Shown here: in pieces, positions 1 to 64,000 of the stretch | How the letters are laid out: each line of letters opens with the position of its first letter | How positions within the stretch are numbered: the stretch's first letter is position 1 | Origin: Lineus longissimus | Lineage: Eukaryota > Nemertea > Pilidiophora > Heteronemertea > Lineidae | NCBI RefSeq assembly: GCF_910592395.1 | Contig: NC_088313.1 | Location: 17,438,437-17,502,436 of the forward strand | Length of the DNA: 64,000 nt | Reading direction: 5' to 3' | Translations under genes and position numbers: made by a program | Notes under the pieces: generated by a model | The model's database searches: none | Told to the model about the DNA's origin: nothing | What the model saw: only the letters and a program-made list of their open reading frames with translations

Positions 1-377
1 GGTAAATTGCTCAGCCTATTATTTCATTTATTGTTGAAAAAGCCACATCACGGTTCACATTATCATCGGGAAACATGGGCCGGATGTTCAAAACAAGTTT
101 CACTGAAGAAATTGAATTAAGTTAATGTCGGTAACAATTTTCTTTGAAGAAAGGGACCAAGTCGTCGCTAATTCTTTGTCCATATTGAACATGATAAACG
201 GCATGGAACGACCAGTGCAGGCTTGAACGGCAGTCTGATCCAGTCATAAAAACTGGAGTGTATCTGAAATGCTCAGTTTTTCGCAAAAGATATCCTACCA
301 CCCGTATTTTAAATTTAAAAAGACACTGACATGCCGTAACCAAGATTCAGTGAACTGTGTATTTTTGTTATTTTCAG

Positions 378-2364
378 GTGATGAGCCAAGATGCCTGTCA
401 TTCGCATACCATATGAGAGGATCAGGCATGGGTAGTTTGGATGTAGTGCTGGCTGTTGGCGGTCAGCCACAAGCACCTCTCTTCAATGCTTCCGGTGATA
501 ATTATGGCTCGGATTGGAATTTGGCAAATGTTCTTATTCCCAAACAGCATGCAAGCTACACGGTAAGCGGTTAGGCAAGAATCCTCGACAGATGGGTGGT
601 ATGGTAGGCCAATCGAACTAGTTCGTCGTAATTACGCCCATATCTCATATCTCACAAGCGTGCATACATCCTCCCATCCTTTGAGAAATTTCAATAAACG
701 GTTACCAATGCTGCTTTATCAAATTTAATTGTTTTGTCGCCTGCTTTCTTCCTCGGACTATTAAAGTGTCCAGTACGGTTTTACGATCATCGAACACAAG
801 ATCAACATTAGTGAATCCTGCGATGACTTTGTTTTCAGATTGAGTTCATAGCAAAACGACATTCCTGGCAGTCGGATATTGCCGTTGATGCCATCAGAGT
901 TTCACCCTGTGTTGCTGTCCCAACCACAGCGCCAACAACTCCAAGCACAACTCCGGGCACGATGCCTACGACTCCAAGCTCAACGTCAACAACTTCAAAA
1001 CCATCTGGCAAGAAACACGTTCCCGCTTTTGCGCCGCGCAGACGAGCGATTTTATCGCAGCAACTTGCGATTATGATCTCGCTGTAATGTGCGAAAATGT
1101 ATCGCTTGCTCTCCGGTTAAAACTGATAATCGCTAGCTTTGATATTGATTGAAGGTGACAGGCACCTGCGATGTGCCAAATTTTAAAACACTAACGGATG
1201 ACTCTGCTTTCAGGTAATGATGTCATGTGCGATTTCGAAGAAGATCTTGCGGATTGTTTCATGAGCAACTCTCGTGAGGACACGACAGACTTCGTGCGTG
1301 CTGACCAATGCCTCGGATCAACCAGTCCATGCTATGACCACACATCTGGATATGGATATTATCTCATATTCCGACCCCAAGTTCGGGTAAGACATTTAGA
1401 CACCAACTCATCCCCTCTTACAAATCCAGCGATTAGCTGAAAATAGCCGAACTTCGACTCCTTAATTGCAACAGCCATATCAGGATCCTAGTCGAATGAA
1501 ACACACTTTGATTCCGCTGTCGAGGATGAACTTCCCGCACGATATATATGGCCCGTGATGAAAATCACAAGCCTCAAATCCTGCCTTAGCTTGAGCTCTT
1601 TTAATCTATCAAGCTACATGTACGTACACGAACTTTTCCTTTTTTTTACCTTCTAGAATTCATACGACAGAGGTACCCTTGTGGGTCCATGGCTGAAGTT
1701 TGACAGTCGCGAGATATGCATTGGAGGATATTTCCATGGAGCTGGGTCATGCAGTGCCCATCTCATCATCCAATCCTTCAGTTCAAGCGATACCGATTAC
1801 CATGTGTCCATTCCACTCACCAAGGCTTGGGGTAAAGAACAGCTTTCATTCAAGACGAAAGGAGCGACCTTCAGGGTAGGTAAAGAAAAGGGACAGTTGG
1901 GCTATACCTTAAATTGTATGGGCTGTTCGATTGAAGAGCAATGAAAACCTATTTTATCTGCCCAAGCTACAACTACTCAGCTCCTTAAAATGAAAGACCG
2001 TCCGCGACCTCACCAGCCACAGAGGCCAAGATGAATGTTATGAGGATTAAGGAAGGCTTTAGTGCTACAGAGCAGACCATAAGGAATGCTAAGGATGTAT
2101 CCACAGATTGTTCCCTTGTGAACTTGTAGACGTGTGCCATAGTTTCTACTGGATAGGGATACGCAGCCTCACAAATCCTTTTTCGCGAGTAGTGAATTGT
2201 TTTACGTCGTCCTAATTTTAATTGTGAGAAAATACGCTTATTTTTCACAGGTACTTATCGTTGCGGAGGTGCAAAATGATAGTTCTGCTTCCGTGTCTGT
2301 AGATGACCTCTACATTCGATCAGGCAGCTGTGACGGAGGATCAGGATCAGGATCAGGATTTTGA
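378..2364 (+). CDS. MAM-domain protein, 3' part of gene (five exons; 5' end outside window or not found)
   Basis: Five exons join in consistent phase: 378-562, 839-1007, 1214-1386, 1657-1875 and 2251-2364, the last ending in TGA. Exon 1 begins inside a MAM domain (DEPRCLSFAYHMRGSGMGSL) and exon 2 finishes it (SDIAVDAIRVSPC), then runs into a short Thr/Pro/Ser linker. Exons 3-5 make a second, complete MAM: it opens with MCDFEEDL, has the DHTSGYGYYL motif typical of MAM, and ends SVSVDDLYIRSGSC. A Gly-Ser tail (GGSGSGSGF) follows, with no membrane anchor. MAM domains are extracellular adhesion and dimerisation modules. Exon borders match the C-terminal part of the oppositely oriented astacin gene at 3130-15800, so the two are probably paralogs. 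Intron 2 has a GC donor. I could not identify the exon before 378; any protease domain would lie outside this window. Confidence is high for the domains and moderate for exact ends. Confidence 0.85.
1008..1213 (+). other. GC-AG intron in the MAM gene
   Basis: The exon must leave in phase 1 after TCT G to join the next exon, which starts GT AAT GAT. The only fitting donor is G|GCAAGA at 1008; the acceptor is TTTCAG ending at 1213. The equivalent junction in the reverse-strand paralog uses an ordinary donor, G|GTAAGG. Reading through instead gives an Arg/Lys-rich tail and a stop shortly after, so retention of this intron would make a shorter protein. Confidence 0.7.
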
Positions 2365-2436
2365 TCTGGTGCTGGCCGGGATTGATGGCGATCGAAAAAC
2401 TTGAACACGATTCACGAGAATGCACAATCTATAAGA

Positions 2437-2556
2437 CAATGGGTGATATGAATAAAGACTAGCAATTACTTCAATTTTGTACAGAACGACCTAGTGTAAT
2501 TGTACGTGGAGTTTTAGAAAAAAGCATTTGCTAGCCTTTATTCATATCACCCATTG
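2437..2556. repeat. Inverted repeat (29-bp arms) between the two convergent MAM genes
   Basis: Arms at 2437-2465 and 2528-2556 are reverse complements at 28 of 29 positions, around a 62-base centre. The left arm contains AATAAA on the + strand, and the right arm contains AATAAA on the - strand (2540 down to 2535). It may be a small foldback or MITE-like element, or a bidirectional terminator hairpin. No coding potential is visible. Confidence 0.85.
2451..2456 (+). promoter_or_regulatory. AATAAA polyadenylation signal of the + strand MAM gene
   Basis: A canonical AATAAA lies 87 bases after the TGA stop at 2362-2364. It sits inside the left arm of the inverted repeat at 2437-2556. Confidence 0.6.
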
Positions 2557-3027
2557 ACTTAAAGCACTCGTCTGATAATGCACACTTTTTGTATACATCT
2601 ACCGGGCGGTAGTCAAAAACGAGATGGTGTGGACGAACTAGCCGTAATTTCAAAGTTACCACGTTCATAGTACAATGGACTGTCAGTTCCTGTCGCGACG
2701 CCCATAAGCCGAGCCAAGGTTATGAAAATGGCTGCTAGCTGCACATCGGTTGTTCAATGAACTCGCAATGCCTTGCGGGTAACATCTTTTTAATTGCTAA
2801 CATGAATGACATTATTAATTCACCCTCACGATAACCAAACTTATTTGAAATCTCCACATCGTCTACGCTCTTCTGGGATCGGGGGTGTCTGGGGTTATCT
2901 GGCAAGGTCAGAGCCCCTGATTTACCCATGCCAAGGCAACGATGAGTCCAGTGGGTTGAAATCAAAATTCGATTGTGCTCTTGGAAATAGAATACAGAAT
3001 AGTTAGCAATGAATATGACTTACATCG

Positions 3028-3033
3028 TTTTAT
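3028..3033 (-). promoter_or_regulatory. AATAAA polyadenylation signal of the astacin gene
   Basis: TTTATT on the + strand (AATAAA on the - strand) lies about 95 bases past the inferred stop codon at 3130-3128. This supports the short terminal exon. Confidence 0.5.
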
Positions 3034-3127
3034 TTTGGTGTACACGTTCGTTTCTATAGTATATACCGTTTAATGTAATTTTAAATGCGGGATGCATTTA
3101 ACTGTCGTACATATGGAGATAGAAAGT

Positions 3128-4183
3128 TTAAGTTCGTTGATCTACATCTGAAATAGAAAATAAAACGAAACTTTACAGACAATGCAAGAGACGCCTACGT
3201 GTATACGGGGTAGCTTAAAACCCAGACGACCATCCTTCTAACACCGAACTAGGCTCAACGCATGAGTGGATGAAGGACTAGAAAACTTTCAAAAAGAAAT
3301 ACGAGACCCAGCTCTCAATATAGTTCAGCAGTCCAGCAAGATCTGCATTGTATGATTATGTTAACGCCTCAAATTTCGACGGTGTCGCACCACTATCGCT
3401 AGGCATTCATAAATGGACTTAGGCCTTTTAAGTACAGTACTTACCTTTGACACAGGGTCCATCATGCACTACAACATCTCTTATTGCTACGGGGCCTTTA
3501 CGGTCAGCATGTTTAACGCCATCAAAAACAATCTGAAAAGGAGCATTCTCTATTGAGACCACGAACTACATCAACATTTCACGCCGCGGAACACGCACAG
3601 GGCAAATGTTTGTGGGCACCATATCAAGATCCGTGACATTGGCATGAAATAAGGCCGTGAAACTCTTTAATGGGGGCGGAGATTTAAAAGAGTTTTAGTC
3701 TTCTTACCATTGGTTGTCACTAGATCTTCGGGTGAACTTGAACCAATACGAGGAGCTAGTGTATGGGCGGCAATTTACGATCATTGTTAGAGTGTTAATA
3801 TGTAATTTGATACCGGCATTATGATAGCAAAATCCTGATGCCGAATAAGTCCGTTGAGTGATTACCAAATGTAATGTTTAATGTCTAGCCGCTTGGCCGA
3901 TGAATGAATTAAGTAGCTGTCTGTTCTTTCAGTGACCTTACCTGGTACTTGTCGATCTTGGTTAGTGGCACTGCCACGTGTTGCCAGGTTTTGGTACTAG
4001 GATCTCCAACGGCCAACCAGTTCCATGGCCCAAAGGTGACCCCAGTCTTTAAGGCGACCTGCAGCTTCCGGCCTTCTACTTTGATGCGATAGTCAAACTC
4101 GAGACATTTGGTATTCTTGGCGTTGATGGCAAGAGTAAGCATTCGACGATGTTTCGGTTTAGGACATTCACAGAGGTTCGTTT
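3128..4183 (-). CDS. Astacin gene exons 15-17: truncated MAM-like domain and C-terminus
   Basis: Exon 15 (4183-3942) starts ETNLCECPKPKHRRM, then gives a MAM second-half pattern (KCLEFDYRIKVEGRKLQVAL, then WQHVAVPLTKIDKYQ). Exon 16 (3532-3445) supplies the closing strand, GPVAIRDVVVHDGPC. The first half of a MAM domain, which the + strand paralog carries in its exon at 1214-1386, has no counterpart between exons 14 and 15. Exon 17 is inferred: after TTATTTTCTATTTCAG at 3147 the frame gives DVDQRT and stops (TAA, 3130-3128). Confidence is lower for this last exon. Confidence 0.65.
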
Positions 4184-7100
4184 CTATATTGAGAAGAAAG
4201 TGAATACATTTTTGTGGCTTCTGCAGCCGTGTCATGCACGACAATTTACATTCCCTCGTGAGAGTAAGGATATAACTTGGACAGACTTGAAAAATTTACT
4301 CCATGTGTGGCTGGTAGGCCCCGAGAGGATGACAATTGTTGGCTCGATTTCTGGGGAAGAGAAAGAAATTGGACTCTCATCTGGTCAAACCCTTACCATT
4401 CTTAGATGCAGTGGTAGTCGTTGGTTTAGGCGTGGTAGTCGTAGGTTCAGGCGTGGTAGTCGTTGGTTTAGGCGTGGTAGTTGTGGGTTCAGGCGTGGTA
4501 GTCGTTGGTTCAGGCGTGGTAGTCGTAGGTTCAGGCGTGGTAGTTGTGGATTCAGGCATGGTGGTCGTTGGTTCAGGCGTGGTAGTCGTAGGTTCAGGTG
4601 TGGTAGTCGTGGGTTCAGAAGTGGTTGTGGGTTCAGGGCAGCTAATTATCATAACATCATCGATGGCAATGTCACTCTTGAAGGCATCTCCCCTTTCTGC
4701 CACAAATCGAACCTAAAAGGAAACCCCAACATAAACAACTATTTTTAAGGTACAATTTTTTTCAATGATCATTGATGACACAACTAAAAGACATTAATAA
4801 ACAGGGAGGCACATTTCTAAGTAATATTGGCATGGTGGATTTCTCTTTTAGACGCCATTAAATTGTTAAGCAGCCAAACGGAGATGTTATCGAATAAGGC
4901 TTTTCGGCTTCAATTGAATTTCAGATTGCAATTGCTTTCCGCTTCAATCGGTTGACCTCGTTAAATATTTTGCCGAGGTTAAAAACGTTTTCAACACCTT
5001 GTAGTTGTCGGTTCTTTTAGGAATTGTAAGGTTTGCCGTCCTCCACTCAAGGCCTTTGTTCCCTTTTGCATGGAATAGCGGTTTCACTTCCTCCACACCG
5101 TCAATCACGAGCTTGACAGCCAGGGAACCCATATTGGCGCCATTCATGGAATAAGCAAACGAAAGACACCTACGAGTAGAATCTGAAGGAAAAAAAATTG
5201 AAATAATTCTTAGATTAAAAATAATACCTGCATATATTTTTGCTTAATGCTGTGGACAAAACTCGTTCAATTACGCGCAACTTACTATGTTGTATGAGGT
5301 CAGAAAAAGCATATACATAGCCTGATTGGTGAACCTCTAATCTACAGTTTGTTCGGTACAATAGATGTGCGGGTTGGCGAGGCAACTGAAATTATGGCCA
5401 TCTGAATGGAATATTAATTGTTCATAATTTGACTTTCTGTGATTTAATTCACACAAGATCCGTCTCATGAGGCAAATCCGCAATAGACGTCCGCTGAAGC
5501 GACCAGAAACATCGACAATGATAGTTACATGGACCACTGCAATGGCGCCAGGCGGCCATTTTGGGATTGAGACTGGGCAGAAAATTAACAGAGTACCTCC
5601 TTGTGCCATTGTATTCAAGCCCATCGTTCTGCAGTTACACGGCATACCAGAATGCGAAATCCAGCGACCATGCAATACCTGATCAAAATCGGCAGCCGTC
5701 TTGGATTTTAGATATGGCCCAAAATCGATAGCGTATCCCTCTCCCATCTCACTCCATCATCACGTGACAGAAAATTCAAGCCAATTGGGTGTCTCTTTCA
5801 GCATTTAAATCCAGAAGGTACACGCCGGGCTATGCAAGATATTTGGTCGGGCAGAAATCTACGAGTAACCACACTTTTTATTTCTTCGCATTACGCCCCC
5901 AGTGACCAAACAGTGAATGATAGGATGATGACCTCCGTGATCTTGTAAAGTGAGTCAAGGTCAAAACCCGCAGGACATAGTAATCATGTCCCTCACGTAC
6001 CTGTCATAAACATTTCAGCAAACTGCGAGGTGCATTTTTTGGCTCACCGTAGGGGAATCTATACCACACCGCTGAGTCCGTCGTCGTCGTCGTCTGTATC
6101 CAGTTTCAAAAAACAGTGGCTCGTTTCTTAACCACTAGAGCTGTGAACATGAAACTTTGTACACGGACCCCAGGTCACGTGACCTCTGACAATGAATTTC
6201 GGTCCGAACTGATTCTTCACTTGGCCACCAGAGGGCCAGAAGTGGAAACCTAAAAAGTGTGATATCTCTCTTATGAGGAACGCCCGGCAGAATTTCATTT
6301 AAAATCTGTACTGGTTGAAAATAAAATTTCACTTACTATCGAAGATGATCGTTGAGGTCAATGACACCAACTGACCTGGGACCGCAGGAGCGGATGCCTC
6401 AAAGTACGCGTAGGTTCCGTGACCCGTGGTATGGTCGCCAACAGGGCCAGTGTCGAAGGATTGGGTTTCACCCTGAAGGACACAATCATTGGAATTTCTA
6501 CACAATAATTCTGCTTTGTTTATCAATCTACAATAATTTGTTTTTTATGAAAGAGTAGGTTTATCAATTTGAAAAAGTCGTCATCAATGTTACATAATCA
6601 TTCTGTGGGCTGACACAAGTTGTCATTTTCCAAGCGTCGTCAATGATGATCATGGTTGCCAAGTCTCACTCGACCTACTGACGACACGAATTTCAATGGG
6701 CGTGTGTAAAAAGAGTATAGGACAGAAGACCGGGAGAGCGACAAGTTGTGAGACCAGTGGCTAAGTTCTCAGCCAATGGACGTCGCTGTAGCGAAACTTC
6801 AAGGCAGCTTGTCTTGCGTCATTGATCTGATCTAGAATTTAATCTATTTCGGCACCGCGAAAACAATTCTCCATGCAGATCAGAGGATAATCTGATATCG
6901 TGAATAACGGAGCCAAAAATGCGGCCTGTATTGGCAGTCACATGACGTCGTCGTTGCCAAGCGACTGCACGAGACTCTGCTCGAGTGCAGAGAATGTACA
7001 ACATTGGTTTAAGGAATTAATACCGAGCTGGCGGTCATTGGTTGTATAATCAAGACCGCTCGGGTAGACCGAAAATGCAGTCCAAAACCCAAGGCGCTTC

Positions 7101-10100
7101 GCCGAGGGTTTTGGACGTAATTTGAGGTCTACCCGAGCGGTCTTGATTATACAACCAATGACCGACAGCGAGGGATTAATTTCTATTCTAAAAGGTTTCA
7201 AAATTAAACAAATTAAATACGATTTGAAAGGTATATATGTTCCGTTTTCGTCAAAGAATGATCCAGCCTGGTGTCCGGAACTCCGCCATATTGTTGCTTG
7301 TGAAGATGACGTCACGCAGCAAGGGAATTCCCAGTCTGCTAGCTCGATTTCTACCATTTCCTCGTCTTTGACCTCTTCTGAATCCTGACTGACGACCTCG
7401 AAAGAGTCCTCGGGTATCCTCCCTACTTCACAAATCCCAATATATCGGGGAATACTTCAAAATCTCGTGTTCTTGACATTGTTTTGTGGGGCTGAGTCGT
7501 TGCTTCTTGGTGAAAATAATTCGTCTGCTAAAATTCAGAATTTTATACCTACCCAGGCGGTCATTGGTTACGCTACCAAGACCGCTCCGATCAAAACGAG
7601 GCGTAATGTATTTTGTATTGGAAACAATGCTATACTGTGACTAAGGCCTTTTAGAATAACAAACATTACAAGCCCTTTTAAACAAGTTATTTTAAATCGC
7701 TTAACTTAGCATGAAATGATTCATAATAATTTTAGGCGAACCATGGCGATACTTACACTCAAAAGAAACCATGTGTCTCCGTACTGGCGGTCGACATCGA
7801 AAAAATACACTCCTGAGTAAGCAGAATTCTCAAAATCTTCCGAAATAGTTGCCGTGGCTGCAATTTACAAGTCAAATGCTCGATTAGTTTCACCGATCTG
7901 AAACCGGTGGATTAATAGTAGTACCATAAAGGAATTACTGCGTAATTCTAAGTGGGACCTTTATGTTTATTCCTTTATGGTAGTACCCAGCCAGAAGAAT
8001 GTCATATCATTCGGATATCGAATTGTCTATCCAATTTAACGGCACAATGTGAATGACAATGTACATCAGTACTTTCTATACGAGCATCGAAGGTCAATGA
8101 TACTTGTTGCCGGCTGATTATATATGTAAAAAAGAATAAACATATCTAGCTTCAAAACGGCGTGTGTTAGGCGAAAATAGACCCAATGAGTTTCTGCGAC
8201 GAGCAAGTTAATGACATGTCGAGATGTTAGATTTTTCAGGTATAATTTGAAGGAACGAGGGGCTATGTAATGTAAAACGTCGCGCGTACATTGCATGTGC
8301 ATTAGCGACAAAACGAAGAGACGGACAAATATCTGTCAGATACTTACCCACAGTATCACAGTTTACTCCAGAGAATCCACTATTGCAGACACATTTACTA
8401 TCCGTTTGGGAGCCACCATCTACACAATATGAACTACCAGGACAACGTGTTTTCAAAAGGATGCAAGCTGAAAGTACATTGTCAAGTATAATTACTTTTT
8501 CATTGAGAAAACTGCAATTGTGATGATAAAAATCACCCCATCCACACTATCTGTTCCCTCCCCGGCTCTTTTCTTAAAACCTGAAGTTATACATAGACCG
8601 ACAGGACCAAACCGACATGCTCACTGCTCAATAAGCATGTTCGGTAACCAGAACCACCATGCACAGCCAGGCGCAGAATCAGTCATTCATTAGCAGTTCG
8701 AACATTAGCAGTTCGAACAACCAATCAATCGATTTAAACGTCAGCCCAGCTGACAACACTCATTCAAGGATACAGTGTACCTTCGATCTGTGTTGTCAGT
8801 TGGATAGGCTTTTTTTTCTTGACGTATGTCAGTTGGGATGGCGATTTTGGATCTTCCGGTACGCCCGTGGTTCTTCGCGTATAAGGGCGGGTCAAACTGG
8901 ATTAGCGGAATCTCGGTGGATAATGTGGTGATGATGACACAGTAAAAATAAAGTACTATAATTCTGATAGCATCAAGTTTATCGCCGGAAGAAAGCAAGC
9001 ATTGTCTGTATAATCATCATGTTCTCTTTAGATTCTCATGGTGCCTGGTTTTGCTGTGACAGATCACGTGTGGAGAATTATGGGTAATGGCTTCATCCTG
9101 CAGCGGTATTAGCCTGGTCAATTAACCAAATTCTCTTGGCTTTGAACCCTCCATTCACTCTTACCTGTGATTTCTCTCAGTGAGACGATTGCTTTAAATC
9201 CGGTGGTAGGCTTCGAGTCTTCTTGGCTCTTAAACAGCACACTAACAAAGCGGTCTTCCCCTTCGACCCTGGACTGCACTGTCAACAACGGGTCGCTTAC
9301 ATTTCTAACATCAGGAGATGAACCGCAAATGCTACAATACAAATGATTCGTGCAGCAATTTCATGTTACGGGTATAGCAACTAAAACGATTATGCAAAAT
9401 ATGATTATGCTGAATTTGATTATACTTTTTCAAGTACATGTAAGCCGGATCATATATAGCTTCAAAAAATTATCATCTCTTTTACTTCTTCTACACTCTT
9501 CCTGCTAACTCAGTCATTAACTACCTGTTTTTTTAGAGTGTCGCATCTGCAAAAACAAGGGGTGTCAAGGAAATCTCTGACAAGCCTTTAAATTATAACA
9601 AGATCGAGTTTTCATTTTTACTATTCCGATTTTTAGTCGAGTGTGGGCGATCCAACGGAATGAGTACAGTACAAATCTACATGTATTAAAAACTGTAACT
9701 TACAATTTCCCCGTTTGTCCAAACAGATTTGTTCTTAATTCCAGTGTATCTGCGCAATGTTTAGTTCGAGCTTCGTCTCTGAGTTGATTATTGATGCTGA
9801 GTAGTTTGAATTCAACAACATAGTGGATCAATTTAGACTTGAAATGTAGAACAAATAGTCATAATTAGCCGTCGTAATCGGGACTATTTCAAAGTACTAC
9901 TGGGCGTTGGCTGTCGTTTGTCAGTGCACAAGTGGTTTATAAACCACGCTATGTCAGTGGTAATAAATTGGGTTCTAACTGCAACCTATCAGGGCGTTTT
10001 AAACCAAAATCGCCACCACAAACGGTTTAATCGTCATCACTCATTATGTTTTCATGGCAACAAACGTGGATCGCAAAAGCGCTCGCTCACGAAGCGCTTC

Positions 10101-13100
10101 AGGGCCAAGTCTTTTAAATCAGTCTGAAATGCGGAGCAAATCACTTGACCTACTAGCATAATTTTATGTCTATAATCGAGTACTCACGAAGAGGCCGGAG
10201 TAAATTTAGAAGGCCATCAATATGTACGTAATCAAACCGAACTAAAGGTTACACTCATCTGTATAACGTTCATAGGACACCAGGTCTAGGAAAGCCAAGT
10301 ATTGCCCTGGTGAAATAAGCAGGGTGTTTTCCTAATGCAATGTATGGACTTACCTTGAACACCCAAGCGCATCTGTCACCTGCACTGTAAGTGTAATTCC
10401 CGCCAAACCCCGGTGTCTCGACAGTCAGGCTGTCGTGCTCGCCCAAGGAGAATATTCCACCACAGTCTGAAGATAAAGAAAATGAACATGCACCATCTCC
10501 GAAATTAGTAAAAATAGCAGTGAAACTAACCGACTAGTAGTAAATGTTAACCACTGGAATGATTAAGAATGACTATTTCCAAAGATTAAACAACTTTCAC
10601 AGTCGGTTCAATAGCAACTACCAGGGATGTACAATTTTACTGTAAAATAGTTATATCTATTAATTTATGTTAAGGGTGCACAAGCATACAACAATAAAGA
10701 AAACTGGTTACGTCCTGTCAGCGTAATTTAAGATGGAGGAGTGCACACGACAGTGTGCAATGCCAATGCAGAGAAAGGACTTTCTACATAAAAAAAGAAG
10801 TCATCTCAACTGATTGAAAATACATAGGGATGCATACGTACTCTTTGTCCAAGTCGGATCTTGCGTGTTGCACGTGTCACCTCCCAGACCATCGGGGCAA
10901 GTGCATCCACACGCTTTGTTCTGGTAACCACCATTTTGACAGGACGACGTATCGTTACAGCTGTCATTGCATTTGTACATGAAGTTGACGTTCATCTTGT
11001 CGTAGTAGCTCAGAAATCGGTTCCCCATTATAACATTTAGCGCCGGGTCATTTGCCGTTATGGTGGTTCTGCCATTTGCTGACCAGTCCTGTAATGTACA
11101 AATATTTAAATTGTGCCTGACCAGCCTAACCACCAGCTGATACCCGAGTTAAATATCGAAGCAATGTATTTATCGACATTGCCATACGTTACACTCTTTA
11201 TATAATCAAATCATGAAATGCCAGCTTGCGCTGTCTGTGACCCTTTACGTGTTGACACGTCGTCTGGCATAGGACAAATTAGGAAGCTTGCTTATTTCTT
11301 GATTAGGGAGATTTGTGAAACCTGAAAGACTGCTACATTTCTTCCACACTTTTTAATGGCCCCACCATGATACTTGATAAAAGTGGGCAGACAACATTCT
11401 ACATATTTTACTTCATGTTTATACGATCTGCCTCGATGTTTAGCGATTATGATATAATATAGATTCCTATTAGTGTACTTACTCTTGGCGCGGCAAGCAT
11501 AATTGACTCCAGATTGAAAGGTACCACGTTTAAGGAGGACTGCTTGTCAAAAATAAATGTTCTATCAGTCCTTATATTTTCATAATGAACTGTCACGTAC
11601 TCGTCTCTGTCACTACGCGACTGCTCGTGAATGAGCCCCAGCAGGTGCCCAAACTCGTGAAGGAGGATATAGTTCTGAAAGGAATGAAGAGAAAAGTTTG
11701 ATTGTTGGCTCGATTAATTGATTAATTGATTGATTGATTGATTAATTGATTTAGACCTACTGACTGACCAATTATCGAACCGGGTATCATTAATCCCAGC
11801 TTCCGAGCGGATCTCAGCGTCCAATCTTCTGGAGAGCATGCAAACGAAAGACAATACAGCTATGGATTTTGCCTTGGTTTTACTTTCACTGACCGAGGTT
11901 AGAATGCACCGTTTAGGTACGAAATACACCCCCCTTGACTAGAGTCTTTCAATATAAATTTATTTATTTATTGAAAGACTCCGCCTCAGCAAACACAAAA
12001 GTCGAACTGAGGCGATACGTATTACTTGGTATTCTCATCCAGTTGTCTAAGCTGTCCGAGGACTTCCTCGGTGACGATTGGGCATAGCTAGAAATGTCAA
12101 TACCTCAAGTAAAATCCTATGAACGATGTCTCAATGTCAGCCAAGCTTTTCAGTATTCCAGCATAACGATTACTGTATAACCGAAGTCCAACCATCTTTT
12201 AAGGTCATCCACAACACCTTTAAAAAGGTATTGTGGTTGACGTTCTCGGCCTCATCACCGAATTTTAGCTAAATTGTACGTTGAGAGCGATTAGTGAGTA
12301 GATGCATGCACGGTGATGCATGGGTGACAGAGAGAAATATAACAACTGGCGAACCATAGACACATTAGTGAGTTTTTGAAAAGCCTCCGAAACGCCAACG
12401 CGAAAGCCTTTCCCATTGTTCGAGCTCCTTCCTGATCACGATGTCGAAAATTGGGACAGGCGTTCGCGTTGTTGGTTGGCATTTCGGCGGATTTACGGAA
12501 AGCTTTAGCAGCTCGCGGCGAGCTGACGTCGGCCTTAATCAATGATAATGAAAGATACTCTCTAGTAGGGCTACCGCCGACTACGTCAACCATAAGTCCA
12601 AAAAGGAAATGTGCTAAAAGAGTGGATGGTTTGACGTCTTTCATTCTTGGGAGTTATCACGCGGTTTGACACTAACTCTAAAATAATAGTCTACTAACCT
12701 CCATGCACGTATCGCCAACTGATACTGTCTGTGGTTGATACTTTAAAGCTATTCTTCCTACACGCGAAGAACAGCCAGTGTAACCGCCGATTTTTGTCCA
12801 ATATTGGTCGGATGCGGTCTTTGGTCGGAAGGTCACGCAGGATATAGATTCATAAATGTCCATTATACCTCTGATAACCTGATGGTAATTTTGCTCGGCT
12901 AAATTGATTGTAAACAAGAATAATGATGAGGATAATAATAATAATAATAGTATCTTAAACAGGACATCTACATTGTCAATTAAGTTCGTACATTTATTAG
13001 TCCAAAAATATGTTTATAAATTGCATGTAATTGGAAAGCATGTACCTGAAAGTGAATAGCGAAATAAACAGATAAATTAGCACCTCTATATCATCGGGAA

Positions 13101-15800
13101 GAACGGTATACTGAGATTATGGGCCGCAGAATTTGAATATCAACCATTCTCAGTTTTCATTTTTTGTCCGAGGCCTTGGGTGCATGGTGTTCCAGCGGTA
13201 GATTTGTTTGAATAGGGCCTTTTATCAAAAGGTGAAGAAATTCAACCCATTTTTCATTCTGACCAACGATATCCGATTCACTTCGAGACACTACGTTGTG
13301 CTATTAACAGCAGTGTCAACCTGGTTCTACAAGAAAATGATACTTACGCATTGTGTCGAGGTCAAATTCGTATGGAATGACCTTGTTTGGCCATGGTTCA
13401 AATGAAGTAAAACTTCGCTTGGACTGGAATCCAAGCAGATAGTCAGTGTACACCATCATAATCCACAGCACAAATACACAACATACTGGCAACAGCCGGA
13501 AAGATATTCGATTCTTTATTCGCAGAGGTTATTTCATGAAATTATCGCGCTACATGTACCATGATAATTTGCCTCAAATCCGATCACCGCAAAGAATGAT
13601 GACTTGATTACACGACGATCACCTTGACTGAAAACTACCTTGTTTTCCCTGATGACTGGAAACTTCCTCGACAGGTCTAGGTCGGGGATATAACTATGGT
13701 AAAACAAGGTAGTTTCCAGTCACCATTTTAAAACCAACATACGATGCGACCCTAGACCAAGTACATGTACTTTGCCAATGTTTTTTTTTTTTAATTTTGA
13801 CGCAAAACATTTTTTTGTTGCGGTTCGACCAGTCGAATTTTAGGGTTCGGTGCCTCAACCAAGTCTGGGGTTGAAACTGTTGCTGTTCAAGCCGGATTTA
13901 ATTGCTTTGATTGCTTTAATGCGACTCGTTGTCTCTGGTGTTAGTTACCAGAGTTCAAAAGACCGTAGAACAAAAATGCCTTACCCTTCCTACTAATTCT
14001 TCGGTCTTCTCAACTTCCTTTGGTGTTCGAAGGATATCGTCTCCGCCTTCCGACGCACGCGTTGCAATCAGATTAGTAAGAGTGGTTTTAGGAACCTGTG
14101 AAATATATACCCCACTCAAAGCTATGACTCCACCAAAGAAGATGTTCTTCGAATAGCACAGCGCATGCGAAATCGCGAAACAAAAGCTTTCGGGGGATCG
14201 GTTGGAGCGCAGTGCCAGTGAAGCGTAAAACAAGGTTAGGTTCCCACTGAGTGCGATTTTGCTTGAATCGCACAAAGCGTGCGATAATGCAAAGCGAAAG
14301 CGTCTGTTGGTTCGATTTGGATGCGGTGACGTATGAAATACCAACGCCATGCGTTGTCGCAATCGCACTCGGTGCTAACCCACCCTCAGGAATCGTGTAC
14401 AAAAAATCAACAAAGAAACCATCTTTCTCCCATCGCACAAATTACTGATACGATGAGAGAAAGTTTCTGTCCACTGACTAGGATGCAGAAGGAAAACTGT
14501 TGACTGACCAGTGATTCAGAGGAAAATTTCTGTCGCTACAATAGGCTATGGAAGCAAATTTCTGTTGCTTTGACTGTCGACTGTAATTATGGTTGGCATA
14601 GGTCTTCCATCAAAGTCGCAACCACACAATAATCTCAAAGGATTCAACATGGCGATCTATGAGCTATGAGACGCGACGAGAATCTCCACTCTAACATGAA
14701 AGCTTTGGTGGTTCAGCGGTTAGAATGCTGGACTTTCGATCTGGTGATCACAGGTTCGAATCCCCGTGATTACACCACATCTTTTTCTTTTTTCTCCCTT
14801 CATTTTTGTGTTATTTATTCATTCATGTGCATTTGTTATTATTATTATTATCGTTGTTATCAATATTATTTTCATTATCATTATTTTCCTGAAGAAAACT
14901 ATGCAATGAAACAAATCTGAAAACGAAATAATTTGGTAACAGTTTGGGAAGATATTTACTGAATATTGTCGGCCAACATTATACTTACCTCTGAGCGACG
15001 ACCGTTTTCAATGAATACAGTGTCAACATCACGGCGCACCTCCTTTTCAAGTTGTTCAACCCTTTTGCTAAGAGCTGCTTCTGCAGTCTCTCCAACCGTT
15101 TTTTTCTCCTTGGGAATGTAAAGATTCTGGCTTTTCAGGTACTCTTCCAATGCTTTCACGTCATTTTCGTCTTGATTGACAGTGCTCTAAAATATCGATT
15201 CAGATAAAATACAATAGTTAACGAACGAAACACACAAAGAACACTGGAGAGTAATAGGGTACATTCATTTCTTTACATGACATTAAATTTGTTGCCCGCT
15301 GGAACTTTGAAGGGAAAGAGTGTCGAAATTCATGCGACACGTATGTTAATTACTTTTGTGACACGGATCAAGCAAGTAGTATCGATGGCCATTTAGGTGG
15401 CCAGGAGTCGAAATAACAGGAATAATTCCCCTATCGTCAAAATTTGGTATCTACAAGATAAGATACTGTAGTAGTGCTTCCACATTCTTAATCACTGCGA
15501 AATCTTGGTAAAATGAAGCGTTTCCGCGCCTTGGCCCCACCAAGATAGCTAACTATCAAATTTTGCACCATGTCCGCGATTTTCTAGAGGTTAAAGTTAT
15601 ATCTCAGCATAGCCTCTTCGTTGAAAATTGGCAAGCCTGCGACAATCAGTAAGTCCTGGAAGAAATGTTTAAGTTTAAGTTCCTACCGTAGTTTGGTCTT
15701 CTCTATCTTCCTGATCACCAGATATCCCGGGTTTACATTGAATACTGTACACTGCTAGTAACAGCAGAAACAATAACGCATGAAGTCTTTGAGAAAACAT
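3130..15800 (-). CDS. Secreted astacin-family zinc metallopeptidase with EGF, CUB, EGF and MAM domains (17 coding exons)
   Basis: The exons, in transcript order, are 15800-15687, 15186-14989, 13423-13348, 12898-12699, 11674-11483, 11088-10842, 10466-10354, 9837-9704, 9331-9165, 8467-8348, 7857-7757, 6472-6337, 5182-4998, 4712-4397, 4183-3942, 3532-3445 and 3147-3128 (stop included). Each border has AG/GT signals and every phase agrees, giving 882 residues. Approximate residues: signal peptide 1-22, propeptide to 107, astacin domain 108-305, EGF 306-342, CUB 343-480, EGF 481-520, MAM 521-686, Thr/Pro linker to 766, truncated MAM-like domain to 876, then a short tail. Astacin-EGF-CUB order recalls the sea-urchin BP10/SpAN type; the added EGF-MAM end recalls meprins, but I see no MATH domain or membrane segment. 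It is expected to be secreted and to cleave extracellular or matrix proteins. Exon calls are by eye; the last exon is the least certain. Confidence 0.88.
4397..4712 (-). CDS. Astacin gene exon 14: end of MAM domain and Thr/Pro mucin-like linker
   Basis: The exon starts VRFVAERGDAFKSDIAIDDV and ends the MAM domain at Cys 686. The rest is about 11 copies of a 7-residue unit of the type TTTTPEP (variants TTTTPKP and TTTMPES), coded by a 21-bp minisatellite at about 4410-4630. Such linkers are usually heavily O-glycosylated stalks. Unit number is likely variable between alleles. The donor is AAT G|GTAAGG at phase 1, the junction at which the + strand paralog uses a GC donor. Confidence 0.88.
4410..4630. 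repeat. 21-bp coding minisatellite (Thr/Pro linker)
   Basis: Tandem copies of a unit built around GGTAGTCGTAGGTTCAGGCG repeat about ten times with few changes. The reverse strand codes the TTTTPEP linker. The + strand is also open here but reads as Val/Gly or Arg/Gly runs, which are shadows. Confidence 0.9.
4998..7857 (-). CDS. Astacin gene exons 11-13: MAM domain
   Basis: Exon 11 (7857-7757) opens the domain with EDFENSAYSG and DTWFLLS. Exon 12 (6472-6337) has the signature GPVGDHTTGHGTYAYFEAS. Exon 13 (5182-4998) has RRCLSFAYSMNGANMGSLAV and ends TDNYK. The domain closes in exon 14 with SDIAIDDVMIISC. Exon 13 corresponds to exon 378-562 of the + strand gene in length (185 nt both), phase and sequence. 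Exon 13 leaves through AAG|GTGTTG, a weaker donor than the others, but phase and homology to the + gene support it. The intron between exons 11 and 12 holds the foldback element at 7031-7164. Confidence 0.85.
7031..7164. mobile_element. Foldback element with perfect 39-bp inverted arms
   Basis: Arms 7032-7070 and 7126-7164 match at 39 of 39 positions. A second inner inverted repeat (GTCCAAAACCC at 7080-7090 and GGGTTTTGGAC at 7106-7116) lies inside. A related, diverged end occurs at about 7557-7600 (GGCGGTCATTGGTTACGCTA), inverted relative to the right arm, so a larger element of about 470 bp may span 7126-7605. It lies in an intron of the astacin gene. I see no transposase. Confidence 0.75.
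7917..7988. repeat. Small inverted repeat in intron
   Basis: TACCATAAAGGAAT (from 7922) is repeated in inverse as ATTCCTTTATGGTA (to about 7983). Further complementary stretches (AATTACGC/GCGTAATT and GGGACCTTTATG) lie inside. It is probably a small foldback element or its remains. Confidence 0.6.
8348..8467 (-). CDS. Astacin gene exon 10: second EGF-like domain
   Basis: A symmetrical phase 1-1 exon encodes ACILLKTRCPGSSYCVDGGS and then KCVCNSGFSGVNC. Six Cys have EGF spacing and the final C-x-C-x-G-x-x-G-x-x-C pattern. The calcium-binding D-x-D/N-E start is absent, so it is probably not a calcium-binding EGF. Confidence 0.85.
9165..10466 (-). CDS. Astacin gene exons 7-9: CUB domain
   Basis: Three exons make one CUB module. 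Exon 7 (10466-10354) has NCGGIFSLGEHDSLTVETPG and the Cys-Ala-Trp (CAWVFK) of the first disulfide. Exon 8 (9837-9704) has YVVEFKLLSI and HCADTLELR, matching the CUB C-x-D-x-L-E core. Exon 9 (9331-9165) has ICGSSPDV, then VSVLFKSQEDSKPTTGFKA, the usual last strand with a GF(K)A motif. CUB domains bind protein or glycan partners and often use an Asp/Glu-bound calcium; one of those acidic residues (Asp of CADTLE) is visible. In astacins they direct substrate choice. Confidence 0.85.
10842..12898 (-). CDS. Astacin gene exons 4-6: catalytic core and first EGF-like domain
   Basis: Exon 4 (12898-12699) supplies the N-terminal half, with Cys in ISCVTFRPK and GYTGCSS. Exon 5 (11674-11483) carries the zinc site HEFGHLLGLIHE: zinc-binding His 202, 206 and 212, and catalytic Glu 203. 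The conserved EQSRSDRDEYV follows directly. Exon 6 (11088-10842) finishes the domain at NFMYKC and adds a compact six-Cys EGF-like module (CQNGGYQNKACGCTC). All four framework Cys of astacins are present. Oddity: the Met-turn reads SIMLAAPR where the family has S-x-M-H-Y; the Met is kept, but the Tyr that acts as fifth zinc ligand is replaced by Ala. The enzyme may be weak, altered or inactive. Confidence 0.9.
11712..11752. repeat. GATT/AATT microsatellite in intron
   Basis: About ten tandem tetranucleotides of GATT with AATT variants lie in the intron just upstream (in transcript sense) of the zinc-site exon. Confidence 0.85.
12396..12471. mobile_element. Foldback element, copy 1 (shared family with 16360-16427)
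   Basis: Arms 12396-12423 and 12444-12471 are inverted repeats at about 24 of 28 positions, with the motif CAACGCGAA and CCCATTGTTCGA. The centre contains CTTCCTGATCACGATG. The same arms and centre occur at 16360-16427. It lies in an intron of the astacin gene. No coding capacity is visible; it is consistent with a MITE. Confidence 0.7.
13348..15186 (-). CDS. Astacin gene exons 2-3: propeptide, basic processing site and start of mature enzyme
   Basis: Exon 2 (15186-14989) gives 66 charged residues, including a helical, coiled-coil-like stretch (ALSKRVEQLEKEVRRDVDTV). Exon 3 (13423-13348) begins SKR and continues SFTSFEPWPNKVIPYEF. The last part matches the astacin N-terminal signature (W-x-N-x-x-IPY). 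Cleavage after the Lys-Arg at residues 106-107 would release the mature enzyme. Many astacins carry an FxGD motif in the propeptide, whose Asp holds the zinc in the latent form. I do not see it here; the closest string is FIEN, so latency may work differently. Confidence 0.75.
13626..13721. repeat. Inverted repeat with 21-bp arms
   Basis: GACTGAAAACTACCTTGTTT at 13626 is matched in inverse by AAAACAAGGTAGTTTCCAGT from 13701 (20 of 21 positions over the whole arms). The loop is about 54 bases. It lies in the intron between astacin exons 2 and 3. Confidence 0.75.
14245..14374. mobile_element. Possible MITE with 14-17 bp terminal inverted repeats
   Basis: The left end CACTGAGTGCGATT and the right end AATCGCACTCGGTG are inverted repeats with one mismatch; flanking TTAG/CTAA bases extend the symmetry. 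A second GCG/CGAAA-rich segment at 14150-14240 looks like a diverged direct copy of the interior. Reverse-strand ORFs here show a two-copy motif (SHALC) that simply reflects this DNA repeat. Confidence 0.5.
14702..14777 (+). repeat. tRNA-derived sequence (pseudo-tRNA or SINE head)
   Basis: An A-box-like TGGTTCAGCGG and a perfect B-box GGTTCGAATCC sit at tRNA spacing, and a T-rich stretch follows. The anticodon arm can pair around a TTC loop, but the acceptor and T stems do not pair properly. It is therefore a tRNA relic or SINE-like unit rather than a working tRNA. Confidence 0.5.
15687..15800 (-). CDS. Astacin gene exon 1: start codon and signal peptide
   Basis: The ATG at 15800 opens a 38-residue exon starting MFSQRLHALLFLLLLAVYS: a short polar start, a basic residue, then a run of Leu/Phe/Ala, typical of a secretory signal peptide. 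Cleavage is likely near the Cys at residue 22. The donor is ACG|GTAGGA at phase 0. A TTTTATA stretch 59-66 bases upstream (15859-15866) might act as a TATA-like element, but the better TATA consensus there reads on the + strand, so I do not call a promoter. Confidence 0.8.
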
Positions 15801-16359
15801 TCTGGAGTTTCATGGGCAAAACTTAATGCAACTATGGCACTTCCAAGAGCGCAATGTCTATAAAAGCTCTAGGAATCAGTGAAATGAGTCATATCTGTGC
15901 CAGTAACGTCCGAGACAAATGTTGCCGAAGCTGGCGACACGCCGACAGATGCGCTTTGTTCCCCGTCTGCCATGATTAGGTAACGTTATTGGGGGGCAAA
16001 AGTAGCGAGACCAGGCTGTGCTGGAACGCAAGATATACATGTAATATTAATATTGCATGTGACGGATCGCATAGAATCGGGTATCATGTCGCCAGGCCTC
16101 CACATTGAGTAATCGCCGATGTAAAGTTTCGGTCAACTTCCAGATTATGACAGAATATGTTTTTTAAAAAACACATACTGTATGTCGAAGTACAATGTAT
16201 ATTATCAATAAATTTTGCAATGATTTAATTTAAAACGATTATATGTAAGTATACATGTAATGAAGTTCAAGAGAAATGGCTTATATGACAAGTTAGGTGT
16301 GTAACTCGACCCCACACAGCCTGTTTAAGTTGGTCCCATGTGTTTGAGAACCAACGTCC

Positions 16360-16427
16360 ACGCGAACGCCTATCCCATTGTTCGACATCGTGATCAGGAG
16401 CCGGAACAATGGGGTAGGCGTTCGCGT
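16360..16427. mobile_element. Foldback element, copy 2 (family of 12396-12471)
   Basis: Arms 16360-16383 and 16404-16427 match at 23 of 24 positions. The centre holds CATCGTGATCAGGAG, the reverse complement of the centre of copy 1, so the same element sits here in the other orientation. Confidence 0.75.
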
Positions 16428-19400
16428 TTCGGGGGATTTGCGAAATCTCCCTAATGAGAACAAGATATACATGTAGCTCAAAAAGAATGTTTTATTGACT
16501 AGTGTCCTGAACTTAATTCATAATAAAGTGTAGATATCTCATACATTTTGTAAATTAGATTTAACTGTTGGTAGAGGTGCATGTAAAGTGAAATATAAAT
16601 TACATCGCACATGGAGTGAGCAACCCGGCGCAGTTTGTCAAAGAAGATAGCCGATCAACACTCGTATTCGAAAACGTTCTTCTCTATTCACCTGGTACCA
16701 CAGTGGAACAGACCGCCGGTGTCTCTAATATCCTGTAGTTGGGGCGGGGGCCTGTGCATACCTCATATCTGGTGCCCGTGATATGACAAAAGAGATAAAG
16801 GCGGAAATGAACACAGAGACAAAATAACAACAAGACGTATTTGATATGTACAAATTTTCCATTAATCCCTTTATTTGTCTGCCAAAAGAAATGTCACCAT
16901 TTTTTTCAGAAAAGTATCTGATATGGCACCTACTGAATATAAAGAAGTTTACAGAAATTATCCTGAGTCCCCTCGGCACGTAAGAAGCAATTAGATATGT
17001 TCATCAGCAGCACATTTGAAAAGTGAACAAAGACACTCAATGATGTTGATGGAGCATAACGTATTTACATAATGCTAGCTGATACAACCGAAATTTTGTC
17101 TTCGTCGTGATTTTGAATAATATGACAATCTTTATATTCGAGTTGTTGTCAATCAAGAATAATTCACATCTTCCTCAGTTGTAATAAATTGATAGTAGCA
17201 CCAAAGCGAGTCCACGCTAATCGGCGTTTAGTATATCATCGGTTTTTTTCTTATTCAGCCATGACAAGTACAATGATACCAAAGTAAAATTCGCCCTTCA
17301 GGTGTGCTGCTCATGATAGTGAATTTAGCGAACGTTTCTCTAGTCTAACATGCTACGTCCATTAACTCTGCTGATATAACTTTTCAAGAAAGCGCCCAAA
17401 CTGTCAGAGTTATTATGCATGTACTGTACACACAAGTACATGTTCTAAATCGCTACACAAATATGCCACTCGAAAATATCTTTATCGCAATTCAGGGCGG
17501 CATATAGCTGACACACGGCCATTTTCAATACGAAAAATACACTGGTTCAAAGCATCAATATAGCATAATTTGAATATTGCACGACGTTGCACGTGAACTA
17601 GCCCGATGTGAAAAGAGTCAAGTTCGACTTAATTTTCGTTTAGCCTCTCAATATTAATCTACCCAGCCGCACAATCGGTCGAAATCTTGATAAGGCTGTG
17701 TGATGATGATGGTCACATGTACAAATATGGCTACTACGTGACGAATAGTGCAACTATAGTTACATGTACGTGTCTATTTTAAAGACGCCGTGCATACAAT
17801 ATGAAACAACACTTGTTATTGTGTATCACATGACCCTTATGCTGCAGAATGTTTACTTCATGATGATGATGCCAAGATATTGTATAATCCCTTTGCAATA
17901 AAGCCTGAGGATGTTGTCTCATGATGTGATCAGAACAAATGCTTATGGATTTATACAAATCATGATAGTGATAGCGGTGGCTACTTAAATTAGCTTTGAT
18001 CTATAATTACCAACATTTGTTGGTTCCATGTTCCGATTCTTTTCACCTCGTTTGTCATGCAAAATAGGATCGATGTGAAGTCAACGAATCAACAAATCCT
18101 CAACCTCGTACACAGTACACATTATTAAGATATCTCATGCAGGTGACAAATACAGGTAGACGATCCGCTATAACTAAATATTACCAACGGGTCGAGGTTA
18201 GACCTCACCCTTTATTAACACAATTAACCTATATATAATGATACATCTATATTTCTAACTATAAGACATTTGAATTATTAAACAATGAATTACGTCAATT
18301 ATTGCTGTATGGAAACAGGAAAGTGTTCAATATTGTATGGATACTCTCGGGTCATCCGCAGCGGAAAACCCAGTTGGCGATAAATTCGTCATTCATAATG
18401 ATCCACCTTGGTCGGCGCCATTTTGTGAGTGCTTTGGATCTACTTCCGCTGTGCAAAGTAGGGCCATTTGGGCAAAATCATCAAATGCGTAGTGGTCATG
18501 GCGGCTACAATCTCTAATCTACAGTGCAAAATAAATGCTGACGATAAAAAGCATGTTCTAGTAAACTTGAGACATCTCTCACAACAGAAAACAAAGATCT
18601 AACTACAGTTGACAATGAGAACGAAGTGCGCTTTGTAATCAATGCATTTATATAACAGCTAGTTAAAAATTTGAGTACAAGAAACAGAATAGAAGTGCCA
18701 AGTATACATATCCACACATTTTCTAATTATATGTCCTTCCAAGGTGGATCATTAATATGTTTTTATCGCAGAATTTCATCTTCTATGATCATGTCGGCCA
18801 TCCCCCTGGCGGTTATAAGGCCTACTTTTGACTCACATGATCATGTTTTACTCAGCGTGCACCAAGGTCTGAACACTATATAAAAACTAACAGTGACCCA
18901 ATGCAGGATTGTTCTCTCCCTCCACAACGAAGCGAGTCATTTTAGCTCCCCCTCAGCTGATCGAATATGAAAATGAGATCGAACCACCTGGCTACCCGGG
19001 TTAGTCGTCGACCTAGTTCTGGCGTCGAGAGCCACCATGCAGTCTGGTGACACGTGTGGCCTCAAAATGGGGCTACAAATGACTCGCTTCTGAGCATTTT
19101 AACCACGTTTATAATTGCACATCATTTCGTAGGTCTCCGTCCTGCTCCACACTATAATATTAATCAAAAATGAACAAAATTTGCTGCCACACAACACCAA
19201 CAACGTGATAGTAAACTATAATGATTGCACACAGGTACAACAAATCAATTCAAAAACGATGATGGTGAATGGAGATATTACTGTGTCTACTCTCAAAACT
19301 ATTCAATGCAGGAATTACAATTTGCAATGGAATACAAATGGCAAAAGCTTTTTAACATAATGTATCCCTAACAAGAGTGAAAACATCAAAACATGTTAAT

Positions 19401-19599
19401 ATTTCTAATTGTTGCAATGAAGCCGTTTCTACCAGCAGTGTCTTTTTTCTGATAACCTCGTAACTCAGATGACCAAACCTTCTATCGCTAACAAGAACCG
19501 AGACATGTGTGCATACTTCAAGTGATATGTGCAGATTCTTGTTTCTTGTCAGCATGGAAAAATATACATCATCCAAACAGTCTGACAGATGGAGTTGTT

Positions 19600-19680
19600 C
19601 TAAACCTCAGCAAAGATTTTTAGGTCAACTACGAAAATCTACAGCGGAAAAAATGGGGTTGGACCTGTGCTGAGGTTTAG
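19600..19680. repeat. Inverted repeat with 13-bp arms
   Basis: CTAAACCTCAGCA (19600-19612) and TGCTGAGGTTTAG (19668-19680) are perfect reverse complements around 55 bases. Confidence 0.6.
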
Positions 19681-21288
19681 TTCACAATTATATATGTGAC
19701 AGAAGAAGAACATTATTGTCTAATGCTTGCGAAAGTTACCGATCCTCAATGTTCGATACCTGATTGGGAAATGCAGCGTTCGTTGAATAGAACGCCGCTG
19801 ATTGGCGCTTTTCAGGAAATGCCGGTTGCCATGGTAACGAAAGCGAGTTGCATATCTAGGGAGCTTGGCATTTGCAGTCGAACACGATCGACTACTGATG
19901 GTTGCGGTCTTCGTGTATTCTGGCGGCCTATAGCTCTGTCAAAGAAAGGAATAAGCGGACTTGTTTACAATAATTGTTCGAGTAAATATCATTGAGCATG
20001 CGGTGACACACTGTGTCTATCGGCATTAGATCAAATCGCTTCATTGGATTTAGTACTTTATTGAAGGAAATACTGCTTACCAAAATATACAGCACTCAAA
20101 GTTTGTTTACATGCTGGCCTATCACGGATGTTTATATTTTTTTGTTTTTCAACAATAAGACAGTTTTTGCTATCGTGGTCACGAGTGCGCACAGCGTTTT
20201 ATGGGCGACAAATTTGAGCCTCCCAATACAGTAAACCGAGCTGAACCTATCTGCAGCATCCAAATCATTAATGATGATTATAATAACAAGCTTGATACCG
20301 AATACCTAGTACCCGGTATTCAATCGGGTTCAATTAATTAAGAAGCCCGCAAATCATTGCGCGTGCAACCTGACACCAATACCGGCCCGACTTGTAGGCT
20401 GCATCCATACACATTTCAATTGGTGATTTGATGAAGTACACGTTTTGCATTGTACACTGACCGCCGTTGCATCCATTTGAATGAGAGATATGCGTAAAAT
20501 TCTACCATGCACATGCAGTTATTTGAAGCAAGAAATGCCAAAATGAATGTGATGCGAAACAGAGTGTCCTGGTATAGAGCCATTACCATATCTCATGCCT
20601 GAAAGTAATTCTTGCAACATGCCAAATGTCGCTAAAAGATTCAAATTATTTTCCAAGGCAACAAATTTATACACCAAAGAGAATGAATGCGAACGCGCAA
20701 GACGTAAACCGGAAGCCGCAACCAGCGAACTCCGTGAATTCATTCATCTGCTTTTTTAGATATCGTCGCATAACGCAACTGCTATCTTTGACCTCAAGTG
20801 ATAAGACAGTGACCGAAACGTCCCGCAAAGCTGATAAAACGCGTCCTGTAGACAAATCAATTGATGAAGTCGTATTAGTTAAGATTGCAACCTACAGGCA
20901 CATTAAACCAAAACCTCTATTCTCGTTTATGCGGGGTAATTACACCCCAGTATCGGATTAGCACACTTGACGTGATCCGATGTCACCTACTCTCCTCAAT
21001 TGCGCTATATGCTGCGTGAGGTAAACGAGAGCCCACTTCAGGCCTCAGATTGCTGTGGAGTGTAACTCCACGACACTCTGAGCGATGGCCTCGATCAGCT
21101 ACTGATGGAGCACACTTTGAGATTAAGTTCCAAGTCACTTGAAATTAATTAGATGTCCTTATGAATCTTTTATAAAGTGCATGAGAAATGCAGTCACTTG
21201 AAAGAAGTTTAAATTACAGTTGGTGCCTGAAAGACGAACGTTGATTTTCATCTTAGCAAGGATGACGTATAACGTGTTATACTTGACA

Positions 21289-21358
21289 CAAGTCTTACGC
21301 AATATTCTAGTAACTGTAGTTGTCAAGTCTTACGCAATGTTCTAGTAACTGTAGTTGT
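21289..21358. repeat. 35-bp tandem duplication
   Basis: Two adjacent copies (21289-21323 and 21324-21358) of a unit starting CAAGTCTTACGCAAT differ at one base. Confidence 0.9.
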
Positions 21359-23516
21359 TGTGAATACTTCAGATCACTGCACAACTGGAACACTTACTTC
21401 CTGCATTGCCTTCGCGTGCATTTATGTAACTGCCAGTCGCAGTTACGATCTCATGAATGACATCCACGTTACATGTAAATGATGTGTTCACTCCAGTGAC
21501 TTCACCACGAGACAGCAATTGCACAGTATAGTACATCTTACAGCATCCTTTCAGACAATAGATAGCAAGATGGTCGTCAAGGGAATACGGCTATTCAATG
21601 GATCGACCGACTGACTCACCACCCATGAGAATAGAGATTACAAGGGTAGACAATAGATGTGTCAGACCAAAATTGATGTTGAGCAGTGGTGCAGTGATCG
21701 GCGATAGAGGGAAATCCTTACGCTGCATTCAGTTGGACAACATACATGTACTTATTTGGGCAATAAATAAAATCAAAAGTAGTGTGGTAACAGTAGATAT
21801 TTCCAACATGACCACACGTAAAAATACAGTTCCCACTGCTAGTAAGCATGAAACAAATTGCACGACTTGCGATGCAATCGTTTATAACGACCAGAACTAT
21901 TTTTCTTTGGCAGGGCTAGAAAAATAACTTTCTATTTATACGACAGGTTCGGGTGCCTTGGTTTGAGCTACCTGGCGGATATCAGCAACCATCTTTGAAC
22001 TTCTTTCCAACCATCGTTCCAGCAGTTGAACAGATTCACAGACATGATGGACTGAAGCTTAAGGGAGGCTATAGGTAGCTTTTTCAACATACCATTCCGC
22101 AACGTCCAAATTATGAACTGGTGCCGCTGGTGCAACTAGGCCTGGCAACATCAAAGTGCAGATGCACTGCAAGCAATCGATTACATGTATTTTATACGTC
22201 GTTCAAAATGTAAATTAAGATGGATCCAAAAGGAATTAATTTGCAATTAAATTTAGTGACCTACATTGAACTAAAATCATCCCGGGTTACTAATATAAAA
22301 TGAAAGCTGGTGCGACACTTTAAAAGGTATTCTGAATACACTCCCTGGATTATAATTCAAATACAATTCATTGCTCTATGTAATTAATTTCCATGACCTG
22401 AAATACAGTGTGATGGGGAGGTGCAGCTGCATCCGGGATGCAGGCCCATTCCCGCTTTCACCGCCAACATCAAAACATAATACATTGCCAGTCACTGGAC
22501 CATTGCTTCTGGCAAATTTACAATTCATGCCAATTTTCCACTCAGTCGACAGATAGTCATTATCGTGGTTTGCCCTACAAAGCTATGCAAACGTATTACC
22601 CATTAGAGACATCGAATAAAAACACCCCAATATCCACTAATTGACGTGTCAAGTCAAAAATAGCAAAAACTCTATATTCGGGCAGATTTTTAATACAATG
22701 TCCGATGTCATATAGAGTTGATATGCATGCACTGCATTGAAATTATGAACAGGGGGACTAAATTTTACATGCGAATACTAATGTCAGCTTGGTTTAGAGT
22801 GTCAAGCGAGACTCGGTTACGAGAATTTGGAAAGCTGCATTGTTCCAAAGACTATAGTGTCAACATACATGCATGCTTACATCTTTACTTTTCAATTGAG
22901 GGGCTCCAACACTGTAAGTCGTTAACCCAGTGATAGGTAAGGGCATCCCAAGTCAAACTAATCGAACGCCAATCACCAATATAGCTTGAAAGTGTAGAGC
23001 GGCGCAAAGACAATTTTTATTTGTAACGAATCGGCACTTTTATTACGAATATCAAATGAAATCTGATGTTGATGCCGGGATGAAAATTATAGAGCTCGGT
23101 TTGATGTTATTTCTGTTTACACATAGACAAAGCAGCCACGATCGATTGGAAGCGACTTCCAAATCAAATAAACCTTGTTCAAAATGTTTCTATTTCGAAT
23201 CATCCAATTTCAATCAAAGACTTTTGTACCAATCAATCTTATTGGGTTTCTTTGGCGTGTTCAGTGGCCGAGCTAATTGACGGCACGCATGCTTCGAGGA
23301 GATAAACAAGCGGAAGAATAGGCTGCATATGTCATGCCGATTTGAATGTGTTATCGAGAAATTATTAATTGAATCGGGCAAAAAAACTTCCAAGCTGGCG
23401 TCTGTGGCCAACGATAAAAAAAACAGGCTATTATATTTCAGAGCTACAGCGAACCTGCAGCGTACAGCGTAAGAAAACTCCACATTGGAGACGTATGTCA
23501 ATTCGATAAAATGAAA

Positions 23517-23589
23517 CACCCGCGTGGGGGCTCGAACCCCAGACCCTCAGGTTAAAAGCCTGATGCTCTACCGACTGAGCTACACGGGC
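23517..23589 (-). tRNA. tRNA-Lys (anticodon TTT)
   Basis: Read on the - strand from 23589, the sequence GCCCGTGTAGCTCAGTCGGT folds as a full cloverleaf. The acceptor stem GCCCGTG/CGCGGGT has G-U pairs at two positions, including the end. The anticodon stem TCAGG/CCTGA holds loop CTTTTAA (anticodon UUU), and the T arm is TGGGG-TTCGAGC-CCCCA. The A and B boxes are intact. No intron is present and no CCA is encoded. A TTTT terminator follows a few bases after the discriminator G. Confidence 0.95.
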
Positions 23590-24109
23590 TCACATGTCGG
23601 CGTGAGCCCACTGGCTACATTTTGATGAGCTAAAACGATGTCAAATATGCGACAATTGAGGTGAGCGACAATAAAGCATCAATCTGGTAATGTCGATTAT
23701 GACTGATGGATGCTTTCTTCGGCTCGGAGAGCCTCCCGATCTCTGTGATCGTAGTCGCCAGCGAGTGTCCCAGGCACCCAGCCAATTCTATACCACTTTG
23801 ATTGATCACCCGTCAGGGTAAATAATACGCAGATTGAACGGCAGTATTTTTGAGCTGAGGAGAAAAACTAGCATCAATATCTGTCTCTAGTCGTTGAAGT
23901 AAGATGATACCAATACTATTTACCGTTAAGAGCGAAATTATGTATCGAGATTCTTAAAAGTCGCAAAACAAAAATTTTCCCCGTCTTAGTCTCTACACAT
24001 AATGACGAAAAGTTGGTGTCAATAAAATAATGATTGTTATGATTTTTTTCGAGCCTTATATGCATAACGAAGAGGAAAGAATCTATGCAGACTAGCCAAT
24101 GGAATGAAA

Positions 24110-24590
24110 ACGTTAGCTATTATACAAACATTATCGTAGCTAGCTCTAGGCTTCTAGCTATAAAACCTAGTCACGTGCTTTCTTATCTGTCTTGGTGTAT
24201 TCCTGGCGTAGCTGAGATATACCTAGTCCTATATTTCCCTAGCGAATGCAAACCTGGCCCTATACTAGCCTATAGCTAAGATATACCTGGTCCTACAATA
24301 GCCTAGCTAATTACAGTCGAACCTAGCCCTAGACTAGCCTAGCTGAGACTTATCTAGCATTAGACTATAACCTAGCTAATATAAACCTGGTCCTATACTA
24401 GTCTAGCTAATCATAGACAAATCTATACCTAGACTAGCCTAGCAGAGACTAAGCTAGCATTATACTAGCCTAGCTAATTAAAGACAAACCAAACCATAGG
24501 CTAACCTATCTGAGATTAATCTAGCTCACATAATAACTTAGCTGAGGCAAATCTAGCTCAAGAATACAGCCTAGCTATATCTTATCCAAG
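24110..24590. repeat. Degenerate CTAG-rich tandem repeat field
   Basis: A variable unit related to CCTAGACTAGCCTAGCTAA recurs many times with substitutions and length changes (for example AGCCTAGCTAATTA and ACCTAGCTAATAT). It looks like an old satellite or expanded minisatellite. The short frames inside it are not genes. Confidence 0.75.
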
Positions 24591-25651
24591 ATTGGCATAT
24601 ATACACTGCACAGATGCATTACATCCACCACTGCATAGATTCCCTGCTCCTCCCGACAAGGATTCGTACGAAATAGATACAACACTACTGCACGTGGCAA
24701 AGTTGCCATTGCCTCGTTGATTAAACTTCAGTGATAATGTACGAATCCAAGACTTACGGGCTCTTCAAAGGTTTATGTAAGGATATTACTTCTCTGAAGT
24801 ATTAGCAAGTGCTTGCAACACGCGTAAACGTCATGACAACTGCATGAGTTGAATTAAACGCGTGCGATTGCAAACGGGAGCTTACAACTTTTCGGGGCGT
24901 TTATGACTTTTTGAGCCATACATTTCCCCATGATTATCTGTAAACAAACTCAAAATTTTGGCTTGGAAAACTTTTCAGAATTTTGAACTTATGAATAAGT
25001 TCAACAATAATTGTGTCAGTGCCAATCGATCCATCCACCCACATCGTCATGTGTACACTTCTTATCAATGTCTGAATATGACATTGGGTCGATATTTCTA
25101 GAAGTACTGGTGTGGTACGTGTAAAGGTCCTTTCTGCAGTAGATTATCGTACTGCTGCTCCTATGTATTTCTATAAACACGACGGATAATTTTGGTTCGG
25201 TTGAAATATTTTGATGACAGTATGAATTTAGTCGAAGTAATACATCAGTTTTTGTTTTGTTTCGAGAAATTGGTAGGCCTATGTTCTTGAGATTCGGTAC
25301 AGTTCGATGATTAGTTCAACATAAGAGACAGTGTTGAAACTGGCGACATGCCTTATGTAGAAGTCAGAGGAAATTGTGAAGGTACATTAGTATATACGTC
25401 ATCTCGATTTGAACGATGAGGAGACTCATTTCAAATCTCGACTCCAGGAAATCATTCTTGGATTAACCATAATGTAAAACAGTTCCAATGAAGGTTTACA
25501 CCAAAGGGCGAGGTCGGCTTGAGGATATCCCACGCAGATTCTCTCTGGTTCATTACCAGAGTCGAATCCAAATTAGCTTGAACAGTAAGATACGTACATC
25601 ATATGTGTATCATGATTGTTAAATGCATTGGATAAATTGACTTCTTCACAT

Positions 25652-25879
25652 GGGAAGGAACGGTAGTTAAGCGTTCTGAGTGAAAGCATCATAGGTTTTC
25701 CAATACAGAATGCATGAATTAGCCATTCCCTTTACTTCGAGATCACCAGAGCTGGAAACGTTCTCATGGGTTAGTTGGTAGAGCGTGTTTATTTCAACAA
25801 CCAGACGGGTCCGGAAAAATTTTCAAGAGTTTTTTAGAATTGTTAGGGAAGGAACTGTAGTTAACCGTTCTGAATGAAA
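25652..25879. repeat. Direct repeat pair
   Basis: GGGAAGGAACGGTAGTTAAG at 25652 and GGGAAGGAACTGTAGTTAAC at 25846 start two 34-base copies that match at about 30 positions, 194 bases apart. A tRNA-like GGTTAGTTGGTAGAGCG lies between them (about 25765), so this may be a SINE-related unit. Confidence 0.5.
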
Positions 25880-26108
25880 TATAAGGCGTGTGTTTTTTAC
25901 TAGAATTAATTGGAAAACAATCGCACTGAACTCAGGATTTGTCTATTATTAGCAGCGCAAGACAAACAACAATTGCGGCTTAATTTCACTGTGAGATATT
26001 GAAGCATATCGCCGTATTTTGCACATTGTTGTTGATGTTAAGTTATCACCAAACAGGGAACAAACAAAAGAGAACCGGTAACGCAAACAATTGTTAGTAA
26101 ATGAACAG

Positions 26109-26172
26109 AGGTCAAGGTCAGCCACCAGGTAGGTCTTGCAAAGGTCAAGGTTACTTTACATGTCAAGGTCAG
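26109..26172. promoter_or_regulatory. Cluster of AGGTCA half-sites
   Basis: AGGTCAAGGTCA (26109-26120), AAAGGTCAAGG (26140-26150) and GTCAAGGTCA (26162-26171) lie within 64 bases. TCAAGGTCA is the extended half-site bound by ERR/SF-1-type nuclear receptors. No gene start is known nearby, and similar strings occur elsewhere in this DNA, so function is unproven. Confidence 0.25.
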
Positions 26173-26199
26173 TCATGCACTAATGCAAGTGGTAGCAAA

Positions 26200-29100
26200 G
26201 ATTGTGAAGTCAATGGTTCAGTGGTAACCGTTGGAAACATCATAATTTTTAATCAAGGGAAGAACCAGGATTGAACATTGCAGACTACAATGTATGAAAT
26301 TTTCTACTATATCCAGGCACAGTAGCCCCAGTATATCTCCCCTCTCACCATCCGAGGATGAGTAGCAGTTTTTAAGCGAAATCGAGACGATGGAATTTCG
26401 CTCATGGAATATAGAAAACCAACTGGGAGATGTCAAACTTTTTAAAAGCTTTTCTTAATTCTACCTTCGCAATCTTCGCTACCTAATTTATCGTTGCAAG
26501 TGATTGATGACAGTGTGGCTTACCAACAGACAGGAACAGTTCTCCAAGATACGGGTGACTTACAGCGGTTGAGTTGGAAATGTTGAGCGATGCAGGTTCT
26601 ACATATATGTAGCTTACATCCGCAAAAAAGAAAGTTTTCGTTAAAAGTGCTTGTTTTTATAGTACATGTATATACATTTTTTGACAGAATATTCAGTACC
26701 ACACTTAATAAATCCCATTTAATTTAATACGCTGTTCTTAATGCTATTTCTGTATACTGTGTTGTTGACTTATGTCACCAGTACTCTTGGAGAACGTCTG
26801 CTAAGAGAGATAATGTCGCCCTGGTAACCAGCAATGGCTGAATGCTAAGAGTCAACAGAGCCGCCATCAGCATTGTGTATCCTGCCTCGTCTGCTGTGTG
26901 TGACATTTCATAACAATTTCATCATGTTATCTATACATTGCTGTAGCAGAAATAGAAACTTTAGATATTAAGACCGAAATAGAATACACTCGTCAAGCCT
27001 GCTTTCTAAAGGTAACATTAACCAGCACAGATTTATCGGCGGCTCTGCTGACTCTATTCGCACTGAGACAAGAATACCTCAAATGCAATGCACCTGATCT
27101 GAATCTATTTCACAGCAATGACGTCATGCAATCTCATTTAGATGCAAAAGATCCATCCGAAGGCGGGAAATCGGTAGACTAAATTCATCTGATTTTCAAA
27201 GCGTGTGGATGCCCTGAATCAAGAAATAATAAAGACTATCTTTTTAAATTCTTGGTGGTGCTCCCTACATCTAATAATTGAGGACGTGACGTCATTATGC
27301 TGCTTTCTGATTAAATTGGTTCGAAAACATACATGGCACAATGTATCACATGACAGCCTTGTACATCATGAATTTAGTGACCCTCTCATAACGTGCATTC
27401 AGAGGTTCCGAGTTCGATGAAGAATTTTTCGTCCTCTCAATCTAGCCAAAAGAACTAACAAACTGCTGACTCGTAATCCCCGAAATGAATTGACCATTTT
27501 CTCGTCATAACAAAGTTATTCGATCCTGGGCTATTTCTCACAAGTGGTAAGTTGTCGATATGTACGAGTAATCAACGCTGAACATCCTCATCGATGTATT
27601 AAGGAGACTTCAAAATGCACGTTAAAGTGGAACAAAACACCGTACCAGTATCATAACAGAATGGTTCATGGTATAGAGATGTCAAGTTACCAGATGAAAG
27701 AGGAAATCATAGCCAGCCTTTTACAATGATTACCAACAGATAAATCAATTAATATGAAGTAAACCCGATACCCAATCCTGCAATAAAGATCATTAAGGAT
27801 TAGCCCTGTCATTATCGAAATTCGCGCTTTGGATTTGAGCGCGTTTCACTGACTGAAATCTTAAATAACGCCATAAAATGCAAAGAAGCTACATGTATCG
27901 CTGATGATTTCGTCTATAGCAAATGTTTGGTCAACCAAAACCTTAATGAAGGGCTATTTGTAAACGATCTTTTTTATAGGACTTGGTACCGAATGCAAAG
28001 GAAAGCCTGTTCGTGCTTTTAGACCCGATGATAGACAACAAACACTTTTAGTATCAACAGAAGGAAATGTCCAAGAGCTTAGAGAATCGTCTCATTCAGG
28101 AGATACAATTCAAAACAACCGAACATTTTCACACATAACATTGCCCTAAGATTGCATCCCGTGGAAAAAAATTGTCATCTTAAACATATTTGTTTACATT
28201 TAGCAGCCATTGCTAATCCTTACTTTATGTCACTTTTTCGTGGTTGAGTCGGTAAGCATTTCCGATTGAAAGGACTCTTCTGGGATGCAACAGCAAGGCA
28301 AGGTTGCTTGTGTAAAAAAGATCAGTGATTTATATTGCAAAATGCTACAACCAATCCCTTGACCTAACCATTTGGATGCTCGAGAAACGCTTGTAACTTT
28401 ACAATCTCTAACCCTACAATTAGTTATTTCAACTAATTAACTGCGCCAGTGATGAGCGCACTGATGACGTTTGCACTTGTTGGTGAAGCTTTTGACAATT
28501 ACGATTCATGATATTCCAAACACAAATAATGGCACGTAGAGTATCGTTGCATCCAATTGGTTAAATCTGGTGAGTAAAGAGTTAATACGGAAATATAACA
28601 GCATGCCCATTCTCTATTGGGAGACAGAGTGACTCACCCCTCCTCCCATATGCAAAAGCATCAGCCAGGTCATGGCAGCAGCGCCGACAACCCCCTCTTG
28701 GACATCTCGTCGCCAATCGATTCTCGTGTATCCATCCGCTGCCCGGACCTCCGGCTTCTACCAGGCGCATCCAATCGACCCACCAGCAGCAGGAACGCAC
28801 CAAACCATCATCCTTTACACGTGTTTGGTTACCCTTTTATATACGCGTCAGTTGTTTAATCAAATGATTTCCATGGAAGGAATGCGCGGAACTATTTCAT
28901 TAAAATCTAAATAATCATCGGCCGCAATCACAATTCATTGCAGTAAAAATATAGGTTTTCACTCGATGTGTAAAATTATGTCAAGCGCAAATTTACGTTT
29001 GCTACGAGCCACATTTATTTTATCTTGTTCGTTTTTGTGAGTGATTCGTTTTCAATTAGATATGTAACGCCAGCTGTTAATTCATAGCCTGATAAAGGAT

Positions 29101-31018
29101 TCATTGAAATTCTCTCTTTTTGTCAATTTCTTCTTTCACGCGCATCCTCCCGTTCGTTGTTGTTTCCGCCACCATGATAAATGTTCAATTTTATTATGCA
29201 TACAGTTTATTGCATCCTATTCCGAGAATTCAGCTCCTCGAAGCCCTCTTTAGCTACTCGGAAAGTCACGGCCTCTTCCTATAAATGTTTTTCGTAAATC
29301 AATCCTTTAGGTTGCCATGGCAACATCAGAGCATCTAGCTCACCGACCTCAGCAACCCAGTTATCCACGCGGTGGATTAGTATTCAGAGGCAATCACGTA
29401 GCGCAGAAATCTTGAAGTAAGGTGGTGATATTTCCCTTTTTATCATTGAAAGTGCGGTTTCATTGTATCAATAACAATGGTTTTGGCCCGTTAGCTAATT
29501 TATTCAATATGGATGCGTGTTGCTATTGGTACGTTACTGTAATATCCCTTACGCGGTTACGTGCTCAATCGTAATGTTCCTGGGGCGATCCTGTGGGTCC
29601 ATCCCTGAGTACCGGAATCTGCACATTTTAGACAATTCGACTTTTCCTTGTATTCCAGAGTAATATCTCCACTAAAAGATTATGGCAAGTTACAGCAAAG
29701 ACGACAGCTATACTAAATAATGTCTATAATCAAACTAACACGCTTACGACCATTCCAAAGGTTGGGGCGAATATCCAGCAGGACTCTCTAACAGTTTGGC
29801 AGTGGCTCTCAACGCTAAAACACAAATTGAAATGCCGGTGGCATTTTAGGTAAAGCTAATGTTCTGATCTGAAACACTGAGTGCGATGAAGGGATAGTAG
29901 GTGCATTGGCTCCTTTAACGTATTGTTAGTGCGTCTGTTGTTACAACTACTCTTCTACTCCTTGGACAAACACTTTACCTCAGGACAACACTTTTCCCTC
30001 ATTTTTTCTGTGGAGATGTTCCAAAACTCTGTCTCTGGCGTCAATTCATCAGTTAAATAACCGAAATAGCATGGTAGACAATTTTCGCTGTTTGAATCCA
30101 TCATATCTCCTAACATGGAACGAAATGTTTTTCCCAAATGATTAACTCTCTAACGTTAAACAAAACTGCGCTAAAAAGCAAGTGAGTTGCACGCACAACG
30201 AAAGCTCAGTGTTACGAAATACGTAGGCCCCATGTTGGGGTATCGTCCTTTAAAACGCATGAGTGTCCTCAGTGAGTATCCTCATGACCCTCAGCCTGTC
30301 CTGCACCCCGAAAGGCGGGTCTGACTCCTTTCCAATTGATGTTCCTCCGTGGCCTACATGTGTATGGTGATCCTGTACGGAGGAGTCGCCGTCACGACGG
30401 TCAGGCACTTCATCCGGCCTTGAAACCACCAGTAAACTGTCCTTAAATCATTAGACTCGTGTTTACTTAAACGTTTTAAAGTTGGCCAAAATCAATTTGA
30501 TAAACGTTACAAAAGCTTTATCCGAATCCTGCGCAAATATTGTGAAAATCTGTCAGTTTAAAACTGCTAATTTAGGACCTCTATCCACCCTATATGTACA
30601 TCATGGCTATTTACAGTAGTTGTCGTACTAGTAAATTACTGAGATCTCCGACTGTTCATAAAAATCTGGCAACAAAGTTTGTCGGGTTTTTGGGAGCACT
30701 GACGTTCGAACCCACCGATATTCAAGCAATATGGCACTTCGCGTTGTGCTTGTCGTCATTGTCTCGTGAGAACACTTTGATGTCGTCACTGATGTGAGTA
30801 AGTGATACAACAGATGTACAAGAAATGTGTGGCCAGGGTCTGCGCGTTTCCAATGTACGAATTCATATTTATCGTAAATTATTCCATAGTTATACTAGAT
30901 CCAAGCATTGCGTTTCCACAGCACGGCAGCATTCAAGAATGTACGTAATCCATTTTTTGAGAATTCAAAAGTCTTAAAAAGCACACAAGATAACAGCCAA
31001 GACTGTATCGTATGTGTT
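26200..31018. other. Intergenic: no supported gene
   Basis: No frame shows domain motifs or a convincing exon. One 60-residue reverse frame (30137-29955) has five Cys and protein-like composition, but I could not tie it to other exons. The last part probably includes the 3' UTR of the giant gene. Confidence 0.45.
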
Positions 31019-31024
31019 TTTATT
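31019..31024 (-). promoter_or_regulatory. Candidate AATAAA polyadenylation signal of the giant gene
   Basis: TTTATT on the + strand lies about 316 bases past the stop codon at 31340-31342. It is the nearest canonical signal I found in the right orientation. Confidence 0.4.
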
Positions 31025-31339
31025 TGGAGTTTTTGTAAGTCCTCGCAACTCCTCCCAATTGCAGTGCTTATATATCCGAAAAAAGCACAACACAGAGTTC
31101 CACTTGGGTCAGTACTATCCAAGAGAGAAAGCGACTACACACGACGACTGTACACAGATTAGTCTCCATTAAATATATGCTGCATTTTGTACATAGCAAC
31201 ATTGCATTGCTCTGTGGAATTTATACAAATCAAAAGCTGTCTTTATATAAAATTCATGCTCAAGTCTCATTGTGGAATAATTCGTCTTTTTAGTACAAAA
31301 ATATATGTGTATAAAAGTCACCCTGACTCTTTGGCGCTT

Positions 31340-31858
31340 TTAAACAGTAACGACGTGTACCTTCTGATGGGATCGGGTGATGGCCGCATCCCACCGCGAT
31401 TTAGACCCGCTCGTGAATTGATCACGGTATAATTTCCCATCCATGATATTTTCCTGATGAGTGGGCGGGTTATTTAATTCCATGATGTAAACGTCATGAT
31501 CCGTGTAGATAGAGCAGTGGAGACATTTGCCATTTTGAAGATTCTTAATATTAACGTCCCCATAGTATGTCCTCGTTAAACCATAAAGACCGTCCTGATA
31601 TTTAAATTTCACATATAAACCATTCCCGTCGTGACGGCGCTTGATTTTTAGGCCAACATTGAAGATCCGGTGTTTTTGATGACCCATCCACGACCGTAAT
31701 CCTTTTTCCTCGATCCATTGAGAATCCTCGTCGTACGGATTGTACAACAGAACAGTCATATACTCATCGAAGTTAATCGGCAAGACGACTGTTTCCGGTC
31801 GATCACGGTCCTCATCTCTCACGTTCTGGTTGTTAAAGTATAATCGGATGGTTCCAGT
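31340..31858 (-). other. C-terminal globular-looking domain of the giant protein
   Basis: The last ~172 residues differ sharply from the rest: mixed composition, many Tyr/Trp/Phe, alternating hydrophobics suggesting beta strands (ETVVLPINFDEYMTVLLYNP; GLYVKFKYQDGLYGLTRTYY; LHCSIYTDHDVYIMELNNPP). It carries the CLHC pair. I do not recognise the fold. Such a domain at the end of a long disordered repeat protein could be its anchoring or assembly part. Confidence 0.6.
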
Positions 31859-34800
31859 CTTACTCGAGTTCTCATCCTGCGACTCGCCACTCAGAGGCCG
31901 CTGCTGTGACCTTGGAATAAGTATAGGATCAGCAACAATTGCATCGGAGTCGACCTCAGGGATGTCTAGACAGGGAGGCTCGACTGATGCTTTGAACGGA
32001 GACATGTCTGGTGTTCTTCCCTCGCTGATCGCGTACCTGTCAGCTAAGCTAATCTCATCCCGTTCAATAAACAACGCTGGTCCCTCCTGGAGTTTCTCAG
32101 GCGTCACACCAATCGTCTGAGGCTCATCAGTATCCTCGATTCCCTTCTTCTTCTTTGGCGTCTTCCCCTTCGGACTTTTGCCTTTCTTTGGCGACTTCGG
32201 CTTCTTTTCCTTCCTCTTTTTAATCTTAAATGGTGTAAGTTTCTTCTTTTTCGGTGACTTAGTGTCTTTCACTTCTTTCGGCGCTTCTTCGTCAGATTGG
32301 ACACCTTCTAAGACCAGTTGTATTTCAGGTGACTCCAATGTTATATTTGGCTCGGCTTCGACGTGTAGCTCTACCTGAGGGACAACTTCAGGCTCTGTTT
32401 CATCAGCGGGGACGGCTTCAGGTTTTGCCTCTTTCGGGTGCTCCTCTTTCCTCAAACCAAGGGAAAATAACCAGCTTTTTCTCTTCTCTTTATCTTTTGG
32501 CTCCTTCTTATCTTCCCTCTCCAATGCCTTCAGCTTATCTTCGTCAGCCTTTTCCTTTTCCCTCTCCTTCTCCTTCTCTCTCTCCTCTTCTTTTTCCATG
32601 TCCTTTTCCTCATCAGGCTCAATCACCAGGTACCTCATGTGCTCCTTCTCCACAGGAGACGGAGTAGACTCAACAGCAGGTGCAACCGACACTTCAATCG
32701 TTCCCTCAACATCAGGTACCTCCACCCTGGGCACCACAACCTCCACTTGCCCTTCAGGCTCCTTCTTAAAACCTAGTTTGGCAAACCAGCTTCGCCTCTT
32801 TTCCTTATCCTTAGGCTCTTTATGTTTGTGGTCCTTTTTATCTCTCGGGCTGTCAGCCTTTTCATCCTCCTTGTCTGTTTTAACCTCGGGAATTTCTAAG
32901 CTGATTCTTGCCCCAGGCTCAACGATCAAAACATGCTCATCATCTTTCATGTCATCTGGTAAATCTAAGGATGGGAGTCTTATGGGTGTTTTCCTATACT
33001 CAAAACATTCAGATTCTCCAGCAGACGACATTTCAGACTCTCTTGTTGGACTTTCATCCCTGAGCTGGTCAAGAAGTGAACATATTGGATGGTCATCAGG
33101 GATCTCCACTAATTTCTCTTGCATTGGTGCCTCTGGCTTTGTTGGCGTTGTTCTTATTTCAAGGCATAAATCTTCTTCAACTTGGATTGAAGGCTCAGGT
33201 ATTGACACAGTCGGTGAATCTGGGAACTCAAAATCGAACTCTATCTCGGCTTCACCCTGAGGCTGTGGTACTTCAGGCCTTTGCACAACCAGCTTTGCAT
33301 CGGCTGGTTTCTCATGCTCGTGCTCGTGTGGCTCTTTCTTCAAACCCCAGCTCACCAGCCAACTCTTTCTCTTCTCCTTTTCTTTTTTGTTATTCGTTTT
33401 ATGCTCTGGTTTCAATTCATCCTTTTCTTTGGGTTTATCAGTTTTAGACCAACCATTATTTGGGTGCTCCTGCTGCTCACCTTCCAAGACAAAGTACCGC
33501 AGTGGTTCATCAACATCAGGGGTTTTGACCTTCACACCAACTGCACCTTCAACTTCAGGCTCGTCCTCGACCTTATTCCTTGGAACCTTCCTGACACCAA
33601 TCTTTTCTAGGAAGCTCCGTTTCTTAGGCAGATCAACCTTTTTCTTTGGTCTATCTTCATCGTCAGCCTTTTTCTCAACTTCTCTCTCTGTTTCAACTTC
33701 ACCTTCGACTTCAACCTTTGGCAGCACAACTGAACCAGCAACCTTGAGCTTGGTTTCATTGATGATGTCATCAACAATTTGGTCCACAACCTTTTCAACT
33801 TCACTTCTTTCAGGCTTATCTGGCTCATCAACTCTCACTGCCACATCAACCTTGGTATCTTCATGGCCTTCGGGGATAAATTTTGATGAGACCTTTACAA
33901 TTTCAACATCAACGCCAAGCTCGGCTTCTGGTTCCAGTTCAAAGGCAGGCCTCTTTGGTTCTTCAGGCCCTTCAACGACTGGGACAGTATCAACTTTGGG
34001 AGTGTCTACAACTAACTGCCCTTCAAACTCGGGTATTTTAAACTCAACAGATTCTGTTGCAGAAGGTTCTTTCTCTTCCACTTGCTTCTCAACTTCTGGT
34101 TTTTTATCTTTTCTAAAGCCAAAGGAGAAGAAATGCTTCTTCTTCTTCTTATCTTTCTTGTCCTCGCTTTCCGGCTCCTCAGAGTGTGCTCTTCCTGGTC
34201 TATCGAATTCCACCTCAGCACCAATGTCAGCAGACTTTGGTCTTGGTCTCTTCTCAACCTCCGGTTTCTTTTCGGACCTTGGAAGCCTGAAGGAAAAGGA
34301 GATACCTTTCTGTTTTGGTTTGTCAGGTTCTTTCTCCTTCTCCTCGTCCTCACGGACTAAGAACCGCACGGGTTCCTTATCTCCTTGTTCAACAGGTGCA
34401 ACAAACTCCACTTTAGGCTCCTCAGGCTTCTCAACACCCATTTCTATCCTAGGTTCAGCTGGGGCTTTGATGCCACCTTCAATCTCGATCCTGGCCTCGG
34501 GGAAATTGACCTCCGGTGCATCAATGACCAAATTGATTTCAGGCTCCGGTTTCGCCTCTTTTGTTGACTCCTCCGGTTCCTTATTTTCCTCCTTTGGCTT
34601 CTCTTCCTCATGAGCATGTTTCTTAAGATGGAAAGAGGGTAACTTAAACTTATGTTCATGTTTGTGTTCATCGGGCTTCTTATCAGCTTCATCCGGTTTC
34701 TCACCCTTTTGTTTCTTGAAGTGGAACGATGGAATCCTGAACTTCTTCTCCTTCTTTTTCTTTGGCTCTCCATCGACCTTGACCTCTGGAGTTTCAATCA

Positions 34801-37800
34801 ACAATGTTACCTCAGGTTCTGGCTTCTTCACTGCAGCTGTCACATCCAGCTCAGGTACTTCTGGCGTGTCAAACACGAGGCTGATGTCAGGCTGTTCTGG
34901 CAGTTCTATCTCTCGCTCGGCGACAGCCTCTTCAGGCTGTTCATAACCCTCGGGGATAAACTTGGTAGAGACTTTGACCACTTCTACTTCTTCCCCCTCT
35001 CCAATTTTAAGGCCATCAAAATCACCATCAACATCTACCTCTGGTTGAGGAACATCGAATTTCAGCTCAGGCTCTGGGAGACCAAATTCCATCTTTGCTT
35101 CACCTTCAATATCAACATCAGGTTTTCGGAAGTCAGCATGAGCGTGTGGCTCAGGACCATCAACGTCGACCTTCGGTGTTGGGGCTTCAAACACGAGTTT
35201 ATACTCAGGTTCTTCCTTCGGACTTTCAGCTTCTTTGTCATGTTTGTGAAAACCGAAGCTAGGTAGTTTGAACTTGTGTTTATGTTCATGATCCCCTTCC
35301 TTTTCAAGATCTTCCTTTTCCTTTGGTTGTGGAACTTCTCCAGATGCCTCAACATCCAATTCTGGACTTGGAGGTTCTAAAACTAACTTCATCTCAGGTT
35401 GAGTTGGTGAATCCACCTTTACCTCAGCGTCCACATCAGGTTTATCATGTTTATGTTTTCCCAGATGGAAATGTGGAAGATGGAATCTGTGCTTGTGGTC
35501 ACTGTCATCGCTGGAAGTTGATTTCCTCTTTCCCTCCTTATCTTCTTCATCGTCATCCTTCTCCTTGAGCTTCACATCAGCCGAGAAATCGACATCTGGG
35601 ACCCCCATAACAACTTTAATTTCAGGCTGTACCTCTCCCTTTATCTCGGGAATATCAGGCTCCTCAACCTCTGCAGAGGCCTTTATCTCTGGAATTTCAA
35701 TCTCCGGCTCCTTCACCTGAGTTTCTGGTGTTTCTAAAACCAACTTGATTTCAGGCTGATCTGGCGTCTTCACTTTTACATCGACCTCTTTTTTCGGCTT
35801 ATCATGCTTATGCTTTCCACCAAAATGGAAACTTGGGAACTTCGGGAGCTTGAACTTGTGCTTGTGCTTGTGGTCGCTGTCATCGCTGGCAGCTGATTCC
35901 CTCTTTCTCTTCTTATCCTCGTCATCGTCATCTTTCTCCCTGATTTGCACATCAGCTGAGAGATCGACATCTGGAACATCCATAACAAGCTTGATTTCAG
36001 GCTGCACCTCTCCCTTTATCTCGGGTATCTCAGGCTCCTCAAACTCTGCAGAAACCTTTATCTCGCGTATCTCAGGCTCTTCAACCTTCACATCAGCTGC
36101 GAGATCGACGTCTGGAACGTCCATTACAAGCTTAATGTCAGGCTCTGCCTCTCCCTTTATCTCTGGTATCTCAACCTCTGCCTCCTCGACCTGCAGTTCT
36201 GGTGTTTCTAAAACCAACTTGATTTCAGGCTGATCTGGCGTCTTCACTTTTACATCGACCTCTTTTTTCGGCTTATCATGCTTATGCTTTCCACCAAAAT
36301 GGAAACTTGGGAACTTCGGGAGCTTGAACTTGTGCTTGTGCTTATGGTCGCCGTCATCGCTGGCAGCTGATTCCCTCTTTTTCTTCTTATCCTCGTCATC
36401 GTCATCTTTCTCCCTGATTTTCACATCAGCTGAGAGATCGACTTCTGGAACATCCATAACAAGCTTGATTTCAGGCTGCACCTCTCCCTTTATCTCGGGT
36501 ATCTCAGGCTCCTCCACCTTCACATCAGCTGAGAGATCGTAATCTGGGACGTCCATAACAAATTTAATTTCAGGCTGTACCTCTCCCTTTATCTCGGGTA
36601 TCTCAGGCTCCTCAACCTCTGCAGAGGCCTTTATCTCTGGAATCTCAATCTCTGGATCCTTCACCTGAGTTTCTGGTGTTTCTAAAACCAACTTGATTTC
36701 AGGCTGATCTGGCGTCTTCACTTTTACATCGACCTCTTTTTTCGGCTTATCATGCTTATGCTTTCCACCAAAATGGAAACTTGGGAACTTCGGGAGCTTG
36801 AACTTGTGCTTGTGCTTGTGGTCGCTGTCATCGCTGGCAGCTGATTCCCTCTTTTTCTTCTTATCCTCGTCATCGTCATCTTTCTCCCTGATTTTTACAT
36901 CAGCTGAGAGATCGACTTCTGGAACATCCATAACAAGCTTAATTTCAGGCTGCACCTCTCCCTTTATCTCGGGTATCTCAGGCTCCTCAACATCTGCTGA
37001 GGCCTTTATCTTTATCTCCATTTCAGGTTCTTCGACATCAAATTCTGGAACCTCATGCACAAGTTTAATCTCAGGTGTTGTTGGCGACTCAACTGCAACA
37101 TCTGGTGTCTCGGGTTTATCATGTTTATGTTTACCTCCGAATTGGAAGCCAGGTACTTTGAACTTGTGTTTGTGATCATGGTCGTCCTTATCATCATCGG
37201 CAGCTACGTGAGGTTCTGGAGCATCTAAAACTAATTTTATTTCAGGTTCGGTTGGTGCATCTACTTTTACTTCGGCGTCCACGTCTGGTTGATCATGTTT
37301 ATGCTTGCCAAGGTGGAAATGTGGGAGATGAAACTTGTGTTTATGTTCATAATCCCCTTCTTTTTCAAGCTCTTCTTTTTCCTTCGGTTGGGGTACTTCT
37401 CCGGACGCCTCAACAGCAATCTCTGGACTAGCTGGTTCTAAAACTAACTTCATTTCGGGTTGAGTTGGTGAATCTATATTCACATCTGGTTTATCATGCT
37501 TTTGCTTGCCGAGGTGGAAATGTGGGAGATGAAACTTGTGTTTGTGTTTATGGTCACTGTCATCACTGGAAGTTGATTTTCTCTTTTCTTCCTCATCCTC
37601 GTCATCTTCGTTCTCCTTGACCCTCACATCAGCTGAGAAATCAACATCTGGAACGTCCATTACAAGTTTAATTTCAGGTTGTATCTCTCCCTTTATCTCG
37701 GGTATCTCAGGCTCCTCAACCTTCACATTAGCTGAGAGATCGACGTCTGGAACATCCATAACAAGCCTAATTTCAGGTTGATCTTCTCCCTTTATCTCTG

Positions 37801-40800
37801 GTATCTCAATCTCTGGCTCCTCTACTTCTGCTGCTGCCTTAACTACTACATCCAACTCAGGCTCTGGTGCTTGAGGTACATCAGGCATTTCAAGGACAAG
37901 CTTGATCTCAGGTTCTGCTGGTGTCTTAACCCGTTTCTCAATCTTTGGTTTACTATGTTTATTCTTGCCACCAAAATGAAAGCTTGGCATTTTAAATCTG
38001 TGTTTCTTGCCTGCTGGTTCCTGGTCATCACTGGCTGTTGATTTCCTTTTATCTTTCAAATCATCCTTTGGCTCTCCATCTTCAGGTACTTGGACGTCCC
38101 CCTTACCATCAATGCCGAAGTCTATTTTTGGTGCATCAACAACCAGCTTGATTTCTGGTTCCTCTTCGACATTAACTTTAGGGAGCTCAACCTCTGCAGC
38201 CCCAGCAATCTCCGCTTTAGGTTCTGGTGCCTCCAACACAAGCTTAATCTCGGGCTCTGTCGGTGTTTCAACTTCAACAGCGCCACCCTTCGGTTTCTTT
38301 GGCTTGTCATGTTTACCAAAGTGAAAACTTGGAAACTTTGGAAGTTTGAACTTGTGTTTTTTCCCTTCACGATCACTGTCAGCACTGAGAGTCGATTTCC
38401 GCTTATCCTTCTCATCTTTGGACATTTCTAGGTGTGGCTGCTCAAACACAAGTGATATTTCGGGTGGCTCTGGCTTGTCAAAATCTACCTCGACGACAGG
38501 TTCTCCCTCAGCTACTTTGATGTCGTCAATGACTGCAGACCCTTCCACTTTCAACTCGGGCTCTGGTACATCAATAACAAGTTTAGTGTCCGGGACTTCA
38601 ATTTCAGGGGCAGCGATTTCTGCCTGCGGTTTTGGGACAATATCAACCTGTGCATCTGCATCGGGGACATCAAGTTCCACTTTCGGTTCCGGGGTCTCAA
38701 AAACTAGCTTGAACTCTGGCTCTTCCTTCGGTGACTCAATATCATCATGACCATGTTTATGCTTGTTGAAAGCAAAGCCTGGCATTTTGAATTTGTGCTT
38801 ATGCTCATGATCACCATCTTCCCCTGTCTCGGGTACATCATACACAAGTTTTAGCTCAGGCTCGGTTGGAGTTTCCACTTCACCTTCAATCTCACCCTCA
38901 TGTTTGTGCTTCTTGAAACCAAAGCTTGGGAGTTTGAACTTGTGTTTATGTTCATGGTCCTCATCATTATCCTCAGGTTTATCCTCCTTTTCAAGGACTA
39001 ATACAATAGACTGTGGTCTTGTATCAACATCAACATCTGGTATCTCAGGGACGTTAACTTCAGCGATGACCTCACCAGCAGCTGGAATGTCAGGCTTTGG
39101 TATGTCTGGTACATCTGGTGTTTCGATCGCAAGCTCAAACTCAGGTCCTTCTGGTAATACTGCCTTGGGCTTTTCACCCTCTATGCAAGGCTCAACTTCA
39201 GCGGACACCTCTGGTATTTCAGGAGTGTCGAGGACTAATTTAACTTCAGGTCCTGTAGGTATCTGCACCTCTTTGTCAGGTTTGTCGTGCTTATGTTTTC
39301 CAAAACCAAAACTTGGGAGTTTGAATTTGTGTTTATCTCCATGTCTTTTCCCATCATCGGCTTTATCATCCACATCTGGCTTTTCAACCTCTACAGCAAC
39401 CTGCGGTTCTGGAGTCTCCAACACCAGCTTCATTTCGGCTGGTTCTCCCTCTTTCTTCTCCTGGTCAGGTGCCCATTTCTTATGCTTTCCGAAGTGGAAG
39501 CTTGGGAGTTTAAACTTATGTTTATGCTTATGGTCACCATCATCATCACTTGAAGTTGACTTTCTCTTCTCTTTATCGTTTTTGTCATCTTTTTTCTCAA
39601 CCTTTATGCCGGCAGAGATATCAACATCAGGAACATCAACTTCAGGGTTCTCAACCTCAGGCATATCAACTTGTGGTTGTGGAACATCCATAACCAGCTT
39701 AAATTCCGGCTGATCACTACCCGCTATCTCGGGTGTTTCAACTTCATGATCCTTTAGCTCTGGTTTTGAAGCTTCCAGAACAAGCTTGATTTCAGGCTCA
39801 GCTGATGCACCGACTTTAATTTCAGCGTCCTTATCGGGTTTACCATGTTTATGCTTTCCACCAAAATGGAAACTTGGAAACTTTGGCAGTTTAAATTTGT
39901 GCTTGTGTTTGTGGTCACTGTCATCGCTTGCAGCTGACTTCCTCTTTTCTTTCTTATCCTCTTTATTGTCATCCTTCTCCTCGTCTTTTTCTCTGACCTT
40001 TACATCAGCTGAGAAATCAACATCAGGGACGTCCATAACTAGCTTAATTTCAGGCTGCACCTCTCCCTTTATCTCGGGCATCTCAGGCTCAACCTCAACT
40101 GCAACAGCTACCTCAGGTTCCGGCACTTCTGGTGTCTCAAGAACAAGCTTTATCTCAGGCTCAGTCGGTGTGGTGACCGCAACATCAACCCCATCAGGTG
40201 TCTCTGGTTTATCATGTTTGTGTTTACCGCCAATGTGGAAACCTGGAACTTTGAACTTGTGTTTATGTTCATGGTCTTTCTCATCATCGTCACCTTCGGG
40301 AGTCTTCACATGAGGTTCTGGAGCTTCAAAAACTAACTTCATTTCAGGTTGAGTCGGTGAATCTACTTTTACATCAGCGTCTACATCTGGTTCATCATGC
40401 TTATGCTTGCCAAGGTGGAAATGTGGCAGATGAAACTTGTGTTTGTGTTTGTGGTCACTGTCATCGCTGGCAGTTGATTTCCTCTTCTCATCGTCTTCGT
40501 CATCATCCTTTTCGTCATCTTTCTCCCTGATCTTCACATCAGCTGAGAGGTCGAGATCAGGAACATCCATAACCAGCTTTATTTCAGGCTGATCTTCTTC
40601 CTTTATCTCGGGAATCTCAATTTCAGGTTCCTGAACTTCTGCTGAGGCACCAATCACAACTGGCAGCTCAGGCTCCGGGACTTCCGGCACCTCATGGACA
40701 AGTTTAATTTCGGGCTGTGTTGGTGTGGTAACTGTGACATCAACGCCATCTGGTGTTTCCGGTTTGTCATGTTTGTGTTTACCCCCGAAGTGGAAACTTG

Positions 40801-43800
40801 GAAGTTTGAACTTGTGTTTATGTTCATGGTCATCCTTTTTATCATCAGCCTTTTCCTCCTCCTTGCGCTCACCCTCCTCTTCGTCTTCATCATCTTTCTT
40901 TCTCTTTTCAACCTTTGGTTTGTCTCGCTTCTTCCCAAAGCTGAAACTTGGAATTCTGAAGCTTGATTTCTTCTTGACATCCTTGTCCTTGTCCTTTGGT
41001 TCAGGTGGCTCAACAACGAGTAGAGACACTGGTCTCGATGAAGGTCCTCCCTCTTTCTCCTTTGGCTTCTCTGGTGTCTCAACTACAAGGATGATTTCTG
41101 ACTGTGGCCTAGATGGTATTTCCACATCAGCACCAACCTTTACATCTGCATCTAGCCCTGGTTCAGGAATTTCCGGTGTTTCAAGGACAAACTTCGTTTC
41201 AGGCTGATCGCCATCGGGTTTCTCCACCTCTGGCACATCGACATCAGCAGATGCCCTTATTGAAAGATCAAGCTCTGGTTCAGGGATATCAGGTATTTCT
41301 GGAGTATCGATTTCCACTTTAAACCCAGGGTCAGTTGGAGTCACCGCTTCTCCTTCCGAGTCGTCCTTTTCTTTATCATGTTTATGCTTTTTAAAGCCAA
41401 AACTTGGAAGTTTGAACTTATGTTTGTGTTCATGGTCATCATCCTTTTCATCAGGTTTATGGTCGTCCTTCTCAAGGACTAAGACAACCGACGGAGGTCG
41501 TTGTCCATCATCAACTTTAGGTATGTCCACATCAATTCCACCTGAGCCTTCAATTGCAACGTTTGGTTCTGGTGTGTCAAGAACCAATTTTATTTCTTGC
41601 GGTTCTGTGGGCGTGCCTGGCTCTCCATCGCCCTTGCCATGTTTATGTTTACCAAATCCAAAACTGGGAAGATGGATCTTGTGCTTGTGTTTCTGATCAT
41701 CATCATCTTTAGGTTTCTCATCTTCTTCATCTTCAGGTCGTTCTTTTTCTTCTGTTTCTGGCTTATCGATATCTGCTGAAGCTTTGACAGCAACTGTTAC
41801 CTCCGGCTCCGGTGCTTTAGGAGTCTCAAAGACCAACTTAATCTCAGGCTCAGTTGGAGTGTCACCCTCTTTTTCGGGCTTATCATGTTTGTGTTTTCCA
41901 CCAAAATGAAAACTTGGAAGTTTAAACCTATGCTTGTGATCATGATCACTATCATCACTAGTAGTAGACTTCCTCTTCTCTTTTGAATCATCAGTGTCTT
42001 CCTCTGGGTGTTCTTTATCATCCTTCCCCTTCTTCTTCTTCTTTTTGTCCTTCTTTGGTTTTCCCTTTCCAAAATGAAAGCTAGGTAACTTGAAACTGGC
42101 TTTGTGTTCAATAGTAGGTTTGTTCTTGTCTTCTTCAGTTGGTTTTTCGACACCAAATGCACCACCAATGGCTAGACTAGGTTCTGGTACATCAACAGAG
42201 ACATGTGGTTTAGGCGTCTCGACTGTGATATTAGGGTCCTCGAATATTAGTTTTACTCTTGGTTCTTTATCTGGCTTGTCTTCTGCTGGGATTATATCAG
42301 GTTCCTCCACCTCCAGTTCTAGTTCAGGTGCAATTTTCACAGAAAAATCAACCTCTGGCAGAGATTCAAGTGGAACAATAGGGGTCTCTCCCACGACCTC
42401 TACTTCCAGAATCGGTTCAGAAGGCCTCTCACCTTCCTCCAGTACTGGTTTCCCTGGGCCAGGAATGGTTCCCCTTGGCGGATTTGTGATGACTTCCTCA
42501 CTCCTTTCTAATGCAGGACCTTCTTCTGTCTCCTTTTTGTCATGTTTATGCTTCCCAAACTGGAAAGACGGGAGCTTAAATCTATGTTTATGATCATGTT
42601 CAACCTCCGCTGACCCTGCAACTTGTGGTGCCATGACAAGCTGGACCTCAGGTTCAGCTTCCCTTTCCTTATCATGCTTGGATTTACCAAAGTGGAAACT
42701 TGGAAGTCTGAATTTCTGCTTGTGTTCATGATCTTCATCTTGGTCATCCCTTGCATGTCTGTGTTCCTCATTGGTAGATTCGTCCTTTGGTTTTTCATAT
42801 TTCTCCTTCTGTTCATCAGTTTTGTCTTTCTTGAAACTAAATAATTTGCTCTTTCGTTTCTTCTTCTTCTTTCCTTTGGTATCTGCACCCTCCACGCCAG
42901 CATCTACAGACAACGCAGCTCCTACTGCAACTGTTGGAACATCAACTGTGATACCAGCCTTGGCTTCAACGTCTGCTTCAGCTTTGACCTCAACCGGTTT
43001 TTCTTCTTTCACCTGTTCGTGATCCTTCTCGTCTTCTTTAGGCTGCTCCTCCTCCTTTGGTTTGGTTGGTTGTTCCTCTGTAGACACACCAATACCAATA
43101 CCCGCAGTAACCCCAGCTTCCACATTATCTGCATTCATAGCTGCAATCATCTCTTCCTTAAAACTCTCCAATCTGTCCTCAATTGCTGACGAATCGGCCT
43201 CCTCCGGTTCCGGGGCTTCTACTGGCTTCTCCTTGTCTTTCTTTTCTTCACCCTCCGGCATATCCACAACAGATTCACGTACTTCAAGTTTTACTTCGAC
43301 AGGTTCTGGTTGCACAACGGCAGGCGCTGTCTCAAAACCCACAACAACAACCGCACCTTGATCAGGAGTTTCCAATGGAATCTTTTTGATAGCATCTAAT
43401 ATTGACTCCTCCTCTTGAGGTTGAACTGGTTCCTGAGCGTGTTCTAATTCAGGTTGTTTCGCCTCCACCTTCATTTCCATCGGTTCCTCCTGCTGTTCTG
43501 TGGACGGTGTGGTTTCCGCTGCCTCTGGTTGGGTCATTTCTGTTGTTGTTGGTTCTTTGGTAACATCTGCTGCTGCCTCCGTTGGTTTGACATCTTCTTT
43601 AGGTTTCTCCTTCTCATCTGCTTCATCCTCCTTCTTTTTGAAACTGAATATTTTTATTTTCTTTTTCCGTTTCTTTTTGCCCTCTTTCTCTTCGGGCTCT
43701 GCTGCCTCGGGCTCCTGAGGTTCGTCTTTCTTCTCCTCCTCCTTAGGAGGTTCTGCAGGCATCTCGGGTTGCTCCTTTCTTTTCCTCCCCTTCTTTCCTT

Positions 43801-44482
43801 TCTTCTTTTTCTTTGGCTTCTCCTCTGCAGGCTCGTCTTCTGTCTCCTTCTTACCCTTACCGAAGGACCTCCTGAGACTACCAAACAATGTTGCACTAGC
43901 ACCACTACTTTTGTGGTCATCTGAAACAGATGATGTCCCTTCTGAAGGCTCCGTGGACAGGGTAGACACAGGTCGCTCCTGTTTCTCTCCTTCACGGACC
44001 TCTACAGGTTCATCTGTTGTTTCCGGCCTAGTTTCCTCCTCCGCCGCGGCCGGTGGCGTCGTTTCCTCTCTCTGTGGTTCCATCTCGTGTTTCTCTGCCA
44101 CAGGATCGGCAGAGGGGGCAGCACCTTCAGACTGCACAACGCCTGGTGCCCTCTCCTCCTCGATAGCCTGTGGTTTAGGTTGCTCCTGAGTTAAATACGT
44201 ACCATTCACAACAACAACATTCGGATCACGAAATCTCTCTACCTCTTCTAGTATTCCCGTACTTTCCTCATCCGCATTATCTTTTGTCTCCTTCTTTTCA
44301 CTCTCATCGCCTTGAGGATTTACATCATTGAGTTTACCATCCACACCCCCATGGTTATGCTCCTTTAATTTGCCCTCATCGTAAGTATCCAATTTGCTTG
44401 TGTCAGTTTCGTAATCCTTGTCGTATTCTTTCTTACCGACAGGACCTACGTCTGGTCCAGTGTCCACCGTGACAGGTTCCAT
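31340..44482 (-). CDS. Giant His-rich, basic-aromatic repeat protein, 4,380 residues, single coding exon
   Basis: One frame of 13,143 bases runs from ATG at 44482 to a stop at 31340. An in-frame TAA nine codons upstream (44509-44507) fixes the start. Residues 1-280 are acidic and Glu/Pro-rich. From about 280 to 4,120 there are roughly 36 short basic-aromatic modules. Most read like HKHKFKLPSFHFGKHKHD, separated by acidic stretches and a recurring hydrophobic motif of the type PEIKLVLETPE. N-terminal and C-terminal modules lack His (KIKIFSFKKK; KEKRKSWLFSLGLRKE). Residues 4,209-4,380 look globular, with many aromatics and a CLHC pair. There is no signal peptide or membrane helix, and Cys is very rare, so an intracellular protein is likely. 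The LP-F-F modules recall AHNAK/periaxin repeats, and the basic F-S-F modules recall the MARCKS effector region, but no PDZ or other known domain is visible. Function unknown; scaffold, membrane-cortex or metal-binding roles are inference. Confidence 0.95.
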   Translation of the reverse strand: MEPVTVDTGPDVGPVGKKEYDKDYETDTSKLDTYDEGKLKEHNHGGVDGKLNDVNPQGDESEKKETKDNADEESTGILEEVERFRDPNVVVVNGTYLTQEQPKPQAIEEERAPGVVQSEGAAPSADPVAEKHEMEPQREETTPPAAAEEETRPETTDEPVEVREGEKQERPVSTLSTEPSEGTSSVSDDHKSSGASATLFGSLRRSFGKGKKETEDEPAEEKPKKKKKGKKGRKRKEQPEMPAEPPKEEEKKDEPQEPEAAEPEEKEGKKKRKKKIKIFSFKKKEDEADEKEKPKEDVKPTEAAADVTKEPTTTEMTQPEAAETTPSTEQQEEPMEMKVEAKQPELEHAQEPVQPQEEESILDAIKKIPLETPDQGAVVVVGFETAPAVVQPEPVEVKLEVRESVVDMPEGEEKKDKEKPVEAPEPEEADSSAIEDRLESFKEEMIAAMNADNVEAGVTAGIGIGVSTEEQPTKPKEEEQPKEDEKDHEQVKEEKPVEVKAEADVEAKAGITVDVPTVAVGAALSVDAGVEGADTKGKKKKKRKSKLFSFKKDKTDEQKEKYEKPKDESTNEEHRHARDDQDEDHEHKQKFRLPSFHFGKSKHDKEREAEPEVQLVMAPQVAGSAEVEHDHKHRFKLPSFQFGKHKHDKKETEEGPALERSEEVITNPPRGTIPGPGKPVLEEGERPSEPILEVEVVGETPIVPLESLPEVDFSVKIAPELELEVEEPDIIPAEDKPDKEPRVKLIFEDPNITVETPKPHVSVDVPEPSLAIGGAFGVEKPTEEDKNKPTIEHKASFKLPSFHFGKGKPKKDKKKKKKGKDDKEHPEEDTDDSKEKRKSTTSDDSDHDHKHRFKLPSFHFGGKHKHDKPEKEGDTPTEPEIKLVFETPKAPEPEVTVAVKASADIDKPETEEKERPEDEEDEKPKDDDDQKHKHKIHLPSFGFGKHKHGKGDGEPGTPTEPQEIKLVLDTPEPNVAIEGSGGIDVDIPKVDDGQRPPSVVLVLEKDDHKPDEKDDDHEHKHKFKLPSFGFKKHKHDKEKDDSEGEAVTPTDPGFKVEIDTPEIPDIPEPELDLSIRASADVDVPEVEKPDGDQPETKFVLETPEIPEPGLDADVKVGADVEIPSRPQSEIILVVETPEKPKEKEGGPSSRPVSLLVVEPPEPKDKDKDVKKKSSFRIPSFSFGKKRDKPKVEKRKKDDEDEEEGERKEEEKADDKKDDHEHKHKFKLPSFHFGGKHKHDKPETPDGVDVTVTTPTQPEIKLVHEVPEVPEPELPVVIGASAEVQEPEIEIPEIKEEDQPEIKLVMDVPDLDLSADVKIREKDDEKDDDEDDEKRKSTASDDSDHKHKHKFHLPHFHLGKHKHDEPDVDADVKVDSPTQPEMKLVFEAPEPHVKTPEGDDDEKDHEHKHKFKVPGFHIGGKHKHDKPETPDGVDVAVTTPTEPEIKLVLETPEVPEPEVAVAVEVEPEMPEIKGEVQPEIKLVMDVPDVDFSADVKVREKDEEKDDNKEDKKEKRKSAASDDSDHKHKHKFKLPKFPSFHFGGKHKHGKPDKDAEIKVGASAEPEIKLVLEASKPELKDHEVETPEIAGSDQPEFKLVMDVPQPQVDMPEVENPEVDVPDVDISAGIKVEKKDDKNDKEKRKSTSSDDDGDHKHKHKFKLPSFHFGKHKKWAPDQEKKEGEPAEMKLVLETPEPQVAVEVEKPDVDDKADDGKRHGDKHKFKLPSFGFGKHKHDKPDKEVQIPTGPEVKLVLDTPEIPEVSAEVEPCIEGEKPKAVLPEGPEFELAIETPDVPDIPKPDIPAAGEVIAEVNVPEIPDVDVDTRPQSIVLVLEKEDKPEDNDEDHEHKHKFKLPSFGFKKHKHEGEIEGEVETPTEPELKLVYDVPETGEDGDHEHKHKFKMPGFAFNKHKHGHDDIESPKEEPEFKLVFETPEPKVELDVPDADAQVDIVPKPQAEIAAPEIEVPDTKLVIDVPEPELKVEGSAVIDDIKVAEGEPVVEVDFDKPEPPEISLVFEQPHLEMSKDEKDKRKSTLSADSDREGKKHKFKLPKFPSFHFGKHDKPKKPKGGAVEVETPTEPEIKLVLEAPEPKAEIAGAAEVELPKVNVEEEPEIKLVVDAPKIDFGIDGKGDVQVPEDGEPKDDLKDKRKSTASDDQEPAGKKHRFKMPSFHFGGKNKHSKPKIEKRVKTPAEPEIKLVLEMPDVPQAPEPELDVVVKAAAEVEEPEIEIPEIKGEDQPEIRLVMDVPDVDLSANVKVEEPEIPEIKGEIQPEIKLVMDVPDVDFSADVRVKENEDDEDEEEKRKSTSSDDSDHKHKHKFHLPHFHLGKQKHDKPDVNIDSPTQPEMKLVLEPASPEIAVEASGEVPQPKEKEELEKEGDYEHKHKFHLPHFHLGKHKHDQPDVDAEVKVDAPTEPEIKLVLDAPEPHVAADDDKDDHDHKHKFKVPGFQFGGKHKHDKPETPDVAVESPTTPEIKLVHEVPEFDVEEPEMEIKIKASADVEEPEIPEIKGEVQPEIKLVMDVPEVDLSADVKIREKDDDDEDKKKKRESAASDDSDHKHKHKFKLPKFPSFHFGGKHKHDKPKKEVDVKVKTPDQPEIKLVLETPETQVKDPEIEIPEIKASAEVEEPEIPEIKGEVQPEIKFVMDVPDYDLSADVKVEEPEIPEIKGEVQPEIKLVMDVPEVDLSADVKIREKDDDDEDKKKKRESAASDDGDHKHKHKFKLPKFPSFHFGGKHKHDKPKKEVDVKVKTPDQPEIKLVLETPELQVEEAEVEIPEIKGEAEPDIKLVMDVPDVDLAADVKVEEPEIREIKVSAEFEEPEIPEIKGEVQPEIKLVMDVPDVDLSADVQIREKDDDDEDKKRKRESAASDDSDHKHKHKFKLPKFPSFHFGGKHKHDKPKKEVDVKVKTPDQPEIKLVLETPETQVKEPEIEIPEIKASAEVEEPDIPEIKGEVQPEIKVVMGVPDVDFSADVKLKEKDDDEEDKEGKRKSTSSDDSDHKHRFHLPHFHLGKHKHDKPDVDAEVKVDSPTQPEMKLVLEPPSPELDVEASGEVPQPKEKEDLEKEGDHEHKHKFKLPSFGFHKHDKEAESPKEEPEYKLVFEAPTPKVDVDGPEPHAHADFRKPDVDIEGEAKMEFGLPEPELKFDVPQPEVDVDGDFDGLKIGEGEEVEVVKVSTKFIPEGYEQPEEAVAEREIELPEQPDISLVFDTPEVPELDVTAAVKKPEPEVTLLIETPEVKVDGEPKKKKEKKFRIPSFHFKKQKGEKPDEADKKPDEHKHEHKFKLPSFHLKKHAHEEEKPKEENKEPEESTKEAKPEPEINLVIDAPEVNFPEARIEIEGGIKAPAEPRIEMGVEKPEEPKVEFVAPVEQGDKEPVRFLVREDEEKEKEPDKPKQKGISFSFRLPRSEKKPEVEKRPRPKSADIGAEVEFDRPGRAHSEEPESEDKKDKKKKKHFFSFGFRKDKKPEVEKQVEEKEPSATESVEFKIPEFEGQLVVDTPKVDTVPVVEGPEEPKRPAFELEPEAELGVDVEIVKVSSKFIPEGHEDTKVDVAVRVDEPDKPERSEVEKVVDQIVDDIINETKLKVAGSVVLPKVEVEGEVETEREVEKKADDEDRPKKKVDLPKKRSFLEKIGVRKVPRNKVEDEPEVEGAVGVKVKTPDVDEPLRYFVLEGEQQEHPNNGWSKTDKPKEKDELKPEHKTNNKKEKEKRKSWLVSWGLKKEPHEHEHEKPADAKLVVQRPEVPQPQGEAEIEFDFEFPDSPTVSIPEPSIQVEEDLCLEIRTTPTKPEAPMQEKLVEIPDDHPICSLLDQLRDESPTRESEMSSAGESECFEYRKTPIRLPSLDLPDDMKDDEHVLIVEPGARISLEIPEVKTDKEDEKADSPRDKKDHKHKEPKDKEKRRSWFAKLGFKKEPEGQVEVVVPRVEVPDVEGTIEVSVAPAVESTPSPVEKEHMRYLVIEPDEEKDMEKEEEREKEKEREKEKADEDKLKALEREDKKEPKDKEKRKSWLFSLGLRKEEHPKEAKPEAVPADETEPEVVPQVELHVEAEPNITLESPEIQLVLEGVQSDEEAPKEVKDTKSPKKKKLTPFKIKKRKEKKPKSPKKGKSPKGKTPKKKKGIEDTDEPQTIGVTPEKLQEGPALFIERDEISLADRYAISEGRTPDMSPFKASVEPPCLDIPEVDSDAIVADPILIPRSQQRPLSGESQDENSSKTGTIRLYFNNQNVRDEDRDRPETVVLPINFDEYMTVLLYNPYDEDSQWIEEKGLRSWMGHQKHRIFNVGLKIKRRHDGNGLYVKFKYQDGLYGLTRTYYGDVNIKNLQNGKCLHCSIYTDHDVYIMELNNPPTHQENIMDGKLYRDQFTSGSKSRWDAAITRSHQKVHVVTV
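32170..43680 (-). repeat. Coding repeat array of about 36 basic-aromatic modules
   Basis: The modules number about 36 by eye. About 25 carry the H-K-H-K core before F-[KH]-[LMV]-P-x-F and K-H-K-H after it. Many are preceded by a KRKS[TA][AS]SDDSD string with an Arg-Lys-Ser basophilic site next to an acidic Ser-Asp-Asp casein-kinase-2-like site. Between modules lie Pro/Glu/Asp/Val stretches such as EPEIPEIKGEVQPEIKLVMD. Codon bias of the sense strand leaves long Ser/Leu-rich frames open on the + strand; those are shadows. Confidence 0.9.
35640..37020 (-). repeat. Three tandem near-identical 474-bp units inside the giant gene
   Basis: The marker TCTGGCGTCTTCAC begins at 35760, 36234 and 36708, exactly 474 bases apart (158 codons). 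About 150 bases after each marker are nearly identical between copies, down to silent positions. This points to recent in-frame unequal crossing-over or gene conversion. Assemblies may collapse or expand this stretch. Confidence 0.92.
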
Positions 44483-44577
44483 AAAGTTATTGTAGGGGTA
44501 TCCGAATTAGGAAAGGAAGCCAGCGTGTTGGGCGAGAGTAATAGTTCCAAGTAGATTCAGGAATCTTAGTGCGAACT
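44483..44577 (-). other. 5' UTR part of the giant gene's coding exon
   Basis: A strong acceptor (TTCTATCATTTCAG) ends at 44578 on the - strand, followed by 95 untranslated bases to the ATG at 44482, including the in-frame TAA. This gives the coding exon a clear splice boundary. Confidence 0.65.
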
Positions 44578-45910
44578 CTGAAATGATAGAAGGAGGAATA
44601 TCGTGAGACCATTGTAGGGGGAATTTCATGAAAACTTACTATCTAAACAATTCTTGGGCGCCTGAAAAAGCAATGGTCTGTACATGTATGTAGGACGAAA
44701 TACTTTGGCCACTAATAAGGTATTCTGAAAAGCAAGGAAACTGTAAATTAGAATACATTGATGAATGGCATTGTTGAGCCCTTTGCGACTCACCATTATT
44801 CCATCTTCTAGCCGGCACACAATAACTTACCATATCAACATAGTGTCCGCTTAGATGTGAAGGTTAACATAGGACGTATAGCCTTCGAAAGGGAGGCCAC
44901 TTCAAGAACAAATGGAAACTCAATTCTGCTTAAGTATCGATGGGTTGAAAGGGGTTAAAACGTGCGCATCATTAGCCTGGGTGACTCAATCTATGTGCGG
45001 TTTCTAGAATCTAAACAAGCCCAACCTCAAAACAAGCATACTGATGGTTCCATTGACGTGTACAGCTAATGATTATCGATTTAAGGCGATCACACTCATG
45101 CTATAGATATTCGCAAAGGATGGCAATCACCTTGATATCATATACGCAGTTAATACCTATTAATCTCTCCGAACCACATTCGAAACCTAAGTGCCACTTT
45201 TTCACTACAGTAGCTTAGTTCGCATTGCAAGAAGTGTTTTGCCAGCTACATGCCATATAGCAGGTCTAGAACGAGAAAGGTGGTAAGGAACGCAAGAATG
45301 CCGAAGATGTCAATATGCCAACAATCTGAAACCATTTAGGCTTTAAAGAAATTGAAGTAAAAGTCCATGGGATGTTTTTATGTTCAAATTCAATGCACAT
45401 TGAGCCTTCAACCATCGGTCTTAACGTTAAAAACGACTTGATGTCAGGCATAATATTGAACACCTCAACCACACAAGCAAATCCATTTTTTTTCATAAAC
45501 ATGTCAGCATTAGAGTTATCGCAGGTTGTGGAAGGTTTTCCAGTTTGACTGCCAAAAACACGGTCCACCTGCGAGCTAGCCAGTGAGTCCTGGCTTCCGC
45601 AAACGGTGAGTTATTACTCGTACCTTTCAGCACAAAAATAGAAAACAATAAAAAACAGTTTCAAACCTATACTAGTTTTCAGTATCAAAACCTCTTTTTC
45701 TTCTTCAAAAACTTATTCTTATTTTCCTATCCACATGATATACATGTAAACCGCCACATGATATAGTGTTGACCACTAAATTCTCATCGGTATTGAAAGA
45801 ACAGTACTTTCATACATCACCATACAAAGTAAGGGACTTTCCCAAGGGGACATTTAAAACTGCTTCACTATCACCTTAAACATCATTTGTATTGCTCACC
45901 AAAAATGTCA

Positions 45911-45981
45911 GCACCGCTAGTGTAGTGGTATCATGCAAGATTCCCATTCTTGCGACCCGGGTTCGATTCCCGGGCGGTGCA
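45911..45981 (+). tRNA. tRNA-Gly (anticodon CCC), copy 1
   Basis: The 71-base sequence starting GCACCGCTAGTGTAGTGGTA forms a full cloverleaf. The acceptor GCACCGC pairs with GCGGTGC, the anticodon stem CAAGA/TCTTG holds loop TTCCCAT, and the T arm is CCGGG-TTCGATT-CCCGG. A TTTTT terminator starts three bases after the end. It lies between the inferred first exon and the coding exon of the giant gene, on the opposite strand. Confidence 0.97.
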
Positions 45982-46394
45982 AAGTTTTTGAGAATTTTAA
46001 AATTTTTTATCAATGAGGTTTAAAGAATACTGTACTGTTTTTTTGGAAAATGATGAAGCGTATTTTATATTAGACGAGAAAAATTCAATGGGCTCAATTG
46101 TCTGTGTAATGTGCAGGCTCCGAACCAGGCGTGCAATATGGCGCATAAACAAGGTGCCCAGCCCCAGGACCGCTCAAGCTTATTTTGCACAGATGTTAAC
46201 ATCTACATGTACTCTTTCCCGCTCCTATACCAATCCCAGGTATACGCCCGCCATTGCAAAGTTACCTACTGTGCTCTTCACCCAACCTAATTATTAAACT
46301 CTCAAAAACTTCAAAAACTTGAAAAATCTTCAACTAATTAAACGGTTTCATGCAAAATGAGAAAAAGTGGTAATACATACAAGATTCCATCTAC

Positions 46395-46452
46395 CTTTGG
46401 ATACAGTCCGAGGGCCTACTGCGGGATGGGTTAGGCGAGAGTAAGAGAGTCT
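46395..46452 (-). other. Inferred first, non-coding exon of the giant gene
   Basis: From the initiator-like TCAGACT (A at 46452), 58 bases run to the donor CCAAAG|GTAGAT at 46394. Splicing to 44577 removes about 1.8 kb. No ATG lies in this exon. The link to the giant gene is inferred from orientation and spacing. Confidence 0.45.
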
Positions 46453-46471
46453 GACGCACACCAGCGCGGCG

Positions 46472-46481
46472 CTTATATATA
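46472..46481 (-). promoter_or_regulatory. TATA box of the inferred giant-gene promoter
   Basis: TATATATAAG on the - strand starts 29 bases upstream of the A in the initiator-like TCAGACT. It is embedded in unusually GC-rich flanks (GCGGCCA before, GCGCCGCGC after). The spacing is that of a classical TATA-initiator core promoter. Confidence 0.55.
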
Positions 46482-46499
46482 TGGCCGCAACGCCAAGTT

Positions 46500-49400
46500 C
46501 CTCAAATATTAAACCAAGGTATAGGCTAAAAACCGCGGCTAGATCGTCTTACATCGTAGGCTACAGAGTGGATTTCTCAATGTAGGCTACCTTTAGCTTT
46601 AAGCAATATGCTAGGTTTGAGTGAGCGGATGATGCATACATAATGTTAATCATATTATGTTGATACTCTTATACTGAACGATATCATTATTTCAAATTGG
46701 ACCATGAGCATTTTGGACTGAGTGGTCATGTTCAATCTTTACAGAGTACTTGTCGCCCACTTATCGTCATTGAAGGAATCTTCACAGGCAAAAGGTCGAG
46801 ATGTTACACAGTCACAATGTGTGACACACACGGCTTATTAATACTCTTCAATTTACAGTGGGTCCATTAAGATCTTCTATGTCCAATGAGAAAGCAAAGA
46901 ATGCATTCTCCAAAGCAGCAGTTTGCTCAATACACCTTCCGCAACCTAGAGGTCAAGGATGGAATGCAATTCTTCCACTAATTCTGATTTTAGGACAATT
47001 AAAGCCTTTCGAATTAAATATGTCAAGAAGGCCACCGATTCCAGCCCAAAGAAATGCGTGAAGAGGATCTGGAGCAAGTTATCAGCAGAGTTATCATCAT
47101 CCGCGAGGAGTATAGTATTCAACAGCTGAATGAGATTGGAAAAGTAGCCTGCTTAGAATGCCAACGGTTATCTTATGAAGAAATCACGATACGGTTATAA
47201 AAAAAGAAGCAGTGCACCAGAATGATGTTTGCTGCAAGATTCCCAATGATTGAATTGTGATGCAAAAGATAATTTGTGGCCAACAGGTTCAAAGCAAGGT
47301 AAATCTAGCAACAGGTCAATACAAGGAGAGTGCACCTCCATTTTGTTTTTCTTTTGTATCATTAAGGATCTGGGGCATTCGCGGGCCGATCAACTTCTTC
47401 CAGTGGAACGCTAAGCGCATTACCATGTTATGGATACCGACCGGCGTTCTGCAGGTAAACATTCTGTAAGCGAACTAAGTGTTTTTATGATATACCACTT
47501 TCCGACTAAGAACGCCATCGAGATGCATGCACTGAAACAGTGGTTCATTTGCAACCACCTTATGATTCCATCTACATCTCTCATCTTATTAGTTTGTTTG
47601 GTGGTATTAACACGTACATGATGTACGTGACGCCCTTTGTACATCGCGTACACAATTACATACAGTGTATTGACGACTGAGTGGCAGCACACTATTGAGT
47701 GATACTCGAGGAGCATCTCGAGTTGTGCCATCCTTGAAGCTTTACAGACAACCACACGTGACATGGTGAACCTGCAGTTTATAAGAAAAAAACCCCAGAT
47801 ATTTCTAAACATGTAACTGTATTTGAATATTTTCTGCTGAAAATCCTTTCCACAACTTACGGAACAAGTTCGTCTTTCCTCATATTAGTTAAAAATGCTT
47901 CCAAAGTCCAAATATGGCACACCAAGCAATGAATCTCACCATTTTTGAGGACACCAATATTCACCACAATCAAGGTCAACAATAGTTACCATATATACGC
48001 TATCAAACGAAAATAAGCCGATTAGATACAGTCTGGTATCATCCCATATTGAAGTTCTAGCGGTATTGCCTCCGTAGCCAATCTGGAAGCTGAGCAATGT
48101 CAACACATTGAGGGTCAAGATGTTATCAGTGGCCCCACTCATCGTGCTAGCTGATGTTGTAGAATCACCGACAAAATTCCAGATGTTCAACGACATCTTG
48201 AATGTTGAAAGCCGACCAACCGTAATATCAGCTAAGTGATACATAACTCAATGAAATATTGGGACAAGGAGGCGATAACACGCAGATTGATGGTCTCAGG
48301 CACACAACATGCCAATAAAACTTGATAGATTTTCAGTGCCGGGTCGAATGGCATCGGAATAACATAGGCTCGAGTAGGAAATAGACAATAAGGATAATTA
48401 AATGACGAGAAAAGTTATATTTTTACTTGCTTTCCACTGTTTCATTTAGATTAACGATGGAAAGCGAGCTCAGTTACCATGAGATGTTTCAATATGTTCA
48501 ACAAGGGGTCAAATGGTTTTTTTCGTAATTTCTAAAGAGAGTGTACCAAAGCTGATGATAGACAACGATGATATCTCCCCTCCATTTAATCCATGTGTTC
48601 AGCAGCATTGCAACATGATCAATCGGTAAAGTATAGATGGCCAATTAGATGATCATTCCAACTTATGAATCATATCTCCAAATTGGCATTCCATCAACGA
48701 CTAGAAGGCGCACTTTATAGTGGCATATGTGGGCGAAACTCTCTGTTAACTGTGCTTGCTCAAAGCTACAACTATATAGCCTCTGATCTTGGAAGGCATG
48801 GGGGTCGCTTTTTCTTCTGAAAGCCGATGTGTGGTCTGCTGTAGAAGAATAAAAAGTAACCTAATGGTTCGACCTACGTGGACGCACCACGTCAGACGCC
48901 ATGACAGGTATTAATCGCCGCAATATGACGTTAGTACCAATCTCAAAAAGAAAATCAACCTCGCTCGGGGATCGTATTCTCATGATAAGACAGTGACAAG
49001 CGTACAAAGGAATCTCACTGAAGGCGGGATTTCACATGTAATTTCAGGTGGGCTGCCAACTTCGAACACACTTGATACAAATTACCCAAAGTAAGATCAA
49101 GCAACCATCCATCTTGATTGGATTCTTAATGTAATATCGTGCCTTGCATGAGAGGCTGGCTCCCATTTGTAAGCTTGCATGGGGTAGCCGTTGCAACATG
49201 CAAGTCTAAAAGGTCGGCTGATGGAAGATGCTAATTCTGAGTAGTGTACGAATGATGATTTTTAACCATTTATTGTTGGTGGATGAATTATGTCTAGAAC
49301 TATTCGGCGCTTGGAGTCACCACGATATCGGCCCACAGGCGAGTTTTTGCCAGAACAACCTCCTCGCGTAAGGTAAACGAGGTTGAATGCTTTAAATCAG

Positions 49401-52400
49401 TCATTACGATTTGTGGCTGTCATACATTGACTTTTTCACAATACTGATCGGTCAACTTGAGATATGGCCTACGTTCGAATAATGAGATGATCAGTGAGTC
49501 ACATGCCGCTTTCTTCATCCGTAATATATATCACACCATTGTCTTGCCACATCTTTGCGACGGGAGACACTTACACACACAGCTAAACCTCACGTAGACA
49601 CCACTGTGATACTGCTTTATTTAGCCATGCCACCGCATATATCATTGCCTCATCCACTCGACGGCTACATGTACGTTAGCAACGGGAGACGCACGCTAAC
49701 CCTCCTGACCTCCCCACATCATTGTGGTAGATACCACTGTGTCAGACCCAGACACGGGCGACTATCGATCAGTGATATACACGTCAGACACACGGCTCAT
49801 TTAACGCTTTGGATACTTCTGGGGGTACAGTGACTACGGAAACTGACGTTTGTTCGGATCGTAATTTGTTTGTAGATCATAAGATAAGAGAGGTAAAGGA
49901 GCCGTTCGGTAGTAAATCTGGCAAGGATCACGCCGCATCAGTCGTTTCAGAAATTATTTTATGCAAAAAACATTGGGCAACTTGTAAATCAGATATGAGA
50001 TAACGTCAGCACCGTCAATTGCTGATGAATGCTTCTGATATCAAGAAATATCGTCCCGCGATTAATTTTTTTCTTGATTTGGTTTCTGAAATTATGCCAG
50101 TTATACGCCATGGTGACTTGGGTACAACCCCGGGTACCTAGAACGCGGATTAAAGAAGCTTTAATGTACAAGATAGAATTAACGATGAATATAAGAAATA
50201 ATAACCCATAAAACTGATTTGTCTTATTGATTTTGGACTATATTTCCTCCTCTGACCTACATGTATTTGTATTCGAGCTAAGCGGTCCAGCTAGTAGACC
50301 AATACTTCGTCCCCAAAAGTACAGCGTATAGTGGATCGAGGCAATATAATGGGCTATCCAGCTAGCTGCTCTGCCTCCAGAGTAGTGGAGAGCGCAAATG
50401 TCATTCTCTATTCTGATATTTATATTGCCAATTAAACACAATGCATGGTGTGAGTCACGGTCCTTGATAAATTGTTATCCATTCTCGCAAGAGGCGGAAT
50501 GATGTAACTAACGATGACTGGTTCAATTTGAGTCTCAGAGGTGCAAATTGCTGTAAGATATTTAATTAGTGCCACGCAAGCATGAAATGGTTTTCATCTT
50601 CGATTTGTAAATTGTTTTAAGCATTAACAACAGAACACGTGGTGTTATTCTAAAGTGCATGTAACCGTATTGCCAAAAGTCGCTGGCTCGCTAAGCAGTT
50701 GCATCATCTTGGCTCAAACATTCACCATCTTAGCCCATTTTTCTTTCCTGGGGTTTTCCTGCGTAAACCAGTATTGCAGATGTTGTGACCAACGTACGTA
50801 CGATGATCCCTTTACTCTAAGGTGATCCTGACCAACCCATTGCGTATAGGTCCTCATGGACATTGGCTGTTTTAAGAAGTATTCTCCTACCCCGTCATCG
50901 AGCGACTAAGTTGGCGATAGCAATTTGGTAGTTTTTTTTGGTTTGACAATTGCCATGGCTGCGTTGGGAATAGTTTTTACTTCAATGCGATATGTTTATC
51001 ATATTACCACGTCGTTTAATCAGAATTAATTCGAGGTACGGGATCGGCCCGCGCAGAAGTGGCCCATGGCACTTAGGCGATTTTTCAGCAGATACATCAA
51101 AGTACATGTAGTAGTAATTTTGGCGTTTTGGCAAAACTTACCATATAGTCGAGAAAAGGTATCTGATAGTACACCACACATACTGTACACCAAATGTCAC
51201 AGTGCTTTTCAATAAAACCAAAGTTCACAGTTAGAATGTTGTCTAATGCTCGTATCCTATATGAAGCTTTTATGAGTTCTTACTAAGCAAACATCGTTAC
51301 ATGCCAAAGGCTTATTTCCTTCGATGCATACTACCAAATATATAACATAAACAGCAATCAATATTTCATGTGTACCTAAACAGCCTGGAAGACATTGGGG
51401 AGATCGGAGAAATATTGGAAATTTCATATACAGTTGTATTCAGGGAAGCGCCATGTTTATTAATATCAAAAAGCCAGCTGTTACTGTAGACTGCATTGTA
51501 CAAAAGGCTAGTTCCGATCGTGTCCTGAAATAATATTATGGCCCGCATTCAGGTTAGGAAAAATAACATGGCTGTAGTTCCACACAGAAGCCTTGGCGAT
51601 AAAATGTTCCCAGTAGCATTTCTACTGTTTTTACGTCAGTTTGGGCCCTTCAATATAAGTGTTGGCGTTATGTAAGTCTTTCCATTGACAGGGAAATGTC
51701 AAGTTTAGAGTATTTTGAACGAACGCTTAACGGTCTCACTACATGATACATCATACATGTAGTGTAACGCCTGTCTTGTCTTGTGAGCGAGGACACGGGC
51801 TGATCAGCATAGTAATCCCAATGATGTCACCATCTAAGAATAAAGTGATTTGCATTAGCCGATCCATTTTGCATTCTGCACGTTGAGGTTGACGGAGCGC
51901 CAACTGGAAGGCTAATCAGTTGTCTGGCACGGCTGCTGGCTGTGGAATACTGATTTCTGATTTCCATTTTTTACCGATCTGTATATTTGAGAGGTGGAAA
52001 ATATCATTATCTATTCTGGAATCCTATGCATGAGTTCGTGTATATTCTGTATTGCATTATGAACATGTAGATGTTATCTATGTGGGAGTGGTTGAGGCTG
52101 CTGGTGCAGCGCTGTTGTACAATACCCAATGAAAAGAACATGAAACGCCGCGACTAACCTCCGAACTATTTTTTTGAGGAAAAACGAGAGAAAGTACTTC
52201 ACATATTGCCAACATTCGCCAGAAACATAAATTCAACTGCTTCCACACTGAATTCCAAACATTGCCACCAAACAGCATCACGCACGAGTATATTATGCCC
52301 TCAAAATGTTACTGAGCCTTAATGCAAACATCCGACTGCTTCGCTGCTTTCTTTCCGGTGAGAGATGAATTGAAAACAATTCTGAAATGGTCCACTTAAA

Positions 52401-55400
52401 ATATTGATTTTTTACTTCAGTCAACAAGGGTCTCTCCCGTTGTGAAAGATAGATGGATGTTTTGCTCATTTCGATGTAATCTATGGGGTTTGCTCAGCGG
52501 ATAATGATTATTAATTAAAAAGCCATGATCGGGTACTATGGCTTAATCCATTTGGCTTTGGCTCTAGCTTCACGTGACTAAAGCTTCGTGACATCTGATG
52601 GCCTGCGAAAAATTGAAGGGAATGTGACAAACCTTGGGCTGAAACGGTAGCTTGCACTTCTAACATACGCCGAAATTGGAGATAGCAAATTAATAGGGCG
52701 CACCACATCATCAATCTGCCTTTCTGATAATAGTACAGAGTCGGTGTCATTGAAACAGAGTACTTTCTAACACGTTACAGAAAAAAAACACCGATACTGT
52801 ATTTTCTATAGAAACAGAACGCCAGATGACACAACAGCACAAACTGGCCGCTCTGTTTTGCCAACAAAATATGTGATGTTGCAGTATATTGATCCAATGC
52901 TATTGTATCAGTGGTATCTAATGATAGCAGAGATGTATTCAGACCATTTACAAAAATAGAAAGTATCAATAATATCGTGGCAGTAGCATCACTGCGCGCA
53001 GTCGAGGAATTGTTCTGCACAATAGCGGCACGTGGACTAGTCCGCCATTGTGCACGCCATGTTGGTGTAAACACGAAATGGCGGGCATTTCTGAATCAAA
53101 TCGCCATCTTTAGCGGACGTGGCGTTTGCAAAACGTCAATACAGCCTGATAATAAACCACTCATGATGGGAACTCAACATCTACTGTCATAATGTAATAA
53201 TTCTAATCATGTCAAACCTGGGTTTAGAAATACTGGTGATAATGACATCCCCGATTCCCTGCGAAAATGGCGGGATGACGGACTGCCATCTTCATTTATC
53301 ATACTGTTCTCGTAAAGCACCATGATGCAGCACCATTGGCGCTGTCACGAACCTAGCTTGAGGGAGCAATCAATTAACCAAATCATGGTCAGAAATATCG
53401 TTCACTTCACGTAGAATGATAGATAGTGTTTTTTGAAGATAGCCTAGTTTGCACGGAACCAAAGAGAGAGCAGGAGCTGTGCAGTTACTTGATTATTCTT
53501 TCAACCTGTTTACGTAGAAGATGCTACCTTAAGGTCACCCGTTGTTTACCTAGCTATCTCTGGCAGGTGGAAGGAAACCAAGCCTGATGAAACCAGCTCC
53601 ACACAGAGAATAGATGGTTTCCTGTTAGGATAAGCAAAATGTCCCTTCAACCCACCTTTAGCCAAACACTGGCTTTACTAAATAGTTCCTGGGGAATTAA
53701 ATCCTATGTTAATATCCATTGTATGTCGTTTTTTCGATTTGTACTTCCAAGTCACATTACGTTGGAATATCATTTATGCTGAACAATAATCCTATGGTAC
53801 TGTTATCCCAATGGTGTACTTATTTCGCTTAAAAGCATCAATATTAACGTGTACATCCGTGCACAGAGTAATGCTAGAAATTATTGAAAAGACGCTGCTT
53901 TGATGGACGAATGGGCGATGCCATCTGGTTGCTTTATCGAAGGGGTGACGGGCGTTGTTGATCCCAAGGACACAAGTCGGTGTCAGCTTCTTTGTTCGTG
54001 GTTGACGGTCGCCAAGGAGACTCATGAAGTTGAATATTAATAACCGATTAATTTTGATGCACCCGAGGCCACATACATAAACAGCCAATGACCTGTTTCA
54101 GTTGAGCATTGTGTCAACGAATTTGCGGCAATTGCTTATTTCTAATTGCTTTATAATCATTCTTGAAGACGATAGGCTATTCCTTCGAGGAAAACAAAGA
54201 AAAATCAGTCACCATTGTTTGACAGAATTCTCACTAGCATTGTAAAATTGTAACTTTCCTTCTCATTGAAGTTTAGTCTGCAGCATGCGATACTATTTTG
54301 TAGGCGTTGATACGTTAAGGGCAAATAAAGGTGAAAAAATATAACGCAAAATCATAACATCTCGAACCAAAAAGAAACAAGTTATTAATATGATATCGTC
54401 CACGCCGGCAACCATTGTTACGAAGTGACAGGGCAACAAAAGTTCCGGTCCCAGTGGAGGCGGCGAGTAGGTCAGGACGCTGCACTTAAAATGTAAGCAT
54501 AAAAGGATGGGAATCATTAGGGTCGTCAAAACATGAATTCAGATTCCAAATAAGACTTTTTACAAATTAGGAGGTCGATTATTCCAATTAGCTTCAGGAC
54601 GGATATATGCTTGTATTTGATTTGTATTGAATGACGATTAGAAACTGCAGACGTTTTGATGTAAACATACAAATTTTGAAGTTGTATGAAGATGGGATGG
54701 TGTAGGGTCTATTATCCTTGCTCATCACAGCCATGTGAATGTGAAACTGTCAACTTGTTTTACTGTCAACTTAGCTTAATTGATACAGCGTATGGTCATG
54801 TCTGTATGCCTGGAAGTTGAGTCATATTTTCGATAATCATGTGTATATTGGAACCCTGGGAAACCATGACCATATTTAATTTAACTTGAACAGCTACATA
54901 CAGGTGTTGGTGAGTTTCCCGAATTCGTCATGCACATTTTATTAATTCAACTTTATCATAGCAGGTTGTTGAGAGGGCCACTTGTCATACGCTGACATAT
55001 GCGGCTTTGCTGATGAGTGACACTAGACACAGAATTCATACCCAACCAGTACTATCGCTGTGTTATAGTATGGGTGTACTGCATATTACTCAGTACGTTT
55101 TGTTAAGAAGCGTTTACTGAGGCTGCGATCTTATTTGCCACTATCAGTAATGCCACGTATCAGCAATCAGTAATAAAATGAGTGTGTACAGATACGTTCC
55201 ATCTAGTGGCTTTCCGACAAACTAATGATATATCGGTTCATAACACATAATCTATTGCAGTAGATTTAGGTGCCTTATTTCATTCTTTGATTTCATTAGT
55301 TAGAAATAAAACAATTACAATTAGTCAGAGCATCTCTTCTTATTGTACATTAAGCTCGCATCATGAGTATGCTTATGAAACTAAGTAAATCGCTTTGATC

Positions 55401-56580
55401 AATGAGCTTATGACGTCAGAACCATTTCTGTGGAACCAATTCTCAACAAAGAATAAAGAGAACGCCGAGTTAAAATACTGCGTTTGACAGGAGGGAACCC
55501 CGGTAACACTACCACTCATGGGACCGAGGTTGAATGGTAGCGTTAGTGAAGTTGAAAATCCGGGGACAATTCACGAAAATTATCAGTGCATAGCGCAGTA
55601 TCCGGTCAGCAAAAGATTAAAGAGACAGCGAATATCTGGGTCAAATCTTTCTTTTCTTAATCATCATGTTACTTGCTGGTAACCCGAACTCATCCCCGTG
55701 GTAATCAGACCGAGACTGGCATGCATCAAGTGATAAAGGCAACACATCATCGTCATTCTGTTTTCTGCGCCAATATGGATCTGAACTGTTGCAGGAAAAA
55801 ACAAAAAAGCAACATTGATGCGCCACGCTGTCCGGCGTCGTAGAAGGACGCTGTAAGACAGGTTTCGCAAGCCGTAGGAAGAGCTACGAAAGACGATCGG
55901 AAGTGCGAAGTATGTAAATGCACTTCATCGACGATTTAAAAAAAAATTATCCTCGATTCCACTGGCAAGTATGCCTAAAAGTTAACGGGACCCGCGGGGA
56001 ACGAAATAGCAAAGGACTCAATGACAACTGTGACTCATTCGTCGCACGGATTGCGAAGCTTGCATTTTAATTACCTCATATATTGTCGCCAACACCCGTC
56101 GAAAGCCTTAACTAATTTTTTTAATTCGCTTCATCAGAATGAAGAAAAAACCATCGTTGTACATGTACTTTGCAACGTCACGTATCGTAAGGACAGGCAT
56201 CGTTGTTGACATTTCAAAAACCCTAGATTTCAATTCGATGCTATTGATTCGCCAGTCAATGGTGAGTGCTGTCTGAAGTATCTCATTGACACAATGTTAC
56301 TCACTTTTTGTACGCGTATTTTGTACGCCCGTCTCGGTATCGTGGGTATAGTGATGGTACAATGGTTATTCACTGAATTAAGATAGACCAGTTAAAAAGT
56401 TTCTTTATTTTTCATGTTGCATGACAACTTCATAGAAATCTGCTTGACATCCGAACTATGATTAAAGTTGTGGCAGCCATTGAGCGAAATCAAACACTTT
56501 TATAACTGGAATCGCAAGAAGTGTTGGTGTACTGTTGGGGCCATCTTTTCTCAAACAATTTAAAAGCTAATTTCAATAAC
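46500..56580. other. Intergenic: no supported gene
   Basis: Frames of 60-130 codons occur but none has recognisable motifs, good exon borders and consistent composition. A diverged direct repeat (ACGGGAGACAC and ACGGGAGACGCACGCTAACC) lies around 49.55-49.75 kb. I see no tRNA, rRNA or clear transposon here. Confidence 0.45.
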
Positions 56581-56588
56581 ATAGAAAC

Positions 56589-56794
56589 CTTGTAACGAAA
56601 ATAGACCTGCAGTTCTACATCAATCCCTTCCACATGAAATATGAAGGGATCTGTAGCTCTCTGTAGATTGGTGAGCATGAAATATACAGAGTACTTCGTT
56701 GGAGGAGGAATGGAAGATACCACGTAGTCTTCATTTCTTGTTTGGATTGCAGGCAATCGAAATAGCTGAAGCTGCGGGTCAGATATTGACACAG
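56589..56794 (-). CDS. Possible single exon, reminiscent of the region after the VWA domain in VWA7/hemicentin-type proteins
   Basis: After an acceptor (GCATAACAG at 56795) the - strand frame reads AVSISDPQLQLFRLPAIQTR, then SIPPPTKYSVYF and DPFIFHVEGIDVELQV. The S-D-P start, the proline-rich middle and the P-F-x-F-x-V-x-G-x-D pattern recall the segment after the von Willebrand A domain in those proteins. Possible donors are at 56606 (GTCTAT) and 56588 (GTTTCT); both are weak. I found no partner exons, so it could be an isolated remnant. Confidence 0.3.
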
Positions 56795-57003
56795 CTGTTA
56801 TGCACACTTTTAAAAATTGAAGAGAATTGTTCAGGGATTTGCTGGTAACTATGCAATGATCTGTGTAGGCCTAGATAGTCAATAGTATGGACCACTGAGT
56901 TGGGCTGAAGAGACCGCGAATGAATCGATGTCATCACGCATGCAAGATATATTCTGTCGAGGACAGGCAACTGTAACTTTCAAGCCACGTACTACAGAAT
57001 GGA

Positions 57004-57352
57004 AACGATATTCGCGCCTGCAATAGATAACATTATTGCACGTATTCTCATCTGTAATTATCGGACATGATATCCACAACACTAATCGGTACTGCCACGT
57101 AATCATTACAGATCGGGCCGATGATAATCGCGACTGTAATACATGTAGATAACAGTATCAGGCGTTCCGCGTAGTACATACAGATCGGGCATGATATTCT
57201 GTAATAATCGGGCACGATATTCGCAACTGTAAAACACGAAAAGTGGATAAACGATAATATTGCCATGCATTACAGATCGGGCATGATATTCGCACCTGTA
57301 GAAGATAACAATATTACAGATTGGGCATGATATCCGCATGTGTGATAGATGA
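57004..57352. repeat. Degenerate tandem repeat, GATCGGGCATGATATTCGC type
   Basis: A unit built on ATTACAGATCGGGCATGATA followed by TTCGCAACTGTAA-like bases recurs about six or seven times with variable spacers of 20-75 bases. Overlapping reverse frames here are repeat shadows. Confidence 0.75.
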
Positions 57353-57359
57353 TTATGAT

Positions 57360-60300
57360 CATTGATGGTAAAGGCATCGTCTAAAGGAAAAAGTTCGATA
57401 TTGTCAGCTATAATAAAAAACATTTTCTATTAATATTCCAATCAATTTGTAATGTGTTTGATAGTCGTTCATACATATGGATGTGTTATGAATAAATATT
57501 CATTAATAAAAACGACAGCAACAGTTAAAAGCGATTGACAACAAGACCAACCACTGATAATTATTCGTTACTCTTTGTACATTTTCATTAATTTTGAGAT
57601 TACATGCACAATGTAGGTGTTGCGAGATATAAATAATCATCTTATAATAGCTTGTTGGAATCAAAAGAAGTTGGAGTGATGCAAATTCTAAGAACGAACG
57701 GATTTTTATTTGCAAGTCGTGCGTAGGAGTGGATGGACTTGGTCGTTAAAAGAAGTCCTTCGATCAAGCCGAAACATGAAAAGAGGTCACTCTTAAAGAC
57801 TCATCAGCAACCCAATTTGACAAAGGTATTATTCACATCGAATATGTCAATCCTTTTTTCGCACAGAGATTTCTCACGCCCGTTCGCTGAATCAGAACAT
57901 GGTATGCTTGATAATGAACCAAGCTGAACGAAACGGCTCGGAGTATCGTCATCTACCATGGTGCCATGGGGCATCACAACAATCAGAACCAAAATAAACA
58001 CAGATCATCCCCGGGTGGTAAATATATCTTCTAGCCAAGGGTATGGCAAGGATTTCCTTTGAGTTCGTAGGTCTTTAAATAACGAAATGATGTCCCAACA
58101 AGGCATGCATTTCAATCAGTGGTCCTTTGTAGAACTTTTCATCTGGGGTACCGAAGCATACGTATTACAGATGGGTTTAAACCAACATTGGTTTGTATAA
58201 ATGTATGATCTATCAATAGTTCATTACCATAAATGTAATTGACAAAAGAGATGGTTACAACAGACCATACAATCCCCAATGTGGGGACGAAAGGCCGCGC
58301 TATGAATACCCATGGAACATCTAATCTGTTGCGATAAATTGTAGTCCCCCATGTTTTGGTAAAAAGCATTTACGTTAGCAGCCGGTGTGCTAAACGATCA
58401 GTCTACAGTCAATGAATGGCAAATTGGTTTGGTGTGGAATCTAGTACAAGCACTAGATGACTGGGTTAACTTCCTTTTTTCAAACTGTTCTTAAGCAATA
58501 AAGAGTTAACAGATATTTGCACCCCCGGATGGGCGACCTTCGAAATGGCTGTTCGCCAAGTTTAGGTTCGTAAACAACTGAAGGAACGCGTAAGATGTTG
58601 AGCTTACAGCCTAACATACGCTTCAAGAATGTATCATGATTTAGGGACCCACTCAGACAGCCAGGATATCGGTTTAACTATGGAGAAATCAACCTTTTTC
58701 GAAGTTTTTCTTTTGCTGGAAAGCTTTGCAGGTGTTAATTAGAACAGGTTTGCACGTACATGTAACGTAAGTGGTAGAACCAAAGAAAAGCCTTTGCTAT
58801 GCGGGGGGTTAGGATACGAAATAAGCTGCTACTTCCATGTGTGAGGACTGCAGCACGGTGATAGCGTCAACGTCCGTGTTAAGGGCGAGGCAGAGAGGTA
58901 CATCAGCGATCAGACGTAATGCTTGGCCCTGCTGTGATATCGAGCTCCTCCCGCAAGGTCTCCGCAACCCTGCACCACTACTCTGGAAACCACTGACCTC
59001 ACTTTCCTTCAATGAAGGCGCCTTCAAGTGATAGCAGGTGAAATCATACTGAACGGGTGGTTTAGTCAATATCTTCTGTCGTTTCATCAGTTGGTCATCT
59101 TGGCTGGCACTCTTCCCCAGATAACCTCGCCCCTGTTCCAACAGTTCAAAAATTAGGTTGTTGGATGGTTCATCGGAAGAGGTGGACGGAACACAAATGC
59201 CGTTCGCTCGATGTTGGAGGTTTAGCAATATCGATTTGACCAAACGAAATCTAGTCTTGCCAACCGAGAAGCAATTGAGGCTTAATACTGCAAGACTGCG
59301 ACCTCTAACAATTAACTCGGAGGCAAGAGGAAAAGCTGCAACGCCATATGCTGTTTAGGGCGTGCCTGAGCAATCCGGGCTGCATATCACCAAGTTAAAA
59401 ACGTATCTTTGTCATACAAATGCATACATAGTTATATCAAAACATTGATACGCCAGCATATAATTTACAGGGTCATATCCAAATTATCCGTCGGCAAAAA
59501 CAAAAGCCTCCAATACGTTAATCCACAATTTGTTGCCCAATTTGGTACATGTATCTAGGTCAATCCAGGTCTGTAAACTAAACAGTCCTTTTGAACAAGT
59601 ATGACACCAAATTGAGACAGAGAGCAAACATCGATGGAAATAATATTGACATAAAAGCAACTTACTGTACCTAACTCTTTCAGCCTAACCGCATAGTGTC
59701 AAAATTAGATGGCAGAAATTTTGACTCAACACGCCATCACGTAGTCCTTTCCTATACAGGCCTATCGTGTGATCCCATATGAAAGGCCTACGTTATGTCT
59801 GCAGCCCATGAAATCGATTATTCAGCTACCGTAAGTTAACACTGCATTTTCAATTTTATTTTGAAAACTTATAAACGCAGCTGGCCTCACAACCGGCTGG
59901 GTCCGATCAGAAAAAACGTGCATAAATTTACTTCTATTCATCGTATTGCAAATTATAAATTCAAAAGCTTCTGGCAGATCCTTATATAGGCCTGTTTAAT
60001 ACTGCCAATTTTACACAGTCCTGTTTGAACCGAATTTGGTTGCTTGAGTAAAACCGATTTGTGACCGGACAAGGCCATATGAGGCACTGCTGCAGTGACC
60101 AGCGAAACCTGATCAGGTGGGGTGGAACCGGATAAGGCCGGATGAGATGGGAAGGACGATGCGTTGGGCGCGCTGGCATGAGCAGGTCACCCGGCCTCAC
60201 ATTAAGGCTGATTCTATGAGTCAAAGTATGCAATTATAGAAAGTTTACATTATTCTATGTCGTCATGCGTCATGCGTCACCTTGAAGTCATTATAGTATG

Positions 60301-62232
60301 TAGATTCGTTTATCAATAGCGTTCGAAGAATGAGGAATACATTGTACAGTAAAGTTCACATGGGTCAACTCCGACGCAATGTGTTAAAAAGATTGAAATG
60401 AAAATAAGCTCTTTCAAATGGCATCTTTGGCAGATTAGATGATGATGCCCGATGACGTCAAAAACACCACATGTGACAAGACGTGATTCCAGCCCGATCG
60501 TCATCTCCGAGAAAGTTAAAAGCTCCGTAACTATTCATCGGCAGCATCTGCAGCCATTTACGTCACAATAGTGTTGTTATTGACAGGACAGGCGCCGGTC
60601 AATACTCGAATAAAGCCTATGTAGGTCACACAGGCCTATCTCTATCGATTATACAAGCTGTTATAGATTGGGATAACGTATATACCTGGACGGCACATCG
60701 ATTTAACAATGTGATGATATTTCCAATGGTCATTTCCAAGATATCGCAAAAAGAGCCGAATGGAATGGTAAACCTTTCCTACAAATAGTTCTTTTATGGA
60801 GGGGCATTGGAGGTGGCCTGAAGTTGGTTACTTATTCCCTATTCCTTCCTCCCAATTCCTAGTACAAGCTGACAGCTTAAAATACATATTTCAACAACAA
60901 ACTGAGATGCTAATTTTGTTATTGAGTAGCCAACTCTTATAGTATGTTCACTGTAGACAACACTTACCTAATCTCGTGCCAAGTCAATTCGATTTCAATA
61001 TATTAACAATCGCAGGCATATGACAATATCCTAACCAAATATCAAGTACTTCCATGAAAATCCTCCTTAAACATGGTCATGCAATCTTTCAGAATGTCAT
61101 GCCCAAAATGCAAAAGCATAGAATAAAAAGCATGCATGGGAAAATATACGCATGTATAAACGCATTAGAGGGATTCTTTTATTACTCTCGTTAAAAAGAT
61201 TGAAATAATCATGCTGCGATATCAGACCCGGGATATAAGAACCTGGACGAATGTCTTTCAAGAATAGCTGTGGTTATGGGGTGTGATTAAATAGGCCTCG
61301 CCGCACGGGTCCCGAGGTGTCGACCAATTCGATATCTCAAGTTAACAATGTAAAGACAATTTCTCAACCAAGCCAACATTATAGATACATTTATCGGCAT
61401 GAAAGGAAAATATCATAATGCCACCTCACATGAGTAATGCTCTGTTGGGGCAGGCCATTGGAAAAAAAACTAAGTATGCACTGATTGTGAATGATCGGTT
61501 TTCGATTGAGGAAACTGAAAGAAATTTAGCTGATCAAGTACTTCAAGCTGTGTTTGCTTAACGCTTTACTTTCTGTGGCAAAGGGCGCGTGAATATACTC
61601 TAGTTTCACCGCTCTAAGACAGGTTGATGATAAATGTGAAATCGAAACAAAGGCCACAACTCGTGAACGTGTTACTACTGGCATCGAACGATATGCGCAT
61701 ACAGTATTTGATCGAGGAAACCAGCGTTAAGGTTGCATTCTCGAGGGCTCTGCAACAAGTTGATATGTTTAATAAGGTATGGGGGGAATGTTGGTGATGA
61801 TAAATCTGCACATCCCGTTGTCAATAATTCATTATATATTCTCAAGTGATCCATGCAAGGTAGCAGAAAACTCCCTCGGCTGTTCCCTGCTCTGGATAAA
61901 AAGAAGAAAAAATGATAGCCTATTCTTGTCAGGAATCCTAAGACTCCAAGTCATCCTTTGAAAAATCACCTCAACACTATCATATTTCACCGGGCCAGAA
62001 ATATCTCACCAATTCCCCCAAATCTCTGCAATTTCGCAAAATAGACATTTTTGTGTTCAATCGTCATTCCACGAAAAAGGATGTAGCATACTGTTTCATC
62101 TGACGGCATTCTTCTTTCAGGGCAATTAGTACATATTCTCACAAAATATCAATCAATATCAAACTCTCTGGGCACTTCAGTATTGACAACGTTTAATAGA
62201 AACGCCTGAATGGCGCAGAGCTTGGCATAGAA
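57360..62232. other. Intergenic: no supported gene
   Basis: The longest frame is a reverse one of 144 codons at 59243-58809 with even composition. It has no recognisable domain and no splice context that I could use, so I leave it unassigned. Confidence 0.4.
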
Positions 62233-62303
62233 GCACCGCTAGTGTAGTGGTATCATGCAAGATTCCCATTCTTGCGACCCGGGTTCGATTCCCGGGCGGT
62301 GCA
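62233..62303 (+). tRNA. tRNA-Gly (anticodon CCC), copy 2
   Basis: All 71 bases are identical to the copy at 45911-45981, including the loop TTCCCAT and T arm. The flanks differ apart from a T-run terminator directly after the gene. It is therefore an independent locus of the same tRNA family. Confidence 0.97.
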
Positions 62304-62309
62304 TTTTTT

Positions 62310-64000
62310 TGTTATTTTTGAGAGGATATTAAAAAGAATCCACCGATCAGACACTTCCTCCATTCCTTCGTCACTCATGTTTTGTCGTGGCAACGAGACC
62401 GTTTTTTAAAAATTTATCAACCTGTCGAAAAGAGAACGCGATTGCGTCTTGTAGACACAATATTTACCTAGAAGCAACTTCTAATCATAACCGGAAAGCA
62501 ACCCGACAGGAGCTGCATTAGATCCGGAGAGTTTAAGGGACACTTTCGTGTCTCTTCGACAGTGGTGCGAACTAATTCGCTTCTAACACAATTGCCTCTC
62601 TGTAGATTTGGTGACCAAAAGGACAACAGATGCATTTCATTCGCACGATTTTGCACGAACCGCAGGGAGTCGCTTTCTTAAACTCGAAACAAGTGTAAAT
62701 CTCCGTAAGGATTTGATGCGCGATAACCTCCGAAACCGAAGGGTGACAACGGGATTGTGGGATTGGATATCTTCCGAGATGCCCAAGGGGCAAGTTGGGG
62801 GAATTCACGAAATCATTTGAGGACCTATTGTTTGGTTAACGACGTGACAATGAATTCCTCTCGCGGCTCTTGAGACTGATTTTCATAAATATGTCGACAA
62901 TGTCTCATAATGGGCCATCGGACAGGCTGAGTCAATGCGACATTTTAATGGGTATCCTGCGCGTGCCTGGCGTGCGAGGATTGGACAACATCCAGGGTTC
63001 AACTGCTGGGCAGCTGGGTGATTTTATTATGGTCTCGCTGCAGAGGATGACGGCACTGGATGTACCCTTCTTAAGGGTTCGGTCCTGTATAGGACTGAGA
63101 GAGGCCCTGGGGCTCACTTGGAAAATCGGAGTGACAAGAAAATATAACCAACCAAACAAGCCTATATGGAACCATGCTGCAAGCCTATATATATGCAGCA
63201 ATTTCAAACAACCACACCCTGAAGTTGTTGCCCCGCATTGATAAAATTGGTCAATTCCGAATCGTCAGCAATCTTTACCTTAGCAATACCACTAAAAGGC
63301 CTAAAAACAAGACGTAGAAGAATACTGTCTCCTTTTTTTCGCTAGAGCGCAAGGTAGTACATGTAGGCACACCCGCATAAACATTCCCGTCTGACAGCCT
63401 GGATTGCAGCCAAGGGCAATACTCTACAACTTCTATTTTTAGGCCTGTCTTTTTTTACTTGAAGGCAGATATTTCATGATTTTCGTCTCCAAATGAGCTG
63501 CTCAAACCCTGTGGTAAGCCGTCTATTGCACCAAAAAAACCAGATCATATCCATTGACAGAATCGAAGTTTGAATATGAACTGAGATGAGTGAGTTTTAA
63601 AAAAAACAACTAAAGGAAACGATAACACCGTCGACAGCACTGACTGGAGACGAGTGAAGTAAAGTTGCTGCTTTGAGCGACGACTGGCGAGGCAACGTCA
63701 AAGTTGTGCAAGTTATACATGTATTCTGATTTAGCTTCAATGTTGCTGAGATGGTCCATCAACTCCGCGGGTTAGGTTACCTAAGCAAAAGGTGCATCAA
63801 CATCCCACATTCCCTGCCTGACAGTTTGGATGGAAGCCAAGGGCAATATCTAAAACCATATCTCTGCAATGATGATGGCCGATATTTCATGTTTTTAGTA
63901 CTTTACGTGCATAGTCCAGAGTGGGAACTAACTACTTGTATACATTGCCTATAAGTAGACGAGTGGCGGGTTTGGGTTAGAAATAGATAAATAATACAAC
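62310..64000. other. Right end of window: no supported gene
   Basis: Frames of 60-123 codons are present (the longest + at 62870-63241) but lack motifs or exon signals that I can defend. Only the direct repeat pair above stands out. Confidence 0.4.
63381..63847. repeat. Diverged direct repeat pair
   Basis: ACATTCCCGTCTGACAGCCT (from 63381) and ACATTCCCTGCCTGACAGTT (from 63807) start two 40-base copies that share GCCAAGGGCAATA. About 50-60 bases further on, both contain GATATTTCATG. No coding role is evident. Confidence 0.55.

Follow-up and report, generated by a model that had tools for sequence, protein, structure and literature searches.

A giant single-exon protein with histidine-rich, basic-aromatic modules as a candidate pH-dependent membrane scaffold

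Introduction

The effector domain of MARCKS holds PIP2 through its lysines and inserts its phenylalanines, and either PKC phosphorylation or calmodulin releases it (PMC4607481). In MARCKS, as in the MARCKS-like segments of AKAP12/gravin, a peptide of the form FKLxxFxFKKxK is set in an acidic chain rich in Pro and Ala/Glu. AHNAK and AHNAK2 have a giant coding exon in which acidic and basic-aromatic segments alternate, and their repeats recur regularly, in units about 128 or 165 residues long (PMC10682155). Periaxin is described as a disordered, compositionally segmented cytoplasmic scaffold; it is smaller and has an N-terminal PDZ dimer (PMC7072810). A precedent for pH regulation is hisactophilin of Dictyostelium, a small, folded, myristoylated, His-rich protein with pH-regulated binding to actin and membranes (PMC13405390). 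The Plasmodium lysine-rich repeat proteins of the erythrocyte periphery carry many short, periphery-targeting basic repeats and resemble the present protein by description (PMC5207086), although they are exported parasite proteins.

The locus described here lies in a window of 64,000 nucleotides of Lineus longissimus DNA, the whole stretch that was analysed. It encodes a giant protein with peptides resembling the MARCKS form in a similar acidic, Pro- and Ala/Glu-rich chain. MARCKS has one such peptide, whereas the giant protein has at least 27, in which His alternates with Lys, and it has a conserved C-terminal unit of its own. It begins with MEPVTV; since residue 2 is Glu and Gly2 is absent, it lacks an N-myristoylation signal. 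The lack of Gly2 and of any match among PDB sequences also distinguishes it from hisactophilin. In size and in its giant coding exon it is similar to AHNAK and AHNAK2, but its repeats are irregularly spaced, its His is dense, its conserved C-terminus is different and it has no PDZ domain. His modules are not among the features that the cited account reports for periaxin (PMC7072810).

Reading frame and genomic neighbourhood

The giant protein was encoded on the minus strand, from an ATG at 44482 to a TAA at 31342-31340, in 4,380 codons (4,380 aa + stop). A sequence-only reading had claimed a single frame of about 13 kb in one coding exon, naming no strand, and this held. The frame was free of stops from 44506, and the resulting run of 4,388 codons is far beyond chance, as the longest run in all six frames of 100 first-order Markov versions of the same DNA was 322 codons (mean 215). 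A chance or antisense reading frame was dropped on the basis of these simulations and of the shortness of the plus-strand open pieces beneath the gene. The protein was rich in Glu (15.7%), Lys (13.9%), Pro (10.2%), Asp (9.6%) and Val (8.8%), with 4.0% His.

Judged by their motifs, an intron in the 5'UTR upstream of the coding sequence and a poly-A signal downstream of it are likely (Table 1). An in-frame TAA lies between the candidate acceptor and the ATG, just before 44506, which makes 44482 the earliest possible start in the model with the 5'UTR intron. The context of this ATG was weak, with T at position -3. A tRNA-Gly(CCC) gene (45911-45981) was located within the possible intron, on the opposite strand. 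It was alike across about 88 aligned bases to a second tRNA-Gly(CCC) gene (62233-62303), and a tRNA-Lys(TTT) gene was present at 23517-23589.

Astacin-type metalloprotease exons lay on the minus strand at 4380-13528, together with a MAM domain and a weakly matching EGF-like piece. About 300 bases apart, two minus-strand open pieces matched neighbouring stretches of the astacin profile (79-142 and 151-189) and a third matched MAM, in agreement with the earlier claim of an intron-bearing neighbour. In the open piece 4380-4712, a 21-base minisatellite (4411-4625) encoded a linker rich in Thr, Glu and Pro. Another MAM match, on the plus strand (827-1437), was weaker (E 0.00011, under the curated cut-off); it adjoined a Thr/Pro-rich open piece and is possibly a related gene. 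Tandem arrays with units of about 100, 67 and 15 bases, made from CTAGCCTAG-like words, occupied 24273-24525.

Table 1. Features of the giant-protein locus, in window positions.
Feature	Positions	Strand	Basis
Giant-protein coding sequence, one coding exon	31340..44482	-	reading frame
TATA-like box TATATATAAG, possible promoter	46472..46481	-	sequence motif, inferred
Possible 5'UTR intron, 1,817 bases, donor CCAAAG|GTAGAT, acceptor TTTCAG|AGTTCG	44578..46394	-	motifs alone
AATAAA poly-A signal, about 320 bases past the stop	31019..31024	-	motif
N-terminal side: three looser basic-aromatic segments, starts 43879, 43654, 42847	42800..43879	-	by eye
27 canonical modules at intervals of 31 to 177 residues, consensus HxHKHKFKLPSFHFGKHKHDKP	34580..42766	-	motif search, alignment
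Three near-identical tandem units, 474 bases (158 aa) each	35570..36990	-	repeat search; codon comparison
C-terminal side: seven looser basic-aromatic segments, several with the pattern KRKSWLxSxGLKKE	32210..34303	-	by eye
Conserved C-terminal 172-residue unit, ends KVHVVTV	31343..31858	-	one relative

Modules and distribution of histidine

Canonical modules were defined as [FI]x[LIVM]P, then F within 5 residues, with flanking basic residues. A 28th match to the regular expression, FKIPEF at residue 3481, was left out of the count because it lacks basic flanks. The sequence-only reading had counted about 36 modules. Here 27 stand as canonical, and ten looser basic-aromatic segments, picked by eye near both ends of the protein, raise this to 37, near the earlier figure. 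Two of the three looser segments on the N-terminal side contain FSFKK, as in MARCKS. The acidic segments between the modules contain 33 motifs resembling E-I-K-L-V-x-x-x-P, with a few lying just outside 34580..42766.

The modules share F-x-L-P-x-F, with His and Lys alternating on both sides. Pro at +3 and Phe at +5 were present in every module, which the search pattern partly imposed, and His occupied the aligned positions -6, -4 and -2 in 19, 22 and 23 of the 27, respectively. His and Lys exchange at module positions: in a few modules and in the end segments, Lys or another residue stands at places that His occupies elsewhere, and three of the 27 modules contain 0, 1 and 2 His. KRKS or KRES with Asp behind it precedes 11 of the 27 modules in the alignment (the regular expression listed ten).

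The density of His could also be explained by a protein that binds or stores metal, with the HxH pairs of the modules binding zinc, copper or nickel and membranes uninvolved. The 68 overlapping HxH triplets in the whole protein and the location of 135 of its 177 His inside the 24-residue windows of the 27 modules are in line with this explanation. We nevertheless regard it as unlikely, since metal sites would disallow the three His-poor modules with Lys or other residues instead, and Cys amounts to only about 0.1% in the first 4,200 residues. Among invertebrates, known His-rich metal proteins that are secreted have signal peptides, whereas Kyte-Doolittle hydropathy revealed no signal-peptide-like or membrane-spanning stretch over the giant protein (highest 19-residue mean 1.31). 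At the N-terminus, windows that began within residues 1-30 were below -0.55, and a secreted protein was dropped as a candidate on this ground.

The three tandem units are, as read from their sequence, a recent internal duplication. Pairwise codon comparison of the 158-residue copies gave dN/dS values of 0.45, 0.19 and 0.87. This uneven divergence (0.19 to 0.87, window 33893-36385) could reflect gene conversion or a relaxation of constraint. The pN/pS ratio was 0.21 for module cores and 0.24 for EIKLV cores. Because part of each motif was set by the search pattern, these values are biased, and synonymous sites were saturated; they weakly suggest constraint on both kinds of core.

Likeness to MARCKS and AHNAK peptides

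Scored on the MARCKS effector peptide, 18 of the 27 modules lay at a level that no more than 5% of 300 shuffles attained. The other nine failed, including all five with a KFPSF insertion. All 27 modules scored higher than their own reversal (mean 33.4 vs 22.0), and the whole protein scored 50 forward and 39 reversed. In the best module match to the effector domain, KHKFKLPSFGFKKHKHE was aligned to KKSFKLSGFSFKKNKKE. Two of the five looser end segments tested passed the shuffle test. An AHNAK peptide passed the same threshold in 22 of the 27 modules, so what the modules resemble is a general style of basic-aromatic peptide rather than MARCKS specifically. Pfam searches with the 27 single modules at E<=10 found no MARCKS family, which is a further difference from MARCKS.

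The MARCKS effector domain itself is a nuclear localisation signal (PMC4607481), and basic stretches of the giant protein such as KKKKKGKKGRKRK could be nuclear signals as well. Both points are compatible with a nuclear protein that binds RNA or other nucleic acids, or with an actin-bundling protein, in which the basic modules would bind polyanions other than lipids. Charge alone, however, would not need Phe and basic residues in a fixed order in each module, and Pfam found no nucleic-acid-binding domain; we consider this explanation quite improbable.

A diverged invertebrate member of the AHNAK/periaxin group that lost its PDZ domain would account for the shared anatomy, in which a giant exon encodes acidic PxVxV-like segments alternating with basic KFKxP-x-F segments. 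Scored against an AHNAK unit, four of five 160-residue windows exceeded 99% or more of their letter shuffles. When residues were shuffled in blocks of 5 or 8, however, 3% and 6% of 200 trials, respectively, came up to this score, so pattern and composition explain much of the likeness. The module spacing is irregular, with regularity confined to the three 158-residue copies, and no named protein is related to the C-terminal unit. Pfam and PDB sequences revealed no PDZ domain in the protein, which agrees with the earlier description of an AHNAK/periaxin-like style in a protein without this domain. Upstream, none was seen by eye (GLGF-like motifs, 44-64 kb) or with Pfam in seven open frames; a short, diverged PDZ exon may lie in a frame outside these seven. 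Descent from the AHNAK/periaxin group is held to be unlikely.

C-terminal unit and homology searches

A search with the last 186 residues (8 candidates) gave one hit, P0001, a protein of 221 residues from one metagenome contig of 6,169 bases. It was identical to the last 172 residues of the giant protein at 146 of 172 positions, without a gap and with one run of 46 identical residues, and both proteins stop at the same residue after KVHVVTV. The linker preceding the unit was less alike (32 of 48 residues identical, three gaps). This match shows that the C-terminal unit is constrained and that the gene is not confined to a single assembly; it is uninformative on the modules, as the alignment stops short of them. 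The proposal that the last 172 residues would be the best handle for the family was thus borne out by one relative. NCBIfam had no match for the last 186 residues or for P0001, and Pfam gave only DUF2491 (E 0.16) in one of the two. AlphaFold models from two-sequence alignments had mean pLDDT values of 33.4 and 32.7, too poor for a fold search, and the strands they contain carry no weight here.

The whole protein had no credible Pfam match at E<=1: the single match, Phage_spike (E 0.29), was at chance level and far under its cut-off, in keeping with the earlier view that no known domain is visible. Among PDB sequences of at least 20 residues, nothing matched the giant protein, and a profile of the modules found nothing at E<=10. 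When the full protein was scored on residues 4150-4380 against 173 candidates, limited to proteins 0.55 to 1.75 times the query length, none matched at E<=10. For residues 2700-3530, which contain modules, none matched at E<=0.01 among the 7,991 best candidates by shared words, the words being taken from the first 500 residues of the piece. Pattern searches returned 2 stretches from viral contigs and 12 from genome contigs, of which 0 were confirmed in either set. A confident match to a named family, which the sequence-only reading had named as refuting its proposal, was not found in the libraries searched.

The literature search for 'histidine-rich' together with the string HKHKFKLPSF returned none. 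No such protein appeared in the titles and abstract openings of the matches listed on MARCKS and invertebrate repeats or on intronless or giant His-rich proteins, nor, for AHNAK-like proteins in spiralians, in those of the best 10 of 8,491 matches. Lophotrochin and other spiralian motif genes were considered and set aside as a different gene, with no link found in the cited account (PMC7441323).

Proposed function

We favour, with a probability of roughly 0.4, a cytosolic, AHNAK-like and mostly disordered scaffold that would grip the inner face of a membrane through many weak modules in a pH-dependent manner. The giant protein is charge-rich and falls on the disordered side of the charge-hydropathy line, a line that is non-discriminating here because the C-terminal unit also falls on that side. 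The scaffold is predicted to lie along the inner face of membranes. By resemblance to MARCKS, Lys and Arg of the modules would contact PIP2 and other acidic lipids, and Phe would dip into the bilayer, while the acidic stretches between modules may act as spacers.

Owing to the alternation of Lys and His in the central modules, the computed mean charge of a 24-residue module rises from about +4 (+4.1 with neutral His) to about +9 (+9.1 with fully charged His). An acid cytosol would thereby charge the His and tighten the grip on the membrane. Replacement of His by Lys or other residues in a few modules and end segments leads us to favour a pH-dependent charge over metal binding, and the exchange of His for Lys fits a role in charge. 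The KRKS or KRES motifs with Asp that precede some modules are likely kinase sites, at which phosphorylation could loosen the grip. C-terminal ends such as V-T-V can fit a PDZ domain; the C-terminal unit may have a binding partner, and a PDZ domain in another protein could accept its V-T-V end.

A bolder version of the membrane-scaffold reading, which we put forward as doubtful but conceivable, is a new animal family: a giant polymer of MARCKS-like modules in which the alternation of Lys and His would make a membrane-binding peptide a 27-fold pH switch, with its own conserved C-terminal tether. It would form a pH-gated coat and a reservoir for acidic lipids under the plasma membrane. If this is true, an animal made a multivalent membrane pH sensor by repeating one short module, a natural design with a graded, cooperative response. 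It would also be a non-vertebrate counterpart to the giant scaffolds of AHNAK/periaxin style, minus their PDZ domain. The conserved C-terminal unit would then deserve a name and could be used to search for the family in animal proteomes.
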